Of a stretch of 64,000 nt of DNA, positions 1 through 64,000 are shown piece by piece. Under the pieces are notes generated by a model. It was given only the letters and a program-made list of their open reading frames with translations, did not search any database and was not told the DNA's origin. A program made the translations under genes and the position numbers. Source of the stretch: Hyphomonadaceae bacterium (GTDB lineage: Bacteria > Pseudomonadota > Alphaproteobacteria > Caulobacterales > Aquidulcibacteraceae); contig JAIELJ010000014.1 in the NCBI GenBank assembly GCA_019753105.1, forward strand, positions 1 to 64,000, read 5' to 3'. How positions within the stretch are numbered: the first letter of the stretch is position 1; each line of letters opens with the position of its first letter.

Positions 1-77
<77 letters not shown>

Positions 78-107
78 TCCCCACCGCATTGTCCTTTATT
101 TCCAAGG

Positions 108-142
108 GGTTTGACAAACGGGGGTGGGGAGGTTTGACAAAT
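108..142 (+). promoter_or_regulatory. Paired GGTTTGACAAA sites, candidate integrase arm sites
   Basis: GGTTTGACAAA occurs at 108-118 and again at 131-141, 23 bases apart, between attL and the integrase gene. Related copies (GGTTTGACAG at 13027-13036 and TTTGACAATT at 13081-13090) lie just inside attR. Repeats at both ends of an element match the known layout of arm-type integrase or excisionase sites. The role is inferred from position only. Confidence 0.45.
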
Positions 143-230
143 TGCGTTCGCGGGACGTTCAGATGCGTGCCTATGCGACCGCGCAAATACATGAAAGGCC
201 ACCTCACGGCGGCCCTTCACATTCAGCGAT

Positions 231-1268
231 CTACTTCCTTCCAACGATCATTTTGCTGATGGCTTCTCTGGCCATTCGTTCCTGATCGGCGGAAGCAGTG
301 TAGCGCTCCACTTCGCTCAAGGTCTTGTGGCCGGTTATCGCGGCGATCTCTTTTGATGAGCAGCCCGCTTCGGCCAAACGCCGAGCCGCAGCTTTTCGTA
401 ATCCGTGAGCGCTCCGCTTGCTGAGTCCAGCTTTGTCGCAAGCTCCCCGGAACCAATTCCCAAATCCCGCTGCACTGAACGGCTTGCCATATGCAGTCGT
501 GAGGAACGTGAGATTGTCGTTTGGCAATTCGTCCAAAACCGCCTTCAGGTCTGGGTGGATCGGGATGGTGAGTTCGGTGCCGGTCTTCGATTGTTTGAAC
601 CGGATCGCATCGCGTGTCCGGTGCTGGCGGCCCAATCGAACCACGTCACCCCGACGTTGGCCCAAGTAGTAGAGCAAACAGAGGGCGAGACGCTCTCGCG
701 TCCCTGATTCCCAATGCTGTAAGAATGTCGCGATGTCTTCATCGCTCCACGGCGCGAAGCCTTCTCCTGGTGGCTTGTATTTCTTCACCTTGAACGTCGG
801 ATCATCACCTCTCCATCCGCCGTCGAGCGCGAAGCGACAGATGATCTTGAGAACTTTACGTAAGCCGTTTGCGCCTTCCGGCCCAGCTTGCTCGTAGCGT
901 TCCGCCAAGTGTTCCATGACGTGTTTTCGCTGCAAGTCCCTCACTGGCTTGGAACCGTGCTTGCCGCGCCATCTATCTAGCAGGCGTTTGTAGTTCTTCT
1001 GCGACGCTGGGCTGAGCGAGATGAAGAGTGGCGAGCGGTAGTAAGACAAAATCAGCGAGTCGAATGAACCGGGCGAGACGGTGGGTTCGCCTTTGGCTTT
1101 CGGCTTCGAGAATTTCGAGTCGGCCTCATAGTATGCAGTCATGAACTTCGGTTCACCGGGGGTGCCCGGTAGCGGCGTTCGAGTGTAGCCACGACGGTAG
1201 TAGTAGCGCATTCGACCATGGCGGTCTGGGAATGATTGCACGTAGGGTAGCTTTAGCGTGACCATCAT
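231..1268 (-). CDS. int: Tyrosine-recombinase integrase
   Basis: This 345-residue protein is a phage-type integrase that would join the island to the tRNA-Arg site. An N-terminal DNA-binding region and a core-binding SAM-like domain (about 65-160) precede the catalytic domain (about 170-340). Visible catalytic residues are Arg205 or Arg206 in GQRRGDV, a Lys near 228 (QSKTG), the HGLR box (His288, Arg291), His314 in TGHK and the tyrosine nucleophile Tyr323 in ERYTAS. All are present, so it looks active. The start ATG overlaps the end of the upstream small gene by four bases, indicating coupled translation. It reads toward the tRNA, as is usual for tRNA-integrating islands. Confidence 0.93.
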   Translation of the reverse strand: MMVTLKLPYVQSFPDRHGRMRYYYRRGYTRTPLPGTPGEPKFMTAYYEADSKFSKPKAKGEPTVSPGSFDSLILSYYRSPLFISLSPASQKNYKRLLDRWRGKHGSKPVRDLQRKHVMEHLAERYEQAGPEGANGLRKVLKIICRFALDGGWRGDDPTFKVKKYKPPGEGFAPWSDEDIATFLQHWESGTRERLALCLLYYLGQRRGDVVRLGRQHRTRDAIRFKQSKTGTELTIPIHPDLKAVLDELPNDNLTFLTTAYGKPFSAAGFGNWFRGACDKAGLSKRSAHGLRKAAARRLAEAGCSSKEIAAITGHKTLSEVERYTASADQERMAREAISKMIVGRK

Positions 1269-1525
1269 TCGCTCCGATCAAATGCGTTGACGTAAGCGGG
1301 TTCTTCTCCGAGTGCCGAGAAGAACATGTCGATTCGATCTCTATCGAAAATGCGTCGAGTGCCGATGTTTATTGCGGGTGGCATTCGACCTTCGGCGACG
1401 AGCTTGTCGTACGTGTTCTCGCTAACGCCGATGTAGTGGGCAGCTTGCGGGCGGCTGAGTCCGCGTGGGCAAATTGCATTTCGTGCACTCGCGACGTTTC
1501 GCGAGCGGTAGGTGTCTTCTTTCAA
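1265..1525 (-). CDS. AlpA/excisionase-like helix-turn-helix protein
   Basis: This is an 86-residue protein with a MerR-like winged HTH of the AlpA/HTH_17 kind: residues about 23-70 carry GLSRPQAAHYIGVSENTYDK, then a basic wing ending in RRIFDRDRID. Such proteins bind island DNA as excision factors or activators of the integrase gene. The only in-frame start seen is TTG at 1525; no internal ATG exists, and AGGGA lies 12 bases upstream on the coding strand. It ends inside the integrase start (ATGA overlap), so the two form one operon. An excision role is inferred from family and context. Confidence 0.75.
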   Translation of the reverse strand: MKEDTYRSRNVASARNAICPRGLSRPQAAHYIGVSENTYDKLVAEGRMPPAINIGTRRIFDRDRIDMFFSALGEEPAYVNAFDRSE

Positions 1526-1553
1526 TTTATGGAAGTCCCTGGATGGAGGTTAA

Positions 1554-1569
1554 ATCACAGGCACATAAT
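1554..1569 (-). promoter_or_regulatory. Upstream element shared by two island genes (copy 1)
   Basis: On the minus strand this reads ATTATGTGCCTGTGAT. A copy differing in one base lies at 2320-2335, and each copy sits roughly 30-45 bases upstream of a minus-strand start codon. It could be a shared -10/operator region or a binding site for the AlpA-like protein. Function is not shown. Confidence 0.35.
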
Positions 1570-1689
1570 CAAGCGATCATCTTACCACGGTGGATCACGC
1601 TTTTCCACTATCGCAGCATTCACAGTTTGGTGTTCTGCAAAGTGTGTTGCGCTGCTCCGACGTACTCTCTTTGTGGATCAAGAGAACCC

Positions 1690-1729
1690 TTGAGTCAGAT
1701 TGAGTCTAGGCTGACGCAATCTGACTCAA
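1690..1729. terminator. 13-bp perfect inverted repeat downstream of the zinc-finger gene
   Basis: TTGAGTCAGATTG (1690-1702) is the exact reverse complement of 1717-1729, with a 14-base spacer. It lies just past the 3' end of the minus-strand gene at 1737. There is no T-run, so it may be a factor-dependent terminator, an RNA-stabilising hairpin or a protein-binding dyad. Confidence 0.5.
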
Positions 1730-1736
1730 CATCTGT

Positions 1737-2288
1737 CTATTGCGCTCTGGCGTCCGATGCGTCCGCCCAGCCGATCACGTTCAAGCCGTCCATCGATAGC
1801 TCGAAGAACGACATCTCATCCCAGACTTTCGGGATCATCGTCGCAACGGCGAGCTTCGGCCCGTCGTCCGTCTCGAATGTCGTGACGGTGAACTGATCCG
1901 GTGGCTCTGGTGCGTGTTGGATGTGTTTCCACCAGTCCATTGCAACGACGATGGCCGCAGACTCCCAGCCTTTGGCTGGTTCATCTTCGTCGGGCATGAT
2001 GGAGAGCAGCAACATCGCGCTTCCTTTGCCGCAGTCGAGCAATGATAGCGCGAGTAGGTGCACTGGCATCGTCCAGTTGTGCGGGTTGGTCTGGGCCACG
2101 TAGCAGGCGACTTCCGTCCAGCCATCTAAGTTGCTCTTGCTTGTCGCGTCTTTTCTGCACTGGCTGCATCCGCTTCCGCCGCAGTTGGTGCATTGGATGT
2201 TTTCAGATGCGGGGCGGCATTGATCACAACCGCGACCGCCGCAGTTCGCGCACACGTCAATGCGTGTGAGCGTCGTTTCTATTTTCAT
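1737..2288 (-). CDS. Cys-rich zinc-finger hypothetical protein
   Basis: The start is taken as ATG at 2288 (183 residues). A longer frame opens at GTG 2330, but that lies inside the upstream element shared with the gene at 1525. Residues about 10-40 hold two CxxCGGxGCxxC-type motifs (CANCGGRGCDQC and CTNCGGSGCSQC), like the zinc-binding repeats of the DnaJ central domain. The rest (about 45-183) has many Trp and acidic residues and resembles no family I can name. No signal peptide or membrane segment is seen. It is an island cargo gene of unknown function, perhaps RNA- or protein-binding through the zinc knuckles. Confidence 0.65.
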   Translation of the reverse strand: MKIETTLTRIDVCANCGGRGCDQCRPASENIQCTNCGGSGCSQCRKDATSKSNLDGWTEVACYVAQTNPHNWTMPVHLLALSLLDCGKGSAMLLLSIMPDEDEPAKGWESAAIVVAMDWWKHIQHAPEPPDQFTVTTFETDDGPKLAVATMIPKVWDEMSFFELSMDGLNVIGWADASDARAQ

Positions 2289-2319
2289 ATGATGAAGGTG
2301 TCCTTCGATCTGGGGTTTG

Positions 2320-2335
2320 ATCACGGGCACATAAT
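2320..2335 (-). promoter_or_regulatory. Upstream element shared by two island genes (copy 2)
   Basis: On the minus strand this reads ATTATGTGCCCGTGAT, one base different from 1554-1569, and ends 32 bases before the ATG at 2288. The remaining space to 2575 is AT-richer and should hold divergent promoters; no clear consensus boxes can be assigned there. Confidence 0.35.
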
Positions 2336-2575
2336 GTAGGCTGCAAGCATATCGCGATTTCGCTCAATTCGCAACGAAAAATCGCTTCGCATCGAAGTCG
2401 TCGCAGTGAGTTTGAGCGAAGAAAACTCGTCGTCGATCTGGAATCATTTCTGATCGGTTTTCCGAAATCTTTTCTAATCGCGCAGTGTTTAACACGGATA
2501 TTGTCTTGCTCTTGAATGGCGCGAAACGTGCGCCAACATTGTGCGCCGGGCGGGACTTCAAGAACGAAAAGCAGA

Positions 2576-2797
2576 ATGAATATGGAAATGTGCCAAAGGG
2601 AAAGCCGCGTGCGCCGTCGCGCACGCAAAATCGGACTCGCATTGCAGAAGATACGCTATCGCTTGCCGGAACTGCGTGCTGTCTACAGCGGCTACATGCT
2701 GGTGACGGAAGACCGTGTGGCCGTGCTGGGTGCACATCCGCACGCATACTCGGCCAACCTGGATGACATCGAAACGTATCTCCGGGAGGCAAGCTGA
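2576..2797 (+). CDS. Small conserved-type hypothetical protein
   Basis: This is a 73-residue basic protein starting at the first of two close ATGs (2576 and 2582); an upstream in-frame ATG at 2516 would add 20 residues of low-complexity sequence and is less likely. After an arginine-rich stretch (RRRARKIGLALQKIRYRLPE) comes a short beta-like segment, GYMLVTEDRVAVLGAHPHAY, and a C-terminal LDDIETYL. The product may be a small DNA-associated or regulatory protein, but I do not recognise it. It overlaps the next gene by one base (TGATG), so the two are co-translated. Confidence 0.6.
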   Translation: MNMEMCQRESRVRRRARKIGLALQKIRYRLPELRAVYSGYMLVTEDRVAVLGAHPHAYSANLDDIETYLREAS

Positions 2798-3210
2798 TGG
2801 CCGACTATTGGGCTACATGCCGCTCGAACTACTTCCACGTCGTCTGCCGCAAGAGCTTCGACTTGTGGGCATGGAGATGCGGTCTGGTCGTGTGGCCGCG
2901 TGACGATGGTCGCGTAGCCATCACAACGGAAGAGCAACGTGGCTGGCCAGTTGAACGCGGCGTTGACCATCCGGAAGACATCGACTGGGAAGACTTTGAT
3001 CTCTTCGATGAGCTGGCGGGTCACTTGCAGGAAGGCGAGGTGGCAGTACTGTTGGAGTCCGGCTCGGAGAAAGCGCGGGTGATCGGCGGCTACGCCGTTG
3101 CGGTCACGCGAGGCAAGAAGGCCGTGCAGATTTCGCTCGATGACATCTACGCCAAGGCCGCCGAGAAGTTCTCTGTGCCGGTCCACCGCATCGGGCGAGC
3201 GGAATACTGA
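2797..3210 (+). CDS. Hypothetical protein
   Basis: A 137-residue acidic protein translationally coupled to the gene before it. The N-terminal third is rich in Trp and Cys (residues 5-35), the middle is acidic (DHPEDIDWEDFDLFDEL), and the C-terminal third (about 95-137) looks like an alternating strand-helix fold. No signal peptide, membrane segment or catalytic motif is evident. A hairpin with the features of a terminator follows at once. Function unknown; island cargo. Confidence 0.6.
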   Translation: MADYWATCRSNYFHVVCRKSFDLWAWRCGLVVWPRDDGRVAITTEEQRGWPVERGVDHPEDIDWEDFDLFDELAGHLQEGEVAVLLESGSEKARVIGGYAVAVTRGKKAVQISLDDIYAKAAEKFSVPVHRIGRAEY

Positions 3211-3221
3211 CCGTCTACGTT

Positions 3222-3265
3222 AAACGCCCTCTCAATCGAGCCTGGAAGGCCGTGGGAGGGCGTTT
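3222..3265 (+). terminator. Stem-loop terminator after the small operon
   Basis: AAACGCCCTC (3222-3231) pairs perfectly with GAGGGCGTTT (3256-3265) around a 24-base loop that can itself form a short GCC/GGC stem. The right arm ends in TTT. It begins 12 bases after the stop codon at 3210. Confidence 0.6.
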
Positions 3266-3914
3266 GCGTGCGCGGCGATGTCGAGTGCCCCGGTGCAACG
3301 ACGAAAGCGCACCAAGGCGCACATCGAAAAAGTTTTTGCAGTGAGGCGGCCAATCAAGTTGGTCGCCGTCGATAAATACTCAATGCCGGTCTGTGGTCAG
3401 AGTCCCGGCAAGCCTGATTCAATCAGGCCGCAATGTCTGGCCCACGGTTACGTCATCTTCCGATGGGGGCCGGGTTGAGTTTGGAAGAAACGATCAGGTC
3501 ACAATCGAGCGTGTGAACGCCCTGAATGGGAAGACCCCATTCTCTTTCTCAACACCACCTCAAAAAATGATCGTCTTTGCGTTTGACGAGATCAAGCGTG
3601 ATGCTGGCGGGCACTTTTACCGGCGAGAGGTTGATCTCAATGGCTTTCCGACCGCTTCAAAACTTCACACGAGTTTGAAGGCATCTGCACCTATCGAACC
3701 CCCCAAGCATGAGTGTGCTCACTCAGGGGAGCGTCTGGCCCACGTTAAAAGGCAGTGCAGGTAAACCAGCTTGAGTGTGCCCTACAGGTCCGCAACCCCT
3801 TTGATTTTTCGGGAGGGGAGGGTAGCGGAAAACGGACTATGCCTGAAGACAAGTTTGTCCGTCGATGCGGCTTCAACATTTCTCGAATGCGTTCAGCATC
3901 CGATGGTGTTCAAA
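3266..3914. other. Gene-poor gap, about 650 bp
   Basis: No convincing gene is seen. A 123-codon frame (3393-3764) lacks a ribosome site and recognisable motifs. The stretch holds an 8-bp inverted repeat with a one-base centre (GCCTGATT at 3412-3419, AATCAGGC at 3421-3428) and two copies of GTCTGGCCCACG (3435-3446 and 3733-3744). It may be decayed island DNA downstream of the convergent genes. Confidence 0.5.
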
Positions 3915-4901
3915 CTATCCAACGGTTCCTGTGATCGTTCCGTTGTTGGTTACGCTCACCGTCTTGCCATTCTTGCGGATGGCGTAACCAGCAGCACCGC
4001 CGTTTGCGTAGCCCATCTCGCTCCAATCACCAGCACCGCCACTGCCGGACGGATTGACGCCGTTTGCACCCGCCGCACCTGCATTGCCGCCAGCACCGCC
4101 CGCGCCATTGCTGCGTGTCACGGGCAATGTCATTCCGGTTTGGCCCGCGCTGCCAGCGCCACCGCCGCTCGTAGTGCCGCTGCCGCCACTGCCGCCGCTC
4201 GGACCATTTGGAAATCCGCCGCCGCCATCGCCGCCGTACCAGAATGTCGGCTCGCCTTCGACATCGCGAACCCATGCGCCGCCACCACCACCGCCACCGC
4301 CACCGGCTTTAATCTCACCACCTGAATTGACGACGACGGTTAGGTTTTCTTGTGCATAGAGCGCATCGCCGCCCGCGCCTCCGGCCACTGCGGGTGTGCC
4401 GGATTCTGTGCCAGCTCCACCCGCACCGCCGCCGCCATAGACTTTGCCAGACACTTGCAGCGTCAAGGCGATGGTATAGCTGCCTGACGGCCACGAGCCT
4501 GTTTCGATGCCGCGAAGGCCAGCAGCTCCGGTGATCGTCACACCACTGCCAACCACGAACGTGATCGTCGCGTCGGTGAGCCCGGTGTAGCCGCTCTCAT
4601 TGGCTTTCGTGCGCAGATTGACCGGCCCCGTTGCTGTCGAGAGATTGATAGTCGCGGAAAAAAGCGGTGGCGTCGGTGGCGATGCGCCACCCGTGCGGAT
4701 CACAGAGGTGCGATTGCCCGCAGCATCGTATTGATACTCAACAACGACGCCGCTCGAATATTCAGCTTTTGTGACACGACCGTGCGCATCGTACGTATAG
4801 TCAACGGTTTCAGCGCTTTGTGCATGTGCATTGCCAGCACGCCATGAAGTGATGCTCGCCAATGCAAGCTGTGCGAACAACGCTCGCCGAGAAACGCTCA
4901 T
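3915..4901 (-). CDS. Tat-exported YD-repeat/Gly-rich tip protein
   Basis: The start ATG at 4901 gives 328 residues and an N-terminus SVSRRALFAQLALAS, a twin-arginine (Tat) signal, with likely cleavage after AHA (about 28). Residues about 32-70 hold two YD repeats (VDYTYDAHGRVTKAEY and VEYQYDAAGNRTSV). After a proline linker, residues about 80-160 look like beta-rich repeats and about 155-328 is extremely glycine-rich (runs of G with N, S, A), as in the polyglycine-helix tips of phage tail fibres. It faces the large RHS gene across a 106-base divergent promoter region and shares its YD repeats. It could be a surface or receptor-binding accessory of the RHS system; that role is inferred. Confidence 0.7.
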   Translation of the reverse strand: MSVSRRALFAQLALASITSWRAGNAHAQSAETVDYTYDAHGRVTKAEYSSGVVVEYQYDAAGNRTSVIRTGGASPPTPPLFSATINLSTATGPVNLRTKANESGYTGLTDATITFVVGSGVTITGAAGLRGIETGSWPSGSYTIALTLQVSGKVYGGGGAGGAGTESGTPAVAGGAGGDALYAQENLTVVVNSGGEIKAGGGGGGGGGAWVRDVEGEPTFWYGGDGGGGFPNGPSGGSGGSGTTSGGGAGSAGQTGMTLPVTRSNGAGGAGGNAGAAGANGVNPSGSGGAGDWSEMGYANGGAAGYAIRKNGKTVSVTNNGTITGTVG

Positions 4902-5007
4902 CGCGTCCTCCCAAAACCGATGCACGAAAAATCTTCGCGTCGAGATTGACTCTAGCCAAAAGCGGGAACAACGCTGTTGTCAACCTCAAGTTTTGTGGAG
5001 CGGGCTG

Positions 5008-8000
5008 ATGCAGCACGTGATCCTGGCTCGGTTGCGATTGTTTTGCATGGCGGCAATCGCAGCGCTCGCGCTTGCGGTCGCAGCTGGTTCGGCGTCAGCG
5101 CAATCGATTGGCCCACCGCCTGTGCGTGCGACCATCGATGAGAACGGCGTCGATCTGACGGACGGCTCGCTCTGGACATGGTCGCCCAGCATTTCAATCG
5201 GCCAACCGGGTTCGGGTGCGCTTGTCTATTCACGGGTCTATGATTCCAGTGCGTTGGCGTGGCGCGACAACCTCACAGGCACGATCAATAGTTCGGGCTC
5301 GACCTATACGGTGTCGCTGTTCGGATCGTCTGAGGTGTTCACGTTGTCGGGCGGGGTTTACACGCCCGATGAAGCCAACGGCGCGACGCTCACATTCAAC
5401 AGCACAACAAACGATTACACTTATACGACGCGATACGGCGCGGTGGCGGTCTTCGACAAAGACCTAGCCGGGACTTCGCCCACGCAGGCCAATGAAGGCC
5501 GCGTCATCTCGTATACCGAACCCGATGGCGAGGCGTATGTCTTCACCTACGTCACGCTCAATTCGAGCACGCAGCGCCTCCAATCGGTCACGAACAATTT
5601 CGGCTATCAGCTGAAGCTCGATTACTACAATAACGATCCGGCCACCGATGGCTTGCGGCTCATTCGGGTCACGGCGCTCAACAACGCGGTGGATTATTGC
5701 AACCCGTCCGCTGACAGTTGTTCTTACTCGCAGACGTGGCCGAACCTGCAATTCAATGCGACGCGGCCAACCGAGATCACCGACGCCTTGAGCCAAGTGT
5801 GGCGGTACGTCTACGACGGCTCGAACCGCATCACTGGCATCCGGCGTCCGACGAGTCCCAGCACCAACAACATCACCGTCGCCTACAATTCGACGACGGG
5901 ACGTGTCTCCACTGTCAGCGATGGCGCGGGCACTTGGACGTACAGCTTTCCCTCGGTGATGACTGGATCGCGCACGGTGACCGTCACCGATCCGGTCAGC
6001 AGCTCGTACGGAATCAGCTTCAACGGCACGAACACCATCTCCGAGGTCACCAACGGCGGGCTGTCCATCACCTATAGCTACGATGGCGAAAATCGCGTCA
6101 CCGGCATCACTGACACGGCCGATGTCATCACACAGTTCCAATACGACGCACGCGGTAACGTCACCCAAACGACTCGCGTACCCGCAGCGGGCGGCACAAG
6201 CATTGTAACAAGCGCGAGCTATCCCAGCGATTGTACGTACATCAGGACCTGCAACCTGCCGACATCCACGACGGACGAGCGAGGCTTCCAAACCGACTAC
6301 ACGTACGACAACGCACACGGCGGCGTGTTGACGGTGACCTCGCCTGCACCAACGGGCAGCGCTCCGGCGATCACGGGAGTACGTCCGCAGACGCGGTTCG
6401 AGTACGGCCAATTCAGCGCCTACTACAAGAACAGCTCGGGGACGATTGTCGCGGGTCCTAGCCAGGTCACGTTGCTCATTGAAACGTCGGCGTGCGCCAC
6501 GACGAGTTCGTGCGACGGCGGGTCCGACGAAACTCTCACCGTGATCGGCTATGGCTCGACCGGCGTCGCCAACAACAGATTGCCGGTGTCGCAGACGATC
6601 CAGTCCGGCACGGGCAGCATCAGTTCAGCGACCGCGTTCACGTACGATAGCGTCGGCAATCTGCTCACCATCGATGGCCCCTTGAGCGGAACCGATGACA
6701 CCAGCCGCTTGCGCTACGATGCGTTGCGCCAGACCATCGGCGCGGTGGGTCCCGATCCTGATGGCGGTGGCTCCGGGCTGCATCGGGCGCAGCGCTTCAC
6801 CTACAACGCCGATGGGCAAGTGACGGTCGCCGAAAGCGGCACCGTCACCTCGCAGTCAGACGCGGCATGGGCGAACTTCGCGACGCTTGAACAGGTCAAC
6901 ACCGGCTACAACGCCCAAGGCCGCGCCATCACCAGTGCTTTCGTTGCGCAGAGCGCCACGCACGCCCTGACGCAGTTCAGCTACGACGCGGGCGGGCGGC
7001 TGGAATGCCAAACGGTGCGCATGAACCCGGCGGCGTTCGGCAGCCTTCCGTCGTCGGCCTGCACGCTGGGCACGCAAGGCTCGTACGGCCCGGATCGCGT
7101 GACGCGGTTCACCTACAACGTGAACGACCAAGTGCTGACGGTCACGACTGGCTACAATACGGGTAGCCCGATCACGGAAGTCACCAACGCTTACGATACA
7201 AGCACCGGCCAGTTGCTCGGCGTTTATGACGGGCAGAACAATCGCACCGGCTATCAATACGATGCGTACGGCCGTCTCACGCACACCTATTATCCGCGCC
7301 CCGATCTGCCCGGCACCAGTTCGACTACTGACTACGAGCAATATTCCTACAACGCCGCCTCCGCGATCACGCAGACACGGCGCCGCGATGGGCAGACGAT
7401 CTCTTTCACCTACGACAATTTGCTTCGCGTCACCGCGCTCGATGCGCCGGGCGGTTCAGCCGACGATGTCAGCTACACCTACGACCTTTTCTCCCGCCAG
7501 CTGACGGCGGTGAACAATAGCCAGACGCAAAGCTTCGCTTACGATCAGCTTTCGCGGGTCACCAGCGCTGGCGGACCGCTCGGCACGGTGTCTTACCAGT
7601 ACGACGCGGCCTCGCGACGCATCCGCATGGACTGGCCTGACAATTTCTATGTCACGTACGACTACGATCTAACCAACGCCGTCACCGCCATCCGCGAGAA
7701 TGGCGCGACATCTGGCGCGGGCGTGTTGGCGACGTTTGCGTACGACAATCTGGGACGCCGCGTTTCGCTCACACGCGGCAATGGCGTGGTCACCACGTAT
7801 GCCTTCGACGCCGCCTCGCTGCTGGCGACGCTGACGCAAGACCTGTCGGGCTCAGGCTCGGACTTGGTGCGCACGTTCGACTACAATGCAGGCGCTCAGA
7901 TCGTGGAGCGTGAAAGCAGCAATTCGGCCTACAACACGCCGACGCCGTACAACGGCACGACTGCCTACACCGATAACGGCCTCAACCAATACAACAACGT

Positions 8001-9267
8001 CACGCAAGCGCTGCCCGGCTACGATGCTCGCGGCAACCTCACCAATTTGGGTCAGAGCACATTCGCCTACGACATCTTCAACCGGCTGACCGCAGCGACC
8101 CCAGCGGGGTCGAGCCAGACGACATTCGCCTATGATGCGCTGGGCCGCTTGCGCCGCGCTCAGACTGGATCGACCGTCACGCAATTCCTGTTTGATGGAG
8201 TCCAGACAATCGCCGAATACGACGGCACAACGCCCACCGCAGTGCTGCAACGCCGCTACGTCTTCGGCCCGGGCGTGAACGAACCGCTGGTCTGGTACGA
8301 AGGCACAGGCACAAGCGACCGCCGCTGGCTGGTCAGCGACGAACGCGGCAGCATCATCGCTGTCACCAACGGAACAGGCGCGGCGTCCAGCATCAATGCG
8401 TATGACGAATACGGCGTGCCGGCGTCAGGCAACGCGGGGCTCTTTCAGTACACAGGACAGATGTGGCTCTCCGGTGCGCAGCTTTATCATTACAGAGCGC
8501 GAGCCTACGACCCGCGCCTCGGCCGCTTCATGCAAACCGATCCTATCGGGTTTGAAGGTGGGATGAATCTGTATGCGTACGTCGGGAACGATCCAGTCAA
8601 CTTAGTCGATCCGTTTGGTTTGCTCGATGTCAGGACACGTCGGGAGAGGATAATTGTGGTAACCGCAATTAGGGCGGAACCTTATTTGTGGGGAGAGCTA
8701 CAAAGCTTGACATGGCTGGCGGATGGCGGTGGTGGCGGAGGAATAGCCTCTATGGCCAGCGGCAGCGCCGCTACCTTTCAGACTATTTCGGACGAAGCGC
8801 AGCCTACATGTTCATCCATCATTGCCTCAAATATCGGCATAGGTGCAGTAGGGGGTGCGGCGGGCGGCTTGCTCGCCGGGGCAACCATTGCCGGAGTGCC
8901 GAGTGGAGGCACGCTGGCAGTGCCAGGTGCGGGTACTGGAGCAGTCATCGGAGGCGCGGGCGGCGCAGCTGTCGGGGGAATTATTGGCTTAGCGACATGT
9001 CACGCGAATTCTTTAAACTCTTCTCGACCGACGTGGGTATATGAACTTCGCTACAATAGTACCGGGGAAGTGGCAAAATACGGAATCACCTCACGCCTCA
9101 ATCCTACAGATCGGTATCCGTCGTGGTTCTATAGCGTACGTGGCGTGACGATGTTTCCGCTGATGCGGTACTCAAACCGCCGAGATGCTCGGAATGCAGA
9201 GCGAGCTCTCTGCATACGATATAGAGCAGAACACGGGACGCGGCCTCCCATGAGCCTGATTTGTTGA
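5008..9267 (+). CDS. Secreted RHS/YD-repeat polymorphic toxin with URI-like nuclease tip
   Basis: The start at ATG 5008 is set by GGAG eight bases upstream and by the signal peptide that follows (hydrophobic 10-28, cleavage after SASA about 31); the protein is 1419 residues. Residues about 40-1150 are a shell of YD repeats (FSYDAGGRLE, YTYDLFSRQL and many more). The RHS core-associated block (RARAYDPRLGRFMQTDPIG to DPFG, ending about 1204) is the known self-cleavage boundary. The 215-residue tip then has a glycine-zipper hydrophobic stretch (about 1275-1335) and a C-terminal domain with YELRYNSTGEVAKYGITS plus RRDARNAERALC, which fits the GIY-YIG/URI fold used by Tox-URI nucleases. Tip and following genes look AT-richer than the core, as expected for exchanged tips. 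The immunity candidate starts four bases later. Confidence 0.85.
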   Translation: MQHVILARLRLFCMAAIAALALAVAAGSASAQSIGPPPVRATIDENGVDLTDGSLWTWSPSISIGQPGSGALVYSRVYDSSALAWRDNLTGTINSSGSTYTVSLFGSSEVFTLSGGVYTPDEANGATLTFNSTTNDYTYTTRYGAVAVFDKDLAGTSPTQANEGRVISYTEPDGEAYVFTYVTLNSSTQRLQSVTNNFGYQLKLDYYNNDPATDGLRLIRVTALNNAVDYCNPSADSCSYSQTWPNLQFNATRPTEITDALSQVWRYVYDGSNRITGIRRPTSPSTNNITVAYNSTTGRVSTVSDGAGTWTYSFPSVMTGSRTVTVTDPVSSSYGISFNGTNTISEVTNGGLSITYSYDGENRVTGITDTADVITQFQYDARGNVTQTTRVPAAGGTSIVTSASYPSDCTYIRTCNLPTSTTDERGFQTDYTYDNAHGGVLTVTSPAPTGSAPAITGVRPQTRFEYGQFSAYYKNSSGTIVAGPSQVTLLIETSACATTSSCDGGSDETLTVIGYGSTGVANNRLPVSQTIQSGTGSISSATAFTYDSVGNLLTIDGPLSGTDDTSRLRYDALRQTIGAVGPDPDGGGSGLHRAQRFTYNADGQVTVAESGTVTSQSDAAWANFATLEQVNTGYNAQGRAITSAFVAQSATHALTQFSYDAGGRLECQTVRMNPAAFGSLPSSACTLGTQGSYGPDRVTRFTYNVNDQVLTVTTGYNTGSPITEVTNAYDTSTGQLLGVYDGQNNRTGYQYDAYGRLTHTYYPRPDLPGTSSTTDYEQYSYNAASAITQTRRRDGQTISFTYDNLLRVTALDAPGGSADDVSYTYDLFSRQLTAVNNSQTQSFAYDQLSRVTSAGGPLGTVSYQYDAASRRIRMDWPDNFYVTYDYDLTNAVTAIRENGATSGAGVLATFAYDNLGRRVSLTRGNGVVTTYAFDAASLLATLTQDLSGSGSDLVRTFDYNAGAQIVERESSNSAYNTPTPYNGTTAYTDNGLNQYNNVTQALPGYDARGNLTNLGQSTFAYDIFNRLTAATPAGSSQTTFAYDALGRLRRAQTGSTVTQFLFDGVQTIAEYDGTTPTAVLQRRYVFGPGVNEPLVWYEGTGTSDRRWLVSDERGSIIAVTNGTGAASSINAYDEYGVPASGNAGLFQYTGQMWLSGAQLYHYRARAYDPRLGRFMQTDPIGFEGGMNLYAYVGNDPVNLVDPFGLLDVRTRRERIIVVTAIRAEPYLWGELQSLTWLADGGGGGGIASMASGSAATFQTISDEAQPTCSSIIASNIGIGAVGGAAGGLLAGATIAGVPSGGTLAVPGAGTGAVIGGAGGAAVGGIIGLATCHANSLNSSRPTWVYELRYNSTGEVAKYGITSRLNPTDRYPSWFYSVRGVTMFPLMRYSNRRDARNAERALCIRYRAEHGTRPPMSLIC

Positions 9268-9271
9268 GACC

Positions 9272-9679
9272 ATGAAGCTGAGCATCCAAATTACGGTATC
9301 GCCCGAAGTAGCAGTGGAAGCGCTCCAAATACGCAACGTTCTTCAAGAGCGAGTTGATAAGACTTTGCCTGACGTACCGTATAGCTCCGGCATAGACGAG
9401 GTGATGGTGTTTCCGACATTTCTCGACCCAGAGCGGGGAAGCATTCCGGACCGCGTTAAATTTTTCGCAAATGAAAACTCTGTTCGCTCAACTCGCAATG
9501 GTTCTTTTGCAAATTTCCGAGATGCGAGTCTGAGCCAACAATATGCGCTGGTGGTCGATATGATCCAGCAATGTTTGGACCAGATTGGTCCAAAATATCT
9601 CGTGGAAGGAGACCGACAAGCGCTGTCGCACGCACTCCATTTCGCACCCAGCAACGGGCCGCAAAGTGTCGCCGAATAG
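9272..9679 (+). CDS. Candidate immunity protein for the RHS toxin
   Basis: This 135-residue soluble protein begins four bases after the toxin stop codon, the standard place for the cognate immunity gene. It has no signal peptide, so it would act in the cytoplasm by binding the toxin tip. Predicted content is mixed: strands at the start (KLSIQITVSPEV), then helices (EALQIRNVLQERVDK and QYALVVDMIQQCLDQIG). I cannot place it in a named Imm family. Its base composition matches the toxin tip and not the RHS core, supporting joint acquisition. The immunity role is inferred from position. Confidence 0.6.
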   Translation: MKLSIQITVSPEVAVEALQIRNVLQERVDKTLPDVPYSSGIDEVMVFPTFLDPERGSIPDRVKFFANENSVRSTRNGSFANFRDASLSQQYALVVDMIQQCLDQIGPKYLVEGDRQALSHALHFAPSNGPQSVAE

Positions 9680-9995
9680 TAACGAGCCCGACGATGAGGC
9701 AACTTCGTTGGTGCTTAGGTTGGAGGGGCGTAGCGCCCTGAAGGCAGTTTGGGATTTGGAGGACCGAATAGAGCAGGAGTGTGCGCCGGACGTCATGGTA
9801 GACGGCAACGATTTTTCTTCGAGCGGCGCTAACATTTTTCTTTTGGCGATGTCTCCGGCAGCACTGCCGCGCTTGCTTGATTTTTTTGCAACCGCTGCGG
9901 ACATGCCGCGCAACTTTCTCCTCGCCGCAGAGAAGTCTGGTTCTTATTGCGTAATTTATCCTGTTGATCGCATGGGAGATCGTCTGACTCTTTAG
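9666..9995 (+). CDS. Hypothetical protein, possible second immunity gene
   Basis: The frame is open from further upstream; GTG at 9666 is chosen because it overlaps the end of the previous gene by 14 bases, giving 109 residues. A short acidic start leads to ALKAVWDLEDRIEQECAP, the motif VDGNDFSSSGANIFLL, and a helical PAALPRLLDFF segment. The DGND-x-GxG-x-NIF pattern is one I associate with small proteins found beside toxins, but I cannot name the family. It is soluble, without signal peptide. It may protect against a former or related toxin tip. Confidence 0.5.
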   Translation: MSPNSNEPDDEATSLVLRLEGRSALKAVWDLEDRIEQECAPDVMVDGNDFSSSGANIFLLAMSPAALPRLLDFFATAADMPRNFLLAAEKSGSYCVIYPVDRMGDRLTL

Positions 9996-10021
9996 CAGGC
10001 TGGGCAGGGTGACACACGCCC

Positions 10022-10138
10022 AGCTACCAGTACGACGCCGCTTCACGCCGCATCCGCATGACGTGGCCGGATTCGTTCTACGTCACTTACGACTACGATC
10101 TCACAAACGCCGTCACCGCCATCCGCGAGAATGGCGCA
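10022..10138 (+). pseudogene. Orphan RHS core fragment
   Basis: Thirty-nine codons here encode a diverged copy of RHS residues corresponding to 7591-7707: SYQYDAASRRIRM, then TWPDSFYVTYDYDLTNAVTA and IRENGA. Most differences are at third codon positions. The copy has no start and loses similarity abruptly on both sides. Displaced core fragments downstream of a tip and its immunity gene are typical remnants of RHS tip exchange or duplication. Confidence 0.85.
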
Positions 10139-10322
10139 GCCTGTTCTCACCGATGCAAGGTCCGCTCGACACCCCGCGTCACCCGCCGCGTCCCGCATAA
10201 AACGGCAACCAAGCACCGCGAATATATTTTGCGATCACGCCGAGCGCCAAGTCCCACAGGGCTTGCCCAACTGGCATGGTGCCGGTTCGCGGATAGGCCG
10301 TCCCACACGACCCGATCTTGAC

Positions 10323-10346
10323 TTTTGGGGCATTGTGTGCCACAAA
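10323..10346. promoter_or_regulatory. Imperfect dyad upstream of the serine recombinase
   Basis: TTTTGGGGCA and TGCCACAAA flank a five-base centre (TTGTG), an imperfect inverted repeat about 30 bases before the recombinase start. It could be a crossover/res-type site or an operator. The stretch 10139-10376 otherwise shows no gene. Confidence 0.3.
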
Positions 10347-10376
10347 GTTTAAGATGTGTGTGGGATGGAGGCGGGT

Positions 10377-10961
10377 ATGACTGGTGTCATTTGTGGCTAC
10401 GGTCGAACGTCTTCCGAAGAGCAACGTGCTGGCCTCGACGCCCAACTCGCGGAACTGCGAGCGGCGGGATGCACGAAGATTTTCTCCGAACAGGTTTCGT
10501 CGGTTGATGCGAAGCGGCCCAAGCTCGCCGAAGCCCTCGCATTCTTGCGTGAGGGTGACACCATGATCGTCACTCGCCCTTGCCGCCTCGCACGCAGCAC
10601 CAAAGACTTGCTCGACATCGTTGACGATCTGACCAAGCGCGGCGTCGCGGTTCGCATCCTGTCGATGGACCTGAACACCGCCAACGCCACCGGACGTTTG
10701 ATCCTGACGATCCTCGCAGGCATCGCAGAGTTTGAGCGTAGCCTCATGCTAGAGCGCCAGAGGCACGGAATCGCCAAGGCAAAGGCCGAAGGCAAATATC
10801 GCGGTCGTGCGCCAACCGCTCGCGCACGCACGGCGGAAGTGAAGGCGCTAAAGGCCGAAGGGCTGGGCGTTGCGGCGATCCATCAGAAGACGGGCGTCAG
10901 CCGTTCGAGCATCTATCGCATTCTTGGCGATGCTGAAGGCCAATCGCGGCAGCGGGCGTAG
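10377..10961 (+). CDS. Serine recombinase (resolvase/invertase family)
   Basis: ATG 10377 is chosen over an upstream frame because GGAGG lies six bases before it; the product has 194 residues. The N-terminal catalytic domain (about 4-140) contains YGRTS with the nucleophile Ser12, GLDAQLAELRAAGC, the RPCRLARS box, and the helix-E region AEFERSLMLERQRHGIAKAK. A C-terminal HTH of Hin type (about 150-185, GLGVAAIHQKTGVSRSSIYR) completes the usual short resolvase layout. It could resolve dimers, invert DNA or be a remnant of a transposon; no terminal inverted repeats of a Tn3 element are seen. It sits within the island next to the broken RHS fragment. Confidence 0.92.
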   Translation: MTGVICGYGRTSSEEQRAGLDAQLAELRAAGCTKIFSEQVSSVDAKRPKLAEALAFLREGDTMIVTRPCRLARSTKDLLDIVDDLTKRGVAVRILSMDLNTANATGRLILTILAGIAEFERSLMLERQRHGIAKAKAEGKYRGRAPTARARTAEVKALKAEGLGVAAIHQKTGVSRSSIYRILGDAEGQSRQRA

Positions 10962-10964
10962 GCC

Positions 10965-11222
10965 CTAGATGTCGATGGACTTCGGCAGCTTCTTCATCAC
11001 TTGAGCGAATAGTTCTTTTGGGTCCGCACCCATTGCGCGGGCGATGACCACGAACTCAATCAGGTCCACCCGCCGAATTCCGCGTTCGATGTTCGATATG
11101 AATGGCTGGGGCTTACCCAGCGCTTCCGACAGCTGAACTTGCGTCAAACCTGATCGCTTCCGCGCCGCGACCAGTGTCGTAAGCAGCGCTTGGTAGGCGT
11201 CAGTGAAAACAGACTTCGGCAT
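10965..11222 (-). CDS. XRE-family transcriptional regulator
   Basis: An 85-residue protein consisting almost wholly of a Cro/CI-type HTH: residues about 15-70 include ARKRSGLTQVQLSEALGKPQ, FISNIERG and a short C-terminal helix. It would bind operator DNA as a dimer and control island genes. It is convergent with the serine recombinase (three bases between the genes) and divergent from the lipoprotein gene, with an AT-rich promoter-like stretch (about 11265-11290, containing TATATT) between them. Confidence 0.88.
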   Translation of the reverse strand: MPKSVFTDAYQALLTTLVAARKRSGLTQVQLSEALGKPQPFISNIERGIRRVDLIEFVVIARAMGADPKELFAQVMKKLPKSIDI

Positions 11223-11301
11223 GGGCCGGGCGAATCCCCGACCCTTGGACTATCCCTGGCACCGCGATATATGATCTTCTTATATTGTCGTGCGGTGGGG
11301 G

Positions 11302-12324
11302 ATGACGATGAGAACGGTGATAGTCGCGCTTGCTTTGGCTTTGGCCGCGTGTGGTCAAGGCGGTGTTCCGGGGACGGCATCAACTGGCTGGCAAGTTCAA
11401 GAGGTTCGGGATGAACTAACCGGCGCGGCGACGCAAACCGCGATGCTCATTTCCCCATTCGACAACGGCCAAGTTGAACTCACTGCGACGTGCGAGGGGG
11501 AGCAAATCCTTCTGCACTACGACGAATGGGGTGAAGTCGGCCCGGTGGGCGGCACTGGCCGCGTCGTCGAATTCAGGATGACGGTGATCGCGGCCAACGC
11601 CGACGACACGTTCTCGCTCTCCAACGCGGGCACGCAGCTTGGCCTTCAATCGACCGTGCCGCTTCGAGCAAGCGTCCAGGAAGGGCAGGAAGAGCGCCTT
11701 GTCGGCTTCGTGGACCACATCAACAGCGTGACCACGCAAGTGCCTGTAGCGGCGTTCTACGGCGCTGACGCCGTATCTGCGCTGCGAGTCGAGATTCCGT
11801 TGCTTCTGCAATCGGCCACCAGCGGCCAACCGCCCGTGTCGCAGAACGTGGTCGTCGATCTCATGCCGCAAGATGAGAACCTAAGAAGTCTACTCAATGC
11901 GTGTGACCCGCACGCGGCGACCAACGCATCTCCCGCCGCACAATCGCCAGAGGCGGCCACGCCAAGCGTTGCGGAACTCATCCTTGATGATGTGGCTCCA
12001 TACTCAACAAGCGGCACACCCGAATGCTTTGCGCGGGACGAAGAAGGTCTGACATTGTTGAGAACCGAACGGCATGGCGGGGCGATGATCGCGATTGTTG
12101 GGGCCAGTGGTGCAACAAGTCTCATGAAAGAAGGGGGAGGATCGCTCCGGGACGGCGGTCAGATGCGGTCTTTTGAGGGGATTACGGCGAGCATATCGCG
12201 CACCGGGGAGGCCGTTCCAACTGATGCGGGTGGAAGCGTTGGCCCGGCAGAACTTGTCGTCACTTCGGGAGGTGCAACGACGACTGCGGCGGTCACTTAT
12301 GAGTGCCGCGCAACCGGACAATGA
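11302..12324 (+). CDS. Putative lipoprotein of unknown function
   Basis: The frame opens at GTG 11290; ATG 11302 or ATG 11308 (with GGGGG six bases upstream) is more likely. The product is about 340 residues. The N-terminus RTVIVALALALAACGQ is a lipoprotein signal with lipobox LAAC, so the mature protein would be lipid-anchored from Cys near residue 20. The mature part looks beta-rich, with two segments joined by an Ala/Pro/Ser linker (about 205-225). No enzymatic motif is seen. It is an island cargo gene, divergent from the XRE regulator, which may control it. Confidence 0.75.
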   Translation: MTMRTVIVALALALAACGQGGVPGTASTGWQVQEVRDELTGAATQTAMLISPFDNGQVELTATCEGEQILLHYDEWGEVGPVGGTGRVVEFRMTVIAANADDTFSLSNAGTQLGLQSTVPLRASVQEGQEERLVGFVDHINSVTTQVPVAAFYGADAVSALRVEIPLLLQSATSGQPPVSQNVVVDLMPQDENLRSLLNACDPHAATNASPAAQSPEAATPSVAELILDDVAPYSTSGTPECFARDEEGLTLLRTERHGGAMIAIVGASGATSLMKEGGGSLRDGGQMRSFEGITASISRTGEAVPTDAGGSVGPAELVVTSGGATTTAAVTYECRATGQ

Positions 12325-12371
12325 AAGTTGGTGCTTTCTCACGCCGCATGAATGAACCGCGCCGGTAGAAC

Positions 12372-12767
12372 ATGGCTCGCATCTACCATCCCGAAGGGGA
12401 GAGGCCGCCACGTTTGCGTGCCTTGGTGTTTGTCTTCGGGTCCAACCTGGAAGGCCATCACCAAAGCGGCGCGGCACGCATTGCACGCGATGAGTTTCAG
12501 GCCGAGCGGGGCGTTGGTAAGGGGCGCACGAACATGGCCTACGGCATACCCGTGAAGTCCCAGCACCATACGCTTCCGCTGGATGCCATCGCGCAAAGTG
12601 TGAGGGAGTTCGTAGGTTACGCCGACGCCAACCCGTCGCTGACGTTCTATGTGGTCCGGGTAGGGTGCGGGCAGGCGGGATATGCGGACGCACAAGTCGC
12701 GCCGTTGTTTGCCGGTGCGGGCGCGAACTGCGTGTTCTCCAAGAAGTGGAAGCCGTGGTTAGATTGA
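12372..12767 (+). CDS. Phage-associated hypothetical protein (A1S_2505-like)
   Basis: This 131-residue protein carries FVFGSNLEGHHQSGAARIA near the start, AYGIPVKSQ, the helix LPLDAIAQSVREFVGYA and VVRVGCGQAGYADAQVAPLF near the end. That pattern (FGSN, AYxIPTK, GCGxAGY, APLF) is known from a widespread family of phage and mobile-element proteins annotated only as non-structural. The Gly-rich loops suggest a nucleotide-binding fold, which I cannot confirm. It is followed after 12 bases by another small gene, probably in the same operon. It supports a phage-satellite origin of the island. Confidence 0.7.
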   Translation: MARIYHPEGERPPRLRALVFVFGSNLEGHHQSGAARIARDEFQAERGVGKGRTNMAYGIPVKSQHHTLPLDAIAQSVREFVGYADANPSLTFYVVRVGCGQAGYADAQVAPLFAGAGANCVFSKKWKPWLD

Positions 12768-12779
12768 ACGGAGCTTTCG

Positions 12780-13010
12780 ATGACACCAGACGAAATCTCG
12801 AAGCTTTCACGCGATGAGCTTCTCGACACGATGCGTCGTGAGGGCATTCCCGTGGTGATGTCACTTTTTGCCACGGTGCACCACAAGTCCGCTGATCGAC
12901 CCGAAGGATTCGATGAGGCAGACCTGGACCAGATCAGCGAAGACTTGGAAGACGGCGACGTGCTTCGGTGGCGGCGCGAATTGGCGGAGCACTTCGCCAG
13001 ACGCGGGTAA
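12780..13010 (+). CDS. Small acidic hypothetical protein
   Basis: A 76-residue protein with GGAG seven bases before its ATG. It is mostly helical and acidic: MTPDEISKLSRDELLDTMRR, then GFDEADLDQISEDLEDGD and a C-terminal RWRRELAEHF. No domain is recognised. It is the last gene before attR. Confidence 0.6.
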   Translation: MTPDEISKLSRDELLDTMRREGIPVVMSLFATVHHKSADRPEGFDEADLDQISEDLEDGDVLRWRRELAEHFARRG

Positions 13011-13026
13011 ATTGGACGCCCACTTT

Positions 13027-13090
13027 GGTTTGACAGTCGCTTTGCAACGCCTTGAAAAGCCATGAATTAGACTTGGCCGATTTGACAATT
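13027..13090 (+). promoter_or_regulatory. TTTGACA sites near attR
   Basis: GGTTTGACAG (13027-13036) and TTTGACAATT (13081-13090) resemble the paired GGTTTGACAAA sites just inside attL. They lie 31-110 bases from the attR core. They are candidate arm-type binding sites for the island integrase. Confidence 0.4.
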
Positions 13091-13120
13091 CAAGTGGTTG
13101 TTTTTGGCTAATGTGGTCTC

Positions 13121-13136
13121 CCTGTCGGGTGCGCCA
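13121..13136 (+). repeat. attR core, 16 bp
   Basis: CCTGTCGGGTGCGCCA here is identical to the tRNA-Arg 3' end at 62-77. No tRNA body precedes it, as expected for the island end distal to the tRNA. Confidence 0.9.
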
Positions 13137-13248
13137 GCGTCTGACCCGTTTCGTGAAGCTTTCGCGCCTTCTCCTATGGTTTCCGTCCGAAGTCCGGCCT
13201 CTCGCCGGGCGATGGCGCCGGAGCCAAGCCTGTGGAGGGGCTTCGACC

Positions 13249-14094
13249 ATGACTGCGTGTGCTGGATGCGGGACGGCGCTTGCCGCCGACGCAAAGTTTT
13301 GTGCCGTGTGCGGCAGGCCTTCAGTTGCGATGGCCGCCGGTGCTGGAGCGGCGACCGCGCCGCCAATGCCGCCGCCGATGCCGCAAATGCCGAACGTACT
13401 GCGCGCTGCCGGCGCCAGCGGCGGGACATCGAAGCAAGCGACACTGAACGGCGCGCCGCACGACGTGTTCGCGCGCGCTCTGCAAGTGCTCGGCGCCGAG
13501 AATGCGGAACTGACGTGGCAACAGCCGCCGCGAGGCGCGAAGTTCGTGCTGACCCGCAAAAGCATGTGGTCGACCGCCGGCACTTCGATCAAGTATGACG
13601 GCGATCTGCAAGTGACGCCGGCGGGCCCGGCGCAGAGCACGGCGCGCATTGCGCTTAAACTGCAATGGGGCAGTGCGATGCCGCTGCTGGCGCTGCAGGG
13701 TGGCGCTGTCGTTGTCGCGGCGATGTTCAACTACTACATCGCGGCGTTCGCCCTGATCTTCATCATCGGCTCTCTTGCGATTACCGCATGGAGCGTTTCC
13801 AGCGGAATTCCGGAAAAAGCGCTGAACGACATGATGCGCGTGCTGCAGGGCGGTGCGCCTGTGATGGCTCCAGCGCCAGCCTATGCTGCGCCCGCGCCTT
13901 CGCCTGCTCCTTACAGCCCGCCCGCCCAGCCCGCGCCGCAACCCGCGGCCACGCCTGCGCAAGCCGCGCCTAAGCAAGCGGAAGCGGCCGCGATCATCGA
14001 GCAGATCAAGCAAGTTGCATCGCTGCGCGACGCAGGTGCGATCACGCCGGAAGAGTTCGAAGCGAAGAAAAAAGAGCTGCTCGCGCGGATCTGA
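13249..14094 (+). CDS. Zinc-ribbon, membrane, SHOCT-domain protein
   Basis: ATG 13249 is preceded by GGAGG and starts directly with a zinc ribbon (CAGC at residues 4-7, CAVC at about 18-21); the frame continues upstream but without a better start. The product has 281 residues. After a Pro/Met linker comes a soluble domain (about 60-140) and then a paired hydrophobic segment (about 150-190, LLALQGGAVVVAAMFNYYIA and ALIFIIGSLAITAW). A long Ala/Pro linker leads to a C-terminal SHOCT motif (about 245-281, LRDAGAITPEEFEAKKKELL). SHOCT tails are found on membrane and signalling proteins and may mediate oligomerisation. The next gene starts three bases later and also begins with a zinc ribbon. Confidence 0.75.
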   Translation: MTACAGCGTALAADAKFCAVCGRPSVAMAAGAGAATAPPMPPPMPQMPNVLRAAGASGGTSKQATLNGAPHDVFARALQVLGAENAELTWQQPPRGAKFVLTRKSMWSTAGTSIKYDGDLQVTPAGPAQSTARIALKLQWGSAMPLLALQGGAVVVAAMFNYYIAAFALIFIIGSLAITAWSVSSGIPEKALNDMMRVLQGGAPVMAPAPAYAAPAPSPAPYSPPAQPAPQPAATPAQAAPKQAEAAAIIEQIKQVASLRDAGAITPEEFEAKKKELLARI

Positions 14095-14097
14095 TCC

Positions 14098-15375
14098 ATG
14101 TTGGCTGCTCTTGCCTCCTGCACGCATTGTGGTGCGCAGCTCGATGCTAACGCGCGCTTCTGCACCCAGTGCGGAACGCCGAACGCCGCACCTGCGCCGC
14201 CGCAGACCTTCGGGTTTGGCTGCCAAACCTGCGGCGGCGACGGCACGCGGCTGCCGGCGGAGCGTGTTTATTGCGCAAGCTGTCGTTGGCTGCGGCCGCT
14301 GGGCCCCGGCTACAGCTTGCCCGTCGAGGCGTTTCTTTGGCGCCTCGATGCCGACGCGATGAATACGCTTTCCGGCATCGCGCCGCTCAACGCCGCGGCC
14401 CACTCGCTCTCCGAGACAGTGGGGCGCCCTTGGTTCGAAGCGGCGGTGAACGGCATACGCCTCTCCGAGCGGCAAATGCCGGACATCTTCGCGCTCGCGA
14501 TCAAAGCCGCGCGTATCGTTGGGCTCACGCATCTGCCTGAGATTTACATTTCCGGTCAGCAGATGTGGGACGCGGTAACGATGGGCTCGCAGACAGCGTC
14601 GTTCGTCGCGCTCGGCAGCGTGCTGACCAATTTCCGCGGTGACGATCTGCTCTATCTGCTCGCGCGTGAGATGGGGCATGCGCGCGCTGGTCACGCGCTG
14701 TGGAACACGGTGGTCAATTTGCTCGCAGGGCGCCAGCCCGGCAATCGGTCATTGATGTCGAGCGGCGTGCTGAGCTTCCTGTCACCATCGAAGATGATTG
14801 AGAGCGGGATCAACGCGCCGTTGATGGCGTGGCAGCGCCATTCGGCGATCACGGCGGATCGCGCGGGGTTGCTCGCCGTGGGCGATATCGAAGTCGCGCG
14901 TCGTGTCACTTTGCAGTGGACGTTGCATTCATTCCCGCTTGCGGCGCGTATCGATGCGGAATCATGGCGTGCGCAAGAGGATGCCTCGGACGACAGCGCC
15001 ATGCAGGCCTCGGAGTTTGCGATGACCTCGACGCCGTACGCCGCGCGCCGCCTGAAGCTCGCGCGCGAGTTTTTTGAGAGCGAAAGCTACCAAGTCTGCC
15101 GCCGTGTGATTGAACATTGGGCGCCGCGTCCTGTGCCGCAGACGGTTCAGGCGGCGCCCGCGCAGAGTCCTGCGCCCGCAAAACCAAAGGCGCCGCAAGA
15201 GCCGATGGAGCGCCTGACATGCGTGTCGTGCGACGCCGTCATGCGCGTGCCGAAGGCGCTGCTTGCGGGCGACAAGCCGGTCAATGTGCGCTGCCCGAAT
15301 GCGCAATGCGGCAAGGTCCTGAAGATCACGCGGAAGCAACCCAAGCCGCCAAAGCCTGAGCAGGTCTCAGAGTGA
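14098..15375 (+). CDS. Zinc-ribbon protein with degenerate M48 peptidase domain
   Basis: This 425-residue protein starts with a double-Cys zinc ribbon (CTHC, CTQC) and a second Cys pair set (CQTC, CASC; about 45-65). Residues about 100-330 align with M48 metallopeptidases, but the zinc-binding box HExxH reads REMGH (in LLAREMGHARAGH), and the third-ligand motif ExxADRAGLL reads AITADRAGLL. Both changes remove metal ligands, so it is probably a non-catalytic pseudopeptidase. A C-terminal module (about 375-425) has another CVSC/CPNAQC ribbon. It is coupled to the genes on either side (three-base gap; GTGA overlap). Confidence 0.8.
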   Translation: MLAALASCTHCGAQLDANARFCTQCGTPNAAPAPPQTFGFGCQTCGGDGTRLPAERVYCASCRWLRPLGPGYSLPVEAFLWRLDADAMNTLSGIAPLNAAAHSLSETVGRPWFEAAVNGIRLSERQMPDIFALAIKAARIVGLTHLPEIYISGQQMWDAVTMGSQTASFVALGSVLTNFRGDDLLYLLAREMGHARAGHALWNTVVNLLAGRQPGNRSLMSSGVLSFLSPSKMIESGINAPLMAWQRHSAITADRAGLLAVGDIEVARRVTLQWTLHSFPLAARIDAESWRAQEDASDDSAMQASEFAMTSTPYAARRLKLAREFFESESYQVCRRVIEHWAPRPVPQTVQAAPAQSPAPAKPKAPQEPMERLTCVSCDAVMRVPKALLAGDKPVNVRCPNAQCGKVLKITRKQPKPPKPEQVSE

Positions 15376-15692
15376 GTGGCGGCTCCAACAGCGATGAGGC
15401 AGCGCGCGCGTTCGATGTCAGCATTGAGAGCGAGAGCGCAGCGCCTGTGATCGAGGTCGAGGAAGAGGACGATGATGAGAAGCGCAAGCGCGATGCAGCG
15501 CTCGCCCCCACCTTCGATCAAGAGCGCGCGCATGACGGTAAGTCGGACGAAGAGATGATTGCAGAGCGCGAACAAAGCACGCGCGAAGCGGTCGATCTGG
15601 CGATTGCAATCGGCGTGGTGATCGCCGTGGCGGAAGCCAGTGAGGCGGATGACGAGGAAGCTGTCGATCAGACTGACGATGGCGGCGAGTAG
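15372..15692 (+). CDS. Acidic hypothetical protein
   Basis: A 106-residue protein from a GTG start that overlaps the preceding stop codon (GTGA). It is strongly acidic (EVEEEDDDEKRKRD, then a DDEEAVDQTDDGG tail) with one hydrophobic stretch (about 74-88, AVDLAIAIGVVIAVAEA) that could be a single membrane segment or a helix packing on the M48-like neighbour. No family recognised. It belongs to the same operon. Confidence 0.6.
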   Translation: MSGGSNSDEAARAFDVSIESESAAPVIEVEEEDDDEKRKRDAALAPTFDQERAHDGKSDEEMIAEREQSTREAVDLAIAIGVVIAVAEASEADDEEAVDQTDDGGE

Positions 15693-15709
15693 CAGAAGAG
15701 GGAAGAGAA

Positions 15710-16369
15710 ATGGCCGATCCACTGACGCTTGACGATTTCTGGCAAACGGAAACCGGTCAGCAATTGCAAATCGACATGGCGGGTATGTCGGATGCCGAGC
15801 AGGCGACGATGCTGAACCAGCTGCAAGTCGCGGCTGACAAGGGCGATCTGACGCTCGATTTCAGCACGGACAGCATGTTCCTCGACTCGCAGATCGCGGA
15901 AGAGAAACGCGAGGAGGCGGAGCTGTATCAAGCCGAGCAGGCGAAGGCCGTGGAGGCTGGTGACTGGGAGAAGGCGGAAGAGTTCGCGTCCAAAGCCGAA
16001 TACGCGATGGAGGAAGTCAAAGATCACGGTGGCGATGTCGCTGAAGCGGAGATCTATGAGGCGCAAGCCGATCAGGCGAACTTAGAGAACGCCGACTATC
16101 ACCAAGAGATTGCCGACTCGAATGCCGATAGCGCTGCAGCGTATGCGGCCGAAGGCGATCTCGAGACGGCCGAAATCTACGCCGATAGCGCGGCCGATAG
16201 CGCAACAGTTGCGGCAGATTACGGTGCGTCTGCGGATCAAGGCGGCACCTACGCGGATCAGACAGTGGACACGTCATTGACGTTCGACGCGACCGCAACG
16301 GTCGACACGACGATCGATACGTCCAGCAGCTACGACTCGATTGATACCTCGACGACGACTACGGAGTGA
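15710..16369 (+). CDS. Acidic Ala-rich coiled-coil protein
   Basis: This 219-residue protein has a good ribosome site (AGAGGGAAGAGAA before ATG). Residues about 1-60 form an amphipathic helical start; about 60-180 is a long Ala/Glu/Asp helix region with regular EAE and ADS spacing (EIYEAQADQANLENADYH; YADSAADSATVAADY), probably a coiled coil or a helical repeat. The C-terminal 40 residues are Thr/Ser/Asp-rich and likely disordered. No signal peptide. It ends the four-gene cluster that begins at 13249. Function unknown. Confidence 0.65.
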   Translation: MADPLTLDDFWQTETGQQLQIDMAGMSDAEQATMLNQLQVAADKGDLTLDFSTDSMFLDSQIAEEKREEAELYQAEQAKAVEAGDWEKAEEFASKAEYAMEEVKDHGGDVAEAEIYEAQADQANLENADYHQEIADSNADSAAAYAAEGDLETAEIYADSAADSATVAADYGASADQGGTYADQTVDTSLTFDATATVDTTIDTSSSYDSIDTSTTTTE

Positions 16370-16447
16370 GGGAGCCTAGAGGCACTAGGCGTTCGCTTGG
16401 GTCAACGCTAAAAGGTGCTGCACGTCCGATGCAGATGGTATCGCGTT

Positions 16448-16460
16448 GGGTGCGCCAGCG
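16448..16460. repeat. 13-bp copy of the attR-right-flank sequence
   Basis: GGGTGCGCCAGCG here equals 13127-13139, which is the attR core end plus three flanking chromosomal bases. The 3.3 kb between contains the zinc-ribbon/M48-like cluster. It may mark an older insertion boundary or be chance. Confidence 0.3.
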
Positions 16461-16472
16461 GAGACTGATCCA

Positions 16473-16859
16473 ATGTCCGAGCTTCCTCCGGTCGGCGCGT
16501 TCGCCATTGTGCCGAGCAATGATTTGCAAGCGGCGATCCCGTTCTGGGAGCGCTTAGGCTTCAGCCGCACAGGCGGCGACGCGCAATACATCATCATGAC
16601 CGGCTGGGATTGTGAGGTTCATCTCACGCAAGCGGGCGGCGGCCCTTGGCGCGTGCCGTCTGATCACAATCCGTTCGGCGTTTTCATCCGAACGCCGCAC
16701 GTGGATGAAATCGCCGCGCGCGTCGATGATCTGATTATCCGCCCCGGCGGCGTGCTGCGCCACCGCGAGTGGGGCATCTACGAAGTTGGGATTGCTGGGC
16801 CGGATGGTTTGCTGGTGCGGGTTGGTTGGCCGTCGAAGTTGGTCAACGACCGCGCTTAG
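16473..16859 (+). CDS. VOC-family (glyoxalase/bleomycin-resistance fold) protein
   Basis: The start ATG 16473 (GGAG nine bases upstream) gives 128 residues. The fold is the paired beta-alpha-beta-beta-beta module: [20 protein letters not shown] at the start, a Glu in [27 protein letters not shown] and [16 protein letters not shown] at the end. Members bind small ligands or metals as dimers, including glyoxalases, dioxygenases and drug-sequestering proteins; the substrate cannot be told from sequence. The last two conserved segments are intact. It overlaps the convergent UXS gene by four bases. Confidence 0.8.
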
Positions 16860-17866
16860 CCGCGCGCGCCTGCGACGCGCGCTTGCAACTCACGCACCGT
16901 CTCGCCCGCAGGCGCAACCGGCGCATCGCGCAGCAGCTCATCGAAATACGCGATCGTCTTCTTCAGGCCTTCGTTCAACTGAATCGTCGGCGTCCAATCG
17001 AGTAGTTCTTTCGCCTTGCTGATATCCGGCTGACGTTGGCGCGGGTCGTCGTGCGGCAGGGGGCGGGCGACGATCTTGGAGCGTGAGCCGGTGAGATCGA
17101 TCACGGCTTGCGCCAGTTCGATGATGCGAAACTCGTTTGGATTGCCGAGATTGATCGGGCCGGTGACCTCAGGCGGTGAATCCATCAGCTTCAAGAAGCC
17201 GTCGATCAGATCGTCGACATAGCAGAAGCTGCGCGTCTGCGCGCCGTCGCCGAAAATGGTGATGTCCTCGCCCTTCAACGCCTGCACGATGAAGTTCGAG
17301 ACAACGCGCCCATCATTCGGATGCATCCGCGGACCGTACGTATTGAAGATGCGCGCGACCTTGATCTGTAAATTGTGCTGGCGGTTATAGTCGAAGAACA
17401 GCGTCTCGGCGCAGCGTTTGCCTTCGTCATAGCACGAGCGAATCCCGATCGGATTGACGTTGCCCCAATATTCCTCGCGCTGCGGATGCATCGCCGGATC
17501 GCCGTACACTTCCGACGTTGAGGCCTGAAAAATGCGCGCCTTCAGCCGTTTGGCGAGGCCCAACATATTGATCGCGCCATGGACGCTCGTCTTCGTCGTC
17601 TGCACTGGATCGTGCTGATAGTGAATCGGCGAAGCCGGGCAGGCGAGATTGTAGATCTCGTCGACTTCGACATAGAGCGGAAACGTCACGTCGTGGCGCA
17701 TGAACTCGAAGCGCTTGTGACCGATCAAGTGCTCGATGTTACGCCGCCGGCCGGTGAAGAGATTGTCGGCGACGACAACTTCATCGCCGCGCGCCAGCAA
17801 GCGATCGCACAAATGCGAGCCAAGAAAGCCAGAGCCGCCGGTGACGAGAATTCTGCGTGGATCTTG
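16856..17866 (-). CDS. uxs: UDP-glucuronate decarboxylase (UDP-xylose synthase)
   Basis: The start is set at GTG 17866: AAGGA lies seven bases upstream and the frame before it runs into the previous gene. The protein has 336 residues. It is a short-chain dehydrogenase/epimerase-fold enzyme that converts UDP-glucuronate to UDP-xylose with bound NAD. Seen are the NAD loop [11 protein letters not shown] (about 9-19), [14 protein letters not shown], the catalytic Ser region STSEVYGDP, the YDEGK box and [20 protein letters not shown], all typical of UXS. It starts 14 bases after the OGT-like gene, so the two are almost certainly one transcript. It may supply donor sugar for that transferase; the envelope is an alternative destination. 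Confidence 0.9.
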
Positions 17867-17880
17867 CACTGGGCGTTCCT

Positions 17881-19920
17881 TCAAGCGGCGCGGCTGATTG
17901 CGTCGGCGTCCGCCGGCGCTGGCCACAAGCGGCCGTCGGCAATCAGCGGGCGGCGCGCGTCAAGTTTCGCGAGTTCTGCGCGGTAGTGGGCGTGATAATC
18001 GGTCATGAGCCCGATCTCGGCGGCGTCGTGATCAAAGCGCGCGCCGATTTCGAGATAAGCGGAGAGATTAGCAAGGTTCGGCTGCGGCATCTGTCCCGCC
18101 GCATATTCGAAGGCCATCTGCGCGTAGAGCCGCTCCAGATTGCGCGCGAGGCCGTCAATATCGAACAGCGTACATGTATCGCGGCCAGCAATGATGCGCT
18201 CGCGGATGCCAGCGAGGCTCAGACGATCTGTTGTCGCCAGCTCTACGGCGCGAGAGACGAAATGCTCAGGCGTGTCGCAGATCAGCTCCGGCGCGCCGGC
18301 AGAGCGCACCAAAGAAGAGCACACGCGCGATGCGAACGAACGCCCCGGCAGCGTCAGCACCGGCACACCCATCCAGAGCGCGTCTGACGCTGTCGTATGC
18401 GCGCCGTATGGAATTGTATCGAGGAAAAGATCGGCCAGCGGGTAACGCGCAAGGTGATGCGCATTGGCGATCTTCTTCGCAAAGAAGATGCGATCAGCCG
18501 CAACGCCACGTTCAGCAGCGGCGGCGCGAATGCGATTGTTGGTCTCGCTACTGTAGTCGAGCAACCAGAGCACGCTCTCCGGCGTCTGGCGCATAATCTC
18601 CATCCAGCGCTCAAACGAGAAACGCGTGATCTTGTGCGCAGCGTTGAAGCAGCAGAACACGAACGCGTCTTCGGGCAGGCCGGCTTCGGCGCGCGACGGC
18701 GTATTCGGGTGCACGACGCGTTTGCGGTCGTTCGGCTGATAGCAGGGCAGGCGCAGCACGCGCTCGGAATAGTAATGCTCATGATCCGGCGGAATCACTG
18801 ACTCGTCGGCGACGATGTAGTGGTGGAAGGCGCTGCCCATCGTGCCAGGATAGCCAAGCCAGTTCACGATGATCGGCGCAGGCCGGCGCGCGAACACGCC
18901 AAGCCGCGCTTCGCGCGTATGGCCGTTCACATCAACAAGAATATCGATACCGTCTTTAGCGATAGCAGCCGCGGCTTCATCGTCGCTCATTGCGCGGATG
19001 TCGGTCCAATGCTCGACATCGCCTTTGATGCGGCGGTTGATCTCGTCGTCCGCCGGAATCCCGCAATAATAGACAAACGTCTCAACCGCGCTGCGATCAT
19101 GCGCTTCGAAGAGGTTGGCCATGAGATAGCCAACGGCATGGGCGCGCAGATCGGACGACACGTACCCGATCCGCAATCGCCGCCCAGTCTGGATCGTCGC
19201 GTGACGGCGATCGTTCGCCATCGAGATGTCGCCTTCGGTCAAGGCTTGCACATAGCGATCGGCGAGGCCCAGCTGGTAGAGCGGGTCATCCGCATAGGCG
19301 CAGGCCGAAAGCGGGTGAAAATTCATGAGATAGTTGCGGCGCCCGATCTTCGGCGGCACTGCCGCGTTCGGCCATTTGCACTGCGCCAGCCGCGCCGCCG
19401 CAAATTGCTCCAGCACATCGCGCTGTGCGGGGTTGAGATCCAGAGCCTGCGTCAGCGCGGCTTCCGCGCCTTCGTGCTGCTGGTTATCGCTCATGACGCG
19501 GCTGATCTGCTTTAGCAGCGTCAGCTTGTAGTCGATTGCATCACCGCTGACGGCGCTAAGGCGTTCGAGCCCGGCCTTCCATTGTTCGACGGCTTCAGCG
19601 GCGGCGCCACGACGTTCCATCGCACTGCCGAGATTGACGTGCGCGGGCGCGAAATCAGGGTTGCGTGCGAGCGCTGCGCGGAGCGACGCCTCAGCGCCGG
19701 CGGCATCGCCCAGCTGTGTCTGCAGGGTAGAGCAATTGAAGTGCGCGATGAAGACGAGCGGGTTCTCGGCGTTCATCGCGATCCAGACCTGGTAAAGCTG
19801 GCGCGCTTGCTCGGCCTGGCCGGCATTGGCGGCGTTCTGCGCGGCTGCGATCAGCTCGTGCAGGCTGAGGCCGCCAGACGTGATCTTCTGCAGCGCAGCC
19901 AGGAAGTGGTTGTCGGCCAT
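17881..19920 (-). CDS. TPR-containing OGT-like glycosyltransferase (GT41 family)
   Basis: ATG 19920 is preceded by GGGG; two in-frame starts slightly upstream are possible. The protein has 679 residues. TPR repeats (about 25-200, e.g. [19 protein letters not shown]) precede a GT41 catalytic region: [70 protein letters not shown] and [20 protein letters not shown]. These match the OGT signature of nucleotide-sugar transfer to Ser/Thr of proteins in the cytoplasm; the HTT motif is OGT-like rather than SPINDLY-like. It lies 96 bases after the giant Ser/Thr-rich octapeptide protein and just before uxs. The repeat protein is the obvious candidate substrate; donor sugar is unproven. Confidence 0.88.
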
Positions 19921-20016
19921 GAGCATCCCCGCGCAGGGGCACACCCGCGCGGGCGCGAGGCTCTAGTGATTTGTGTTGCCGAAGCCTTAATGCCCCAGCC
20001 CTCTATGCGACAGCCC

Positions 20017-23000
20017 TTAGGCCGCCGCGAGATAGGCCTCGATCTGCTCGCCCTCGAGGCTGGCGACCTGCGTCGAGGTAAAGGCGTAGAGCTGCGTCTG
20101 GTTGAAGGCGCCGATGCTGGTGGTCGAGAGGTGATCCAGCTGCGTCGTGGTCAGAGACGGGATTTGCGTCACTGTCAGCGCCTCGATCGTCGCCGCCTGC
20201 AGTTCCTCGATCACGGTCGTGCTCCAGGCCGCGATCTGTGTTGCGGTCATCGCGCCGATCTGCGTTGCGTCAAACTCGGCGATATCGGTGGAGTCGAGAG
20301 CGCCGATCTGGGTTGCCGTGAGCGTGCGGATCTTCGTCTCGTTGAGTGCGCCGAGTTGCGCGGTCTCGAGCGCTTTGAAGGTCTCAGTGCCAAGTGACGA
20401 GAGCTGGGTAACGGCCGCCACCTGCGTGTCGGAGAGCGACGCGACATTGGTCGCGGTGAGCGATTGCAGCTGCGTTGTGGTCATCGCGCCGATTTGCGTC
20501 GTGGTGAACTGACCGATATCGGCAGCGGTGAGGGCGCCCATCTGGGTTGCTGTGATGGCGCGCACTTGCGTCGTCGACATCGCACCAACCTGATCGGCGT
20601 CGAGCGCAGAGAGATTGGTCTCGCTGAAGGCAGCGATCTGAGACGCTGAGAAGGCGGCGACCTGCGTGAGCGCCATGGCCGCGATTTGCGTCTCAGTGAG
20701 AGACGAGACACTCGTCGCAGAGATCGCCTGCAATTGCGCCACTGTCAGCGCCTGCACTTGCTCCTCGCTTAGCGCGCCCAAATTGTCGGTGCTGAACGAT
20801 TTGATCTGTGTGGCGGAGAATGCGCCGATCTGTGTGGCGGTGAACTCGCCAATGTCCGTCGTTTCAAGCGCTGCGACTTGTGTTGCGGTGAGCGCGCCGA
20901 TTTGCGTGGCCGTCAGTGCGGCGACCTGCGTATCGCCGAGCGCAGACACATTCCCGGTGGAAAGCGCCTTGATCTGCGTCGCCGTGAGGGCGGCCACTTG
21001 TGTGTCGCTGAGTGCGGCGATGTTGGTGTCGCCGAGAGCGGCTATTTGAGTGGTGCTGAGCGCGGCAATCTGGCTTGCGCTGAACTCGGCAAAGTCCGCG
21101 GCCTCAAGCGAGGCCACTTGCGTCGCGGTCAGGCCGCGCAATTGCGTATCGCTGAGCGCCGCAATGTGGGTTGCATCGAGCGCCGAGAGGTTGGTGTTCG
21201 AGAACGCGCGCAGTTGCGAGGTCGAGAGCGCGCCAACTTGCGTAGCCGTGAGGCCGGCGACCTGAGTTTCATCGAGCGCGGCGATCTTTGTCGTGTTGAC
21301 GGACGCAAGCTGCGTCACAGTCAGCGCCGCCAGCTGCGTCTCGGAGAGCGCCGCGAAGTTCGTGGCGGAGAGCGAGCTGAGCTGTGTCGAGGTCAACGCC
21401 GCGACCTGAGTATCCGTGAACTCCGACATGTCGTCGCCGTCGAGCGCGGCGATCTGAGTCGTCGTCATCGCAGCGACTTGTGCGCCAGAGAGAGCGGCGA
21501 CTTGCGTGTCGCTGAGAGCGGCGAAGTTCGTGGCGTTCAGCGCCTGGACTTGGGAGACCGTGAGCGCTGCGACTTGTGTTTCAGTGAGGCTCGTGACGTT
21601 GTCCTGCGACAAGCCTTGCACCTGCGTGGCCGTGAACGCCGCGATCTGGGTTGCGGCGAACTCGCCAATATCCCCGGTGGAGAGTGAGCGGATCTGCGTC
21701 GTGGTCAGCGCAGCCGCTTGTGTCACCGTGAGCGCGCCGACTTGTGTCTCATTCAGGGCGCTCAGATTATCGTCGGTCATCGCACGGACTTGTGCGGTCG
21801 TCATCGCGGCAACCTGCGTGACGGTGAGCGCGCCGGTCTGGGTTTCGGTCAATGCAGCGATGTTGGTGGCGGAGACGGCTTGGATTTGGGTCGCCATCAG
21901 CGCCGCGACCTGGCTGTCAGCCAACGCGGCAAAGTTGGTTGCGTTCAGCGCTTGCACCTGAGTGTTTGTCAGCGCTGCGATCTGTGTTTCGGCGAACTCG
22001 GCGATGTCGGTTTCGTCGATCGCGGCGAGCTGCGTTGCGGTTACGGCGCGGATCTGCGTCGCATTCAGCGCGGCGATGTGCGTCGCTTCCAGTGCTGCGA
22101 ACGCATCGGTTGAGAGGTTCGCGATCTGGGTCACCGTCAAGGCGCCGGCTTGCGTTTCGGTCAGCGCCGCGGCGTTCGTCTCAGTCAGCGCTTGCACTTG
22201 CGTGTTGGTGAGCGCCGCGATTTGGCCAGACGTCAGCGCCGCGATTTGGCTGTCGGCCAAAGCCGTCAGGTTCGTTGTTGAGAGCGCTTGCAACTGCGTG
22301 TTGGTGAACGCCGCGATCTGGGTGTCGGCCAGCTCGGCCATGTTGGTTTCGGTGAGCGCGCCGATTTGCGTCGTGGTCAGCGCAGCCAACTGCGTCGCTG
22401 CCAATTCGGCGATGTCGGTCGCCGACAGCGCGGAGATCTGGGTTGCTGTGAGCGTCCGCACTTGCGTCGCGTTGAGGGCGGCGACTTGGGCGGCGTCGAG
22501 CGCGGATGCGGCGGTCGCCGTCAGGTTCGAAAGCTGGGTGGCGCCGAAGGCCGAGACCTGTGTTGCCGAGAGTTCGCCGATATCGGTGGCGGTGAGGCCA
22601 GCGGCTTGCGTGGCGGTGATGCCGGCCAATTGCGTTGCCGTCAGCGCCGCCGCTTGCGCGCCATCAAGCGCAGAGAGTGTCGACACGGCGAGTGCTTGAA
22701 GCTGGCGTACGCCGAAAGAGGCGATTTGCGTGCCGTTCAGAGACGCCATGTTGGTCGCGGTGAGCGCCTGCACTTGCGTGCGGTTGAGCGAGGCAAGCTG
22801 CGTCGCGGTGAATTCAGCCACGTCTTCCGCTTCCAGCGCGGTGACCTGCGTGCCGGTCAAGCCGCGCAACTGGGTCGCCGTCAGCGCCGCCACTTGCGTG
22901 GCGTCGAGAGCGGAAAGGGAGTCATCGGTGAAGCGCGCGAGCTGTGTCGAGGCAAACGCGGCGATCTGCGTCGCATCCAGCGCGGTGACGCTGCTGGAGG

Positions 23001-26000
23001 AGAGCGATCCGACCTGCGTTGTCGTCAGGGCGGCCAGCTGGGTGGCGCCGAACTCCGCGACATCGGCCGCGCTCAGGGCTTCGAGCTGCGTGGCGGTCAG
23101 CGAGCGCATCGATGCAACGCTCAGCGCTGCGACTTGGGTCGCATCGAAGTTGGCGACGTTCGTTTCGGAAAGCGCACGGACCTGCGACGCCGAAAGCGCG
23201 CCAATCTGGGTCGCCGTCAGGGCCGCGGCCTGCGTTTCCGTCAGTGCGGCGACGTTCGTGGTCGAGAGTGCGACGATCTGCGATGCGGTGAAGGCTGCAA
23301 TCTGTGTGTCAGCCAGATCGCCGACATTCGTCGCCGTGAGCGTGCGGACCTGTTGAGCCGTCAAGGATGCAATTTGCGTGGTGGTGAGTTCACCCACATC
23401 GGTGGCGTTCAGCGCGCCAAGTTGGGTGGTCGTCAGATTGGCGATCTGCGTGGCGGTCAGCGCTGCCATCTGCGTCGCCTCGAGCGCCGAGAGATTTGTG
23501 GCGTTGAAGGCGCGCACCTGCGTCGTCGACAGGTTCTCGATCTGGGTGCTGGTGAGTGCGCCGATCTGAGTCGTGGTCAATGCCGCGATCTGAGAGGTGG
23601 AGGCGGCGGCGAGCTGCGTGGTCGCGAGCGCCGCGACTTGTGTGTCGGCAAGCGTCGCCAGGTTCGTCGCGGAGATCGATTGGATCTGCGTGGCCGTCAG
23701 CGCCGTGATCTGCGTTTCCGTGAACTCCGCGAGATCTGTCGATTGGAGAGACGAGATTTGCGACGCAGTCAACGCGCGAACTTGGTTAGTGCTCAGCGCC
23801 GCCATTTGCGTGTCGGCCAAGGCGCGGACATTTGTGTTGCTGAGTGCGCCAAGCTGCGTCGTGGTAAGCGCGCCGACTTGCGTGGTCGTGAGCGCTTGAA
23901 CGTTGCTAGCGGCCAGGCCTTGCACTTGCGCCGTCGTCAGCGCTGCAATCTGGGTGGCTGCAAAAGCGGCAATCTGCGTATCCGCCAGCAACGCTAGATT
24001 AGTGGTTGTCAGGGCTTGAACTTGCGTTGCGGCGAGTGCGCCGATCTGCGTCTCGTTGAGCGCGCCGGCGTTGGTGGCGTTAAGCTCACTCACTTGCGTT
24101 GCCGTGAGCGCAGCGATTTGGGTGGTGGTGATCTCGCCCATATCGTCGGCGTCGAGCGCGCGGAGCTGGGTTGCCGTCAAGGCGCGCATCTGCGTGGCGC
24201 TGAGGGCGCCGAACTGATCAGCTTCAAGGGCTGACAACGAGGTGACGTTGATCGCGGCAACTTGCGTCGCCGTGAATCCGCCGATCTGAGTCTCAGTCAA
24301 GGCGCCGACATTGGTCGCGTTGAGGCTCGAAACCTGGGCGGTGGTCAGTGCGGTGAGCTGCGTGGCGGTCAGAGCGGCAATCTGCGTGTCGGCCAGCGAC
24401 GTCAGGGCGCTCGTCTGGAGGCTGGCAATCTGAGAAGCAGAGAAGGCCGCGACCTGTGTTTCGGAGAGCGCCGCGAGCGCGGTGCTGGCAAGTGACGCCA
24501 GCTGTGTAGTTGCGAGTTGCCCCAGTTGAGTTGTCGTGAATTCGGCGAGGTCTGCGCTGTCGAGCGCAGCCATTTGAGTGGTGGTGAGCGCGCGTATCTG
24601 CGTCAGATTAAGGACGGCCGCTTGTGTCTCGCTGAGGGCTGCGAACGTGGTTTCGCCGAGAACAGAAATCTGCGAGCGCACCAGTGCGCCGATCTGCGTC
24701 GTCGAGAGTGCGCCGATTTGGGTTTCGTCCAACGCCCCAAGCACAGTTGAGGTCAGCTGCGCCACTTGTGTGGTCGTCAATGCAGCGATCTGCGTGTCCG
24801 CAAGCGCGTCCACCGTGGTGGCGTTCAGCCCGCGGAGCTGAGAGCTCGACAGCGCTGCGACTTGCGTCGTGGTCAGCGCGCCGATTTGATCCGCGTCCAG
24901 CGCGGCGATCTGGCTCGTCGTGAGTGTCGCCACTTGCGTGGCGGTCAACGCCGCAACCTGGGTGTCGGCCAGTGCGCCGATGCTGGTGGCGGTTACGCCC
25001 CGAAGTTGGGTCGTCGTCAGCGCTGCGATTTGGGTGGTGGTGAACTCAGCGATATCGGTGGCGTTGAGCGACGATATCTGCGTCGCCTTGAGCGACGCCA
25101 CCTGCGTCGCCGTCAGGGCGCCGACTTGTGTATCGCTGAGCGCCGCTAGAGCAGTGTTGGTGAGCTGTTGCAGCTGCGTGGCGCCAAGCGCGGCAACCTG
25201 CGCTTCCGAGAACGCTCCGACATTCGTGGCCGTCAGCGCTTTGACTTGCGAGGCGTTGAGTGCTGCGACCTGCGTCTCCGTCAGGGCGCCAAGCTGGGTA
25301 TCGGTCAAGCCGGTGAGCGCCGTGCTGGAGATCGCTTGCACTTGCGTGCCGCTGAATGCAGCGATCTGCGTCTCCACCAGAGACCCCATGGCCGTGGCTG
25401 TGAGCGCACGCATCTGCGTGGTCGTGAACGACGCCAGCTGAGTGTTGGCGAACTCCGCGATGTCGCCGGCGCTGAGGCCCGTGAGCTGAGATGTGGTGAG
25501 CGCCGCAGCTTGGGTAACCGAGAGAGCCGCCACCTGCGTGTCGGCGAGAGCGGCCAAGTTCGTTGCTGTGATGGATTGCAGCTGGGTGTTGGTGAGTGCT
25601 GCAATCTGGCTGTCGGTAAGCGCCGCCATATTGGTGGCGGTGATGGCGCGAACTTGCGCTGTCGAGAAGGAGCCGATCTGGGTGGCGGTGAACTCGGCGA
25701 CGTCGTCGCTCGTGAGCGCGCCGATCTGCGTCACCGAGACGCCGACCAGCTGAGTAGCCGAGAGCGCGGCCGCTTGCGTGGCGTCCAGTGCGGAGAACGC
25801 GCTTGTGGTTAGACGCGAGATTTGCGTCTGCGTGAACGCACGTACTTGCGTGGACGAGAGTTCGCCGATGTCAGTCGCGGTGAGCGCGGCGACCTGGGTG
25901 GTGCTGAGATTAGCGATCTGGGTGGTGGTGAGCGCGGCCGCCTGGGTTTCATCGAGAGCGGAAACGTTGGTTGCGCCGAGGGCTTGAATCTGGGTGGTCG

Positions 26001-26325
26001 CCAGCGCCGCGATCGCGGTGGTGGTCAGACTTTCCATCTGCGTCGCTGTCATGCTGCCGATCTGGCTCGTATTGAGAGCCACGAGCTGGGCCGCGCTGAA
26101 CACCACGTCGCTGGAGAAATTGGGAACCTGCGTGACCGTGAGGGCCCGCATTTGTGTCGCCGAGATGGCCGCGACCTGCGTATTCGAGAGGGCCCCGATA
26201 CCCGTCGCGCTGATCGCAGCGATCTGCGTCGGCGCAAGCGCGGATATGACCGTCGCGTTGAGGCCCTGGATGGCCGTGACGGACAGGGCGCCAATCTGCG
26301 CCGCAGACAAACTCGTAATCGACAT
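20017..26325 (-). CDS. Giant octapeptide-repeat protein, Ser/Thr-rich
   Basis: This 2102-residue protein is made almost wholly of about 260 tandem octapeptides of consensus T-Q-[IVL]-x-A-L-[ST]-x, starting near residue 7. No Cys is seen, Trp is nearly absent, and Pro is rare. A minority class replaces Gln with Asn, Ala or Asp (TNxAAL, TDIAEF), and these marked units recur every three or four octads. Two six-residue units shift the phase, near residue 74 (DVVFSA) and near the C-terminus (TQVAAV). There is no signal peptide, no membrane segment and no RTX motif; the tail is EGEQIEAYLAAA. T-x-T-Q before hydrophobic residues could cap short helices, suggesting a solenoid. AGGA lies before the ATG. 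Its operon partners are an OGT-like transferase and UXS. No homologue is recognised. Confidence 0.85.
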   Translation of the reverse strand: MSITSLSAAQIGALSVTAIQGLNATVISALAPTQIAAISATGIGALSNTQVAAISATQMRALTVTQVPNFSSDVVFSAAQLVALNTSQIGSMTATQMESLTTTAIAALATTQIQALGATNVSALDETQAAALTTTQIANLSTTQVAALTATDIGELSSTQVRAFTQTQISRLTTSAFSALDATQAAALSATQLVGVSVTQIGALTSDDVAEFTATQIGSFSTAQVRAITATNMAALTDSQIAALTNTQLQSITATNLAALADTQVAALSVTQAAALTTSQLTGLSAGDIAEFANTQLASFTTTQMRALTATAMGSLVETQIAAFSGTQVQAISSTALTGLTDTQLGALTETQVAALNASQVKALTATNVGAFSEAQVAALGATQLQQLTNTALAALSDTQVGALTATQVASLKATQISSLNATDIAEFTTTQIAALTTTQLRGVTATSIGALADTQVAALTATQVATLTTSQIAALDADQIGALTTTQVAALSSSQLRGLNATTVDALADTQIAALTTTQVAQLTSTVLGALDETQIGALSTTQIGALVRSQISVLGETTFAALSETQAAVLNLTQIRALTTTQMAALDSADLAEFTTTQLGQLATTQLASLASTALAALSETQVAAFSASQIASLQTSALTSLADTQIAALTATQLTALTTAQVSSLNATNVGALTETQIGGFTATQVAAINVTSLSALEADQFGALSATQMRALTATQLRALDADDMGEITTTQIAALTATQVSELNATNAGALNETQIGALAATQVQALTTTNLALLADTQIAAFAATQIAALTTAQVQGLAASNVQALTTTQVGALTTTQLGALSNTNVRALADTQMAALSTNQVRALTASQISSLQSTDLAEFTETQITALTATQIQSISATNLATLADTQVAALATTQLAAASTSQIAALTTTQIGALTSTQIENLSTTQVRAFNATNLSALEATQMAALTATQIANLTTTQLGALNATDVGELTTTQIASLTAQQVRTLTATNVGDLADTQIAAFTASQIVALSTTNVAALTETQAAALTATQIGALSASQVRALSETNVANFDATQVAALSVASMRSLTATQLEALSAADVAEFGATQLAALTTTQVGSLSSSSVTALDATQIAAFASTQLARFTDDSLSALDATQVAALTATQLRGLTGTQVTALEAEDVAEFTATQLASLNRTQVQALTATNMASLNGTQIASFGVRQLQALAVSTLSALDGAQAAALTATQLAGITATQAAGLTATDIGELSATQVSAFGATQLSNLTATAASALDAAQVAALNATQVRTLTATQISALSATDIAELAATQLAALTTTQIGALTETNMAELADTQIAAFTNTQLQALSTTNLTALADSQIAALTSGQIAALTNTQVQALTETNAAALTETQAGALTVTQIANLSTDAFAALEATHIAALNATQIRAVTATQLAAIDETDIAEFAETQIAALTNTQVQALNATNFAALADSQVAALMATQIQAVSATNIAALTETQTGALTVTQVAAMTTAQVRAMTDDNLSALNETQVGALTVTQAAALTTTQIRSLSTGDIGEFAATQIAAFTATQVQGLSQDNVTSLTETQVAALTVSQVQALNATNFAALSDTQVAALSGAQVAAMTTTQIAALDGDDMSEFTDTQVAALTSTQLSSLSATNFAALSETQLAALTVTQLASVNTTKIAALDETQVAGLTATQVGALSTSQLRAFSNTNLSALDATHIAALSDTQLRGLTATQVASLEAADFAEFSASQIAALSTTQIAALGDTNIAALSDTQVAALTATQIKALSTGNVSALGDTQVAALTATQIGALTATQVAALETTDIGEFTATQIGAFSATQIKSFSTDNLGALSEEQVQALTVAQLQAISATSVSSLTETQIAAMALTQVAAFSASQIAAFSETNLSALDADQVGAMSTTQVRAITATQMGALTAADIGQFTTTQIGAMTTTQLQSLTATNVASLSDTQVAAVTQLSSLGTETFKALETAQLGALNETKIRTLTATQIGALDSTDIAEFDATQIGAMTATQIAAWSTTVIEELQAATIEALTVTQIPSLTTTQLDHLSTTSIGAFNQTQLYAFTSTQVASLEGEQIEAYLAAA
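20060..26305 (-). repeat. Tandem 24-nt repeat tract encoding octapeptides
   Basis: The coding DNA repeats with a 24-base period throughout, with heavy synonymous drift (core reading ACT CAG ATC GCC GCT CTC ACG and variants). Unit identity is kept at protein level rather than DNA level, which suggests long-term selection on the peptide instead of recent expansion. Confidence 0.85.
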
Positions 26326-26560
26326 TCGCGGACCATCCTGGTCAAAAGCGAGCCGACATTCGGTCGACCCACGACCACTCCGCTCGCTTCTGCTTACGGA
26401 TGGACGCGCAGGTTATTTACGATGAATGCGTTGCCGAGCCGTTACGCGCAGAGCTCTTGTTCGTAACCAAAGACTGAACAAATCCGGCCTTTCGGCCGTT
26501 CATGAGGCAGGCGCGCGAGAGGACTGGTCTCTGGCGTTCATCTTGTGGCAACCTTCTCGC

Positions 26561-27151
26561 ATGGACCCGGTTATCTATTTTCGCCGCCGCAGCGCCATCG
26601 CGCGCAGCGAACGCGAGTGGCGGGTTGAAGAAGACGCGCTCGTCTCACGCGGCGGCTCCGGCGCGGAAAAGCGCTTTGCGTGGACGGATTTCGTCAGCAT
26701 CCGGCTGTGTCATGAGCCGGCCAGGTTGAAGCCTTGGCGATACGTGTTCGAGCTGCAGCCGCGCAAAGGCTCGAAGCTCGTGATAGACAATGCCCACTAT
26801 GTGAGCGTCGGCCGGTTTGAAGATCGCTCTGCGACTTACACGCCCTTCGTGCGAGCAGCGCTGCGTCGCCTGGCTGTCGCCCAGCCCGGCGCGAAGGCTC
26901 TGATTGGGGAGACACCCAAGCGCTACTTCTTCTTGCTGCTGTTTGCGTTGATGGCCTTCGGCGCGATCGCTTTCGCGCTCATCGTTGTGCCGACGCCGCT
27001 TGATCAGCTGCCGTTCGCCAACATCGCCAAGTTTGTCATTATTCTTTTGATGCTGCCGATCTTTTGGGCATGGATGCTGAAGGCCTTGCCGCGCGGCGTG
27101 CCGCTCGATGCGATTCCGGCGCGCGCGTTGCCACCGGAGGGGCCTGGTTAA
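26561..27151 (+). CDS. Membrane-anchored hypothetical protein
   Basis: ATG 26561 gives 196 residues; the frame is open upstream but would add a non-typical Arg-rich stretch. The N-terminal 120 residues look like a PH-like or bacterial beta-rich domain (DPVIYFRRRSAIARSEREWR, FVSIRLCHEP, YVFELQPRKGSKLVIDNAHY). Two membrane segments follow (about 123-145, FFLLLFALMAFGAIAFALIV; about 155-175, AKFVIILLMLPIFWAW). No family is named. It is divergent from the octapeptide-repeat gene across a 235-base gap that must contain both promoters. A five-bp GGCC-type hairpin (26485-26498) is the only structure noted there. Confidence 0.7.
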   Translation: MDPVIYFRRRSAIARSEREWRVEEDALVSRGGSGAEKRFAWTDFVSIRLCHEPARLKPWRYVFELQPRKGSKLVIDNAHYVSVGRFEDRSATYTPFVRAALRRLAVAQPGAKALIGETPKRYFFLLLFALMAFGAIAFALIVVPTPLDQLPFANIAKFVIILLMLPIFWAWMLKALPRGVPLDAIPARALPPEGPG

Positions 27152-27201
27152 GCGAAAGTTTACGCTGCTGCGTCCATACCTGCACGCAGAGGTAGCCTTC
27201 C

Positions 27202-28347
27202 GTGCGCAATAAAGATGGTCGTCGCGATCTTTCACTTATCCGCGCCAGCGGTTCGACCGCGCGCGTTCTGAATCTCGCCCTCACTTTTGAACGTTTTGGC
27301 GAGACCGAGGACTATCAGCAGCGGCCGATGTTCAAAAATCCGCGGCTCAATCGTGCGCTAGTCGTCAAGCACGTGCTGCGCGGCCACGAGAATGATCTTT
27401 TCGCCCGCCCATCAACCGTGGCGACGAAAGTCATCCTGCCATACGCCGCCAGTGAGCTTGAGCTTGGCGGCATCAGCTTCATGGTGGGAGAAATCCGCTT
27501 CGAGAAACTGATGCGCGACGCCGTCGGGCGGTACGATACGGAAGAAGACTTCCACGCCGACGCCGAACTGTTGCGCGTACTCGCGGGCTTGCCATCGTTC
27601 GATCCGTTCCTGATGCGTGAACGCATGCGTACACTGGGCATCGAGCCGGCGCGTTGCTATTTCGACATTGCGGAGGCTGATCTCTCGCGCATGCGAACTT
27701 TCGTCGGTCGTGAGATCGCACAGCTCGTCAGCCTGGCCTTCGCGACCGGTGGCCGCGACGCTGGCGACCTCTCCAAGCGCTTGGCCGAGAAGCTGATGAC
27801 GGACGAGACCGCGAAATCGCTCGATCCGTTGCGCCAGACGTTGCGCTTGTCCGGCGATGAGTACGTCGAGGGCGTCTTCGCCTGGAAAGGCTTTCTCTAT
27901 TATAAGTGGCTGATGGATGAGATCCGCCCGGAGCTCGGTGATTTCAAACCGCGCTTTGCCGGCTTGCGCATTGTCGGCGCCGATTCCGAAGAGCGCCGCG
28001 CGCTGGCCGAAACGCGCCGCGACATTCTCGATAAGATGGCGAAGGCCGTCCATAAAGTTGAAGAGACGCTGCTTGAATATGGCTCGGCTTTCGCGGCGCT
28101 CGCTGACGGCCAGCCAGCCGCATTCCGAAGCTTCCTTCTGAAAGCGCCTTCGCTCTTTATCCCGATGGGAGAGGCGGTCGGCGTTGTTCGCCACATTCAC
28201 TCCTTCTGGCGCTTCCGGTTCCCGGATGCGGTCGCCCCGCTCATGGACGCCGACGAGGCGATCGAGGTCTTGCACGACTTCGAGACCACCATTGCCGGCG
28301 TGGATTTCGTGAAATCCGCGGCCGGCGGGTCGGCGATGGCCCGCTAG
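27202..28347 (+). CDS. Hypothetical cytoplasmic protein
   Basis: This 381-residue protein starts at GTG 27202 with GAGG nine bases upstream. It is helical, with no signal peptide or membrane segment. Recognisable stretches are an N-terminal ALTFERFGETEDYQQRPMFK, a middle region DPFLMRERMRTLGIEPARCY, and a C-terminal helical region with ETRRDILDKMAKAVHKVEET. I do not recognise a family and see no catalytic motif. It lies between the membrane protein gene and tRNA-Thr, and may be in one transcript with the former (50-base gap). Its codon use and GC content match the chromosome. Confidence 0.75.
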   Translation: MRNKDGRRDLSLIRASGSTARVLNLALTFERFGETEDYQQRPMFKNPRLNRALVVKHVLRGHENDLFARPSTVATKVILPYAASELELGGISFMVGEIRFEKLMRDAVGRYDTEEDFHADAELLRVLAGLPSFDPFLMRERMRTLGIEPARCYFDIAEADLSRMRTFVGREIAQLVSLAFATGGRDAGDLSKRLAEKLMTDETAKSLDPLRQTLRLSGDEYVEGVFAWKGFLYYKWLMDEIRPELGDFKPRFAGLRIVGADSEERRALAETRRDILDKMAKAVHKVEETLLEYGSAFAALADGQPAAFRSFLLKAPSLFIPMGEAVGVVRHIHSFWRFRFPDAVAPLMDADEAIEVLHDFETTIAGVDFVKSAAGGSAMAR

Positions 28348-28433
28348 GCGCCCAAGGCGCCGCCTGACGGCTTGCTCTCGAGCCCTGCCGCGAGTAGGAA
28401 ACCGCCCTCCCGCCGGGTCGCCCCGGAACCGGG

Positions 28434-28509
28434 GCCGCCTTAGCTCAGCTGGTAGAGCGGCGCATTCGTAATGCGTAGGTCAGGTGTTCGAGTCACCTAG
28501 GCGGCACCA
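28434..28509 (+). tRNA. tRNA-Thr (anticodon CGT)
   Basis: GCCGCCT (28434-28440) pairs with AGGCGGC (28499-28505), followed by discriminator A and encoded CCA. The anticodon arm GCGCA/TGCGT encloses TTCGTAA with anticodon CGT, reading ACG. The T arm has GGTGTTCGAGTCACC. No copy of its 3' end is seen elsewhere in the window. Confidence 0.96.
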
Positions 28510-28539
28510 TTTCCGACATCGCTGGGCCGATGCGCGCTG

Positions 28540-28568
28540 TTGACGGCGTTATCAAGACATGACTAGAG
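28540..28568 (+). promoter_or_regulatory. Candidate promoter of the his operon
   Basis: TTGACG (28540-28545) and CTAGAG (28563-28568) are 17 bases apart, about 75 bases before the leader peptide start. The -35 box is good and the -10 box weak. A CTAG-containing -10-like box also precedes the ilv leader. Confidence 0.35.
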
Positions 28569-28643
28569 AGACGCCGGAAGGACGTCCGCATTATGCGAGC
28601 TGCCGCCAAGACCGTGTCCGCGAGCGCTGCCCAATCGGGCGCG

Positions 28644-28706
28644 ATGGCGCACGTCTTTGCCGTCCATCATCATGCTCACGCCGCGCATCACGCGCCGCGA
28701 CATTGA
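28644..28706 (+). CDS. hisL: Histidine-rich leader peptide of the his operon
   Basis: A 20-codon frame encodes MAHVFAVHHHAHAAHHAPRH: eight of 20 residues are His, three of them consecutive. It ends 110 bases upstream of hisG. Such leaders sense charged tRNA-His by ribosome stalling in transcription or translation attenuation. The stop codon lies inside a 10-bp arm of a downstream stem (28702-28711 with 28767-28776), as expected if ribosome position controls folding. The ribosome site is weak (GGGCG). It is too short for standard gene calling and would easily be missed. Confidence 0.88.
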   Translation: MAHVFAVHHHAHAAHHAPRH

Positions 28707-28803
28707 AGCTCTGACCAGTCCGACAAACTGAAAGAGCGAGAGCGCCGTATGAGCGCTTATCGCCCCGAGCTTCAATTCGCTTTTCGAGCGCGTCATGCGC
28801 TCG
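28702..28803 (+). promoter_or_regulatory. his attenuator region
   Basis: Three stems are visible: ATTGAAGCTC (28702-28711) with GAGCTTCAAT (28767-28776), perfect over 10 bp; AGCGC (28741-28745) with GCGCT (28753-28757); and CGAGCGC (28785-28791) with GCGCTCG (28797-28803), perfect over 7 bp and ending 13 bases before the hisG start. No long T-run follows the last stem, so control could act on hisG translation as well as on transcription. Which stems exclude one another has not been computed. Confidence 0.65.
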
Positions 28804-28816
28804 CGTGAGACCCGTC

Positions 28817-29695
28817 ATGAACCAAAAACGTCTGCACCTCGCTATCCAGAAGAGCGGCCGCTTGGCCGAGCGGAGCCTTGAGCTCGTCCGCAAGGCCGGC
28901 TTCCGCGTCAATAAGAGCGCGAGCGACCTCGCTTACAGCGTCGAGAATGCACCGATCGACATCTGGTGCGTTCGCGATGACGACATTCCGACATTCGTCG
29001 CCAATGGCGTCGCCGATCTTGGCATTGTCGGCCGCAATGTTCTGGCGGAGCGCGCTGCGGGTGGCGGTGACGGCGTGCGCGAGATTATGCCGCTTGGGTT
29101 CGGGCGCTGCCGGTTGTGCATCGCTGGGCCGGAGCGTTTTGAGTATCGCGGCCCCGGATCGCTCAACGGCCTTCGCATAGCGACCACCTATCCGAATTTG
29201 CTCACGCAGTTCCTATCCGCCGCCGGCGTCCAAGCCGAGATCGTCACGATGAGCGGCGCCGTTGAAGTCGCGCCGAGGCTTAAACTCGCGGACTTGATCT
29301 GCGATCTCGTCTCCACGGGCGCGACGCTGGAGGCCAATGGCCTCGCCGCCTTTGAGACAGTCATGGAGGGCGAGGCGACGCTGGTGCGGTCGACGCGTGA
29401 ACTCGATCCGGACTTAGAGCGCCTCTTGGAGAGCTTGAGTTCGCGGTTTCGCGGTGTCTGCGCATCGCAGGACGCCAAGTACGTCATGATGAATGCGCCG
29501 CGCTCCGCGCTTCCGCGCATCGCAGAAATCCTGCCAGGCGCGGGCGCACCGACAGTTCTGGAATTGGCGGGGCGCGATGATGCCGTCGCCGTGCACGCTG
29601 TCTGCCAGGAATCGGTGTTCTGGGAGACGCTTGAAGCGCTCAAGGAAGCCGGCGCTTCCGCGATTCTCGTTCTCTCAATCGAAAAGCTGATGTGA
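28817..29695 (+). CDS. hisG: ATP phosphoribosyltransferase, long form
   Basis: HisG joins ATP and PRPP in the first step of histidine synthesis. With 292 residues from ATG 28817 it is the long form: two periplasmic-binding-like catalytic lobes (about 1-215; DIWCVRDDDIPTFVANGVAD, LGIVGRNVL, ATTYPNLLTQFL, DLICDLVSTGATLEANGL) and a C-terminal PII-like regulatory domain (about 220-292) that binds histidine. It therefore needs no HisZ. The ribosome site (GTGAGA) is next to the last attenuator stem. hisD-hisB begins seven bases after the stop. Confidence 0.96.
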   Translation: MNQKRLHLAIQKSGRLAERSLELVRKAGFRVNKSASDLAYSVENAPIDIWCVRDDDIPTFVANGVADLGIVGRNVLAERAAGGGDGVREIMPLGFGRCRLCIAGPERFEYRGPGSLNGLRIATTYPNLLTQFLSAAGVQAEIVTMSGAVEVAPRLKLADLICDLVSTGATLEANGLAAFETVMEGEATLVRSTRELDPDLERLLESLSSRFRGVCASQDAKYVMMNAPRSALPRIAEILPGAGAPTVLELAGRDDAVAVHAVCQESVFWETLEALKEAGASAILVLSIEKLM

Positions 29696-29702
29696 GGGCG
29701 CG

Positions 29703-31601
29703 ATGAAGACGTTTGTTTGGGGCGATCTTTCTAGTGCGGACCGAGACGCTGTGCTGGCGCGCCCAGATCAAAGGTGTGCGCCTGAAGTTTCGGCTCTCGT
29801 GCGGCAGCTATTTGACGAAGTCGCGAGCGAAGGTGAAGCAGCGCTGGCGCGCTGGGCGCTGAAGCTTGATCGCCACGCACCCGTTGCGCTCGATCTAAGC
29901 GCCGCTGTAGTCGATTCTGCCCGTGGCCGTCTCGCGAGCGAAGACCTTGCTGCGATCGAATTCGCCGTTGATCAGGTGCGGTTCTATCACGAAGCAACCA
30001 AGCCGAAGTCGTGCGTCGTTGAAAGCCTCCCCGGCGTACGCACACGGCTAGAGTGGCGAGCCATTGCTTCCTGCGGCCTTTACGTACCGGCGGGAAGCGC
30101 GCCGCTGATCTCGACGCTCATCATGCTGGCCGAGCCCGCGCGTGCTGCAGGGGTTGCCGAGCGGATTGTCGTCACGCCGCCCGGTGAGAATGGCGAGCCA
30201 CATCCAGGCATGATCGCCGCCGCCGCTGCGTGCGGTGTCGAGCGACTGTGGATGATCGGCGGCGCGCAAGCGATCGCTGCGCTGACGCTCGGTGTGTTTA
30301 CACCGAAAGCGCTGAAGATTTTTGGCCCCGGCAACGCCTATGTCGCCGAGGCCAAACGCTATGCAGCGTCTCTCCCGGGCGGGCCCGCGATCGATCTGCC
30401 GGCAGGCCCAAGCGAACTGATGGTGATCGCCGATCGTGGCGCCAATGCGCGAAACATCGCCGCTGATCTTTTGAGCCAAGCGGAGCACGATGCAGACGCC
30501 CAAGTAATCTTTGTCACGACCTCCGACGAACTCAGCGCCGATGTCAGCCTCGAAGTCGAGAAGCAAGTGACCGGTCTTGGCCGGGAAGCGATTGCGCGCG
30601 CGGCGCTGGGGCAAGCGCGGATCATACGCGTCCGTTCGCTGCAAGAGGCGGCAGAGGTCGCCAACCTCTACGCGCCGGAACACCTTTCGCTACAAACTGA
30701 AGACGCCGCCACGCTGGTCAAATCGATTGAGAATGCCGGTGCTGTGTTTGTCGGCCCGATGAGCGCGGAGATATTCGGCGACTACGTCTCTGGGCCCAGC
30801 CACGTTTTGCCGACAGACGCGAGCGCGAAGACGTATGGCGGCGTGAGCGTCGCATCGTTCATGAAGTCGCTTACGGTGCAGGAGGTCGACGAAACTGGCG
30901 TTCGCGCGCTCGCCGGTCCGGCGGCACGTTTGGCGCGGCTCGAAGGACTGGAGGCGCACGCCCGCGCGGCGGATATCCGGATCGCTGCTTCAAGTAACAC
31001 TGAGCGTGCATCCGAGCCGGTGATTCGCAGACGGCGCGGCGCGGTCACGCGTGAAACGAAGGAGACCTCGATCGCCGTCAACATCGATTTGGACAGCCCC
31101 GGGCCGGTGCAGATCGCGAGCGGTGTCGGCTTCTTCGATCACATGCTCGAGCAAGTCGCCCATCACGGCGGCTTTTCGCTGACCCTCTCTTGCGCGGGCG
31201 ATTTGCACATCGACGCGCACCACAGCATCGAAGATTGCGCGATCGCCTTAGGCCGCGCCTTGAGCGAAGCACTCGGCGAGCGCCGCGGCTTGGCGCGCTT
31301 TGGCTTTGTGCTGCCGATGGATGAGGCCGAGGCCAAAGTGTCGGTCGATCTGGGCGGCAGACCCTATCTCGTGTTCGAAGGCGCGTTCACCGCGCCAGCG
31401 ATCGGCTCGTACCCAACGGAGATGACGGAGCACGTATTCCGGTCATTGGCGCAGGCGATGGGCGCCAACATCCATGTGAGCGTGACGGGCGACAATGATC
31501 ACCACAAGACCGAGGCGTGCTTCAAGGCGCTTGGCCGCGCTCTGCGTCAGGCCATTCGTGTCGAGGGCGCGGTCGTGCCCTCAACCAAAGGCGTGATCTG
31601 A
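29703..31601 (+). CDS. hisDB: HisD-HisB fusion: histidinol dehydrogenase and IGP dehydratase
   Basis: A single open frame of 632 residues carries two enzymes. Residues 1 to about 430 are histidinol dehydrogenase (FGPGNAYVAEAKR, LPAGPSELMVIAD, zinc/substrate region LLSQAEHDADAQ, YAPEHLSL, GPSHVLPT), which does the last two oxidations. After a linker (about 430-445), residues about 446-632 are imidazoleglycerol-phosphate dehydratase with both metal-binding HHxxE-type boxes (DAHHSIEDCA, DNDHHKTEACFK) and FFDHMLEQVAHHGG. Linker residues RRRRGAVTRETKET resemble a normal HisB N-terminus without its start codon. No stop or frameshift is seen. hisH starts at the stop (TGATG). HisB here lacks the HisN-type phosphatase domain of E. 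coli HisB. Confidence 0.93.
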   Translation: MKTFVWGDLSSADRDAVLARPDQRCAPEVSALVRQLFDEVASEGEAALARWALKLDRHAPVALDLSAAVVDSARGRLASEDLAAIEFAVDQVRFYHEATKPKSCVVESLPGVRTRLEWRAIASCGLYVPAGSAPLISTLIMLAEPARAAGVAERIVVTPPGENGEPHPGMIAAAAACGVERLWMIGGAQAIAALTLGVFTPKALKIFGPGNAYVAEAKRYAASLPGGPAIDLPAGPSELMVIADRGANARNIAADLLSQAEHDADAQVIFVTTSDELSADVSLEVEKQVTGLGREAIARAALGQARIIRVRSLQEAAEVANLYAPEHLSLQTEDAATLVKSIENAGAVFVGPMSAEIFGDYVSGPSHVLPTDASAKTYGGVSVASFMKSLTVQEVDETGVRALAGPAARLARLEGLEAHARAADIRIAASSNTERASEPVIRRRRGAVTRETKETSIAVNIDLDSPGPVQIASGVGFFDHMLEQVAHHGGFSLTLSCAGDLHIDAHHSIEDCAIALGRALSEALGERRGLARFGFVLPMDEAEAKVSVDLGGRPYLVFEGAFTAPAIGSYPTEMTEHVFRSLAQAMGANIHVSVTGDNDHHKTEACFKALGRALRQAIRVEGAVVPSTKGVI

Positions 31602-32203
31602 TGGGCGTCGCCGTGGTCAAACTTGGTTCGGGCAATACTGCCTCGATCATGTTCGCACTGGAGCGCCTCGGTGCGCGCGCCGTGCTGACAGACGACGCGG
31701 CGCGCGTCGCGGACGCCGAGCGCGTGATCCTGCCTGGCGTGGGGGCCGCGGCAACCGCAGCGCGGAGTCTTGAGACCAGTGGCATCGGCGAGGTGCTGCG
31801 CAACTTTCAGCGCCCGGTGCTTGGCATCTGTCTTGGCCAACAGCTTTTGTATGAGCGCAGCGACGAAGGCGATGGCGCGCGTGGCCTCTCGTTTCTGAAC
31901 GGAACCGTCACAGCACTGCGCGCGACGCCGGCTCTGCCATCGCCGCATATGGGCTGGTCAAGGCTGAACGTATCGCGAGAGAGTGCATTGCTCGATGGCG
32001 TTCGCTCCGGTGACTACGTCTATTTTGTCCACTCGTTCGCTTGTCCGGTGGCTGGCGAGACGATCGCCACCGCAAGCTACGGCGAGACGTTTTCTGCGGC
32101 CGTGGAACGCGGCAACGTTTACGGGTGTCAGTTTCACCCGGAACGCTCAAGCGAAGTCGGCGCGCGTATCCTCAAGAACTTCCTGGCGATCTCATGCTCG
32201 TAA
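31601..32203 (+). CDS. hisH: Imidazole glycerol phosphate synthase, glutaminase subunit
   Basis: This 200-residue class I glutamine amidotransferase feeds ammonia to HisF. The nucleophile Cys lies in GICLGQQLLYE (about residue 75), and the His-Glu pair is in CQFHPERSSE (about 178-187). HMGWSRLN and YFVHSF are conserved HisH segments. The ATG overlaps the preceding stop by one base and the gene overlaps hisA by 10 bases. Confidence 0.95.
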   Translation: MGVAVVKLGSGNTASIMFALERLGARAVLTDDAARVADAERVILPGVGAAATAARSLETSGIGEVLRNFQRPVLGICLGQQLLYERSDEGDGARGLSFLNGTVTALRATPALPSPHMGWSRLNVSRESALLDGVRSGDYVYFVHSFACPVAGETIATASYGETFSAAVERGNVYGCQFHPERSSEVGARILKNFLAISCS

Positions 32204-32916
32204 TTCCTGCAATCGATCTGCGCGACGGCGCTTGTGTCCGGCTTCTTCAGGGACGCTTTGACGCCGTAACTCAATATGGCGATCCGTTCGTTCAGGTGCG
32301 GCGGTTCGCGGAGGCGGGCGCGCAATGGGTCCATATCGTGGATCTCGATGGCGCCCGTGCCCGGAAGCCGGCGCAGGTCGATCTGATCGGGCGTCTGGCC
32401 GCAGAGACGAACCTCAAAGTGCAGAGTGGCGGCGGCGTACGATCGCGAGAAGATGTAGAGGCGTTGCTCGCCGCAGGCGTCGATCGCGTCGTCACTGGCT
32501 CAGTTGCGGTGCGTGCGCCGCAAGAGGTGCGGCAGTGGATTGATGTGTTTGGTGTCGAGCGCATTTGTGTGGCGCTCGATGTGCGGCAAACGCAAGAAGC
32601 GTTCGAAGTCGCAGCGGACGGCTGGGCCGCCAATGGCGGCGCCACGCTGGAGCAGGCGCTCTCCGCTTATCCGCCAAATGCACTCAAGCATGTGCTCGTC
32701 ACCGACATTTCTCGCGATGGCGCGCTGGATGGACCGAATACGGCGCTGAAGCAGTACATTCGCCGCATCAGAGCCGATCTCGCCCTGCAAGCCTCGGGTG
32801 GCGTCGCCAGTTTGGATGATCTGGCTGCGCTCAAGGCGGCCGATGTCAGCGCAACGATCGTAGGCCGCGCGCTCTACGAGCAGCGCTTCACGGTGGAGGC
32901 CGCTCTTGCCGTCTAA
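32194..32916 (+). CDS. hisA: ProFAR isomerase
   Basis: HisA opens the ribose ring of ProFAR by an Amadori rearrangement. ATG 32194 gives 240 residues of a TIM barrel, starting LVIPAIDLRDGACVRLLQG with the catalytic Asp near residue 8 and VTDISRDGALDGPN with the second Asp. Phosphate loops QSGGGVRS and ASGGVAS are present. It overlaps hisH by 10 bases and hisF by 11. Confidence 0.95.
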   Translation: MLVIPAIDLRDGACVRLLQGRFDAVTQYGDPFVQVRRFAEAGAQWVHIVDLDGARARKPAQVDLIGRLAAETNLKVQSGGGVRSREDVEALLAAGVDRVVTGSVAVRAPQEVRQWIDVFGVERICVALDVRQTQEAFEVAADGWAANGGATLEQALSAYPPNALKHVLVTDISRDGALDGPNTALKQYIRRIRADLALQASGGVASLDDLAALKAADVSATIVGRALYEQRFTVEAALAV

Positions 32917-33673
32917 GCGCATCATTGCTTGTCTCGACGTGCGTGATGGCCGCGTCGTGAAGGGCGTGCGCTTTGCAGGGCACGTCGACCTTGGCGACCC
33001 CGGCGAACTCGCTACGCGCTATCGCGACGATGGCGCCGATGAAGTGGTCATCTACGACATAACCGCATCGGCGGAACGGCGTACGATCAACTATCAATGG
33101 CTGGCGGGCGTCGCGCGCGTCTTGGATGTGCCGCTCACCGTTGCTGGCGGCATCCGAACGTTGGAGCAGGCGCTCGCCTGCCTCGAGCACGGCGCGGACA
33201 AAGTCTCGATCAACTCGCCGGCGCTTGAGCGGCCGGAGTTGATTACCGAGATCGCCAATGTCGCGGGCTCGCAATGCGTCGTCGTGGGCGTCGATAGCCG
33301 GCGCGTTGATGGCGTCTGGAGCACGTTTCAATACACCGGCGTCGAAAGCGCGATGCGCAAGACGCCCCGCCCCATGCTGGATTGGATCGTCGAGGCGCAA
33401 GAGCGCGGCGCCGGCGAGATCGTTCTCAACTGCATGGATCAGGATGGCGTGCGCGAAGGCTATGACGTGGCTCAACTAAAGGCCGCGAGGGAGAAGCTGC
33501 GCATACCGCTTGTAGCCTCAGGTGGCGCTGGTGCGCCGTCGCACTTCGTTCAGGTGTTCGCGGAAGCTGACGTATCCGCCGCTTTGGCCGCGGGGATTTT
33601 TCACTCGGGAGCAGTGTCTGTGCGCGAAGTCAAAGCCGCGCTGCGCGCGGCGGGCTTGGAGGTGCGCTTATGA
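32906..33673 (+). CDS. hisF: Imidazole glycerol phosphate synthase, cyclase subunit
   Basis: HisF closes the imidazole ring, releasing AICAR. The start is TTG 32906, supported by GGAGG seven bases upstream and by the conserved N-terminus [20 protein letters not shown]; no ATG is available. The 255-residue TIM barrel has the catalytic Asp residues in CLDVRDG and [13 protein letters not shown]. It overlaps hisA upstream and hisIE downstream by four bases. Confidence 0.95.
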
Positions 33674-34290
33674 GCGCTTTTGATGTTTCGAGTGTCGATT
33701 TCGAGAAGGGCGGCGGACTTGTGTGCGCCGTGGTGCAGGATCGCTTGACGCTGCAGGTGCTGATGGTTGCCTGGATGGATCGCGCGGCGCTTGAAGAGAC
33801 GTTGTCCTCTGGCGAGGCGACGTTCTTCTCGCGCTCAAGACAAGCGCGCTGGCGGAAGGGCGAGACATCGGGAAACCGTCTGAAGGTGGACTCCGTGACT
33901 CTGGATTGTGACGGCGACGCATTGCTGGTCCGCGTCGAGCCAACCGGTCCAGCGTGTCACCGGGGCGCCGTGAGTTGTTTCGGCGATGAGGAAGCGCCTG
34001 GCATAGGCCGGCTTGGCGCATTGGAACGGACAGTCGCTGCGCGTGCCGAGGCTTCGCCTTCGGATAGCTTCACCGCGAGGCTTCTTGCTGAAGGCGTCAA
34101 GCGGGTCGCGCAGAAGCTGGGGGAAGAGGGCGTCGAAACAGCGCTGGCGGGCGCAGCGGGCGACGACGCCGAATTGTGCGCAGAGAGCGCCGACTTGCTT
34201 TACGTGCTGGCGGTGCTGCTTAAGGCGCGTGGGTTGAGCTTCAATGATGTCACGGCGGTCCTCGCCAAGCGCGCAGGAGCCAACCAGTGA
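33670..34290 (+). CDS. hisI: Bifunctional PR-AMP cyclohydrolase / PR-ATP pyrophosphatase
   Basis: This 206-residue protein joins HisI (about 1-110; [52 protein letters not shown]) to HisE (about 115-206; [33 protein letters not shown]). They perform steps three and two of the pathway. The fused HisIE form is common in enterobacteria and Bacteroidetes, whereas alphaproteobacteria usually have separate genes. Start ATG overlaps the hisF stop. Confidence 0.94.
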
Positions 34291-35375
34291 GCCCGATGCC
34301 GAAGCGCGGCATTCTTGAGATTGCCGCTTATACGCCGGGAAAGTCGCGCGCCGCTGGTGTAGCTCAGCCGATCAAGCTTTCGGCGAACGAGAATCCATTA
34401 GGTTGCAGTCCTGCCGCACGCGAAGCGTATATGGCGGCGAGCAGTAGGCTTCACCTTTATCCAGACGCCAAGACGAGCAGCTTACGTGCGGCGATCGCGG
34501 CGAAATTCAATCTGGAGCCGGAGCGACTGATTTTCGGCGCTGGCTCTGATGAAATCTTTGCAGTGGCTGCGCAAACCTATCTCGGGCCGGGGGACAACGC
34601 CGTCCAACCGGAGTTTGGATTTGCGGCGTGGTCGATCGCGGTTCGCGCGACAGGCGCCGAGATGAGATCGGCAGCGGAGCCGTCTTACGTCGCCGATGTG
34701 GATACGCTGCTCGCCGCCGTGGATGAGCGTACGCGGATCGTCTTCATCGCCAACCCCGCAAATCCAACGGGCACATGGCTTCCGTTCAGCGAGATCGAAC
34801 GCCTGCATGATCGGCTGCCGCGCGACGTGTTGCTTGTTCTCGATGGCGCCTACGCGGAGTGCGCGTATGGCCTTGAGGGCTATAGCGATGGACTGGAGTG
34901 GTCTCGCGACAAGCAGAATGTGATTGTCACGCGCACGTTCTCAAAGATCTACGGTCTCGCATCGCTGCGTATCGGCTGGGCCTATGCCGCCCCGGCCGTC
35001 GCAGACGCCATGAACCGAATCCGGTTGCCATTTTCGGTGCCGTCCGCGGGAGAAGCAGCAGCGGTGGCGGCCTTGGCGGACGATGCATTTGTGGAGCGTT
35101 CCGTCGCTCTCGTCGTCCAAGGACGACGAGAGCTTACGAACGCACTCCGACACATGGGTCTCACGACACTGGATACCGCGGCCAACTTCGTCACGGTTCG
35201 TTTCGATGACGCCGCGAAAGTCGAAACGGAGCTTGCGCGCCGCGGACTGCTCGTGCGCCATTTGGCAAACTACAATCTGCCGGATTGGCTCCGCATCACT
35301 GTCGGTATGCCGACCGATCAGGCGCGACTGATTGAGGCGCTGAAAGAGATTGTGAGTGCAGCGCCTAGGCAGTGA
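34287..35375 (+). CDS. hisC: Histidinol-phosphate aminotransferase
   Basis: A 362-residue class I/II PLP aminotransferase. GTG 34287 overlaps the hisI stop; ATG 34296 is an alternative. Seen are [10 protein letters not shown] near the start, [21 protein letters not shown], and the PLP lysine in [15 protein letters not shown]. It transfers the amino group to imidazole-acetol phosphate. It is the last his gene; no histidinol-phosphatase gene is seen in the window, so that step is encoded elsewhere. The 3' end overlaps convergent ilvE by 11 bases, so both operons end in a shared region with no hairpin. Confidence 0.95.
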
Positions 35376-36267
35376 CCAGCCGACGGTCCTTCACGTGCGC
35401 GCGGACGTGATCCGCGTATGCGTCGACGAGATCGAACGTTAATCGGCCCGGATGGAATGTCAGTACGCCAATCTCGCCGACCGGAGTGACTTCCGCGGCA
35501 GTGCCGACGATGAAGCACTCCGAGAATGTCGAGAGCATTCCAGGCTCAATCCGCGTCTCGGTCACAGCGATCCCCATCTTGCGCGCCAATCCGATAACGG
35601 TTTGTCGGGTGATCCCATCGAGAAAGCACGTTGGCTCGGGCGTATAGAGTTGTCCGTCGCGCACAAAGAAGATGTTGGCCCCGGTGGTCTCCGCGATCGC
35701 GCCGCTGCAATCGAGCATGAGCGCGTCATCGTATCCGTTTCGCTCGGCGTCGTTCTTCGAAATGGTGCAGATCATGTAGAGACCTGCCGCCTTAGCCGCC
35801 GTCGGCGCTGCTTCCGCGGGAGGCCGCCGATACTTCGCCCAACACAACCGAACGCCGCGCTGGAACTTTGCCGCATCGAAGTATTTCGGCCACTCCCAAA
35901 CGGCTATGGCGACGCGCGTGCGCGTTTGCAGCGCAGAGACGCTGAGCTGCTCCGGCCCGCGCCAGGCGATCGGACGCACATAGCAATTCCGGAGGCCGTT
36001 TTTCGCGCAGGTCTCTGCTGAGGCGTGGTTGATCTCGTCTTCCGTGAACGGAATCGCGAAGTCGAGTAGCTCCGCGGACCGGAAGAGGCGGCGCGTGTGT
36101 GCTTCAAGCGCGAAAATGCGCCCATCATACATACGCTCGCCTTCGAAGACGGCGGCGCCATAGTGAAGCGCATGACTGAGCACATGCAGGTTTGCATCGC
36201 GCCAAGGAACGAACTGGCCGTCGAGCCAGATCCAGCCGTCGCGGTCGTCGAACGGAACAATCGTCAT
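35365..36267 (-). CDS. ilvE: Branched-chain amino acid aminotransferase
   Basis: This class IV PLP aminotransferase makes Val, Leu and Ile from their keto acids. ATG 36267 (GGGG upstream) is preferred to ATG 36282; it gives 300 residues. Seen are WIWLDGQFVPWRDANLHVLS, YGAAVFEGERMYDG, the PLP-lysine segment CTISKNDAERNGYDDALMLD, and IAETTGANIFFVRDG with FLDGITRQTVI. It is the last gene of the branched-chain operon and starts close to the leuB stop. Confidence 0.94.
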   Translation of the reverse strand: MTIVPFDDRDGWIWLDGQFVPWRDANLHVLSHALHYGAAVFEGERMYDGRIFALEAHTRRLFRSAELLDFAIPFTEDEINHASAETCAKNGLRNCYVRPIAWRGPEQLSVSALQTRTRVAIAVWEWPKYFDAAKFQRGVRLCWAKYRRPPAEAAPTAAKAAGLYMICTISKNDAERNGYDDALMLDCSGAIAETTGANIFFVRDGQLYTPEPTCFLDGITRQTVIGLARKMGIAVTETRIEPGMLSTFSECFIVGTAAEVTPVGEIGVLTFHPGRLTFDLVDAYADHVRAHVKDRRLVTA

Positions 36268-36272
36268 GCTCG

Positions 36273-37361
36273 TCAGCCCCAATGCATCTGGACGTGATGG
36301 GCGTATGAGACGCCGTTGTGCACTTCATCAGCAATGCGCTCTGCCATGGCCTGACAGCCAAGATCGCCGCCAAGATCCGCCGTCCGTGCGCCACTATCAA
36401 TGACGCGCTCGACCGCCGCTTCGACGGCGTTCGCTTCATCAAGTAAACTCAGGCCGTAGCGAAGCAGCAGCGCCGCCGAGAGGATGGCCCCGACGGGATT
36501 ACAGATATCGCGACCGGCGATGTCCGGCGCCGAGCCGTGCACCGGTTCGAACAAGCCGGGTCCGCCCTCTCCGAGAGAGGCGGAGGGTGCAAGGCCAATG
36601 GAGCCGCCAAGAACCGAGGCCTCATCGGAAAGAATGTCGCCAAACATGTTTTCGGTGAGGATGATGTCGTAAGCGCGCGGCTGGCGAATGATCTGCATGG
36701 CGGTGGAATCCACCAGGGCGTGCTCGAGCCGCACATCGGCGTACTCATCGGCATGAATACGGGTGACGACATCGCGCCATAGACGGCTCGTCTCAAGGAC
36801 ATTGGCCTTATCGACCGACGTCACTTTGCCACGCCGTGTGCGCGCAGCGGCGAAGGCGGAGCGCGCGATGCGTTCGATCTCGCCCACCGTGTAGATGCAC
36901 TGATCGCTTGCGGAATCGTCAGTGCGACGCTTCTCACCAAAGTACAAACCGCCCGTGAGTTCGCGGAACACGACAAGGTCGACGTCAGCGACAATAGAGC
37001 GGCGCAGCGGCGAACAATCGAGCAGCGCATCATAGATGCGTACAGGCCGAATGTTGGCGAACAGGCCAAGCGCCTTCCGCAATTCCAGCAGCCCAAGCTC
37101 CGGCCGGCGCGGCGCGCGGTCCCATTTGGGACCGCCGACGGCGCCGAGAAAGACGGCGTTGGCTTGCCGGCATGCGACGAGCGCTTCTTGCGTCAATGGC
37201 TCGCCGGTCGCGTCGATGGCGCTTCCGCCGATCAATTGCGTGTCGAAGACGAAGCGATGCCCGAAGCGATCGCCGACGGCCTGCAGCACTTCCGCCGCAG
37301 CGCGCGTGACTTCGGGTCCGACCCCGTCCCCAGGGAGCAGGACAATCGTGTAGCTTTTCAT
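36273..37361 (-). CDS. leuB: 3-isopropylmalate dehydrogenase
   Basis: A 362-residue NAD-dependent decarboxylating dehydrogenase of leucine synthesis. Seen are LLPGDGVGPEVT, the substrate-binding arginines in FANIRPVRIY and FRELTGGLYFG, DKANVLETSRLWRD, and the metal-binding ENMFGDILSDEASVLGGSIG. The start overlaps the leuD stop (ATGA), so translation is coupled. Confidence 0.96.
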   Translation of the reverse strand: MKSYTIVLLPGDGVGPEVTRAAAEVLQAVGDRFGHRFVFDTQLIGGSAIDATGEPLTQEALVACRQANAVFLGAVGGPKWDRAPRRPELGLLELRKALGLFANIRPVRIYDALLDCSPLRRSIVADVDLVVFRELTGGLYFGEKRRTDDSASDQCIYTVGEIERIARSAFAAARTRRGKVTSVDKANVLETSRLWRDVVTRIHADEYADVRLEHALVDSTAMQIIRQPRAYDIILTENMFGDILSDEASVLGGSIGLAPSASLGEGGPGLFEPVHGSAPDIAGRDICNPVGAILSAALLLRYGLSLLDEANAVEAAVERVIDSGARTADLGGDLGCQAMAERIADEVHNGVSYAHHVQMHWG

Positions 37362-37936
37362 GTGACTCTCGCTTCAAAGGCTTCGATGGCGGGCAGCCGC
37401 TCAAGCAACCAGCCCATGGTGTCGACACCATCGATCAGACAGCGCCGTGAAAAAGGATCGATCGCAAACTTCACAGTCGGCTCGTTGCCGGCGGAGAGTT
37501 CGCAGCGCTCAAGGTCGATGGTGACGCGCCCACCGGGATCGGCGAGCAGCCGGGCGTGGGTGGGTTCGTCGACGACGATCGGCAGGAGGCCATTCTTGAG
37601 CGCGTTCGATGAGAAGATGTCGGCGATGCGCGTGGAGACGACGGCGCGGAAGCCATAATTCAGCAGCGCCCAGGGCGCGTGCTCGCGCGAAGAACCGCAC
37701 GCGAAATTATCGCCCGCGATCAACACGCGGTGTTCGGCGGCGTCGAGCGTGTTCAGCGCGGCGTCCGCGATCGGTGTGCCGTTCGCATCGTAGCGCCAGT
37801 CGTAGAACGCCATCGCGCCCAGTCCTTCGCGCGTGACCGTGGTCAGGAAGCGCGCTGGAATGATCTGGTCGGTGTCGATGTTCGCTTGCGGCAGGACCAT
37901 TGTCCGCGACGTGAATTGCGTGAGGCGCTCAGGCAT
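37358..37936 (-). CDS. leuD: 3-isopropylmalate dehydratase small subunit
   Basis: ATG 37936, with GGAGG six bases upstream, gives 192 residues; a longer frame opens within leuC but lacks such a site. Seen are [26 protein letters not shown] and [11 protein letters not shown], the substrate-binding loop of the swivel domain. It works with LeuC to isomerise isopropylmalate. It overlaps leuC by eight bases. Confidence 0.95.
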
Positions 37937-39336
37937 TGGCGGCCTCCAGGATGAAGACACGCGGATCGGTAAGCGCGCCAGCAACTGCGCTTGCAGCTGC
38001 TGTCGCGGGGCTGGCTAGAATGGTGCGTGCGCCTTTTCCCTGCCGGCCCTCAAAGTTTCGGTTCGATGTGGAGACGGCAAGTTGGCCGGGAGCGACGACA
38101 TCGCCGTTCATGGCGATGCACATCGAACAGCCCGGCTGCCGCCATTCGGCGCCTGCATTGAGGAAGACTTGATCTAGCCCTTCCGCCTCCGCCTGCCGCT
38201 TCACCGCCTCCGAGCCTGGGACGACGAGCATGCGCACGCCATCCTTCACGCGCCGCCCGCGTAACACCGCGGCAGCGTCACGTAAGTCCGATAGGCGGCC
38301 ATTGGTGCATGAGCCGACGAAGACAACATCGACGTTTGCAGCGGTTGTCGGCGCACCGGCTTTGAATCGCATGTAGTCGAGCGCTTGTTGTTCGGTCGCA
38401 TCGCGCGGGTAGGGTGCGGGCGCGCCGATCGGGATTGATGCGTCCGGCGTGGTGCCGAATGTCGCCATCGGCGCGACTGCACTGGCGTCCACGCTGATCT
38501 CGACATCGTAGGTCGCGCCATCGTCGCTTGCGAAGGCAAGCCAGCGCGCCGCTGCGGCCTCGAACGCTTGTGGCGCGTGCGGTTTGCCACGCAGGAATGC
38601 GATGGTTTTGTCATCGGGCGCGACCATGCCCGCGCGCGCTCCGGCTTCGATCGACATGTTGCAGAGCGTCATGCGCCCCTCCATGCTGAGCGCGCGTATC
38701 GCCTCGCCGGCATACTCGATGACGTACCCAGACCCGCCGCCGAAGCCGATGCGATTGATGATCGCCAGCGTGAGATCCTTGGCGGAGACCCCTGGCTGCA
38801 ATTGGCCCGTGACGTTGACGCGCATCTGCTTTGGCTTGCGCTGAAGCAGGCATTGCGTCGCCAGAACATGCGCAACTTCAGACGTGCCGATGCCAAAGGC
38901 GAGCGCGCCGAAGGCGCCGTGCGTTGCGGTGTGGCTGTCGCCACAGACAACCACCATGCCGGGATGCGTAAGGCCCAGCTCCGGCGCCATCACATGCACG
39001 ACGCCGCGATCGGCGCTGTCCCAATCCGCCAACGTCACGCCATGCGCGGCGCAATTGGCACGCAGCGTATCGACTTGCGCAGCCGCGGCCGCATTGGCGA
39101 ACGGGCGTTTGCCATCCGCTGCGGGCGCGAGCGTTGGCGTGGAATGATCGAGCGTGGCGTAGGTGCGGTCAGGCCGGCGCACCTTCCGGCCAAGCGCGGC
39201 CAGCTCGGCGAATGCTTGCGGGCTCGTGACTTCATGCACAAGGTGCAGATCGACATAGAGAACCGCAGGCGTGTCAGCCGTTTCCGGCTGCACGCACCGC
39301 GCGTCCCAGATTTTCTCAAACAATGTACGCGGCTTG

Positions 39337-39353
<17 letters not shown>
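37929..39353 (-). CDS. leuC: 3-isopropylmalate dehydratase large subunit
   Basis: A 474-residue aconitase-family protein that binds a [4Fe-4S] cluster. Cluster cysteines are in [17 protein letters not shown] and [12 protein letters not shown] near the C-terminus; [20 protein letters not shown] and [15 protein letters not shown] are family signatures. The start is GTG 39353, supported by GGAGG six bases before it, and overlaps leuA by 17 bases. Confidence 0.96.
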
Positions 39354-40523
<1,170 letters not shown>

Positions 40524-40536
<13 letters not shown>

Positions 40537-40796
40537 ACCGATACCCCCTGATGATCGACTGCGCTGGCATTGGTAGCGACACGGCGGATACCGATGAGCT
40601 TGTCGATCTGGCGGCCCAGCGCATGAATACAGCGCCCCGCGTCACGCTCGCGCACCGCGATGTGCACTTCACGAAAGGCGCCGGCGTCGGAGACGCTCAT
40701 GTCGGCGATATAAAAGCCGCGGCGTTCGATGAGACCGACAAGGCGTTGAAGCGACCCTTCAGCGTGATCGATTTGGATCAGGAAAGCGTCCTTCAT
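40524..40796 (-). CDS. ilvM: Acetolactate synthase small subunit, IlvM-type
   Basis: A 90-residue protein consisting of one ACT domain (about 3-75; LIQIDHAEGSLQRLVGLIER, RGFYIADMSVSDAG, VHIAVRERD). This matches the short IlvM form of AHAS II rather than the 160-180-residue IlvH/IlvN found in most alphaproteobacteria. It would activate the catalytic subunit encoded just upstream, with which it overlaps (ATGA), and it overlaps leuA by 13 bases. Confidence 0.88.
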
Positions 40797-42496
40797 TGTG
40801 AGTCTCCGTGCATCATCTCTGAATTGCTTTTGCCGGGCGGCACGAGCGGCCAGACATTCTCTTTGGCGTCGATAAGGACATGCGCGAGGCAGGGGCCTTT
40901 TGCGGCGAGCAATCGCGCGATGCCGGCGCCGACTTCCTCGCGCTTGCTAATTCGGAACGCTTCGATGCCGAACGCCTGCGCGACGGCGGCGAAGTCGGGA
41001 TTGTCCGAGAGATTGATCTCGCTGTAATTGCGATCGAAGAAGAGCTCTTGCCACTGGCGCACCAGGCCCAGCGAGGCGTTGTCGAGCAGCACGATCTTCA
41101 GTGGGATTTTGTAGCGCCGCAGTGTCGCCAGCTCTTGAATGTTCATGATGAAGGAGCCGTCGCCGGTGATAGTGACGACGTGCGCGTTCGGTTGCGCCAA
41201 TTTCGCGCCGATGCCGGCAGGCACGCCGAAACCCATCGCGCCCAAGCCGCCTGAGGTAATGTGCGCGTGCGGTGACGAGAATTCGCAATGCTGCGCCGCC
41301 CACATCTGATGCTGGCCGACATCGCAAGCGGCGACAAACGCATCGCCAGCCTGCTTGGAGAGCTCGTTCAGCAGCGCAGGCGCATAGACGCCATCGCCGG
41401 GCGCATCGTAGCGGAACGCGGTTTCAGCTTTTGATGCAGCGCATTGCTTGATCCACGGATCAATGCTCGGCATGCGTGGGTTCAACTGCGGCAGAACGAT
41501 ACGCACGTCACCGGTGATGGCGGCGTCGGCATGGCGCAGCTTGCCGATCTCGGCGGCGTCGATATCGATGTGAACGACGCGGGCATTCGGTGCGAAGCTG
41601 GCGAGCCGGCCAGTGGCGCGATCATCAAAGCGAGCGCCCAGCACGATCAACAGATCGCAGGCCTGCACTGCATCGTTTGCGGCGCGCAGTCCGTGCATGC
41701 CGATCATGCCGAGATTGGTTGGCCAATCCACGGGCAACACGCCCAAGCCTTGCAGTGTCGAGACGGCGGGGATGCGGGTCTTATGCGCAAAGGCGCGTAC
41801 GTCCTCCACCGCGCCGGCAATGCGAACGCCGCCGCCAATATAGAGCAGTGGACGTTGCGCCGCGCCGATTGCGGATTCGGCGCGGCGCACTTGCGCCGGA
41901 TCGATTCGCTGCGCCGTCCCTGGCGGATCTGGGGGGAACGGAGACGACGCAACGGCGGCGCCGACCTGCACGTCCTTTGGCAGGTCGATGAGCACCGGTC
42001 CGGGACGGCCCGATGCTGCAATGTGAAAGGCTTGCTTGAAGATGGATGGAATGTCGGCTGGATCGCGGATGATCCAGGAATGTTTCACCATCGGCAGCGT
42101 CGCGCCGAGGATGTCGATCTCTTGAAACGCATCGGTGCCCATCAAGGCCGACGAGACATTCCCGGTGATGGCAACCAGCGGCACTGAGTCCATCATCGCG
42201 TTGGCGATGCCGGTGATCAGATTGGTTGCGCCGGGGCCTGACGTGGCCAAGCACACGCCAGGCTTGCCAGTGACGCGTGCATAAGCGTCAGCGGCAAATG
42301 CAGCAGCCTGCTCATGACGCACCAGGATGTGTTTGAAGCGCGCGCTGGTGAGCGCGTCGTACACCGGCATGATGGCGCCGCCCGGATAGCCGAACACGAC
42401 CTCGACGCCGAGCCGTTCAAGCGATTCAACGACGAGGCGCGCGCCAGTGGTTGGCTGTGGTTCGGTCTGTTGCACGGGGCGGGCGGCGGTCATCAT
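40793..42496 (-). CDS. ilvG: Acetolactate synthase catalytic subunit, IlvG-type
   Basis: A 567-residue thiamine-diphosphate enzyme catalysing the first common step of Val/Ile/Leu synthesis. Seen are VVFGYPGGAIMPVYDAL with the catalytic Glu in VRHEQAAAFAADAYAR, TSGPGATNLITGI, the FAD-contact LGARFDDRATG, and the ThDP motif GDGSFIMNIQELATL. The C-terminus NVWPLVPPGKSNSEM is that of enterobacterial IlvG. Paired with IlvM, it forms an AHAS II-like enzyme. It begins five bases after ilvC. Confidence 0.95.
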   Translation of the reverse strand: MMTAARPVQQTEPQPTTGARLVVESLERLGVEVVFGYPGGAIMPVYDALTSARFKHILVRHEQAAAFAADAYARVTGKPGVCLATSGPGATNLITGIANAMMDSVPLVAITGNVSSALMGTDAFQEIDILGATLPMVKHSWIIRDPADIPSIFKQAFHIAASGRPGPVLIDLPKDVQVGAAVASSPFPPDPPGTAQRIDPAQVRRAESAIGAAQRPLLYIGGGVRIAGAVEDVRAFAHKTRIPAVSTLQGLGVLPVDWPTNLGMIGMHGLRAANDAVQACDLLIVLGARFDDRATGRLASFAPNARVVHIDIDAAEIGKLRHADAAITGDVRIVLPQLNPRMPSIDPWIKQCAASKAETAFRYDAPGDGVYAPALLNELSKQAGDAFVAACDVGQHQMWAAQHCEFSSPHAHITSGGLGAMGFGVPAGIGAKLAQPNAHVVTITGDGSFIMNIQELATLRRYKIPLKIVLLDNASLGLVRQWQELFFDRNYSEINLSDNPDFAAVAQAFGIEAFRISKREEVGAGIARLLAAKGPCLAHVLIDAKENVWPLVPPGKSNSEMMHGDSQ

Positions 42497-42501
42497 CTGG
42501 C

Positions 42502-43506
42502 TCAGGCGTTCGTCGGTTGTTTCAGCCAGGCCATGCGCTCACGCAGCGCGGCGCCTGTCCGCTCGATCGGATGATTGCGGTCGGCGTTGAGCATGGCGTT
42601 GTAACGCGGCTTGCCGGCTTGGTTTTCGAGGATCCAGTCACGCGCAAAATTGCCCGATTGAATGTCGGCCAGCACAGCGCGCATGCGGGCGCGTGTGTCT
42701 TCGGTGATGATCCGCGGCCCGGAGACAACGGCGCCGTACTTTGCTGTTTCCGAGATGAAGTCGTGCATCTTTGAGATGCCGCCTTCATAGAAGAGATCAA
42801 CGATGAGCTTCAGCTCATGCATGCATTCGAAGTAGGCGACTTCGGGCTGATAGCCGGCATCGACGAGAGTCTGATAGCCGGCCATGACCAGTTCTTTTGC
42901 GCCGCCACACAGCACGGCTTGCTCGCCGAACAAGTCGGTTTCGGTCTCCTCCGGAAACGTCGTTTCGATCAGGCCGCCGGACGCGCCGCCGATGCCTTTG
43001 GCGTAGGCCATGGCGCGTGCGCGCGCTGTTTCGGTGGCGTTTTGGTGCACGGCAAACAAAGCGGGCACGCCACGGCCGCGAATGAATTCGCGCCGCACCA
43101 GATCGCCGGGTCCTTTCGGCGCAACAAGGACGACGTCCATGTCCGCACGTGGTTTCACGCGTCCATAATGGATAGAGAAGCCGTGCGCGAAGAGCAAAGT
43201 CGCGCCTTTCTTGGCGCGCGGCGCGATGACCTCGTTGTAAATGGCCTCCTGCGCCATGTCCGGCGTCAGGAACGCGATCAGGTCCGCGCCTTCGACAGCG
43301 GCTGCGGGCTCGGCGGTGTCGATTTTGTCAGCGCGCGCATTGGTCCAGCCTTTGCCGTCCTTGCGCACGCCGGCGACGACGTCATAGCCACTGTCGCGCA
43401 AGTTCTGCGCATGCGCGCGGCCTTGGCTGCCATAGCCGAGCACAGCGATGCGCTGGCCTTCGAGTGCGTCGCTGCGCACGTCATCGTTGGTGTAAACCTT
43501 GGTCAT
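42502..43506 (-). CDS. ilvC: Ketol-acid reductoisomerase, class I
   Basis: A 334-residue NADPH-dependent enzyme. Seen are the Rossmann loop LGYGSQGRAHAQNLRDSG, FAHGFSIHYG, VAPKGPGDLVRREFIRG, the metal-binding DLFGEQAVLCGG and ECMHELKLIVDLFYEGGI, and a single C-terminal knotted domain, all of class I. Start overlaps the ilvD stop (ATGA). Confidence 0.96.
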   Translation of the reverse strand: MTKVYTNDDVRSDALEGQRIAVLGYGSQGRAHAQNLRDSGYDVVAGVRKDGKGWTNARADKIDTAEPAAAVEGADLIAFLTPDMAQEAIYNEVIAPRAKKGATLLFAHGFSIHYGRVKPRADMDVVLVAPKGPGDLVRREFIRGRGVPALFAVHQNATETARARAMAYAKGIGGASGGLIETTFPEETETDLFGEQAVLCGGAKELVMAGYQTLVDAGYQPEVAYFECMHELKLIVDLFYEGGISKMHDFISETAKYGAVVSGPRIITEDTRARMRAVLADIQSGNFARDWILENQAGKPRYNAMLNADRNHPIERTGAALRERMAWLKQPTNA

Positions 43507-45224
43507 GATGCCTCGCGTTGAGTCTGTACGCGCGTCTGCGCGGCGGGTGGGTTTGGAATGGTGACGGCGCCTTGCGCGGCGGATGCGACGAGCGCGGCGT
43601 ATTTCGCGAAGACGCCCGTGGGCGCTTCTTTCTTCGGCGGCTGCGCGGTGCGGGCGCTGAGATCCGCCGTCGTCTCAATGCTGCGCGCGGCAATATCGAT
43701 GCGGATCACATCACCGTCACGCAGCAACGCGACCGGGCCGCCGCGTGCAGCCTCCGGCGAGACGTGGCCGGCGACGAAGCCGTAAGACGCGCCGGAGAAC
43801 CGGCCGTCGGTGATCAGCGCGACGTTCTGCATGCCGCGCCCCTTGAGCGCCGCGGTCACTTGCAGCATCTCGCGCATGCCGGGGCCGCCTCTCGGGCCCT
43901 CGTAGCGGATCACCAGCACATCGCCTTCGCTGATGCGGCCCGCTTGCACAGCGTCGAATGCGGCTTCCTCGCTATCGAAGACGCGCGCGGGCCCTTCGAA
44001 GTGCGCGGTGTCGTGGCCGACGAGTTTGATCACCGCGCCCTCTGGCGCGATGTTGCCGTAGATGACGGCGTAAGAGCCGCGCTCCAGCAGCGGCTTCCTG
44101 AAGGTGTGGACCACTGTTTGGCCGCCCGTCTCGATGGCCTCGCGCGCTTCCTCGAACAACGTGCGGCCGGAGACGGTGGGGGCATCCTCGATCTTTCCGG
44201 CTTGCATCAGCCGATGCATCACGAGCCGCGTGCCGCCTGCTTCGAACAGGTGATGAGCGAGAAATTGGCCGCCCGGTTTCAGATCGCAGATAACCGGCGC
44301 GTCTTCGCAAGCGGCGTTACAGTCCTCAACGCCGAACGCGACGCCCGCTTCAGCCGCAATCGCGACGAGGTGGAGAACGGCGTTGGTCGAGCCGCCGCTG
44401 GCTGACACAGCTGCTGCGGCGTTGCGCAGTGAGGCCTGGGTGATGAAGCGGCGTGCGCTATGATCGCGCAGCGTGAGTTCGACGGCGATGCGACCGCAGC
44501 GTTCGGCTTCCGCGGGCTTATCGGCGTGAACTGCGGGCACGTCATTGGCGCCCATCGGCGATAAGCCCATCGCCGAGAGCGCCATCGCCATCGTGTTTGC
44601 GGTGAATTGACCGCCGCACGCACCGGCGCCGGGGCAGGCGGCCTTCTCGACTTGCTTCAGGCCGTCATCGTCAAGAGCGCCAGCGCCGTGTGCGCCGATG
44701 GCCTCGAACACGTCTTGGATGGAAATCTCTTTGCCCGCATGGCGACCGGGCATGATGGTGCCGCCGTAGAGCACGCAGCCCGGCAGATCCATACGCGCCA
44801 GCGCCATTGCTGCGGCGGGAATGGTCTTGTCGCAACCGACAATACAAATGACGCCATCGAGCTGGTGTCCTTGCACGGCAAGCTCGATGGAATCGGCGAT
44901 CACTTCGCGTGAGATCAGCGACGCGCGCATGCCGGGCGTGCCCATCGCGATGCCGTCGGTGACGACAACCGTGTTGAAGTCGATCGGCACGCCGCCGGCC
45001 TCGCGCACGCCTCGGCGAACATGCTCGGCCAAGCTGCCCAGATGCATGTTGCACGGCGTGACCGACGACCATGTGTTAACGACCGCAATCAGCGGGCGTT
45101 TGAAGTCCTCATCTTCGAGCCCCGCCGCGCGCAGATATGAGCGCGCCGCAGCGCGATTGGCGCCGCCAGTGACGGCGCTGCTGCGTAGCGGTTTTCGCGG
45201 GTTTTCTGCGGGTTTTTCCGTCAT
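43503..45224 (-). CDS. ilvD: Dihydroxy-acid dehydratase
   Basis: A 573-residue iron-sulfur enzyme forming the 2-keto acids of Val and Ile. Cluster cysteines are in SVTPCNMH (about 58), IVGCDKTIPA (about 130) and CPGAGACGGQFTANTM (about 200); DGRFSGASYGFVAGHVSPEA is conserved near the C-terminus. It is first in the nine-gene operon and follows a leader peptide and attenuator. The C-terminal 25 residues are Pro/Gln-rich and variable. Confidence 0.96.
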   Translation of the reverse strand: MTEKPAENPRKPLRSSAVTGGANRAAARSYLRAAGLEDEDFKRPLIAVVNTWSSVTPCNMHLGSLAEHVRRGVREAGGVPIDFNTVVVTDGIAMGTPGMRASLISREVIADSIELAVQGHQLDGVICIVGCDKTIPAAAMALARMDLPGCVLYGGTIMPGRHAGKEISIQDVFEAIGAHGAGALDDDGLKQVEKAACPGAGACGGQFTANTMAMALSAMGLSPMGANDVPAVHADKPAEAERCGRIAVELTLRDHSARRFITQASLRNAAAAVSASGGSTNAVLHLVAIAAEAGVAFGVEDCNAACEDAPVICDLKPGGQFLAHHLFEAGGTRLVMHRLMQAGKIEDAPTVSGRTLFEEAREAIETGGQTVVHTFRKPLLERGSYAVIYGNIAPEGAVIKLVGHDTAHFEGPARVFDSEEAAFDAVQAGRISEGDVLVIRYEGPRGGPGMREMLQVTAALKGRGMQNVALITDGRFSGASYGFVAGHVSPEAARGGPVALLRDGDVIRIDIAARSIETTADLSARTAQPPKKEAPTGVFAKYAALVASAAQGAVTIPNPPAAQTRVQTQREAS

Positions 45225-45263
45225 TCTCGATCCGGCTCAGGGCGGATCGCGCGCAACAAAAAA

Positions 45264-45285
45264 CCCCGCTTCTTTCGAAGCGGGG
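45264..45285 (-). terminator. ilv attenuator terminator
   Basis: On the minus strand CCCCGCTTC pairs with GAAGCGGGG around GAAA and is followed by TTTTTT (45263-45258), a textbook intrinsic terminator between the leader peptide and ilvD. The 5' arm with its upstream bases (45277-45288) can instead pair with 45326-45337 inside the leader peptide gene (11 of 12 positions, counting one G-U), which would act as antiterminator. Confidence 0.93.
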
Positions 45286-45310
45286 TGGCGTGCGATCCTG
45301 GTTTTCAGGG

Positions 45311-45454
45311 TTAGTTCGCTCGTATCCACTCCGCTCCGGCGCCAAGAATGAGGGCCAGGCCAAGAAGGACCGTGTTTACGAGTACGACCACAAGCGCGCG
45401 CGCGTCGACAGCGACGGCAGTCGCAGCGGCGCGGTTAGCGGTGTGGCGGTTCAT
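45311..45454 (-). CDS. ilvL: Branched-chain leader peptide of the ilv-leu operon
   Basis: A 47-residue frame begins MNRHTANRAAATAV and contains ALVVVLVNTVLLGLALILGA: a block of Leu, Val and Ile codons next to the terminator. GTG at 45460 is an alternative start nearer to AGGAG. Stalling at these codons would leave the downstream antiterminator strand (45326-45337) free; translation to the stop codon at 45311 would cover it and let the terminator form. This explains end-product control of nine genes, including leuA that lacks its feedback domain. Confidence 0.9.
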   Translation of the reverse strand: MNRHTANRAAATAVAVDARALVVVLVNTVLLGLALILGAGAEWIRAN

Positions 45455-45475
45455 AGACACGAGTGTTGTTAGCTC

Positions 45476-45521
45476 CTGCAAAAACTAGAACTCAAGTTTT
45501 TGCAGTGCGCAATGCAAAAAG
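45476..45521. promoter_or_regulatory. Three-half-site TGCAAAAA operator, divergent ilv/met region
   Basis: CTGCAAAAAC (45476-45485) and GTTTTTGCAG (45496-45505) form a perfect 10-bp inverted repeat with a 10-base spacer. The second half also pairs with TGCAAAAA (45513-45520) in a near-perfect 24-bp palindrome (45497-45520). The region covers the expected ilv promoter, including a TTGCGC/TCTAGT pair 17 bases apart on the minus strand. A dimeric regulator binding here could affect both ilv and met transcripts; which one is unknown. Confidence 0.55.
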
Positions 45522-45664
45522 TGGTCGCGAGATGATGAAAGTTGGCTTTGCCATTTTTTCAGGCGCCAGAGTTAAGTTGTACTAAACGCTCACGCATGCG
45601 TGTGCGACGTTCGCGTAGGACGCGCTTTTGAGGCGTGACAAACCCGGCTCGTTGCGTTAGTCGA

Positions 45665-45732
45665 TTGCTTGCGCCGATTTGATGATCAGCTTGCGGGCGC
45701 GTTAAAAATACAGCTAAAGCGAAGGTCAAGTG
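45665..45732 (+). ncRNA. SAM-II riboswitch
   Basis: The conserved SAM-II elements appear in order: P1 arm GCGCC (45671-45675), GATTTG, a GCTTGC segment, closing arm GGCGC (45696-45700), then GTTAAA and CAGCTAAAGCG. SAM-II RNAs bind S-adenosylmethionine in a pseudoknot and turn off methionine genes in alphaproteobacteria. Bases 45689-45698 can alternatively pair with 45752-45761 (perfect over 10 bp), a plausible expression platform. Downstream lie a small gene, metX and metB. Confidence 0.87.
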
Positions 45733-45803
45733 CGTGTTTCGCACTGCCTCAGCCCGCAAGCGCCCATCCAATTCGTCGCGACATTGAGCGCCGGAGCTTG
45801 GCT

Positions 45804-46127
45804 ATGGGAGCATTTGAAGACGCCTATGAAGCGAACGCGAACACCGCGTTTGCCGATTTGGCTGGGGTCGAACTACAGCACGACCTAAACCTCGCCATTG
45901 AAAAATGGACCGACTGGTCGGCGATTGCGGAGCGTGTGTCCGCACTCGGCGCCGAGGTGCACGCCCTGCAATTGGCGCGCGCTGATGGTGGATTTAGCGT
46001 GCGATGTCGGCTCAAGCGTGTGTCCGCAGACGCGGCGCGAGCGCTGACTTACTCCTTATTGGACGAGGGCGTCGCGGTTCGCGGCAGCGTCGAGCATCTC
46101 GTTCTGACCGCGAGGGCCGCGCAATGA
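45804..46127 (+). CDS. Small protein of unknown function in the SAM-II-controlled operon
   Basis: ATG 45804 (GGAG eight bases upstream) gives 107 residues, overlapping metX by four bases. The first 50 residues are helical and acidic; the rest (VHALQLARADGGFSVRCRLK, SADAARALTYSLLDEGVAVR, EHLVLTAR) alternates strand and helix in a way compatible with an ACT-like fold, though this is only a pattern impression. Its place behind a SAM-II riboswitch and before metX suggests a role in methionine synthesis or its regulation. Confidence 0.7.
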   Translation: MGAFEDAYEANANTAFADLAGVELQHDLNLAIEKWTDWSAIAERVSALGAEVHALQLARADGGFSVRCRLKRVSADAARALTYSLLDEGVAVRGSVEHLVLTARAAQ

Positions 46128-47101
46128 GTGCGCTGGCGCTAGAGCGGCGCGCGACGCCGGCAGTCGAGGATATCGAGGTCCCGATCCCGACGGGTTTCCG
46201 GCTCGAAAGCGGCGATGCGCTGCTCGACACCCATGTACGGCTGCGCCGCGTGGGCCAGCTCGATGGCCCGCAGATCATCGCGCTCGGCGGCATTTCTGCG
46301 ACCCGGGATGTCAGTGGCGCGCAAGGCTGGTGGCGGGAGACGATCGTCAATCACCGCGCCATTGATCTCGACCGGTTCGGCCTGATCGGTGTCGATTTCG
46401 CGCCATTGTGTAACGAGCGCGTTAGGCTGACGCCGGGCGATCAGGCGCGGCTCATCATTCATGCGCTTGATCGGCTTCGCATTACCAAGCTCCACGCCTT
46501 TGTTGGCTCCTCGTATGGCGGACTAGTAGGCTTGGCTTTGGCCGCGCTCGCGCCGCAGCGACTGGAGCGGCTCTGCGTTATCTCCGCTGTGCACCGGCAA
46601 TCAGCGCAGGCGCTCGCTTGGCGCGGCGTGCAACGCCGGATCGTTGAGTTCGGCGCGCGTCACGGCGACGCCGAAGCCGGCCTGGCGCTGGCCCGGCAGC
46701 TAGCCATGATCACGTACCGCACGCCGCGAGAATTCGAAGAGCGCTTCGGCGCCGGTGTCGATGAACGCGGAGCAGGTGAAGTCGACCGCTATCTGGAAAG
46801 CAGGGGCGAGGCCTATAGGGCGTCCAGCGCGCCGCGACGCTGGCTCACACTCAGCGAGTCGATCGATCGTGCGCTGGTCGATCCCACCAAGATCGCCGTA
46901 CCGACGACGCTTGCCGCCTGCACCGATGATCAACTCGTTCCCGCAGCCTTGATCGAAGAGCTCGCGCAGAAGTTACCCAATCTTCGTGGCCTTCACACGT
47001 TCAGCTCGCTCTTCGGCCACGACGCATTTCTCAAAGAACCCGCGCAGATCGCGCACATCATCAAAACTTGCCTGGAGGATCGGCCCAATGACCGTCCGTG
47101 A
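46124..47101 (+). CDS. metX: Homoserine O-acyltransferase, MetX-type
   Basis: A 325-residue alpha/beta-hydrolase that activates homoserine with an acyl-CoA. Seen are the oxyanion region IIALGGISATRDV, GWWRETIVNHRAIDLDRFGL, the nucleophile elbow VGSSYGGLVGLALA (Ser about 131), Asp in CTDDQLVPAA and His in FGHDAFLKE. The elbow differs from the usual GGSMGG of MetX, so acetyl versus succinyl specificity is open; the neighbouring MetB-like enzyme would fit succinyl-homoserine. Overlaps both neighbours. Confidence 0.85.
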   Translation: MSALALERRATPAVEDIEVPIPTGFRLESGDALLDTHVRLRRVGQLDGPQIIALGGISATRDVSGAQGWWRETIVNHRAIDLDRFGLIGVDFAPLCNERVRLTPGDQARLIIHALDRLRITKLHAFVGSSYGGLVGLALAALAPQRLERLCVISAVHRQSAQALAWRGVQRRIVEFGARHGDAEAGLALARQLAMITYRTPREFEERFGAGVDERGAGEVDRYLESRGEAYRASSAPRRWLTLSESIDRALVDPTKIAVPTTLAACTDDQLVPAALIEELAQKLPNLRGLHTFSSLFGHDAFLKEPAQIAHIIKTCLEDRPNDRP

Positions 47102-48248
47102 TGAAACCATTGCTTGTCGTACTGGCGTTGATGCAGACACGGCGCACGGTTCAGTCATGCCGCCGCTTTATCTCTCGGCCAACTACAGCTTTGCCGACTT
47201 CAACGAGAAGCGCGCCTATGACTATACGCGCTCAGGCAATCCGACGCGCTCGCAACTGGCCGACGCCATCGCGCAGCTTGAGGGCGGGGCGGGCGCGATC
47301 ATCACGAGCTCCGGCATGTCGGCGGTCGATCTCGTGCTGTCGCAGCTGCCGGCCAATGCGCTCGTCGTCGCGACGCACGATTGCTATGGCGGTTCGTGGC
47401 GCCTGTTCGAAGCGCGCGCACGAAAGGGCCAGATACGGATTCAGTACGCCAATCTGCGCGATGCGGATGCTGTCGGCCGCGCGCTCGATCAGAAACCGGT
47501 TTTGCTCTGGATCGAGACGCCAAGCAACCCGCTGATGCGGATCGCCGACATTGCTTCGCTTGCCAAGCGCGCCAAGGCGGTGGGCGCACGCGTCGCCGTC
47601 GACAACACGTTCCTGTCGCCCGTGCTGCAGAAACCGATCGCGCTCGGCGCGGACTATGTCGTCCACTCCACGACAAAGTATCTCAACGGCCATTCCGATG
47701 TTGTGGGCGGCGCTGTCGTCGCTGCGACGGCGGCCGATGTCGATGAGCTGCGCTGGTGGGCGAATTGTACGGGCGTGACCGGCGCGCCGTTCGACGCGTG
47801 GCTGACACTGCGCGGTCTGCGCACCTTGCACGTCCGTCTTGCACGTCAGCAGGCGACGGCGGCGCGGGTCGCGGCGCGTTTGGAGCAGCTGCCATCTGTT
47901 GCCGCGGTTCACTATCCAGGCCTCAGCTCGCACCCCGATCACGACCTGGCGGCGCGTCAGCAGAGCGGCTTTGGCGCGATGCTGAGTTTTGAACTCGCCA
48001 AAGGAGTCGATGTTCGCGCACTGACGGGCGGCTTGCGCCATTTCGCTCTAGCGGAGTCGCTTGGCGGCATTGAGAGCCTGATCGCGCACCCCGCCACCAT
48101 GACCCATGCTGCGATGAGCCCCGAGGCTCGCCAAGCCGCCGGCATCGGCGACAACCTCCTGCGGCTCTCGGTCGGCCTTGAACACGAAGAAGATCTGATT
48201 GCCGATCTGGAGGCCGCGCTCAGTCGAGCGGCGGCCCGGGCAAGGTGA
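47088..48248 (+). CDS. metB: Cystathionine gamma-synthase
   Basis: A 386-residue Cys/Met-metabolism PLP enzyme. Seen are YDYTRSGNPTRSQLADAIA, TSSGMSAVDLVLS, THDCYGGSWRLFEA, VDNTFLSPVLQKPIALGADY, the PLP lysine in STTKYLNGHSDVVGG, and ESLGGIESLIAHPATMTHA. The pattern follows E. coli MetB closely. Joined to acyl-homoserine it would form cystathionine from cysteine; direct sulfhydrylation is the alternative. It overlaps metX by 14 bases. Confidence 0.9.
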   Translation: MTVRDETIACRTGVDADTAHGSVMPPLYLSANYSFADFNEKRAYDYTRSGNPTRSQLADAIAQLEGGAGAIITSSGMSAVDLVLSQLPANALVVATHDCYGGSWRLFEARARKGQIRIQYANLRDADAVGRALDQKPVLLWIETPSNPLMRIADIASLAKRAKAVGARVAVDNTFLSPVLQKPIALGADYVVHSTTKYLNGHSDVVGGAVVAATAADVDELRWWANCTGVTGAPFDAWLTLRGLRTLHVRLARQQATAARVAARLEQLPSVAAVHYPGLSSHPDHDLAARQQSGFGAMLSFELAKGVDVRALTGGLRHFALAESLGGIESLIAHPATMTHAAMSPEARQAAGIGDNLLRLSVGLEHEEDLIADLEAALSRAAARAR

Positions 48249-48250
48249 GT

Positions 48251-49267
48251 ATGGCTGACGATGTAAATTTGGATTGGCCGGTAGTCGCCCCTATCTTCAA
48301 AGGTGCGCGAGGCAGGAGCAGCCGGGCTGTGGAGCAGAAAGAGGTCATACCTCCCTTTCTGAGTGTGCGTGTGTTCGAGGCCGCTGCGCGCTCGGGCAGC
48401 TTTACGCGTGCGGCGGAAGAATTGGGCATCACCGGAGGGGCGGTGAGTCAGCACATTCGTGTGCTGGAGGAGTTCGCCGGGCAACCACTCTTCCGCAGAT
48501 TGGGCCGCGGCGTTGAGCTTACCGACGCAGGCCATGCGGCTTTCTCTCACGCAAGTGCTGCGATCGCCGAGATGTTGCAAGCGGGCCGCGCGATGCGCGC
48601 CAGCATGCGCGGCCGCCGTGTCTCGATATCGACGGCGCCCTCGTTCGCCTCGAAATGGCTAATCCCGCGCCTAAACCTCTTCCAAGATCTCTATCCCGAA
48701 GTCGAAGTCCGCATGTCTGCGGACATGACACTCGTTGATTTCGCCACCACGGACATCGATTTGGCCGTCCGTTACGGAGCGGGCGGCTATGAGGGCCTTC
48801 ATTGCGAGCGGCTGATGTCGGAGTCCGTGACGGTTGTCGCCAGCCCGCGTTTGCTGGAGAGAAGGCCGCCGATTCAGTCCGCGGCTGATCTTATCGACTT
48901 GCCGCTGATCCATGATGAGGCGCCGGAGCGCGATCCTTCTTGCCCGACCTGGAGCATGTGGTTCGCTGCACGTGGTCACAAGCGCGATGACGCTGAACGT
49001 GGCCTTCGCTTCAACCAGTCAAGCCTCGCACTTGAAGCGGCGGTGGCCGGGAAAGGCCTGGTGCTTGCCAAGCGCCAGTTGGCGTTACGTGACCTTGCTG
49101 ACGGCGCGCTCGTTGCACCGCTGGAGGAAGCGCACGCGCCGTTGAGCTTCGCTTATTGGTTGGTGTGGCCGCGAGGCCGCAGGTTCGAGCCCGCGCAAGC
49201 GGCGTTTCTGGCTTGGCTACGCGAACAAGTGATCGAGAGCGACTCCGTCGCCGATCAAACCGCTTGA
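48251..49267 (+). CDS. LysR-family regulator, GcvA-like
   Basis: ATG 48251 (or GTG 48245, overlapping the metB stop) gives about 338 residues. A 35-residue extension precedes the HTH (about 37-95; FLSVRVFEAAARSGSFTRAA, LGITGGAVSQHIRVLEE, PLFRRLGRGVELT). The effector domain (about 125-325) includes SFASKWLIPRLNLFQDLYPE and DIDLAVRYGAGGYEG, typical of the GcvA subgroup. It is cotranscribed with metB and lies 106 bases before cysI, so control of methionine or sulfate genes is plausible but not shown. Confidence 0.88.
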   Translation: MADDVNLDWPVVAPIFKGARGRSSRAVEQKEVIPPFLSVRVFEAAARSGSFTRAAEELGITGGAVSQHIRVLEEFAGQPLFRRLGRGVELTDAGHAAFSHASAAIAEMLQAGRAMRASMRGRRVSISTAPSFASKWLIPRLNLFQDLYPEVEVRMSADMTLVDFATTDIDLAVRYGAGGYEGLHCERLMSESVTVVASPRLLERRPPIQSAADLIDLPLIHDEAPERDPSCPTWSMWFAARGHKRDDAERGLRFNQSSLALEAAVAGKGLVLAKRQLALRDLADGALVAPLEEAHAPLSFAYWLVWPRGRRFEPAQAAFLAWLREQVIESDSVADQTA

Positions 49268-49339
49268 TTGCCTAAACGAACACTTTAGCTGCGCCACCTT
49301 CCTCGCGCGGCGCCGAACCCACACCTTCTTTCTTTAGTC

Positions 49340-49359
49340 TTGGGGCGCGTGCGCCCCAA
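49340..49359 (+). promoter_or_regulatory. GC-rich hairpin before cysI
   Basis: TTGGGGCGC and GCGCCCCAA form a perfect 9-bp inverted repeat with a two-base centre, ending 14 bases before the cysI start and next to its ribosome site (GGGGA). With no T-run it is more likely an operator or a translation-control hairpin than a terminator. Confidence 0.45.
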
Positions 49360-49373
49360 TCGCTGGGGACGCC

Positions 49374-51020
49374 ATGTATCGATACGACGCCGTCGATCGC
49401 CTCATTGTTGAGGAGCGTGTGGCGCAGTATCGCGACCAAACCCAGCGTTATCTGGCTGGCCTGATCGATGAAGATGCGTTCAAGCCGCTCAGGCTGCAGA
49501 ACGGCCTCTACATCCAGCGCTACGCCCCGATGCTCCGGATCGCCATTCCCTATGGCGTGCTGTCGTCTGACCAGCTTCGCGTGCTGGCTTCAATTTCGCG
49601 GCGCTATGATCGAGGCTACGGTCACTTTACGACGCGGCAGAACATCCAATTCAATTGGGTGAAGGTCGAGGAGGTCCCGGATATCCTCGCCGAGCTAGCG
49701 CAGATCAGCATGCATGCGATCCAGACCAGCGGCTCGTGCGTTCGCAACGTGACCACGGATGCGCTGGCCGGCGTAGCGGTTGATGAGATCGTGGACCCGC
49801 GTCCGTACTGCGAGCTGATGCGGCAATGGTCGACGCTGCATCCGGAGTTCGCGCATCTGCCGCGCAAGTTCAAAGTCGCGTTCAACGGCGCCAAAGAAGA
49901 TCGCGCCGCTACACCGGTGCATGATCTCGCATTCGATCTCTACAAGGACGATGCTGGTGAGGTTCGCCTGATCGTGAAGGTCGGCGGCGGGCAGGGCCGT
50001 ACGCCGCGTCTCGCGTCAGTAATCAAGCGCGATCTGCACTGGAGCGAACTGCTCACCTATAGCGAGGCCGTCCTCCGCGCGTACAACCGCATTGGCCGCC
50101 GCGACAATATCTATAAGGCGCGGATCAAGATTCTGGTCGAGCAACTCGGCGCCGAAGCCTTTGCGCGCGAAGTCGACGAAGAGTGGGCGCATCTACGCAA
50201 CGGGCCCAATACGTTGAGTGAGACCGAGCTGACGCGGGTCGCGGCATACTTTGCTGATCCGCCTCTGCCAGATACGCAGGCGCCAAAGCGCTTGCCGATC
50301 GATCCGCGCTTCCGCGCCTGGGTTGCACGCAATGTGGCGGATCATAGAAATGCCGACTATGCAGCCGTTACGATCAGTCTGAAGCGCGAGCAGATCGCGC
50401 CGGGCGATGGCAATGCCGATGAAATGGATGCGGTTGCCGCGCTCGCAGATCGCTTCAGCCAAAGCGAGATCCGCGTCACCCACACGCAAAACCTGGTTCT
50501 GCCTTACGTAGCGCGGGCGCAGCTCTTTGATCTTTGGCGCGAGCTTGAGGCGCTAAATCTCGCGCGCGCCAATATCGGCATGGCATCCGACATTATCTGC
50601 TGCCCCGGCGGCGATTTCTGCTCGCTCGCCAACGCCAAGTCGATCCCGCTTTCGGCGGCGATCGCGGCGCAACTCGCCCCGATCGAAGACGACCTGGGGC
50701 CGCTGGCGATCAAGGTCTCTGGCTGCATCAACGCGTGCGCACATCACCATGTTGGCCATATCGGCGTGCTTGGCGTCGAGAAGGGTGGAGAGGACTGGTA
50801 TCAGATTCTCCTCGGTGGCCGCGCCGATGGTGAAGGCAGCCTTGGCGTGCTGATTGGCAAGGCCGTGCGCGGCGATGAAGTGCCGCTCGTGATCGAGCGG
50901 CTGGCGCACCATTATCTCAGCACCCGCCGCAGCGACGAAAGCTTCATCGAAGCCGTCGAGCGCCAAGGCGCGGCAGCCTTCAAGCTGGCGCTCGAGACCG
51001 CCGAGCACGTCGCCGCATGA
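49374..51020 (+). CDS. cysI: Sulfite reductase hemoprotein (nitrite/sulfite reductase family)
   Basis: A 548-residue siroheme/[4Fe-4S] enzyme that reduces sulfite to sulfide. The two ferredoxin-like halves and catalytic domains are present: YGHFTTRQNIQFNW, TSGSCVRNVTTDALAG, KFKVAFNGAKED, then cluster cysteines in CCPGGDFCS and SGCINACAHHHVG, which also coordinate siroheme. Assimilatory nitrite reductase is an alternative family member, but the cysH, cysD, cysN and siroheme neighbours point to sulfite. It overlaps the next gene by four bases. Confidence 0.92.
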   Translation: MYRYDAVDRLIVEERVAQYRDQTQRYLAGLIDEDAFKPLRLQNGLYIQRYAPMLRIAIPYGVLSSDQLRVLASISRRYDRGYGHFTTRQNIQFNWVKVEEVPDILAELAQISMHAIQTSGSCVRNVTTDALAGVAVDEIVDPRPYCELMRQWSTLHPEFAHLPRKFKVAFNGAKEDRAATPVHDLAFDLYKDDAGEVRLIVKVGGGQGRTPRLASVIKRDLHWSELLTYSEAVLRAYNRIGRRDNIYKARIKILVEQLGAEAFAREVDEEWAHLRNGPNTLSETELTRVAAYFADPPLPDTQAPKRLPIDPRFRAWVARNVADHRNADYAAVTISLKREQIAPGDGNADEMDAVAALADRFSQSEIRVTHTQNLVLPYVARAQLFDLWRELEALNLARANIGMASDIICCPGGDFCSLANAKSIPLSAAIAAQLAPIEDDLGPLAIKVSGCINACAHHHVGHIGVLGVEKGGEDWYQILLGGRADGEGSLGVLIGKAVRGDEVPLVIERLAHHYLSTRRSDESFIEAVERQGAAAFKLALETAEHVAA

Positions 51021-52252
51021 CGCTGCTTCTCTCAATCAACGCGGACGGGGAAGGCCGCATCAGTGGCGCCACACCCGAGCGCGCCGTGCCGCCTAGGCCC
51101 GTGCCGGCCAATGATGGTCATGGCGATGTGCGCAAGAAGATCGTGCCGATTGTGCGCCCGCCCGCTGGTCCCTCGGCGACGGCATGGGAAGGCGGGAGCT
51201 ACCTGACGCTTGCCGAATGGTTGGATGCGCCAAAGCCGGGCAGCGCGATTCTGTTACAGCCTGCCGATGACGTGCGCCAACTGGCCGATAGGCTCGATGG
51301 TCTCGCGCTCATCGCAGTGGATTTCCCGCGGATTGGCGATGGCCGCGGCTACACGCACGCGTTTTTCCTGCGAGAGCGCCTTGGCTACAAAGGTCCACTA
51401 CGCGCGCTCGGCGCGGTGACTGCGGATCAAGTCAACGCACTTGCGCGTGTCGGCTTCGACTCGATCAGCTTGCGCGCCGATCAGCTCGCCGATCCAGCCG
51501 AGGCGGCGCTGCATACGTTCACTGTGCCGTACCAAGGCGGCGTGTTTCGCGGTCGTGATACCGCAAACTTGAAAGCGCGCATCCGCCTGCTTGAACTGGA
51601 CCTCGCGGAGGTCGCCCGGCGACACGAGAGTCCGGCGCTTGCTTCAAGCCTCTCCGCCGAGGACATGGTGATCACCGATGCGATCGCGCGTCTCGGGCTG
51701 CCGATCGATATCTTCACTCTGGATACTGGTCGGCTCCACGCGGAGACGTTGGCGTTGATCGAGGTGACAGCAGCGCGCTACGGCATCGAGATCACGCGCT
51801 ACCAACCCGAAGCCGATGCTGTCGCGAAGTACGTCACCACGTACGGTGAGAACGGCTTTTATGACGGCGTCGCGCAGCGCAAAGAATGCTGCGCGATCCG
51901 CAAAGTCAAGCCGCTCGCCAATGCGTTGGCTGGCCGCGACGCGTGGCTCACGGGCCAGCGGCGCGAGCAGGGCGTAACGCGCAGCGCGCTTGGCGAGCGC
52001 GAGAACGACGAAGAGCGCGGCATCGCGAAGTACAATCCGCTGGCCGTATGGAGCTGGGCCGATGTGCTCGCATACGCCGCTCATTTCGATGTCCCGATGA
52101 ATGCGCTTTACGCGCGTGGTTACGTCTCAATCGGCTGCGAGCCGTGCACCAAGGCGGTGCGTCCGGGTGAAGATCCGCGCGCGGGCCGTTGGTGGTGGGA
52201 AAATCAGGAAAGCAGAGAATGCGGCTTGCATACCAACGTAAAGACGAACTGA
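51017..52252 (+). CDS. cysH: DUF934-CysH fusion, APS reductase
   Basis: A 411-residue chain joins two usually separate proteins. Residues about 40-165 match DUF934 (YLTLAEWLDAP, LIAVDFPRIGDGRGYTHAFF, LRERLGYKGPLRALGAVTAD), a small partner normally encoded beside cysI. Residues about 180-411 are CysH: SLSAEDMVITDAIARLGLPI, FTLDTGRLHAETL, KECCAIRKVKPL, GCEPCTKAV and the catalytic Cys in RECGLH. The CC...CxxC cysteines bind a [4Fe-4S] cluster and mark an APS reductase rather than a PAPS reductase, which fits the lack of a CysC kinase. No internal stop is seen. It overlaps cysI by four bases and cysD by one. Confidence 0.92.
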   Translation: MTLLLSINADGEGRISGATPERAVPPRPVPANDGHGDVRKKIVPIVRPPAGPSATAWEGGSYLTLAEWLDAPKPGSAILLQPADDVRQLADRLDGLALIAVDFPRIGDGRGYTHAFFLRERLGYKGPLRALGAVTADQVNALARVGFDSISLRADQLADPAEAALHTFTVPYQGGVFRGRDTANLKARIRLLELDLAEVARRHESPALASSLSAEDMVITDAIARLGLPIDIFTLDTGRLHAETLALIEVTAARYGIEITRYQPEADAVAKYVTTYGENGFYDGVAQRKECCAIRKVKPLANALAGRDAWLTGQRREQGVTRSALGERENDEERGIAKYNPLAVWSWADVLAYAAHFDVPMNALYARGYVSIGCEPCTKAVRPGEDPRAGRWWWENQESRECGLHTNVKTN

Positions 52253-53178
52253 TGTCTGACCAAGCAACGTCGGCAAGTGAGGCGCAGCGTGTGTCCGCGC
52301 GACTCGAACGGCTGGAGGCCGAGGCGATCTACATTCTGCGGGAGCTCGCGGTGTTCGAGCGCCCGGCATTGCTGTTCTCCGGCGGCAAGGATTCGGCTGT
52401 GCTCTTGCACGTTGCCGTGAAAGCCTTCGCGCCGGCGCGCGCGCCGTTCAAGCTGGTTCACATCGATACCGGTCACAACTATCCGGAGGTGCTGTCATTC
52501 CGTGATGGACGTTCACGCGCTACGGGCCTTGATCTCATTGTCCGTACCGTCGAGAGCAGCATCGCGCGCGGGAGCGTTCGCTTGGCGGAAGGCGCAAGCC
52601 GCAATGCCGCGCAGGCTGTGACGTTACTGGAAGTGCAGCAAGAGTTCGAGTTCGACGCACTCATTGGTGGCGCGCGCCGCGATGAAGAGCGCGCGCGCGC
52701 CAAAGAGCGTGTTTTCTCGCATCGAGATGCGTTCGGAGCGTGGCGCCCGCGCGGACAACGCCCGGAATTGTGGGGCCTCTACAATCGCCATCTCGGCGCG
52801 GGCGAACACATGCGTGTCTTTCCGCTCTCGAATTGGACAGAGGCGGATGTCTGGAGCTACATCGCGCAAGAGAGCATCGAGTTGCCGAGCCTCTATTATG
52901 CGCACCAGCGCAATGTCGTCCGCCGCGATGGACTGCTGTTTCCCGTCACTGAACTAACACCTGCCGGCGAGAGCGATGAGATCGAGACGTTGACCGTCCG
53001 CTTCCGCACGGTGGGTGACGTCACTTGCACGTGCCCCGTCGAGAGCGACGCGACAAATGCCGAGCAAGTTCTCGCCGAGACGCTCACCGCCACCAGCTCC
53101 GAACGCGGTGCGACGCGCATGGATGACCGCGCCAATCCCGCCGCGATGGAACGCCGCAAGATCGAAGGTTATTTCTGA
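52252..53178 (+). CDS. cysD: Sulfate adenylyltransferase subunit 2
   Basis: A 308-residue PP-loop ATP pyrophosphatase forming APS with CysN. Seen are the PP motif LLFSGGKDSAVLLHVAVKAF, HIDTGHNYPEVLSFRD, GGARRDEERARAKERVFSHR and FPLSNWTEADVWSYI. The ATG overlaps the cysH stop (TGATG), and the cysN start overlaps its own stop the same way. Confidence 0.96.
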   Translation: MSDQATSASEAQRVSARLERLEAEAIYILRELAVFERPALLFSGGKDSAVLLHVAVKAFAPARAPFKLVHIDTGHNYPEVLSFRDGRSRATGLDLIVRTVESSIARGSVRLAEGASRNAAQAVTLLEVQQEFEFDALIGGARRDEERARAKERVFSHRDAFGAWRPRGQRPELWGLYNRHLGAGEHMRVFPLSNWTEADVWSYIAQESIELPSLYYAHQRNVVRRDGLLFPVTELTPAGESDEIETLTVRFRTVGDVTCTCPVESDATNAEQVLAETLTATSSERGATRMDDRANPAAMERRKIEGYF

Positions 53179-54434
53179 TGGATGGCGTGAGCTTCATCCA
53201 AAAGCCGCACGCGGCCACAGATCAGATCCGCTTCATGACGGCGGGCAGCGTGGACGATGGAAAATCGACGCTGATTGGCCGTCTGCTCCTCGATGCGGGC
53301 GCGCTGATGAAGGATCAGCGCGACGCGCTCGCCGAGGATGGTGAAGACTTGGCGTTGCTGACCGATGGGCTTGAGGCGGAGCGCGCACAGGGCATCACCA
53401 TTGACGTGGCCTACCGCTATTTCGCGACACCGGACGCCAGCTTTATCATCGCGGATGCGCCGGGCCATGAGCAGTACACGCGAAACATGGTCACGGCGGC
53501 GAGCAACTCTGACGTCGCGGTGATCGTCATCGACGCAACGCGTGTCGAAGGTGGCGCGCTGCAGCCTCAGACGCGTCGGCACGCCGTGATCGCTGCCCTG
53601 ATGGGGCTCGATATCATCGTAGCCGTTAACAAGATGGATTTGCTCGAATGGTCCCAGCAGCGTTTCTCCCAAGTGGAAACGGCATTCGCAGAGCTCGCAA
53701 CATCACTTCGCATCTCCAAGGTCACGTGCATCCCGATTTCGGCGCGTAAGGGAGACAACGTTGTTCGCCGTGGCGGCGCGCCCTGGTGGACAGGACCGAC
53801 GCTCATTGAAGAGATTTCGCATGCGCGCCGCGCAAAGTCGCGCGCCAACAGCCCGTTGCGCTTGCCTGTACAGGCCGTGCTTCGTACGGGCGCGACGCGT
53901 CACTATGCGGGCCGAATAGAGTCGGGCGCGATCAACGTGGCAGACATTGTCCGCGTTGGCGCGAATGCGACAGCCGCGATTGTGTCGGAGATTATTGTTG
54001 CGGGCCGTCCCGTCGCGCGGGCGGAGGCGGGTGCTTCCGTCGCGATAAAGTTCGTGGGGGAGCGTGATATCACGCGTGGCGATATGATTGCCGATACGAG
54101 CGCACACTTCGTACGCGGTGTAGTAGCCGATATCTGCTGGCTCGACGAAAGCGCTTGGAAGAAGGGCCGCCGCTACGTGCTGCGCCAAGGCGCGCTTGAG
54201 ACGCAGGCATTGATTACCGAGATCAACTTTGTCCACGACATCACACACCAATCAGCCGGCGTCGCCGCAGCAACGCTTGCGCTGAATGATATCGCAAATG
54301 TCTTGGTAGCTGTACGCGATGCGATCGTGGGTGATCTCTACGCCGACCTGCCTGGCACGGGCGCCTTCGCATTGTTCGATGCGCAAACCAATCAAACCTG
54401 CGCGGCCGGCATGATCCGTGAGGTGGCGCTATGA
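53178..54434 (+). CDS. cysN: Sulfate adenylyltransferase subunit 1 (GTPase)
   Basis: A 418-residue EF-Tu-like GTPase that drives APS synthesis. G motifs are visible: G1 GSVDDGKST, G2 region QGITIDVAYRYF, G3 DAPGHEQYTRNM, G4 NKMD. Two beta-barrel domains follow. There is no C-terminal CysC (APS kinase) extension, consistent with direct reduction of APS by the neighbouring CysH. Confidence 0.95.
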   Translation: MDGVSFIQKPHAATDQIRFMTAGSVDDGKSTLIGRLLLDAGALMKDQRDALAEDGEDLALLTDGLEAERAQGITIDVAYRYFATPDASFIIADAPGHEQYTRNMVTAASNSDVAVIVIDATRVEGGALQPQTRRHAVIAALMGLDIIVAVNKMDLLEWSQQRFSQVETAFAELATSLRISKVTCIPISARKGDNVVRRGGAPWWTGPTLIEEISHARRAKSRANSPLRLPVQAVLRTGATRHYAGRIESGAINVADIVRVGANATAAIVSEIIVAGRPVARAEAGASVAIKFVGERDITRGDMIADTSAHFVRGVVADICWLDESAWKKGRRYVLRQGALETQALITEINFVHDITHQSAGVAAATLALNDIANVLVAVRDAIVGDLYADLPGTGAFALFDAQTNQTCAAGMIREVAL

Positions 54435-55174
54435 GCGGAACGGTTTATCTCGTCGGCGCCGGCCCCGGCGCGGCTGATCTGTTAACGGTGCGCGCTGCGC
54501 GATTGTTGGCGCAAGCCGATGTCGTGCTGCACGACGCGCTCGTCGGCGATGATGTGCTTGCCCTTGCGGGCAACGCGAAGCTTTACAATGTCGGCAAGCG
54601 CGCCGGGAAACCATCCGTCGATCAGCGATTCATTTGCCGGTTTCTGATACGCATGGCGTCGCGGTACGCAACGGTCGTTCGGCTGAAAGGCGGTGACCCG
54701 AGCATCTTCGGCCGCGCCGAGGAGGAGCTTGAAGCGTGCCGTGCGCACGGGGTGCCGGTAGCAATTGTTCCAGGCATCACCGCAGCAACCGCCGCCGTTG
54801 CTTCGCTTGGCGCACCGCTGACAGCGCGGGGCGTGTCGCGCTCGCTGGCATTCGTCACGCCCACTGTCGCGCGGCATGACACTGAGAGTGAGCACTGGGC
54901 CGAGGCGGCTGCAGCGGCGGACACTGCGGTCGTCTATATGGGAGCGTCGCGAGCGCAGAGTGTGGCGTCGGCGTTGATGTCGCGCGGCGTGCCGGCTCAG
55001 CGTTCAGTTGCGCTGATCGAGAACGCGTCGGGCCCCAACGAACGTATCCTACGTGGGGCCCTCAGCGATCTCGGCGCGCTCGCCGCGCAGACGGGCGATG
55101 GCCCAGTCGTAATGATCATCGGCGAAGCGGTCGCTGCGTCTCGCGCGCTTGCGGCAGCGGAGAATGCGGCATGA
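54431..55174 (+). CDS. cobA: Uroporphyrinogen-III C-methyltransferase
   Basis: A 247-residue SAM-dependent tetrapyrrole methylase making precorrin-2, the siroheme precursor needed by CysI. Seen are VYLVGAGPGAADLLTVRAAR, DVVLHDALV, VVRLKGGDPSIFGRAEEE and PGITAATAA. It overlaps cysN and the next gene by four bases each. In E. coli this activity is the C-terminal part of CysG. Confidence 0.94.
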   Translation: MSGTVYLVGAGPGAADLLTVRAARLLAQADVVLHDALVGDDVLALAGNAKLYNVGKRAGKPSVDQRFICRFLIRMASRYATVVRLKGGDPSIFGRAEEELEACRAHGVPVAIVPGITAATAAVASLGAPLTARGVSRSLAFVTPTVARHDTESEHWAEAAAAADTAVVYMGASRAQSVASALMSRGVPAQRSVALIENASGPNERILRGALSDLGALAAQTGDGPVVMIIGEAVAASRALAAAENAA

Positions 55175-55710
55175 TCCCGATTTATCTTGATCCTGCCATC
55201 GCGCGCGTCGCGCTGGTTGGGCGTGGCCATCTCGCGGAGCGGCGCCTTCAATGGTTGCGCGATGCCGGGGCAACGCCGGATGTTTGGACCGACGAGACCG
55301 GCACAACGCTTCACAAGACGAATGACGGCTGGCCAAACGCGGCCGATTTGGCGGCGTACCATGCTGTATGGATTGTTGGTCTCAATAGCGACGATTCGAG
55401 GTCATTCGCCGAGGCCGGCCGCGACGCGGGCGTTCTGGTGAACGTCGAGGACGTCCTGCCATTATGTGATTTTCACACACCTGCAGTGGTTCGGCGCGGC
55501 AAGCTCACGCTTGCAGCGGGGACGGGCGGCGCTAGTCCCGCTGTAGCGCGCGCCGCGCGGGAGCGATTGCAATCCGCATTTCCAGAAAGTTGGCAGACCG
55601 CGCTCGATGAAATCGCCACCGCGCGGGCGGAGTTGCGCGCCCGCAGCGCCAGCTTCGACGAGCTCATCGCCGATGCGCGCACTCGGCTTGCCGAACACAA
55701 GCTGATCTGA
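55171..55710 (+). CDS. Precorrin-2 dehydrogenase / ferrochelatase (CysG N-terminal or Met8-like)
   Basis: A 179-residue protein with an NAD-binding fold: RVALVGRGHLAERRLQWLRD, NVEDVLPLCDFHTPAVVRRG, LTLAAGTGGASPAVARAARE, as in the N-terminal part of siroheme synthase. It would oxidise precorrin-2 and insert iron. The Gly-rich loop is slightly unusual (GRGHLA in place of GGGxVA). Together with the preceding methyltransferase it forms a split CysG. Confidence 0.85.
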   Translation: MIPIYLDPAIARVALVGRGHLAERRLQWLRDAGATPDVWTDETGTTLHKTNDGWPNAADLAAYHAVWIVGLNSDDSRSFAEAGRDAGVLVNVEDVLPLCDFHTPAVVRRGKLTLAAGTGGASPAVARAARERLQSAFPESWQTALDEIATARAELRARSASFDELIADARTRLAEHKLI

Positions 55711-55717
55711 GCCGCAG

Positions 55718-56500
55718 ATGGATCCCTTTTTCTGGCAATCGGTTCTCGTGGGTTTCGTCGCGCAACTTGTCGATGGCGCCCTGGGCATGGCGTACGGCTT
55801 GGTGTCGACATCGTTCTTGTTGGCGTTTGGCGTGCCGCCGGCGGCGGCGAGTGCTGCGGTTCACACGGCGGAAATGTTCACCACAGGCACATCTGGCGCC
55901 GCGCACATTTGGCGGCGCAATGTGCAATGGAGTTTGGTTTGGCGTCTCGCTCCAGCCGGCATCATTGGCGGCATCGTCGGCGCGGTGACGCTCTCATACC
56001 TCCCCGTCGCCATTATGAAGCCGATCGTTTCGGTGTATCTGCTCGGCATGGGTGTCTTCGTTCTCGTGCTTGCGATGCGCGGGCCGATCGCACCAAAGGC
56101 GCCAAAAGGCGTGGCCCCAATCGGACTTATCGGCGGCTTTCTTGACGCCGCGGGCGGCGGCGGCTGGGGACCGGTGGTGACAACCACGTTGCTCGGTCGC
56201 GGGCATGGCGCGCGAGAGGCGGTTGGGAGCGTGAACACCTCTGAGTTCTTGGTCACTGCGGCGATCTCGGCCGCATTTTTTGTCACGCTCGGCAGCGTGC
56301 GCTGGACCGACATCATCGGACTGCTCATTGGCGGCGTCGTCGCCGCTCCAATCGCCGCCTTTGTCGTGAGCGTCGTCCGCCCGCGCGCGCTGATGGCGAC
56401 AATTGGCTGCTTGGTGGTGTCGATCGCGGTGTGGCAGATCACTTTGGCAATCGACCCGGAACTGACCTTCCTCACGTCGCTGCGCCGTTCTGTGGGTTGA
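55718..56500 (+). CDS. TauE/SafE (TSUP) family membrane permease
   Basis: A 260-residue protein with about eight membrane segments and the TSUP features FVAQLVDGALGMAYGL in the first half and IGGFLDAAGGGGWGPVVTTT in the second. Family members export or import sulfite, sulfonates and related anions. Its place within the sulfate assimilation run suggests sulfite or sulfate-related transport; direction is not known. It starts seven bases after the previous gene. Confidence 0.88.
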   Translation: MDPFFWQSVLVGFVAQLVDGALGMAYGLVSTSFLLAFGVPPAAASAAVHTAEMFTTGTSGAAHIWRRNVQWSLVWRLAPAGIIGGIVGAVTLSYLPVAIMKPIVSVYLLGMGVFVLVLAMRGPIAPKAPKGVAPIGLIGGFLDAAGGGGWGPVVTTTLLGRGHGAREAVGSVNTSEFLVTAAISAAFFVTLGSVRWTDIIGLLIGGVVAAPIAAFVVSVVRPRALMATIGCLVVSIAVWQITLAIDPELTFLTSLRRSVG

Positions 56501-56506
56501 TTGACG

Positions 56507-57313
56507 ATGACCGATTCCGCGTCGGCTGAGCGCGTTGCGCCGCCGCCAAACTTACACGTTTCGCGCGTGGAGAGCGTGCGCCACTACACGGAGTCTTTGT
56601 TCGCGTTCACGTGCGAGCGGCCGCCGGGTTTGCGTTTCCGGTCTGGCGAGTTCGTGATGATCGGCCTCATGAATGGTGCGAAGCCACTTCTGAGAGCGTA
56701 TTCGATTGCAAGCCCCGCATGGGACGATCGGCTGGCCTTCTATTCTATAAAACTCCCGGACGGCCCGCTCACGAGCCGCCTTCAGAACGTGCGGCCCGGT
56801 GATGAGATCCTGATTGGCCGCAAGCCCACCGGCACGCTTGTACTGGACGCGCTCATGCCAGGCCGGCGGCTCTTCCTGCTCTCTACCGGCACTGGTATCG
56901 CGCCGTTCGCGAGCTTGGTTCGCGATCCGGAGACATATGAGCGCTTTGACGAAGTGATTGTGACCCACACCTGCCGCACTGCTGCTGAGCTTCATTACGG
57001 CCGCGAAGTGGTCGCTGAAGCGCTCGCTGATCCGCTCGTCGGCGAAGAGGCGAGCGTCAAGCTTCGGCACATCACCAGTCTGACGCGCGAACGCCATGGC
57101 CTTGAAGGCCGCATCACCACACTGATTGCCAATGGTGGGCTATTCGAGCACGCCAACATGCCGGCTTTCGATCCGCAGACCGATCGGTTGATGATTTGCG
57201 GATCGGCAGCCGTGCTGAGCGATCTGAAAGAGATCGCGATCGTGCGTGGCTTCACCGAGGGCTCCAATCATGAGCAAGGTAGCTTTGTCGTGGAGCGCGC
57301 GTTCGCCGGATGA
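56507..57313 (+). CDS. fpr: Ferredoxin-NADP reductase
   Basis: ATG 56507 (268 residues) is preferred to TTG 56501. It has the FAD-binding RAYSIASPAW, the NADP-binding STGTGIAPFASLVRDPE and MICGSAAVLSDLKE, with a C-terminal FVVERAF. It moves electrons between NADPH and ferredoxin or flavodoxin. No CysJ flavoprotein is seen in the window, so this enzyme with a ferredoxin may supply CysI. Confidence 0.92.
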   Translation: MTDSASAERVAPPPNLHVSRVESVRHYTESLFAFTCERPPGLRFRSGEFVMIGLMNGAKPLLRAYSIASPAWDDRLAFYSIKLPDGPLTSRLQNVRPGDEILIGRKPTGTLVLDALMPGRRLFLLSTGTGIAPFASLVRDPETYERFDEVIVTHTCRTAAELHYGREVVAEALADPLVGEEASVKLRHITSLTRERHGLEGRITTLIANGGLFEHANMPAFDPQTDRLMICGSAAVLSDLKEIAIVRGFTEGSNHEQGSFVVERAFAG

Positions 57314-57376
57314 TTGCTTCGGCGCAATTGCCCGGCTGTGCAGGGCTAGCTAGGCTCCGCGCGAAGGATTTTGGGT

Positions 57377-59857
57377 ATGTCAGGCGAACCGTCTTGGGTG
57401 GTGCACAAGTTCGGCGGCAGTAGTGTCGCCGACGCTTCATGCTTTCTTCGCGTCGCCGGTATCATCCAGGCGCGCTCCGGCGAGCGTTCGGCGATCGTCC
57501 TCTCCGCATGTCGCGGCGTTACTGACGCGCTTTATGAGCTGGTCGCATTGGCTCAAGAGCGCGCCGATATCGAACCCGCGATTGGCGCGATCCGAAAGCG
57601 GCACACTGAGATCGCCGAAGCGCTTCTCTCCGCCGAACAGGCGGCGCGCTACGCCGACCAACTGGACAATGATCTGCGAGACATTCGCGGTGTTCAGCAC
57701 ACGATCCAGCTGACGCGCACAGCCAGCGCGACAGTCCGCGATCTTGTTGCCGGCTATGGTGAGATCTGGTCGTCGAGATTGCTTGCGTTCTACTTGCGCG
57801 AACAAGCGCGCCCCGGCGATGCCGTAAAGTGGATCGATGCGCGCGAAGTCATCGTCATTGAGCACGGACCGCTCGGGCCCATCGTCGATTGGACGCGTTC
57901 GCGCGAGGGCATGGCCGCGGCCATAGATGCCGGCGCGGAAACGCTGCTCGTCATCACAGGCTTTATCGCCTCCGACCAAAAAGGCGCGCAGACCACGCTT
58001 GGCCGCAACGGCAGTGATTTCTCCGCCTCGATTTTCGGCTCGCTGCTTGGCGCAAGCGAGATTTGCATTTGGACCGACGTCGACGGTGTGTTGTCCGCCG
58101 ATCCGCGCCGCGTTCCGGGCGCCTCCGTCATCGACTCGCTCTCGTATAATGAAGCGATGGAACTGGCGTATTTCGGGGCCAAGGTCATCCATCCGCAAAC
58201 AATGGGGCCAGCGGTCGATGCCGGCATTCCGATCCGCATTCTCAATACATTTGCCCCCGAGGGGCGGGGCACATTGATCTGCGCGGATCCAAAATCGGAT
58301 CTTGCGGTCAAAGGGATTACGAGCATTGAGCACGTCGCGATGATTGATCTTGAAGGCGCAGGCATGATTGGCGTGCCTGGTACGGCGCATCGCCTGTTCG
58401 GCGCGCTTCGCGAAGCCGATGTTTCCGTTATCCTGATTTCCCAAGGGAGTTCGGAGCATTCGATTTGTTGCGCGGTGCCTGCCGCGCAAGTCGATCGCGC
58501 GGCGGAGGTCGTACGTGATGCCTTCGATCGCGAGCTGCGCAATGGTCAGATCCAAGACGTCGCAATTGATCGCGATTTGGCGATCCTGGCGATCGTCGGC
58601 GACGGCATGGCGGGAACGCCGGGCATTGCCGCCAAGCTCTTCGCCGCGTTTGGGCGGGCGGGTGTGAACGTGCGTGCGATTGCGCAGGGCGCGTCAGAGC
58701 GAAACATTTCTGCGGTGGTTGACGCCGCCAGCGCCACGCGCGCTTTGCGTGCGGCGCATGCGAGCTTTTATCTGTCGCCGCACACGCTTTCGATCGGTGT
58801 GATCGGGCCTGGTTCAGTCGGCGGCGCCTTGCTCAATCAGCTCGCCTCGCAAGCGGAACGGTTGGAGCGCGAGTTCAATTTGAACTTCCGCGTGCGCGGC
58901 ATCGCCTCTTCAAAACGTATGGCGTTGTTCGATCGCGGAGCGGACTTGGCCGATTGGCGTGCGGCGGTGGAGAATGCGGCGCAGCCAGTCGATATCGAGC
59001 AATTCTTGGATCACGTCCGCGCTGATCACTTGCCGCACAGCGTCATTATTGATTGCTCGGCCAGTGAAGACGTCGCACGCCGGTACGCGGATTTCTTTGA
59101 GCGCGGCATTCACGTCGTAACCGCAAACAAGAAGGCGCACAGCGCGGAGTTCGCCTATTTCCGGCAGATGGCCGATGCGCGCCGAAGCACTGGCGCGCAC
59201 TATCTCTACGAGACAACTGTCGGCGCAGGTCTGCCGGTGGTGCGCACCGCGCGTGAACTTCGTGAGACGGGCGACGAGATCAAGAGTATCGAAGGCATCT
59301 TCTCAGGGACGCTCGCTTACCTGTTCAATGTCTACAATGGAGAGACGCCATTCTCTGCCGTTGTTCGCGACGCGCGCGAGCGCGGGTATACTGAACCTGA
59401 TCCTCGCGATGATCTCTCGGGTTTGGATGTCGCGCGTAAGCTGATCATCCTGTCGCGAGAAATGGGTCTGAAGCTTGAGCTCGCCGATGTGGAGATCGAA
59501 AGTCTCGTGCCTAAGCCGCTGCAAGGCGCGTCGCCGGATGAGTTTCTTGCGCGACTGCCGGAATACGATGCCGAGATGAAGCAACGTTTTGATGCGGCGT
59601 ACGCACGCGGCAAGGTGCTGCGTTATGTTGGACGTGTCACGGCGTCTGGCGAGGCGAGTGTCGGCGTTGTCGAACTCGATCGCCAGGCCTCGCTCGCAAA
59701 CACAGCGCTAACCGATAACATCGTTCGCTACACCACACGCCGATACAGCGCCAATCCACTCATCGTGCAGGGGCCGGGCGCCGGGCCGGAAGTCACGGCT
59801 GGCGGGGTGTTCGCCGATCTCTTGCGACTTGCTTCTTATCTTGGAGCGCGCATTTGA
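57377..59857 (+). CDS. thrA: Bifunctional aspartokinase / homoserine dehydrogenase I
   Basis: ATG 57377 (AAGGA upstream) gives 826 residues. Residues 1 to about 300 are aspartokinase (VVHKFGGSSVADASCF, TTLGRNGSDFSASIFGSLLG, WTDVDGVLSADPR), about 310-460 two ACT regulatory domains (SVILISQGSSEHSICCAVP, NVRAIAQGASERNISAVVD), and about 465-826 homoserine dehydrogenase (IGVIGPGSVGGALLNQL, VTANKKAHS, GAGLPVVRTARELRETGDE, EGIFSGTLAYLFN). The fused enzyme is the enterobacterial/xanthomonad form; most alphaproteobacteria have separate lysC and hom. The 63-base gap before it holds no leader peptide. Confidence 0.96.
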   Translation: MSGEPSWVVHKFGGSSVADASCFLRVAGIIQARSGERSAIVLSACRGVTDALYELVALAQERADIEPAIGAIRKRHTEIAEALLSAEQAARYADQLDNDLRDIRGVQHTIQLTRTASATVRDLVAGYGEIWSSRLLAFYLREQARPGDAVKWIDAREVIVIEHGPLGPIVDWTRSREGMAAAIDAGAETLLVITGFIASDQKGAQTTLGRNGSDFSASIFGSLLGASEICIWTDVDGVLSADPRRVPGASVIDSLSYNEAMELAYFGAKVIHPQTMGPAVDAGIPIRILNTFAPEGRGTLICADPKSDLAVKGITSIEHVAMIDLEGAGMIGVPGTAHRLFGALREADVSVILISQGSSEHSICCAVPAAQVDRAAEVVRDAFDRELRNGQIQDVAIDRDLAILAIVGDGMAGTPGIAAKLFAAFGRAGVNVRAIAQGASERNISAVVDAASATRALRAAHASFYLSPHTLSIGVIGPGSVGGALLNQLASQAERLEREFNLNFRVRGIASSKRMALFDRGADLADWRAAVENAAQPVDIEQFLDHVRADHLPHSVIIDCSASEDVARRYADFFERGIHVVTANKKAHSAEFAYFRQMADARRSTGAHYLYETTVGAGLPVVRTARELRETGDEIKSIEGIFSGTLAYLFNVYNGETPFSAVVRDARERGYTEPDPRDDLSGLDVARKLIILSREMGLKLELADVEIESLVPKPLQGASPDEFLARLPEYDAEMKQRFDAAYARGKVLRYVGRVTASGEASVGVVELDRQASLANTALTDNIVRYTTRRYSANPLIVQGPGAGPEVTAGGVFADLLRLASYLGARI

Positions 59858-60798
59858 CCGCCGGCGGCGCCAAGCGCGCGACGGCGTTCGCGCCGGCCTC
59901 GGTCGGCAATGTCGGCGTGGGCTTTGATATTCTCGGCTTCTCGCTTGATGCGCTCGGAGACACCGTCACTGCGTCCGTGAGCGATGCGCAAGGCGTCTCG
60001 ATCACTTCCATTGGCGGCGTCGTCGCCGATCTTCCGCTCGACGCCGCGCGCAACACCGCGGGACGCGCGGTGCAGGCGCTGCTGGAGCGCGCCGCGCCGG
60101 GCTTTGGCGTAGCGTTGCAAATCGACAAAGGCATCCCGCTCGGCTCTGGCCTCGGCGGCTCCGCGGCGTCGGCTGTTGGCGCCGTGGTGGCGGCAAATGC
60201 ACTGTTGCCGTCGCCGTTCGACAAGATCGATCTGCTCAAGTTTGCAATGCAAGGTGAAGCGGTCGCGAGTGGCGCGCTGCATGTTGATAATGTCGCGCCG
60301 TCACTGTTTGGCGGTCTGGTGCTGACGGTTGGTGTCGATAATCCGCGCGTGAAGCAGATTCCGGCGCCGTCTGGCGTGCGCGCCGTTGTTGTGCATCCTC
60401 ATCTATTTCTGGCGACGCGCGAGGCGCGCTCGGTGCTGAGCCGCAGTGTCGATATGTCGGACTTCGTCTGGCAGACGGCCAATCTCGCGGGCTTCATATC
60501 GGCATGCTACACGAACGATCTCGACATGCTGCGCGAGTGTTTCGAGGACGTGATTATTGAACGTCAGCGGCAATCACTCATTCCGGGCTTCGCCGAGGTG
60601 CGCGCTGCGGCCATGAACGGCGGTGCGCTCGGGTGTTCTATCTCCGGCGCGGGGCCGAGCATATTTGCGTGGGTTGAAGAGCAACGAGCGCCGCTGGTTG
60701 TTGCGGCTATGCAGGCACAGTTCGCCGCGCGCGGATTGGAATCGGAAGGCTGGGCGGTTGAGATCGAATCCGCCGGCGCACGCTTGATCGAGAGCTAA
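59854..60798 (+). CDS. thrB: Homoserine kinase, GHMP type
   Basis: A 314-residue GHMP kinase; TTG 59854 overlaps the thrA stop. Seen are FAPASVGNVGVGFDILGFSL, the ATP loop GIPLGSGLGGSAASAVGA, HVDNVAPSLFGG and SISGAGPSIFAW. It phosphorylates homoserine. Many alphaproteobacteria instead use the unrelated aminoglycoside-kinase-like ThrB, so this type is notable here. Confidence 0.95.
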   Translation: MTAGGAKRATAFAPASVGNVGVGFDILGFSLDALGDTVTASVSDAQGVSITSIGGVVADLPLDAARNTAGRAVQALLERAAPGFGVALQIDKGIPLGSGLGGSAASAVGAVVAANALLPSPFDKIDLLKFAMQGEAVASGALHVDNVAPSLFGGLVLTVGVDNPRVKQIPAPSGVRAVVVHPHLFLATREARSVLSRSVDMSDFVWQTANLAGFISACYTNDLDMLRECFEDVIIERQRQSLIPGFAEVRAAAMNGGALGCSISGAGPSIFAWVEEQRAPLVVAAMQAQFAARGLESEGWAVEIESAGARLIES

Positions 60799-60802
60799 GG
60801 CG

Positions 60803-62080
60803 ATGCGCTTCGAAAGCACGCGCCGAGCGGGCGGACCAGCGCTCTTTAGTGAAGCGCTCATGCGTGGCGTCGCGCCGGATGGTGGGCTCTACGTGCCGTC
60901 AGTCTGGCCGCGCTTTGAAGCGCGCGACGCACCGGAAGACTTAGCGGCGTTTGCGGCAGCGCTGTTGCGTCCCTTCATGGACGAAGATCCGCTTGCCGAT
61001 GTGCTGCCCGAGATTACCGCGGAGGCATTCACGTTTACGGCGCCGCTAAAGTCGCTGGATCGCGATACAAAGGTGCTCGAGCTTTTTCACGGGCCGACAG
61101 GCGCCTTCAAGGATTTCGGCGCGCGTTTTCTTGCTGCCTGCATGGCGCGCGTGTCGCGCGAGAATGACCAGGTTCTGCATATCCTCGTCGCGACATCTGG
61201 AGATACAGGCGGCGCAGTGGCATCGGCATTTTATCGTCGCCCCGGTGTGCGTGTCAGCATTCTCTACCCCAAGGGCATGGTATCGCCGGCGCAGGAGCGT
61301 CAGCTCACCGGCTGGGGCGCTAATGTCCAAGCGTTCGCGGTGCGCGGCGCGTTTGATGATTGCCAGCGACTTGTGAAGGAGGCCTTCGCCGACGCATCGT
61401 TGCGCGAAGCATTCACGCTCTCGTCGGCCAACAGCATCAACGTCGCGCGTTTGCTGCCGCAGATGAGCTATCTTGCCGCCGCGAGTCTGGCGATTTGGAA
61501 CGAGCGCGGCGTTCCTGCATCATTCGTGATCCCAAGCGGCAATCTGGGTCACGCGACGGCGTGTGTCTGGGCCAAACGCATCGGTCTTCCGATTGATCAG
61601 ATCGTGCTCGCGCACAACGCCAACCGCACGATGCCTGATTTTCTCGACACTGGAGAGTGGCGGCCGCGCGAGACGATACCCACCTTGGCTTCAGCTATGG
61701 ATGTCGGCAATCCTTCAAACGGCGAGCGTTTGCGCCATCTCTACCCGGAGCTTGCGGAGTTGCGCGGCGTTGTCACCGCGCACGTCATCGATGATGACGC
61801 CATTCGCAAACGCATTCGCATCGGCTGGGACGAGCACGGCCAAGCATGGTGCCCGCACACGGCCGCCGCCGCCGAGGCGCATGCGCGCCATACGCGTGGC
61901 GGCGCCAATCCTGGCGCCTGGGTGATCGCCGCGACGGCGCATGCCATAAAATTCCCAGAGATCGTGGAGCCGATCATCGGACAGACAATCGCGCGTCCAG
62001 CGTGGCTTGAACTGCCCGATGGCGGCGTCGCGCAAGATATAGAGCCGCGCCTCGACGCGTTGCGCGCAGCCTTGCTGTAG
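60803..62080 (+). CDS. thrC: Threonine synthase
   Basis: A 425-residue fold-type II PLP enzyme turning phosphohomoserine into threonine. It starts with RFESTRRAGGPALFSEALMR and DGGLYVPS, has the PLP lysine in FHGPTGAFKDFGARF, ATSGDTGGAVASAF for phosphate binding, and PSGNLGHATACVWAKRIGLP. It starts four bases after thrB, completing a thrABC operon. Confidence 0.96.
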   Translation: MRFESTRRAGGPALFSEALMRGVAPDGGLYVPSVWPRFEARDAPEDLAAFAAALLRPFMDEDPLADVLPEITAEAFTFTAPLKSLDRDTKVLELFHGPTGAFKDFGARFLAACMARVSRENDQVLHILVATSGDTGGAVASAFYRRPGVRVSILYPKGMVSPAQERQLTGWGANVQAFAVRGAFDDCQRLVKEAFADASLREAFTLSSANSINVARLLPQMSYLAAASLAIWNERGVPASFVIPSGNLGHATACVWAKRIGLPIDQIVLAHNANRTMPDFLDTGEWRPRETIPTLASAMDVGNPSNGERLRHLYPELAELRGVVTAHVIDDDAIRKRIRIGWDEHGQAWCPHTAAAAEAHARHTRGGANPGAWVIAATAHAIKFPEIVEPIIGQTIARPAWLELPDGGVAQDIEPRLDALRAALL

Positions 62081-62089
62081 GAGTTTGGA

Positions 62090-63091
62090 ATGAAGGCGTA
62101 CGGATCTGTTCTTGATGCGATCGGCAATACGCCTCTCATCAAATTGAAACGCGCCTCCGAGGAGACGGGCTGCACCATTCTCGGCAAGGCGGAGTTCTTG
62201 AACCCAGGCCAGTCCGTGAAGGACCGTGCTGCGCTGTCGATCGTGCGTGACGCAGAGCGCCGCGGTGCGCTGAAGCCGGGTGGCGTGATCGTTGAAGGAA
62301 CGGCGGGCAACACCGGCATCGGCTTGGCGCTCATTGGCGCAGCACTTGGCTATCGCGTCATTGTCGTGATGCCGCGCACGCAAAGCCAAGAGAAGAAAGA
62401 CGCCGTGGTCACGCTCGGCGCAGAGCTTATCGAAGTCGACGCCGCGCCGGCGGCGAGTGACAACCACTATCCCAAAGTCGCGCGCCGGCTCGCCGAAGAG
62501 AAAGCGAAAACCGAACCCAATGGCGCGATCTGGGCCAATCAGTTCGACAATGTCGCGAACCGCCAGGGCCACTACGACACGACCGGGCCGGAGATTTGGC
62601 GTGACACGGACGGTAAGGTGGATGGCTTCATCTGCGCCGTTGGTTCAGGCGGCACGCTTGGCGGCGTCAGCCTCTCTCTAAAGGAGCGCAACAAAGACGT
62701 TGTGATCGGCATCGCCGATCCAGCAGGCGCGGCGCTCTACAACTGGTACAAGCACGGTGAGCTGAAAGCCGAGGGCACGTCGATTACCGAAGGCATCGGG
62801 CAAGGGCGGGTCACCGCAAATCTCGAAGGCGTCACCGTCGATGAAGCATTCCGCATCGAAGACGCCGACTGGCTGCCTGTGCTGTACGATCTCATTCAGG
62901 AGGAGGGCCTCTGCCTCGGCGGCTCCTCCGCCTTGAATGCGCTTGGCGCGGTGCAACTCGCGCGCAAACTGGGCCCGGGCAAGACGATCGTCACGATCCT
63001 CTGCGACTACGGCAACCGCTACACGAGCCGGCTGTTCAACGCGGACTTCCTGCGCTCCAAGGATTTGCCCGTCCCGCCCTGGATCAAGTGA
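62090..63091 (+). CDS. cysK: Cysteine synthase A
   Basis: A 333-residue PLP enzyme that makes cysteine from O-acetylserine and sulfide; AGGAG lies eight bases before ATG. Seen are AIGNTPLIKLKRASEETG, the PLP lysine in LNPGQSVKDRAALS, EGTAGNTGIGLALIGAALG, GSGGTLGG and GGSSALNALGAV. TAGNTG replaces the more common TSGNTG, a variant I associate with long CysK forms. It follows thrC by nine bases, so it may be read with the thr operon. No serine acetyltransferase is in the window. Confidence 0.93.
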   Translation: MKAYGSVLDAIGNTPLIKLKRASEETGCTILGKAEFLNPGQSVKDRAALSIVRDAERRGALKPGGVIVEGTAGNTGIGLALIGAALGYRVIVVMPRTQSQEKKDAVVTLGAELIEVDAAPAASDNHYPKVARRLAEEKAKTEPNGAIWANQFDNVANRQGHYDTTGPEIWRDTDGKVDGFICAVGSGGTLGGVSLSLKERNKDVVIGIADPAGAALYNWYKHGELKAEGTSITEGIGQGRVTANLEGVTVDEAFRIEDADWLPVLYDLIQEEGLCLGGSSALNALGAVQLARKLGPGKTIVTILCDYGNRYTSRLFNADFLRSKDLPVPPWIK

Positions 63092-63096
63092 GCCGA

Positions 63097-63495
63097 TCAG
63101 CCCTTGCTTAAGGTGGTGTCGATATCAAAGCCGTCTTTCAGTGCGAGGGTGACTGGTGTGCGCTCGGCGATTTCGCTCAGCCGGGCGATTTGATCTTCGG
63201 AGAGCGGGCCGCGCGTCACAATCTTGCGCTCGATCTTTCGGCGCGGCTCGCCAGCGTGGAGCGCGAGATCGACGCTAACGCCCTCCAGCGGCCAAGTTTT
63301 TCGCTCGGCGTACATCTTGAGCGTGATCGCTGTGCACGCGCTTAGGCCGGAGAGCACGTAAGCGAATGGCGATGGGCCGGCGTTTCCGCCGCCAAGGGCC
63401 GGTGGTTCGTCCGCAATGAGCGCGTAACCATTGGCGTCGATCTCGGTTCGGTAGTTCGGCCCGCTCAGCGCCGCATGCACGCGTGATCCCGCCAT
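63097..63495 (-). CDS. OsmC-family protein
   Basis: ATG 63495 (AAGGGG nine bases upstream) gives 132 residues. The pattern PPALGGGNAGPSPFAYVLSG, LSACTAITLKMYAERK and ERKIVTRGPLSEDQIARLSE is that of OsmC/YhfA-like proteins, small thiol peroxidases or redox-linked proteins. The second conserved Cys is in LSACTAIT; the first is not evident, so peroxidase activity is doubtful. It is convergent with cysK, five bases apart. Confidence 0.87.
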   Translation of the reverse strand: MAGSRVHAALSGPNYRTEIDANGYALIADEPPALGGGNAGPSPFAYVLSGLSACTAITLKMYAERKTWPLEGVSVDLALHAGEPRRKIERKIVTRGPLSEDQIARLSEIAERTPVTLALKDGFDIDTTLSKG

Positions 63496-63551
63496 GATTT
63501 CGATCCCCTTTGCCGCAAGCATGCGCGGGGCGCGCGGCGAGCGTCAAAGCA

Positions 63552-63579
63552 AAACGGCGGCCCTTGCGAGCCGCCGTTT
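63552..63579 (-). terminator. Hairpin terminator
   Basis: AAACGGCGGC (63552-63561) pairs perfectly with GCCGCCGTTT (63570-63579) around eight bases. It lies just past the 3' end of the minus-strand gene at 63601, and a short TTT run follows on that strand. Confidence 0.75.
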
Positions 63580-63600
63580 GAATTTGCTCTAGTCGACGTC

Positions 63601-64000
63601 TCAGCGAACTTCTTCAACCTCGACATCATCTGGCGCGGATTGCGTCGCCTCAGGGCGCGGCGGCGTTAGCGCCGCTGCCGGGAGTGCTAGAACAGGCCCC
63701 AGAGCATCGTTGCCGCCGCGCTCCATGCGCGGATGGATCAATTGGCCGCCATCGCCGAAGACATAAACAAGACGCGCCCAATCATTGTCGTCGTACATGA
63801 AGGCTGGGCCTTCCGGATCGAGATCCGACCAGTCCGCTTCCCGCGGCGCGCCGGCGGCTTGCGCCAGCCAAGTGCGCGCGGCGTTCTCCTCGCCGCGCCC
63901 TCGCGCGACTTGCGCGAACAGGATGCAAATGCGCGAGGAGGGATTTTCGCGATAGGCGTCTTCGAGGTGCGATTGCGCAGCGCCCCAATCGCCGCGCTCC
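63601..64000 (-). CDS. HemY-like TPR protein, C-terminal part
   Basis: The frame stays open to the window edge, so only the last 132 or so codons are seen; the ATG at 63798 is internal. The visible part has a TPR-like segment (GDWGAAQSHLEDAYRENPSS, RICILFAQVARGRGEENAAR) followed by TWLAQAAGAPREADWSD, the pattern of HemY membrane proteins linked to heme biosynthesis genes. A variable acidic tail ends at the stop. Confidence 0.65.
   Translation of the reverse strand, partial: ERGDWGAAQSHLEDAYRENPSSRICILFAQVARGRGEENAARTWLAQAAGAPREADWSDLDPEGPAFMYDDNDWARLVYVFGDGGQLIHPRMERGGNDALGPVLALPAAALTPPRPEATQSAPDDVEVEEVR

Follow-up and report, generated by a model that had tools for sequence, protein, structure and literature searches.

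The window, by which we mean the whole 64 kb stretch of DNA that was analysed, contains a three-gene cassette on the minus strand, transcribed in the order octad-repeat protein, TPR-GT41 glycosyltransferase and UDP-xylose synthase (UXS). Its features are:

20017..26325, minus strand: gene for the ALTTAQ octad-repeat protein (2102 aa, 260 octads; ATG start, TAA stop; Pfam match)
19921..20016, minus strand: 96-base gap from the repeat gene to the GT41 gene, both genes being on the same strand
17881..19920, minus strand: gene for a TPR + GT41 glycosyltransferase, predicted to be OGT-like (679 aa; ATG start at 19920)
16856..17869, minus strand: gene for UDP-glucuronate decarboxylase / UDP-xylose synthase (UXS; GTG start at 17869)

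A first-pass annotation had described three minus-strand genes in this order, led by a protein of 2102 residues and about 260 octads, and the coordinates, register fit and profile matches agree with it, as does the 96-base gap to the GT41 gene. The UXS gene, placed there 14 bases after the GT41 gene, starts 11 bases past the GT41 stop. An alternative GTG start of the GT41 gene lies upstream at 19944 and would add 8 aa.

The octad protein matches the Pfam family PF20080 (ALTTAQ_rpt) with an E-value of 2.2e-216 and 699.6 bits, well past the gathering cut-off of 26.4. In the register fit, 260 octads span 2080 of the 2102 residues, and the identity at lag 8 is 0.369, compared with 0.122 on average, and never above 0.138, across 200 shuffled versions. 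The octad consensus is L-T/S-A/T-T-Q-I/V-A-A, with Leu at position 0 (75%), Thr/Ser at position 1 (66%), Thr at position 3 (about 75-76%), Gln at position 4 (70%) and Ile/Val/Leu at position 5 (86%). Thr accounts for 382 residues and Ser for 168, and Cys is absent. Inspection of the N-terminus by eye revealed no Sec signal peptide, and no RTX family is among the protein's Pfam matches. All 52 PF20080 matches in the window's own genome fall within this gene.

An AlphaFold2 model of residues 381-780, computed with nine congeners (pLDDT 93.9, pTM 0.79), predicts a single helix of 4-6 residues per octad, giving 50 helices in 400 residues, and the octads are predicted to stack into a long alpha-screw. 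In the model, positions 2-5 are always helical and positions 0 and 1 never are, so Thr/Ser at position 1, present in 27 of the 50 modelled octads, is assigned as the helix N-cap. This leaves Thr at positions 2 or 3 as the candidate acceptors; modelled in the first helical turn, these residues are probably exposed to solvent. The Ser/Thr richness remarked on in the first-pass annotation is thus present, and is in part structural. Confident AlphaFold models of repeats can be false, as the available text of a study on beta-solenoids illustrates (PMC11795689). That the octad repeat folds in its own right is favoured by the solved 120-aa structure 9zem (HeliScrew4), which repeats in the same register of eight residues (phmmer E 5.6e-16 over 109 residues). 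The name of 9zem suggests a designed protein, and the entry offers a structure with nothing on glycosylation. Foldseek searches of the PDB with the octad model gave no convincing global match (best row TM 0.13), with partial mesothelin matches at TMt <=0.43 among rows at E <= 0.001; in BFVD, TM was at most 0.34 among the matches listed.

The second gene product matches PF13844 (E 1.3e-82; 278.2 bits, cut-off 25) in two stretches corresponding to both halves of the catalytic region. Aligned to solved OGT and XcOGT chains, it retains HTT, the Lys of FNxxxK and LDT, which we take to be HTT 920-922, K842 and D925 in human OGT numbering. Among solved chains it is far closer to OGT (E 3e-83) than to HMW1C-like N-glucosyltransferases (E about 5e-5), and it scores 27.8 bits with the HMW1C-type profile NCBIfam NF049992, which has a cut-off of 1000. 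It is probably an OGT-like protein glycosyltransferase. The genome has a second PF13844 place on another contig (C3). To our knowledge, the natural substrates of bacterial GT41 enzymes are mostly unknown.

The pairing of the first two genes is conserved in the genus. PF20080 is present in 17 of 30 congeneric genomes (the window's own included), and in all 17 a GT41 gene lies directly downstream of the repeat gene on the same strand; for G003 and G014, in which the repeat gene is split over two contigs, the piece adjoining GT41 was counted. Orthologues of the GT41 (67-75% identity) occur in 18 of the 30, namely these 17 and G012, where about 120 bases separate the 5' side of the GT41 gene from the contig end. 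Ten long octad proteins, including that of the window, align across 2101-2102 window residues at 58-63% identity with hardly any change of length, so octad number has stayed nearly fixed; the congeners L071 and L076 have shorter proteins of 1720-1806 aa. In G008, G015 and G023 the repeat gene is open in two frames, reflecting either a sequencing error or a broken gene. Among the ten, position 3 is Ser/Thr throughout at 17 of 50 octads, and its mean conservation is 0.76, compared with 0.94 for the Gln position; single Thr sites are thus moderately conserved.

Beyond the genus, we examined 387 genomes of the Alphaproteobacteria, the class inferred for the window. PF20080 occurs in seven of them (own genome included) and GT41 in 143. 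GT41 is present in 6 of the 7 genomes with ALTTAQ and in 137 of the 380 without it; linkage rather than mere presence of GT41 is therefore the relevant test. In four of the six other ALTTAQ genomes the GT41 gene lies beside the repeat gene; in two of these, ABC and HlyD genes intervene and the distance is about 4 kb. Two of the four (G205, G229) have an extra ALTTAQ copy without GT41. A plasmid sample of 15 stretches, picked from 57 records for taxon spread, contains GT41 in 11; it includes near-copies (two Cereibacter, two Rhizobium) and a Niveispirillum stretch that repeats G205. Of the 14 plasmid stretches with annotation, two (Rhodovastum, Pseudorhizobium) list flagellar genes.

A wider sample came from GTDB species genomes, searched with a two-octad DNA pattern that takes no account of GT41 or of octad positions 2, 3, 6 and 7. 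This gave at least 120 tiles, and 87 of the 120 listed hold an ALTTAQ ORF. Leaving out L206, whose contig is common with another tile, and two further loci, the analysis set comprises 84 loci in 83 genomes among the matches listed, including one congener. Of these 83 genomes, 79 have a GT41 and four have none at E <= 1e-20. A GT41 gene lies within 5 kb of 44 of the 84 ALTTAQ loci that the pattern found. When GT41 regions were also opened, mostly in genomes until then without a pair, at least one ALTTAQ-GT41 pair within 5 kb was found in 61 of the 83 genomes among the matches listed. The chance expectation is about 0.8, assuming one repeat gene per 4.9 Mb genome, and somewhat higher for multi-copy genomes. 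Going by record titles, the linked taxa include Alpha- and Betaproteobacteria, Pseudomonas plasmids, a Geobacteraceae MAG (L340) and a Riflebacteria MAG (L342). The remaining 22 of the 83 genomes have no pair within 5 kb, and 10 have neither a pair nor a type I secretion (T1SS) pump in the opened DNA; three of these 10 lack GT41 at E <= 1e-20 and some others, L189 and L248 among them, lie at contig ends. ALTTAQ loci with both flanks opened and no GT41 were found in Shinella, Thioclava, UR115, Roseateles XES5 and R. rhizoryzae. The first-pass annotation had proposed a transferase dedicated to the repeat protein, to be abandoned if homologues mostly lacked a GT41 neighbour. The opposite was found, with GT41 beside the repeat gene in 17/17 congeners and 61/83 genomes among the matches listed, and the proposal is well supported by this linkage.

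The linked enzymes are also related to one another. In a tree of 71 linked and 12 unlinked GT41s, built by a quick method with SH-aLRT support, one branch (SH-aLRT 99) holds 66 of the 71 linked enzymes and none of the 12 unlinked; the five linked enzymes outside it are L318, L324, L340, L350 and L359. For Niveispirillum (L109) and its relative L116, the nearest GT41 used in the tree is a second, more distant copy, and the window-like GT41 adjoins UXS.

The linked loci fall into two classes according to the octad position of Thr: Thr-3-high loci, with Thr at position 3 in >=0.4 of octads, and Thr-3-low loci, with Thr/Ser mainly at position 2. The window is Thr-3-high, and several Thr-3-high loci are Thr-rich at position 2 too. 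On the GT41 tree the Thr class changes 3 times, compared with 17.9 times when shuffled; simple co-inheritance of neighbouring genes would give the same pattern. Thr per octad at positions 2 and 3 together is 0.71 at linked and 0.57 at unlinked loci (p 0.008; 84 loci, kinship ignored). Because this excess is modest, we rejected the idea that Thr richness marks GT41 linkage in general. Low Thr (<=0.30) at both positions is seen in 5 of 7 scored unlinked loci with opened flanks and in 3 of 71 linked loci, where the p-value of 1e-4 counts an eighth, unscorable locus (L108) on the other side.

The third gene of the cassette matches four solved UDP-glucuronate decarboxylase 1 sequences over near full length (E 1.1e-126 to 7.2e-126), its sole solved matches at E <= 1e-60. 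UXS adjoins the cassette in only 1 of the 17 congeners carrying the repeat gene, and in 8 of 8 other cassette-bearing congeners examined a 76-81% identical UXS lies elsewhere, at a distance of 0.7 Mb in G015 and on a separate contig in the others. It stands beside the cassette in 4 of the 83 ALTTAQ genomes among the matches listed, and five further UXS-bearing loci are found in G205, G285, G229, G431 and a Pseudoroseomonas plasmid. UXS recurs beside GT41 in Asticcacaulis, Phenylobacterium, Niveispirillum, Pseudoroseomonas and others, and every scored case is Thr-3-high. Among linked loci, UXS is in the stretch at 7 of 20 Thr-3-high loci and at none of 51 Thr-3-low loci, a count that leaves out the congeners except the window, L351, the duplicate L120, loci of <20 octads and pairs >5 kb apart. 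Three UXS-bearing cases outside the 71-locus count are likewise Thr-3-high (Pseudoroseomonas 0.66, G431 0.80 and G518 0.90, with UXS and the scored repeat piece of G518 on different contigs). Thr class and UXS together fall on few independent lineages, amounting to 3 pairs. For the genus, we rejected the view that UXS belongs to the core of the cassette, and retain it as a recurring accessory of the Thr-3-high class; the three-gene cassette of the first-pass annotation therefore holds for a subset of loci only.

Genes for type I secretion accompany many of the relatives. In 22 of the 83 genomes among the matches listed, a T1SS ABC gene lies no more than 8 kb from the GT41 or ALTTAQ gene, and 6 of the 15 plasmid stretches contain such a gene. 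For Pseudomonas, Cereibacter and Pseudoroseomonas, the annotation of the stretches places HlyD and ABC exporter genes next to the pair, and phmmer found them in Niveispirillum; a domain check gave ABC_membrane/ABC_tran at three loci and HlyD_3 at two. An apparent operon of GT41, ABC and HlyD genes occurs in seven Betaproteobacteria (L369-L373, L375, L376), with the ALTTAQ gene absent from the opened stretch. No T1SS ABC gene lies in nine stretches of 4-20 kb that surround other GT41s (L306, L326, L343, L348, L378, L379, L380, L383, L384). The pump does not split between the Thr classes, occurring at 4 of 20 Thr-3-high and 10 of 51 Thr-3-low linked loci. A phmmer search with T1SS references, at set score limits, found no T1SS genes across the 64 kb of the window, and none adjoins the cassette in the stretches from the 17 congeners. 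The window's own genome has no full-length match to the linked ABC type; its best matches, at 30-32% identity, cover part of the query, starting at residue 164 or 213. In the window's genus, export is for these reasons the weakest step of the model below. The surface polymer envisaged in the first-pass annotation fits the relatives with a pump beside the pair, and nothing of the kind lies beside the window's genes.

Taken together, the locus likely encodes an O-glycosylation system that acts in the cytoplasm and is dedicated to a giant exoprotein of alpha-screw form. We observe the genes and their conserved linkage, a branch made up of linked GT41s, the motifs, and a Thr position that is associated with GT41 lineage; from these we infer glycosylation, the sugar and export. 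In this model, the repeat gene would give rise to a giant protein of 260 octads, each forming one helix and stacked as an alpha-screw. The TPR arm of the GT41 would bind it in the cytoplasm, and the enzyme would add sugars to Thr at octad position 3, just before Gln, at about 200 candidate sites. In the other class of systems, the repeated acceptor would be Thr/Ser at octad position 2. In many relatives the adjoining type I secretion pump may export the product as a surface or matrix glycoprotein. For the window and a related subset, the linked UXS points to UDP-xylose as a possible donor or precursor. More tentatively, such loci may constitute a widespread proteobacterial class of T1SS-exported 'alpha-screw mucins', on which a co-evolving GT41 places hundreds of regular O-linked sugars, the linking sugar of the Thr-3 class being O-xylose; we regard this broader picture as possible rather than probable.

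The octad protein could instead be an unmodified solenoid in which Thr serves helix capping, with the GT41 directed at another protein such as flagellin, as for FlmG in Caulobacter. Position 1 is never helical in the model and Gln follows at position 4, which is the N-cap pattern known as a capping box, and some ALTTAQ loci have no GT41. The available text on FlmG likewise indicates that TPR-glycosyltransferases can have other targets (PMC7591256). N-capping alone, however, would not demand Thr at position 3, where it occupies 76% of octads in the window, and it leaves aside a linkage far above chance across orders and phyla and the fact that most linked GT41s form their own branch. We therefore think an unmodified solenoid improbable. 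A less radical departure accepts the glycosylation system as real and keeps its product inside the cell in the window's genus, as a glycosylated internal scaffold, with export limited to the T1SS-bearing relatives. The pumpless congener cassettes and the partial ABC matches are what this reading predicts, yet two loci (L353, L355) that are Thr-3-high and have GT41s 48-51% identical to the window's do carry a pump beside the pair, and T1SS genes can stand apart from the genes of their substrates. We regard an intracellular product as less likely than not, though likelier than the unmodified solenoid.

On the donor, our judgement is evenly divided. The UXS beside the window's cassette may be a chance arrival, with the GT41 using UDP-GlcNAc or another donor; the strongest alternative role for UXS is the supply of other surface polysaccharides. 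GT41 enzymes of known donor use UDP-GlcNAc, GDP-fucose or UDP-glucose, and the single adjacency in 17 congeners, with UXS elsewhere in all eight others examined, favours a chance arrival. Against this stands the recurrence of UXS beside GT41 in several genera, always with a Thr-3-high repeat where scored.

Parts of the proposed dedicated system have parallels. HMW1C and EtpC represent GT41-family enzymes encoded beside one large exported adhesin that is decorated at many sites and leaves by two-partner secretion. The adjacency of a GT41 gene to one giant protein gene is shared with our locus, but HMW1C acts on Asn and its substrate passes a TpsB porin, whereas here Thr is the candidate and the exporter linked in relatives is ABC+HlyD. 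Adhesins of the LapA and SiiE type are likewise giant, repetitive and without a Sec signal, exported by ABC/HlyD/TolC and built of beta domains, often with RTX; the window protein differs in its predicted alpha octads, in having no RTX Pfam match and in its accompanying glycosyltransferase. According to the available text on FlmG of Caulobacter crescentus, this cytoplasmic enzyme combines TPR and glycosyltransferase parts, its TPR half binding flagellin, which is modified before export (PMC7591256). The window enzyme is likewise built of TPR and glycosyltransferase parts and is proposed to modify a protein before export. As far as that text goes, FlmG differs in its flagellin substrate, flagellar export and pseudaminic acid, where we find an alpha-screw repeat, T1SS in relatives and UXS in a subset.

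We found no paper naming ALTTAQ, PF20080 or HeliScrew in a search whose coverage stopped short of most subscription papers and all bioRxiv preprints. Titles and the beginnings of abstracts described no system in which GT41/OGT is combined with type I secretion, adhesins or UDP-xylose, and the available parts of two secretome papers (PMC12502724, PMC2275737) name no octad protein. The earlier statement that no described system of this composition was known agrees with the literature searched, with the qualification that the repeat itself is a named Pfam family, PF20080. A GT41 dedicated to one exported protein is known already, from FlmG and from HMW1C; the substrate, the exporter and the UXS link would be new.

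Related pairs occur in the culturable genera Caulobacter, Asticcacaulis, Rhizobium and Duganella. Within Caulobacter, they are found in C. segnis FS (L362) and Caulobacter sp. Root343 (L344), and the control genome of C. vibrioides has matches to both families. If the proposed system is real, it would provide a function for the ALTTAQ repeat and for a branch of bacterial GT41 enzymes, and a periodic acceptor with one candidate site per eight residues for studies of GT41 specificity. It would also represent a bacterial counterpart to densely O-glycosylated surface proteins.

The genes of the window listed here lie outside the cassette built around the ALTTAQ octad-repeat (PF20080) gene and its neighbor GT41, a TPR-containing glycosyltransferase.

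4831-9267, plus strand: RHS-repeat protein, 1478 aa
10356-10961: resolvase-domain gene, after the RHS-repeat gene
29703-31601, plus strand: HisD-HisB fusion, a single 632-aa ORF

The RHS-repeat gene is followed by small genes as well as by the resolvase-domain gene. In the fusion ORF, histidinol dehydrogenase (PF00815) precedes imidazoleglycerol-phosphate dehydratase (PF00475), and on visual inspection the surrounding region (28805-35375) resembles a cluster of his genes.

Flagellar or flagellin genes adjoin the ALTTAQ-GT41 pairs of a Pseudorhizobium plasmid (L131) and a Rhodovastum plasmid (L122). Operon-like sets of GT41 with the type I secretion genes ABC and HlyD occur in Betaproteobacteria (L369-L373, L375, L376); no ALTTAQ gene was found in the stretch around these sets.

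ALTTAQ octad patterns are also present in contigs classed as viral, namely L170/L173 (IMGVR_UViG_2910031632_000002), with the same pattern spacing as the bacterial locus L114 (G229), and L162, with three matches. The ALTTAQ genes of three congeners of the window's host (L066 in G008, L069 in G015, L072 in G023) and of locus L125 comprise at least two overlapping open frames. These few multi-frame copies suggest frameshifts, assembly errors or programmed shifting.
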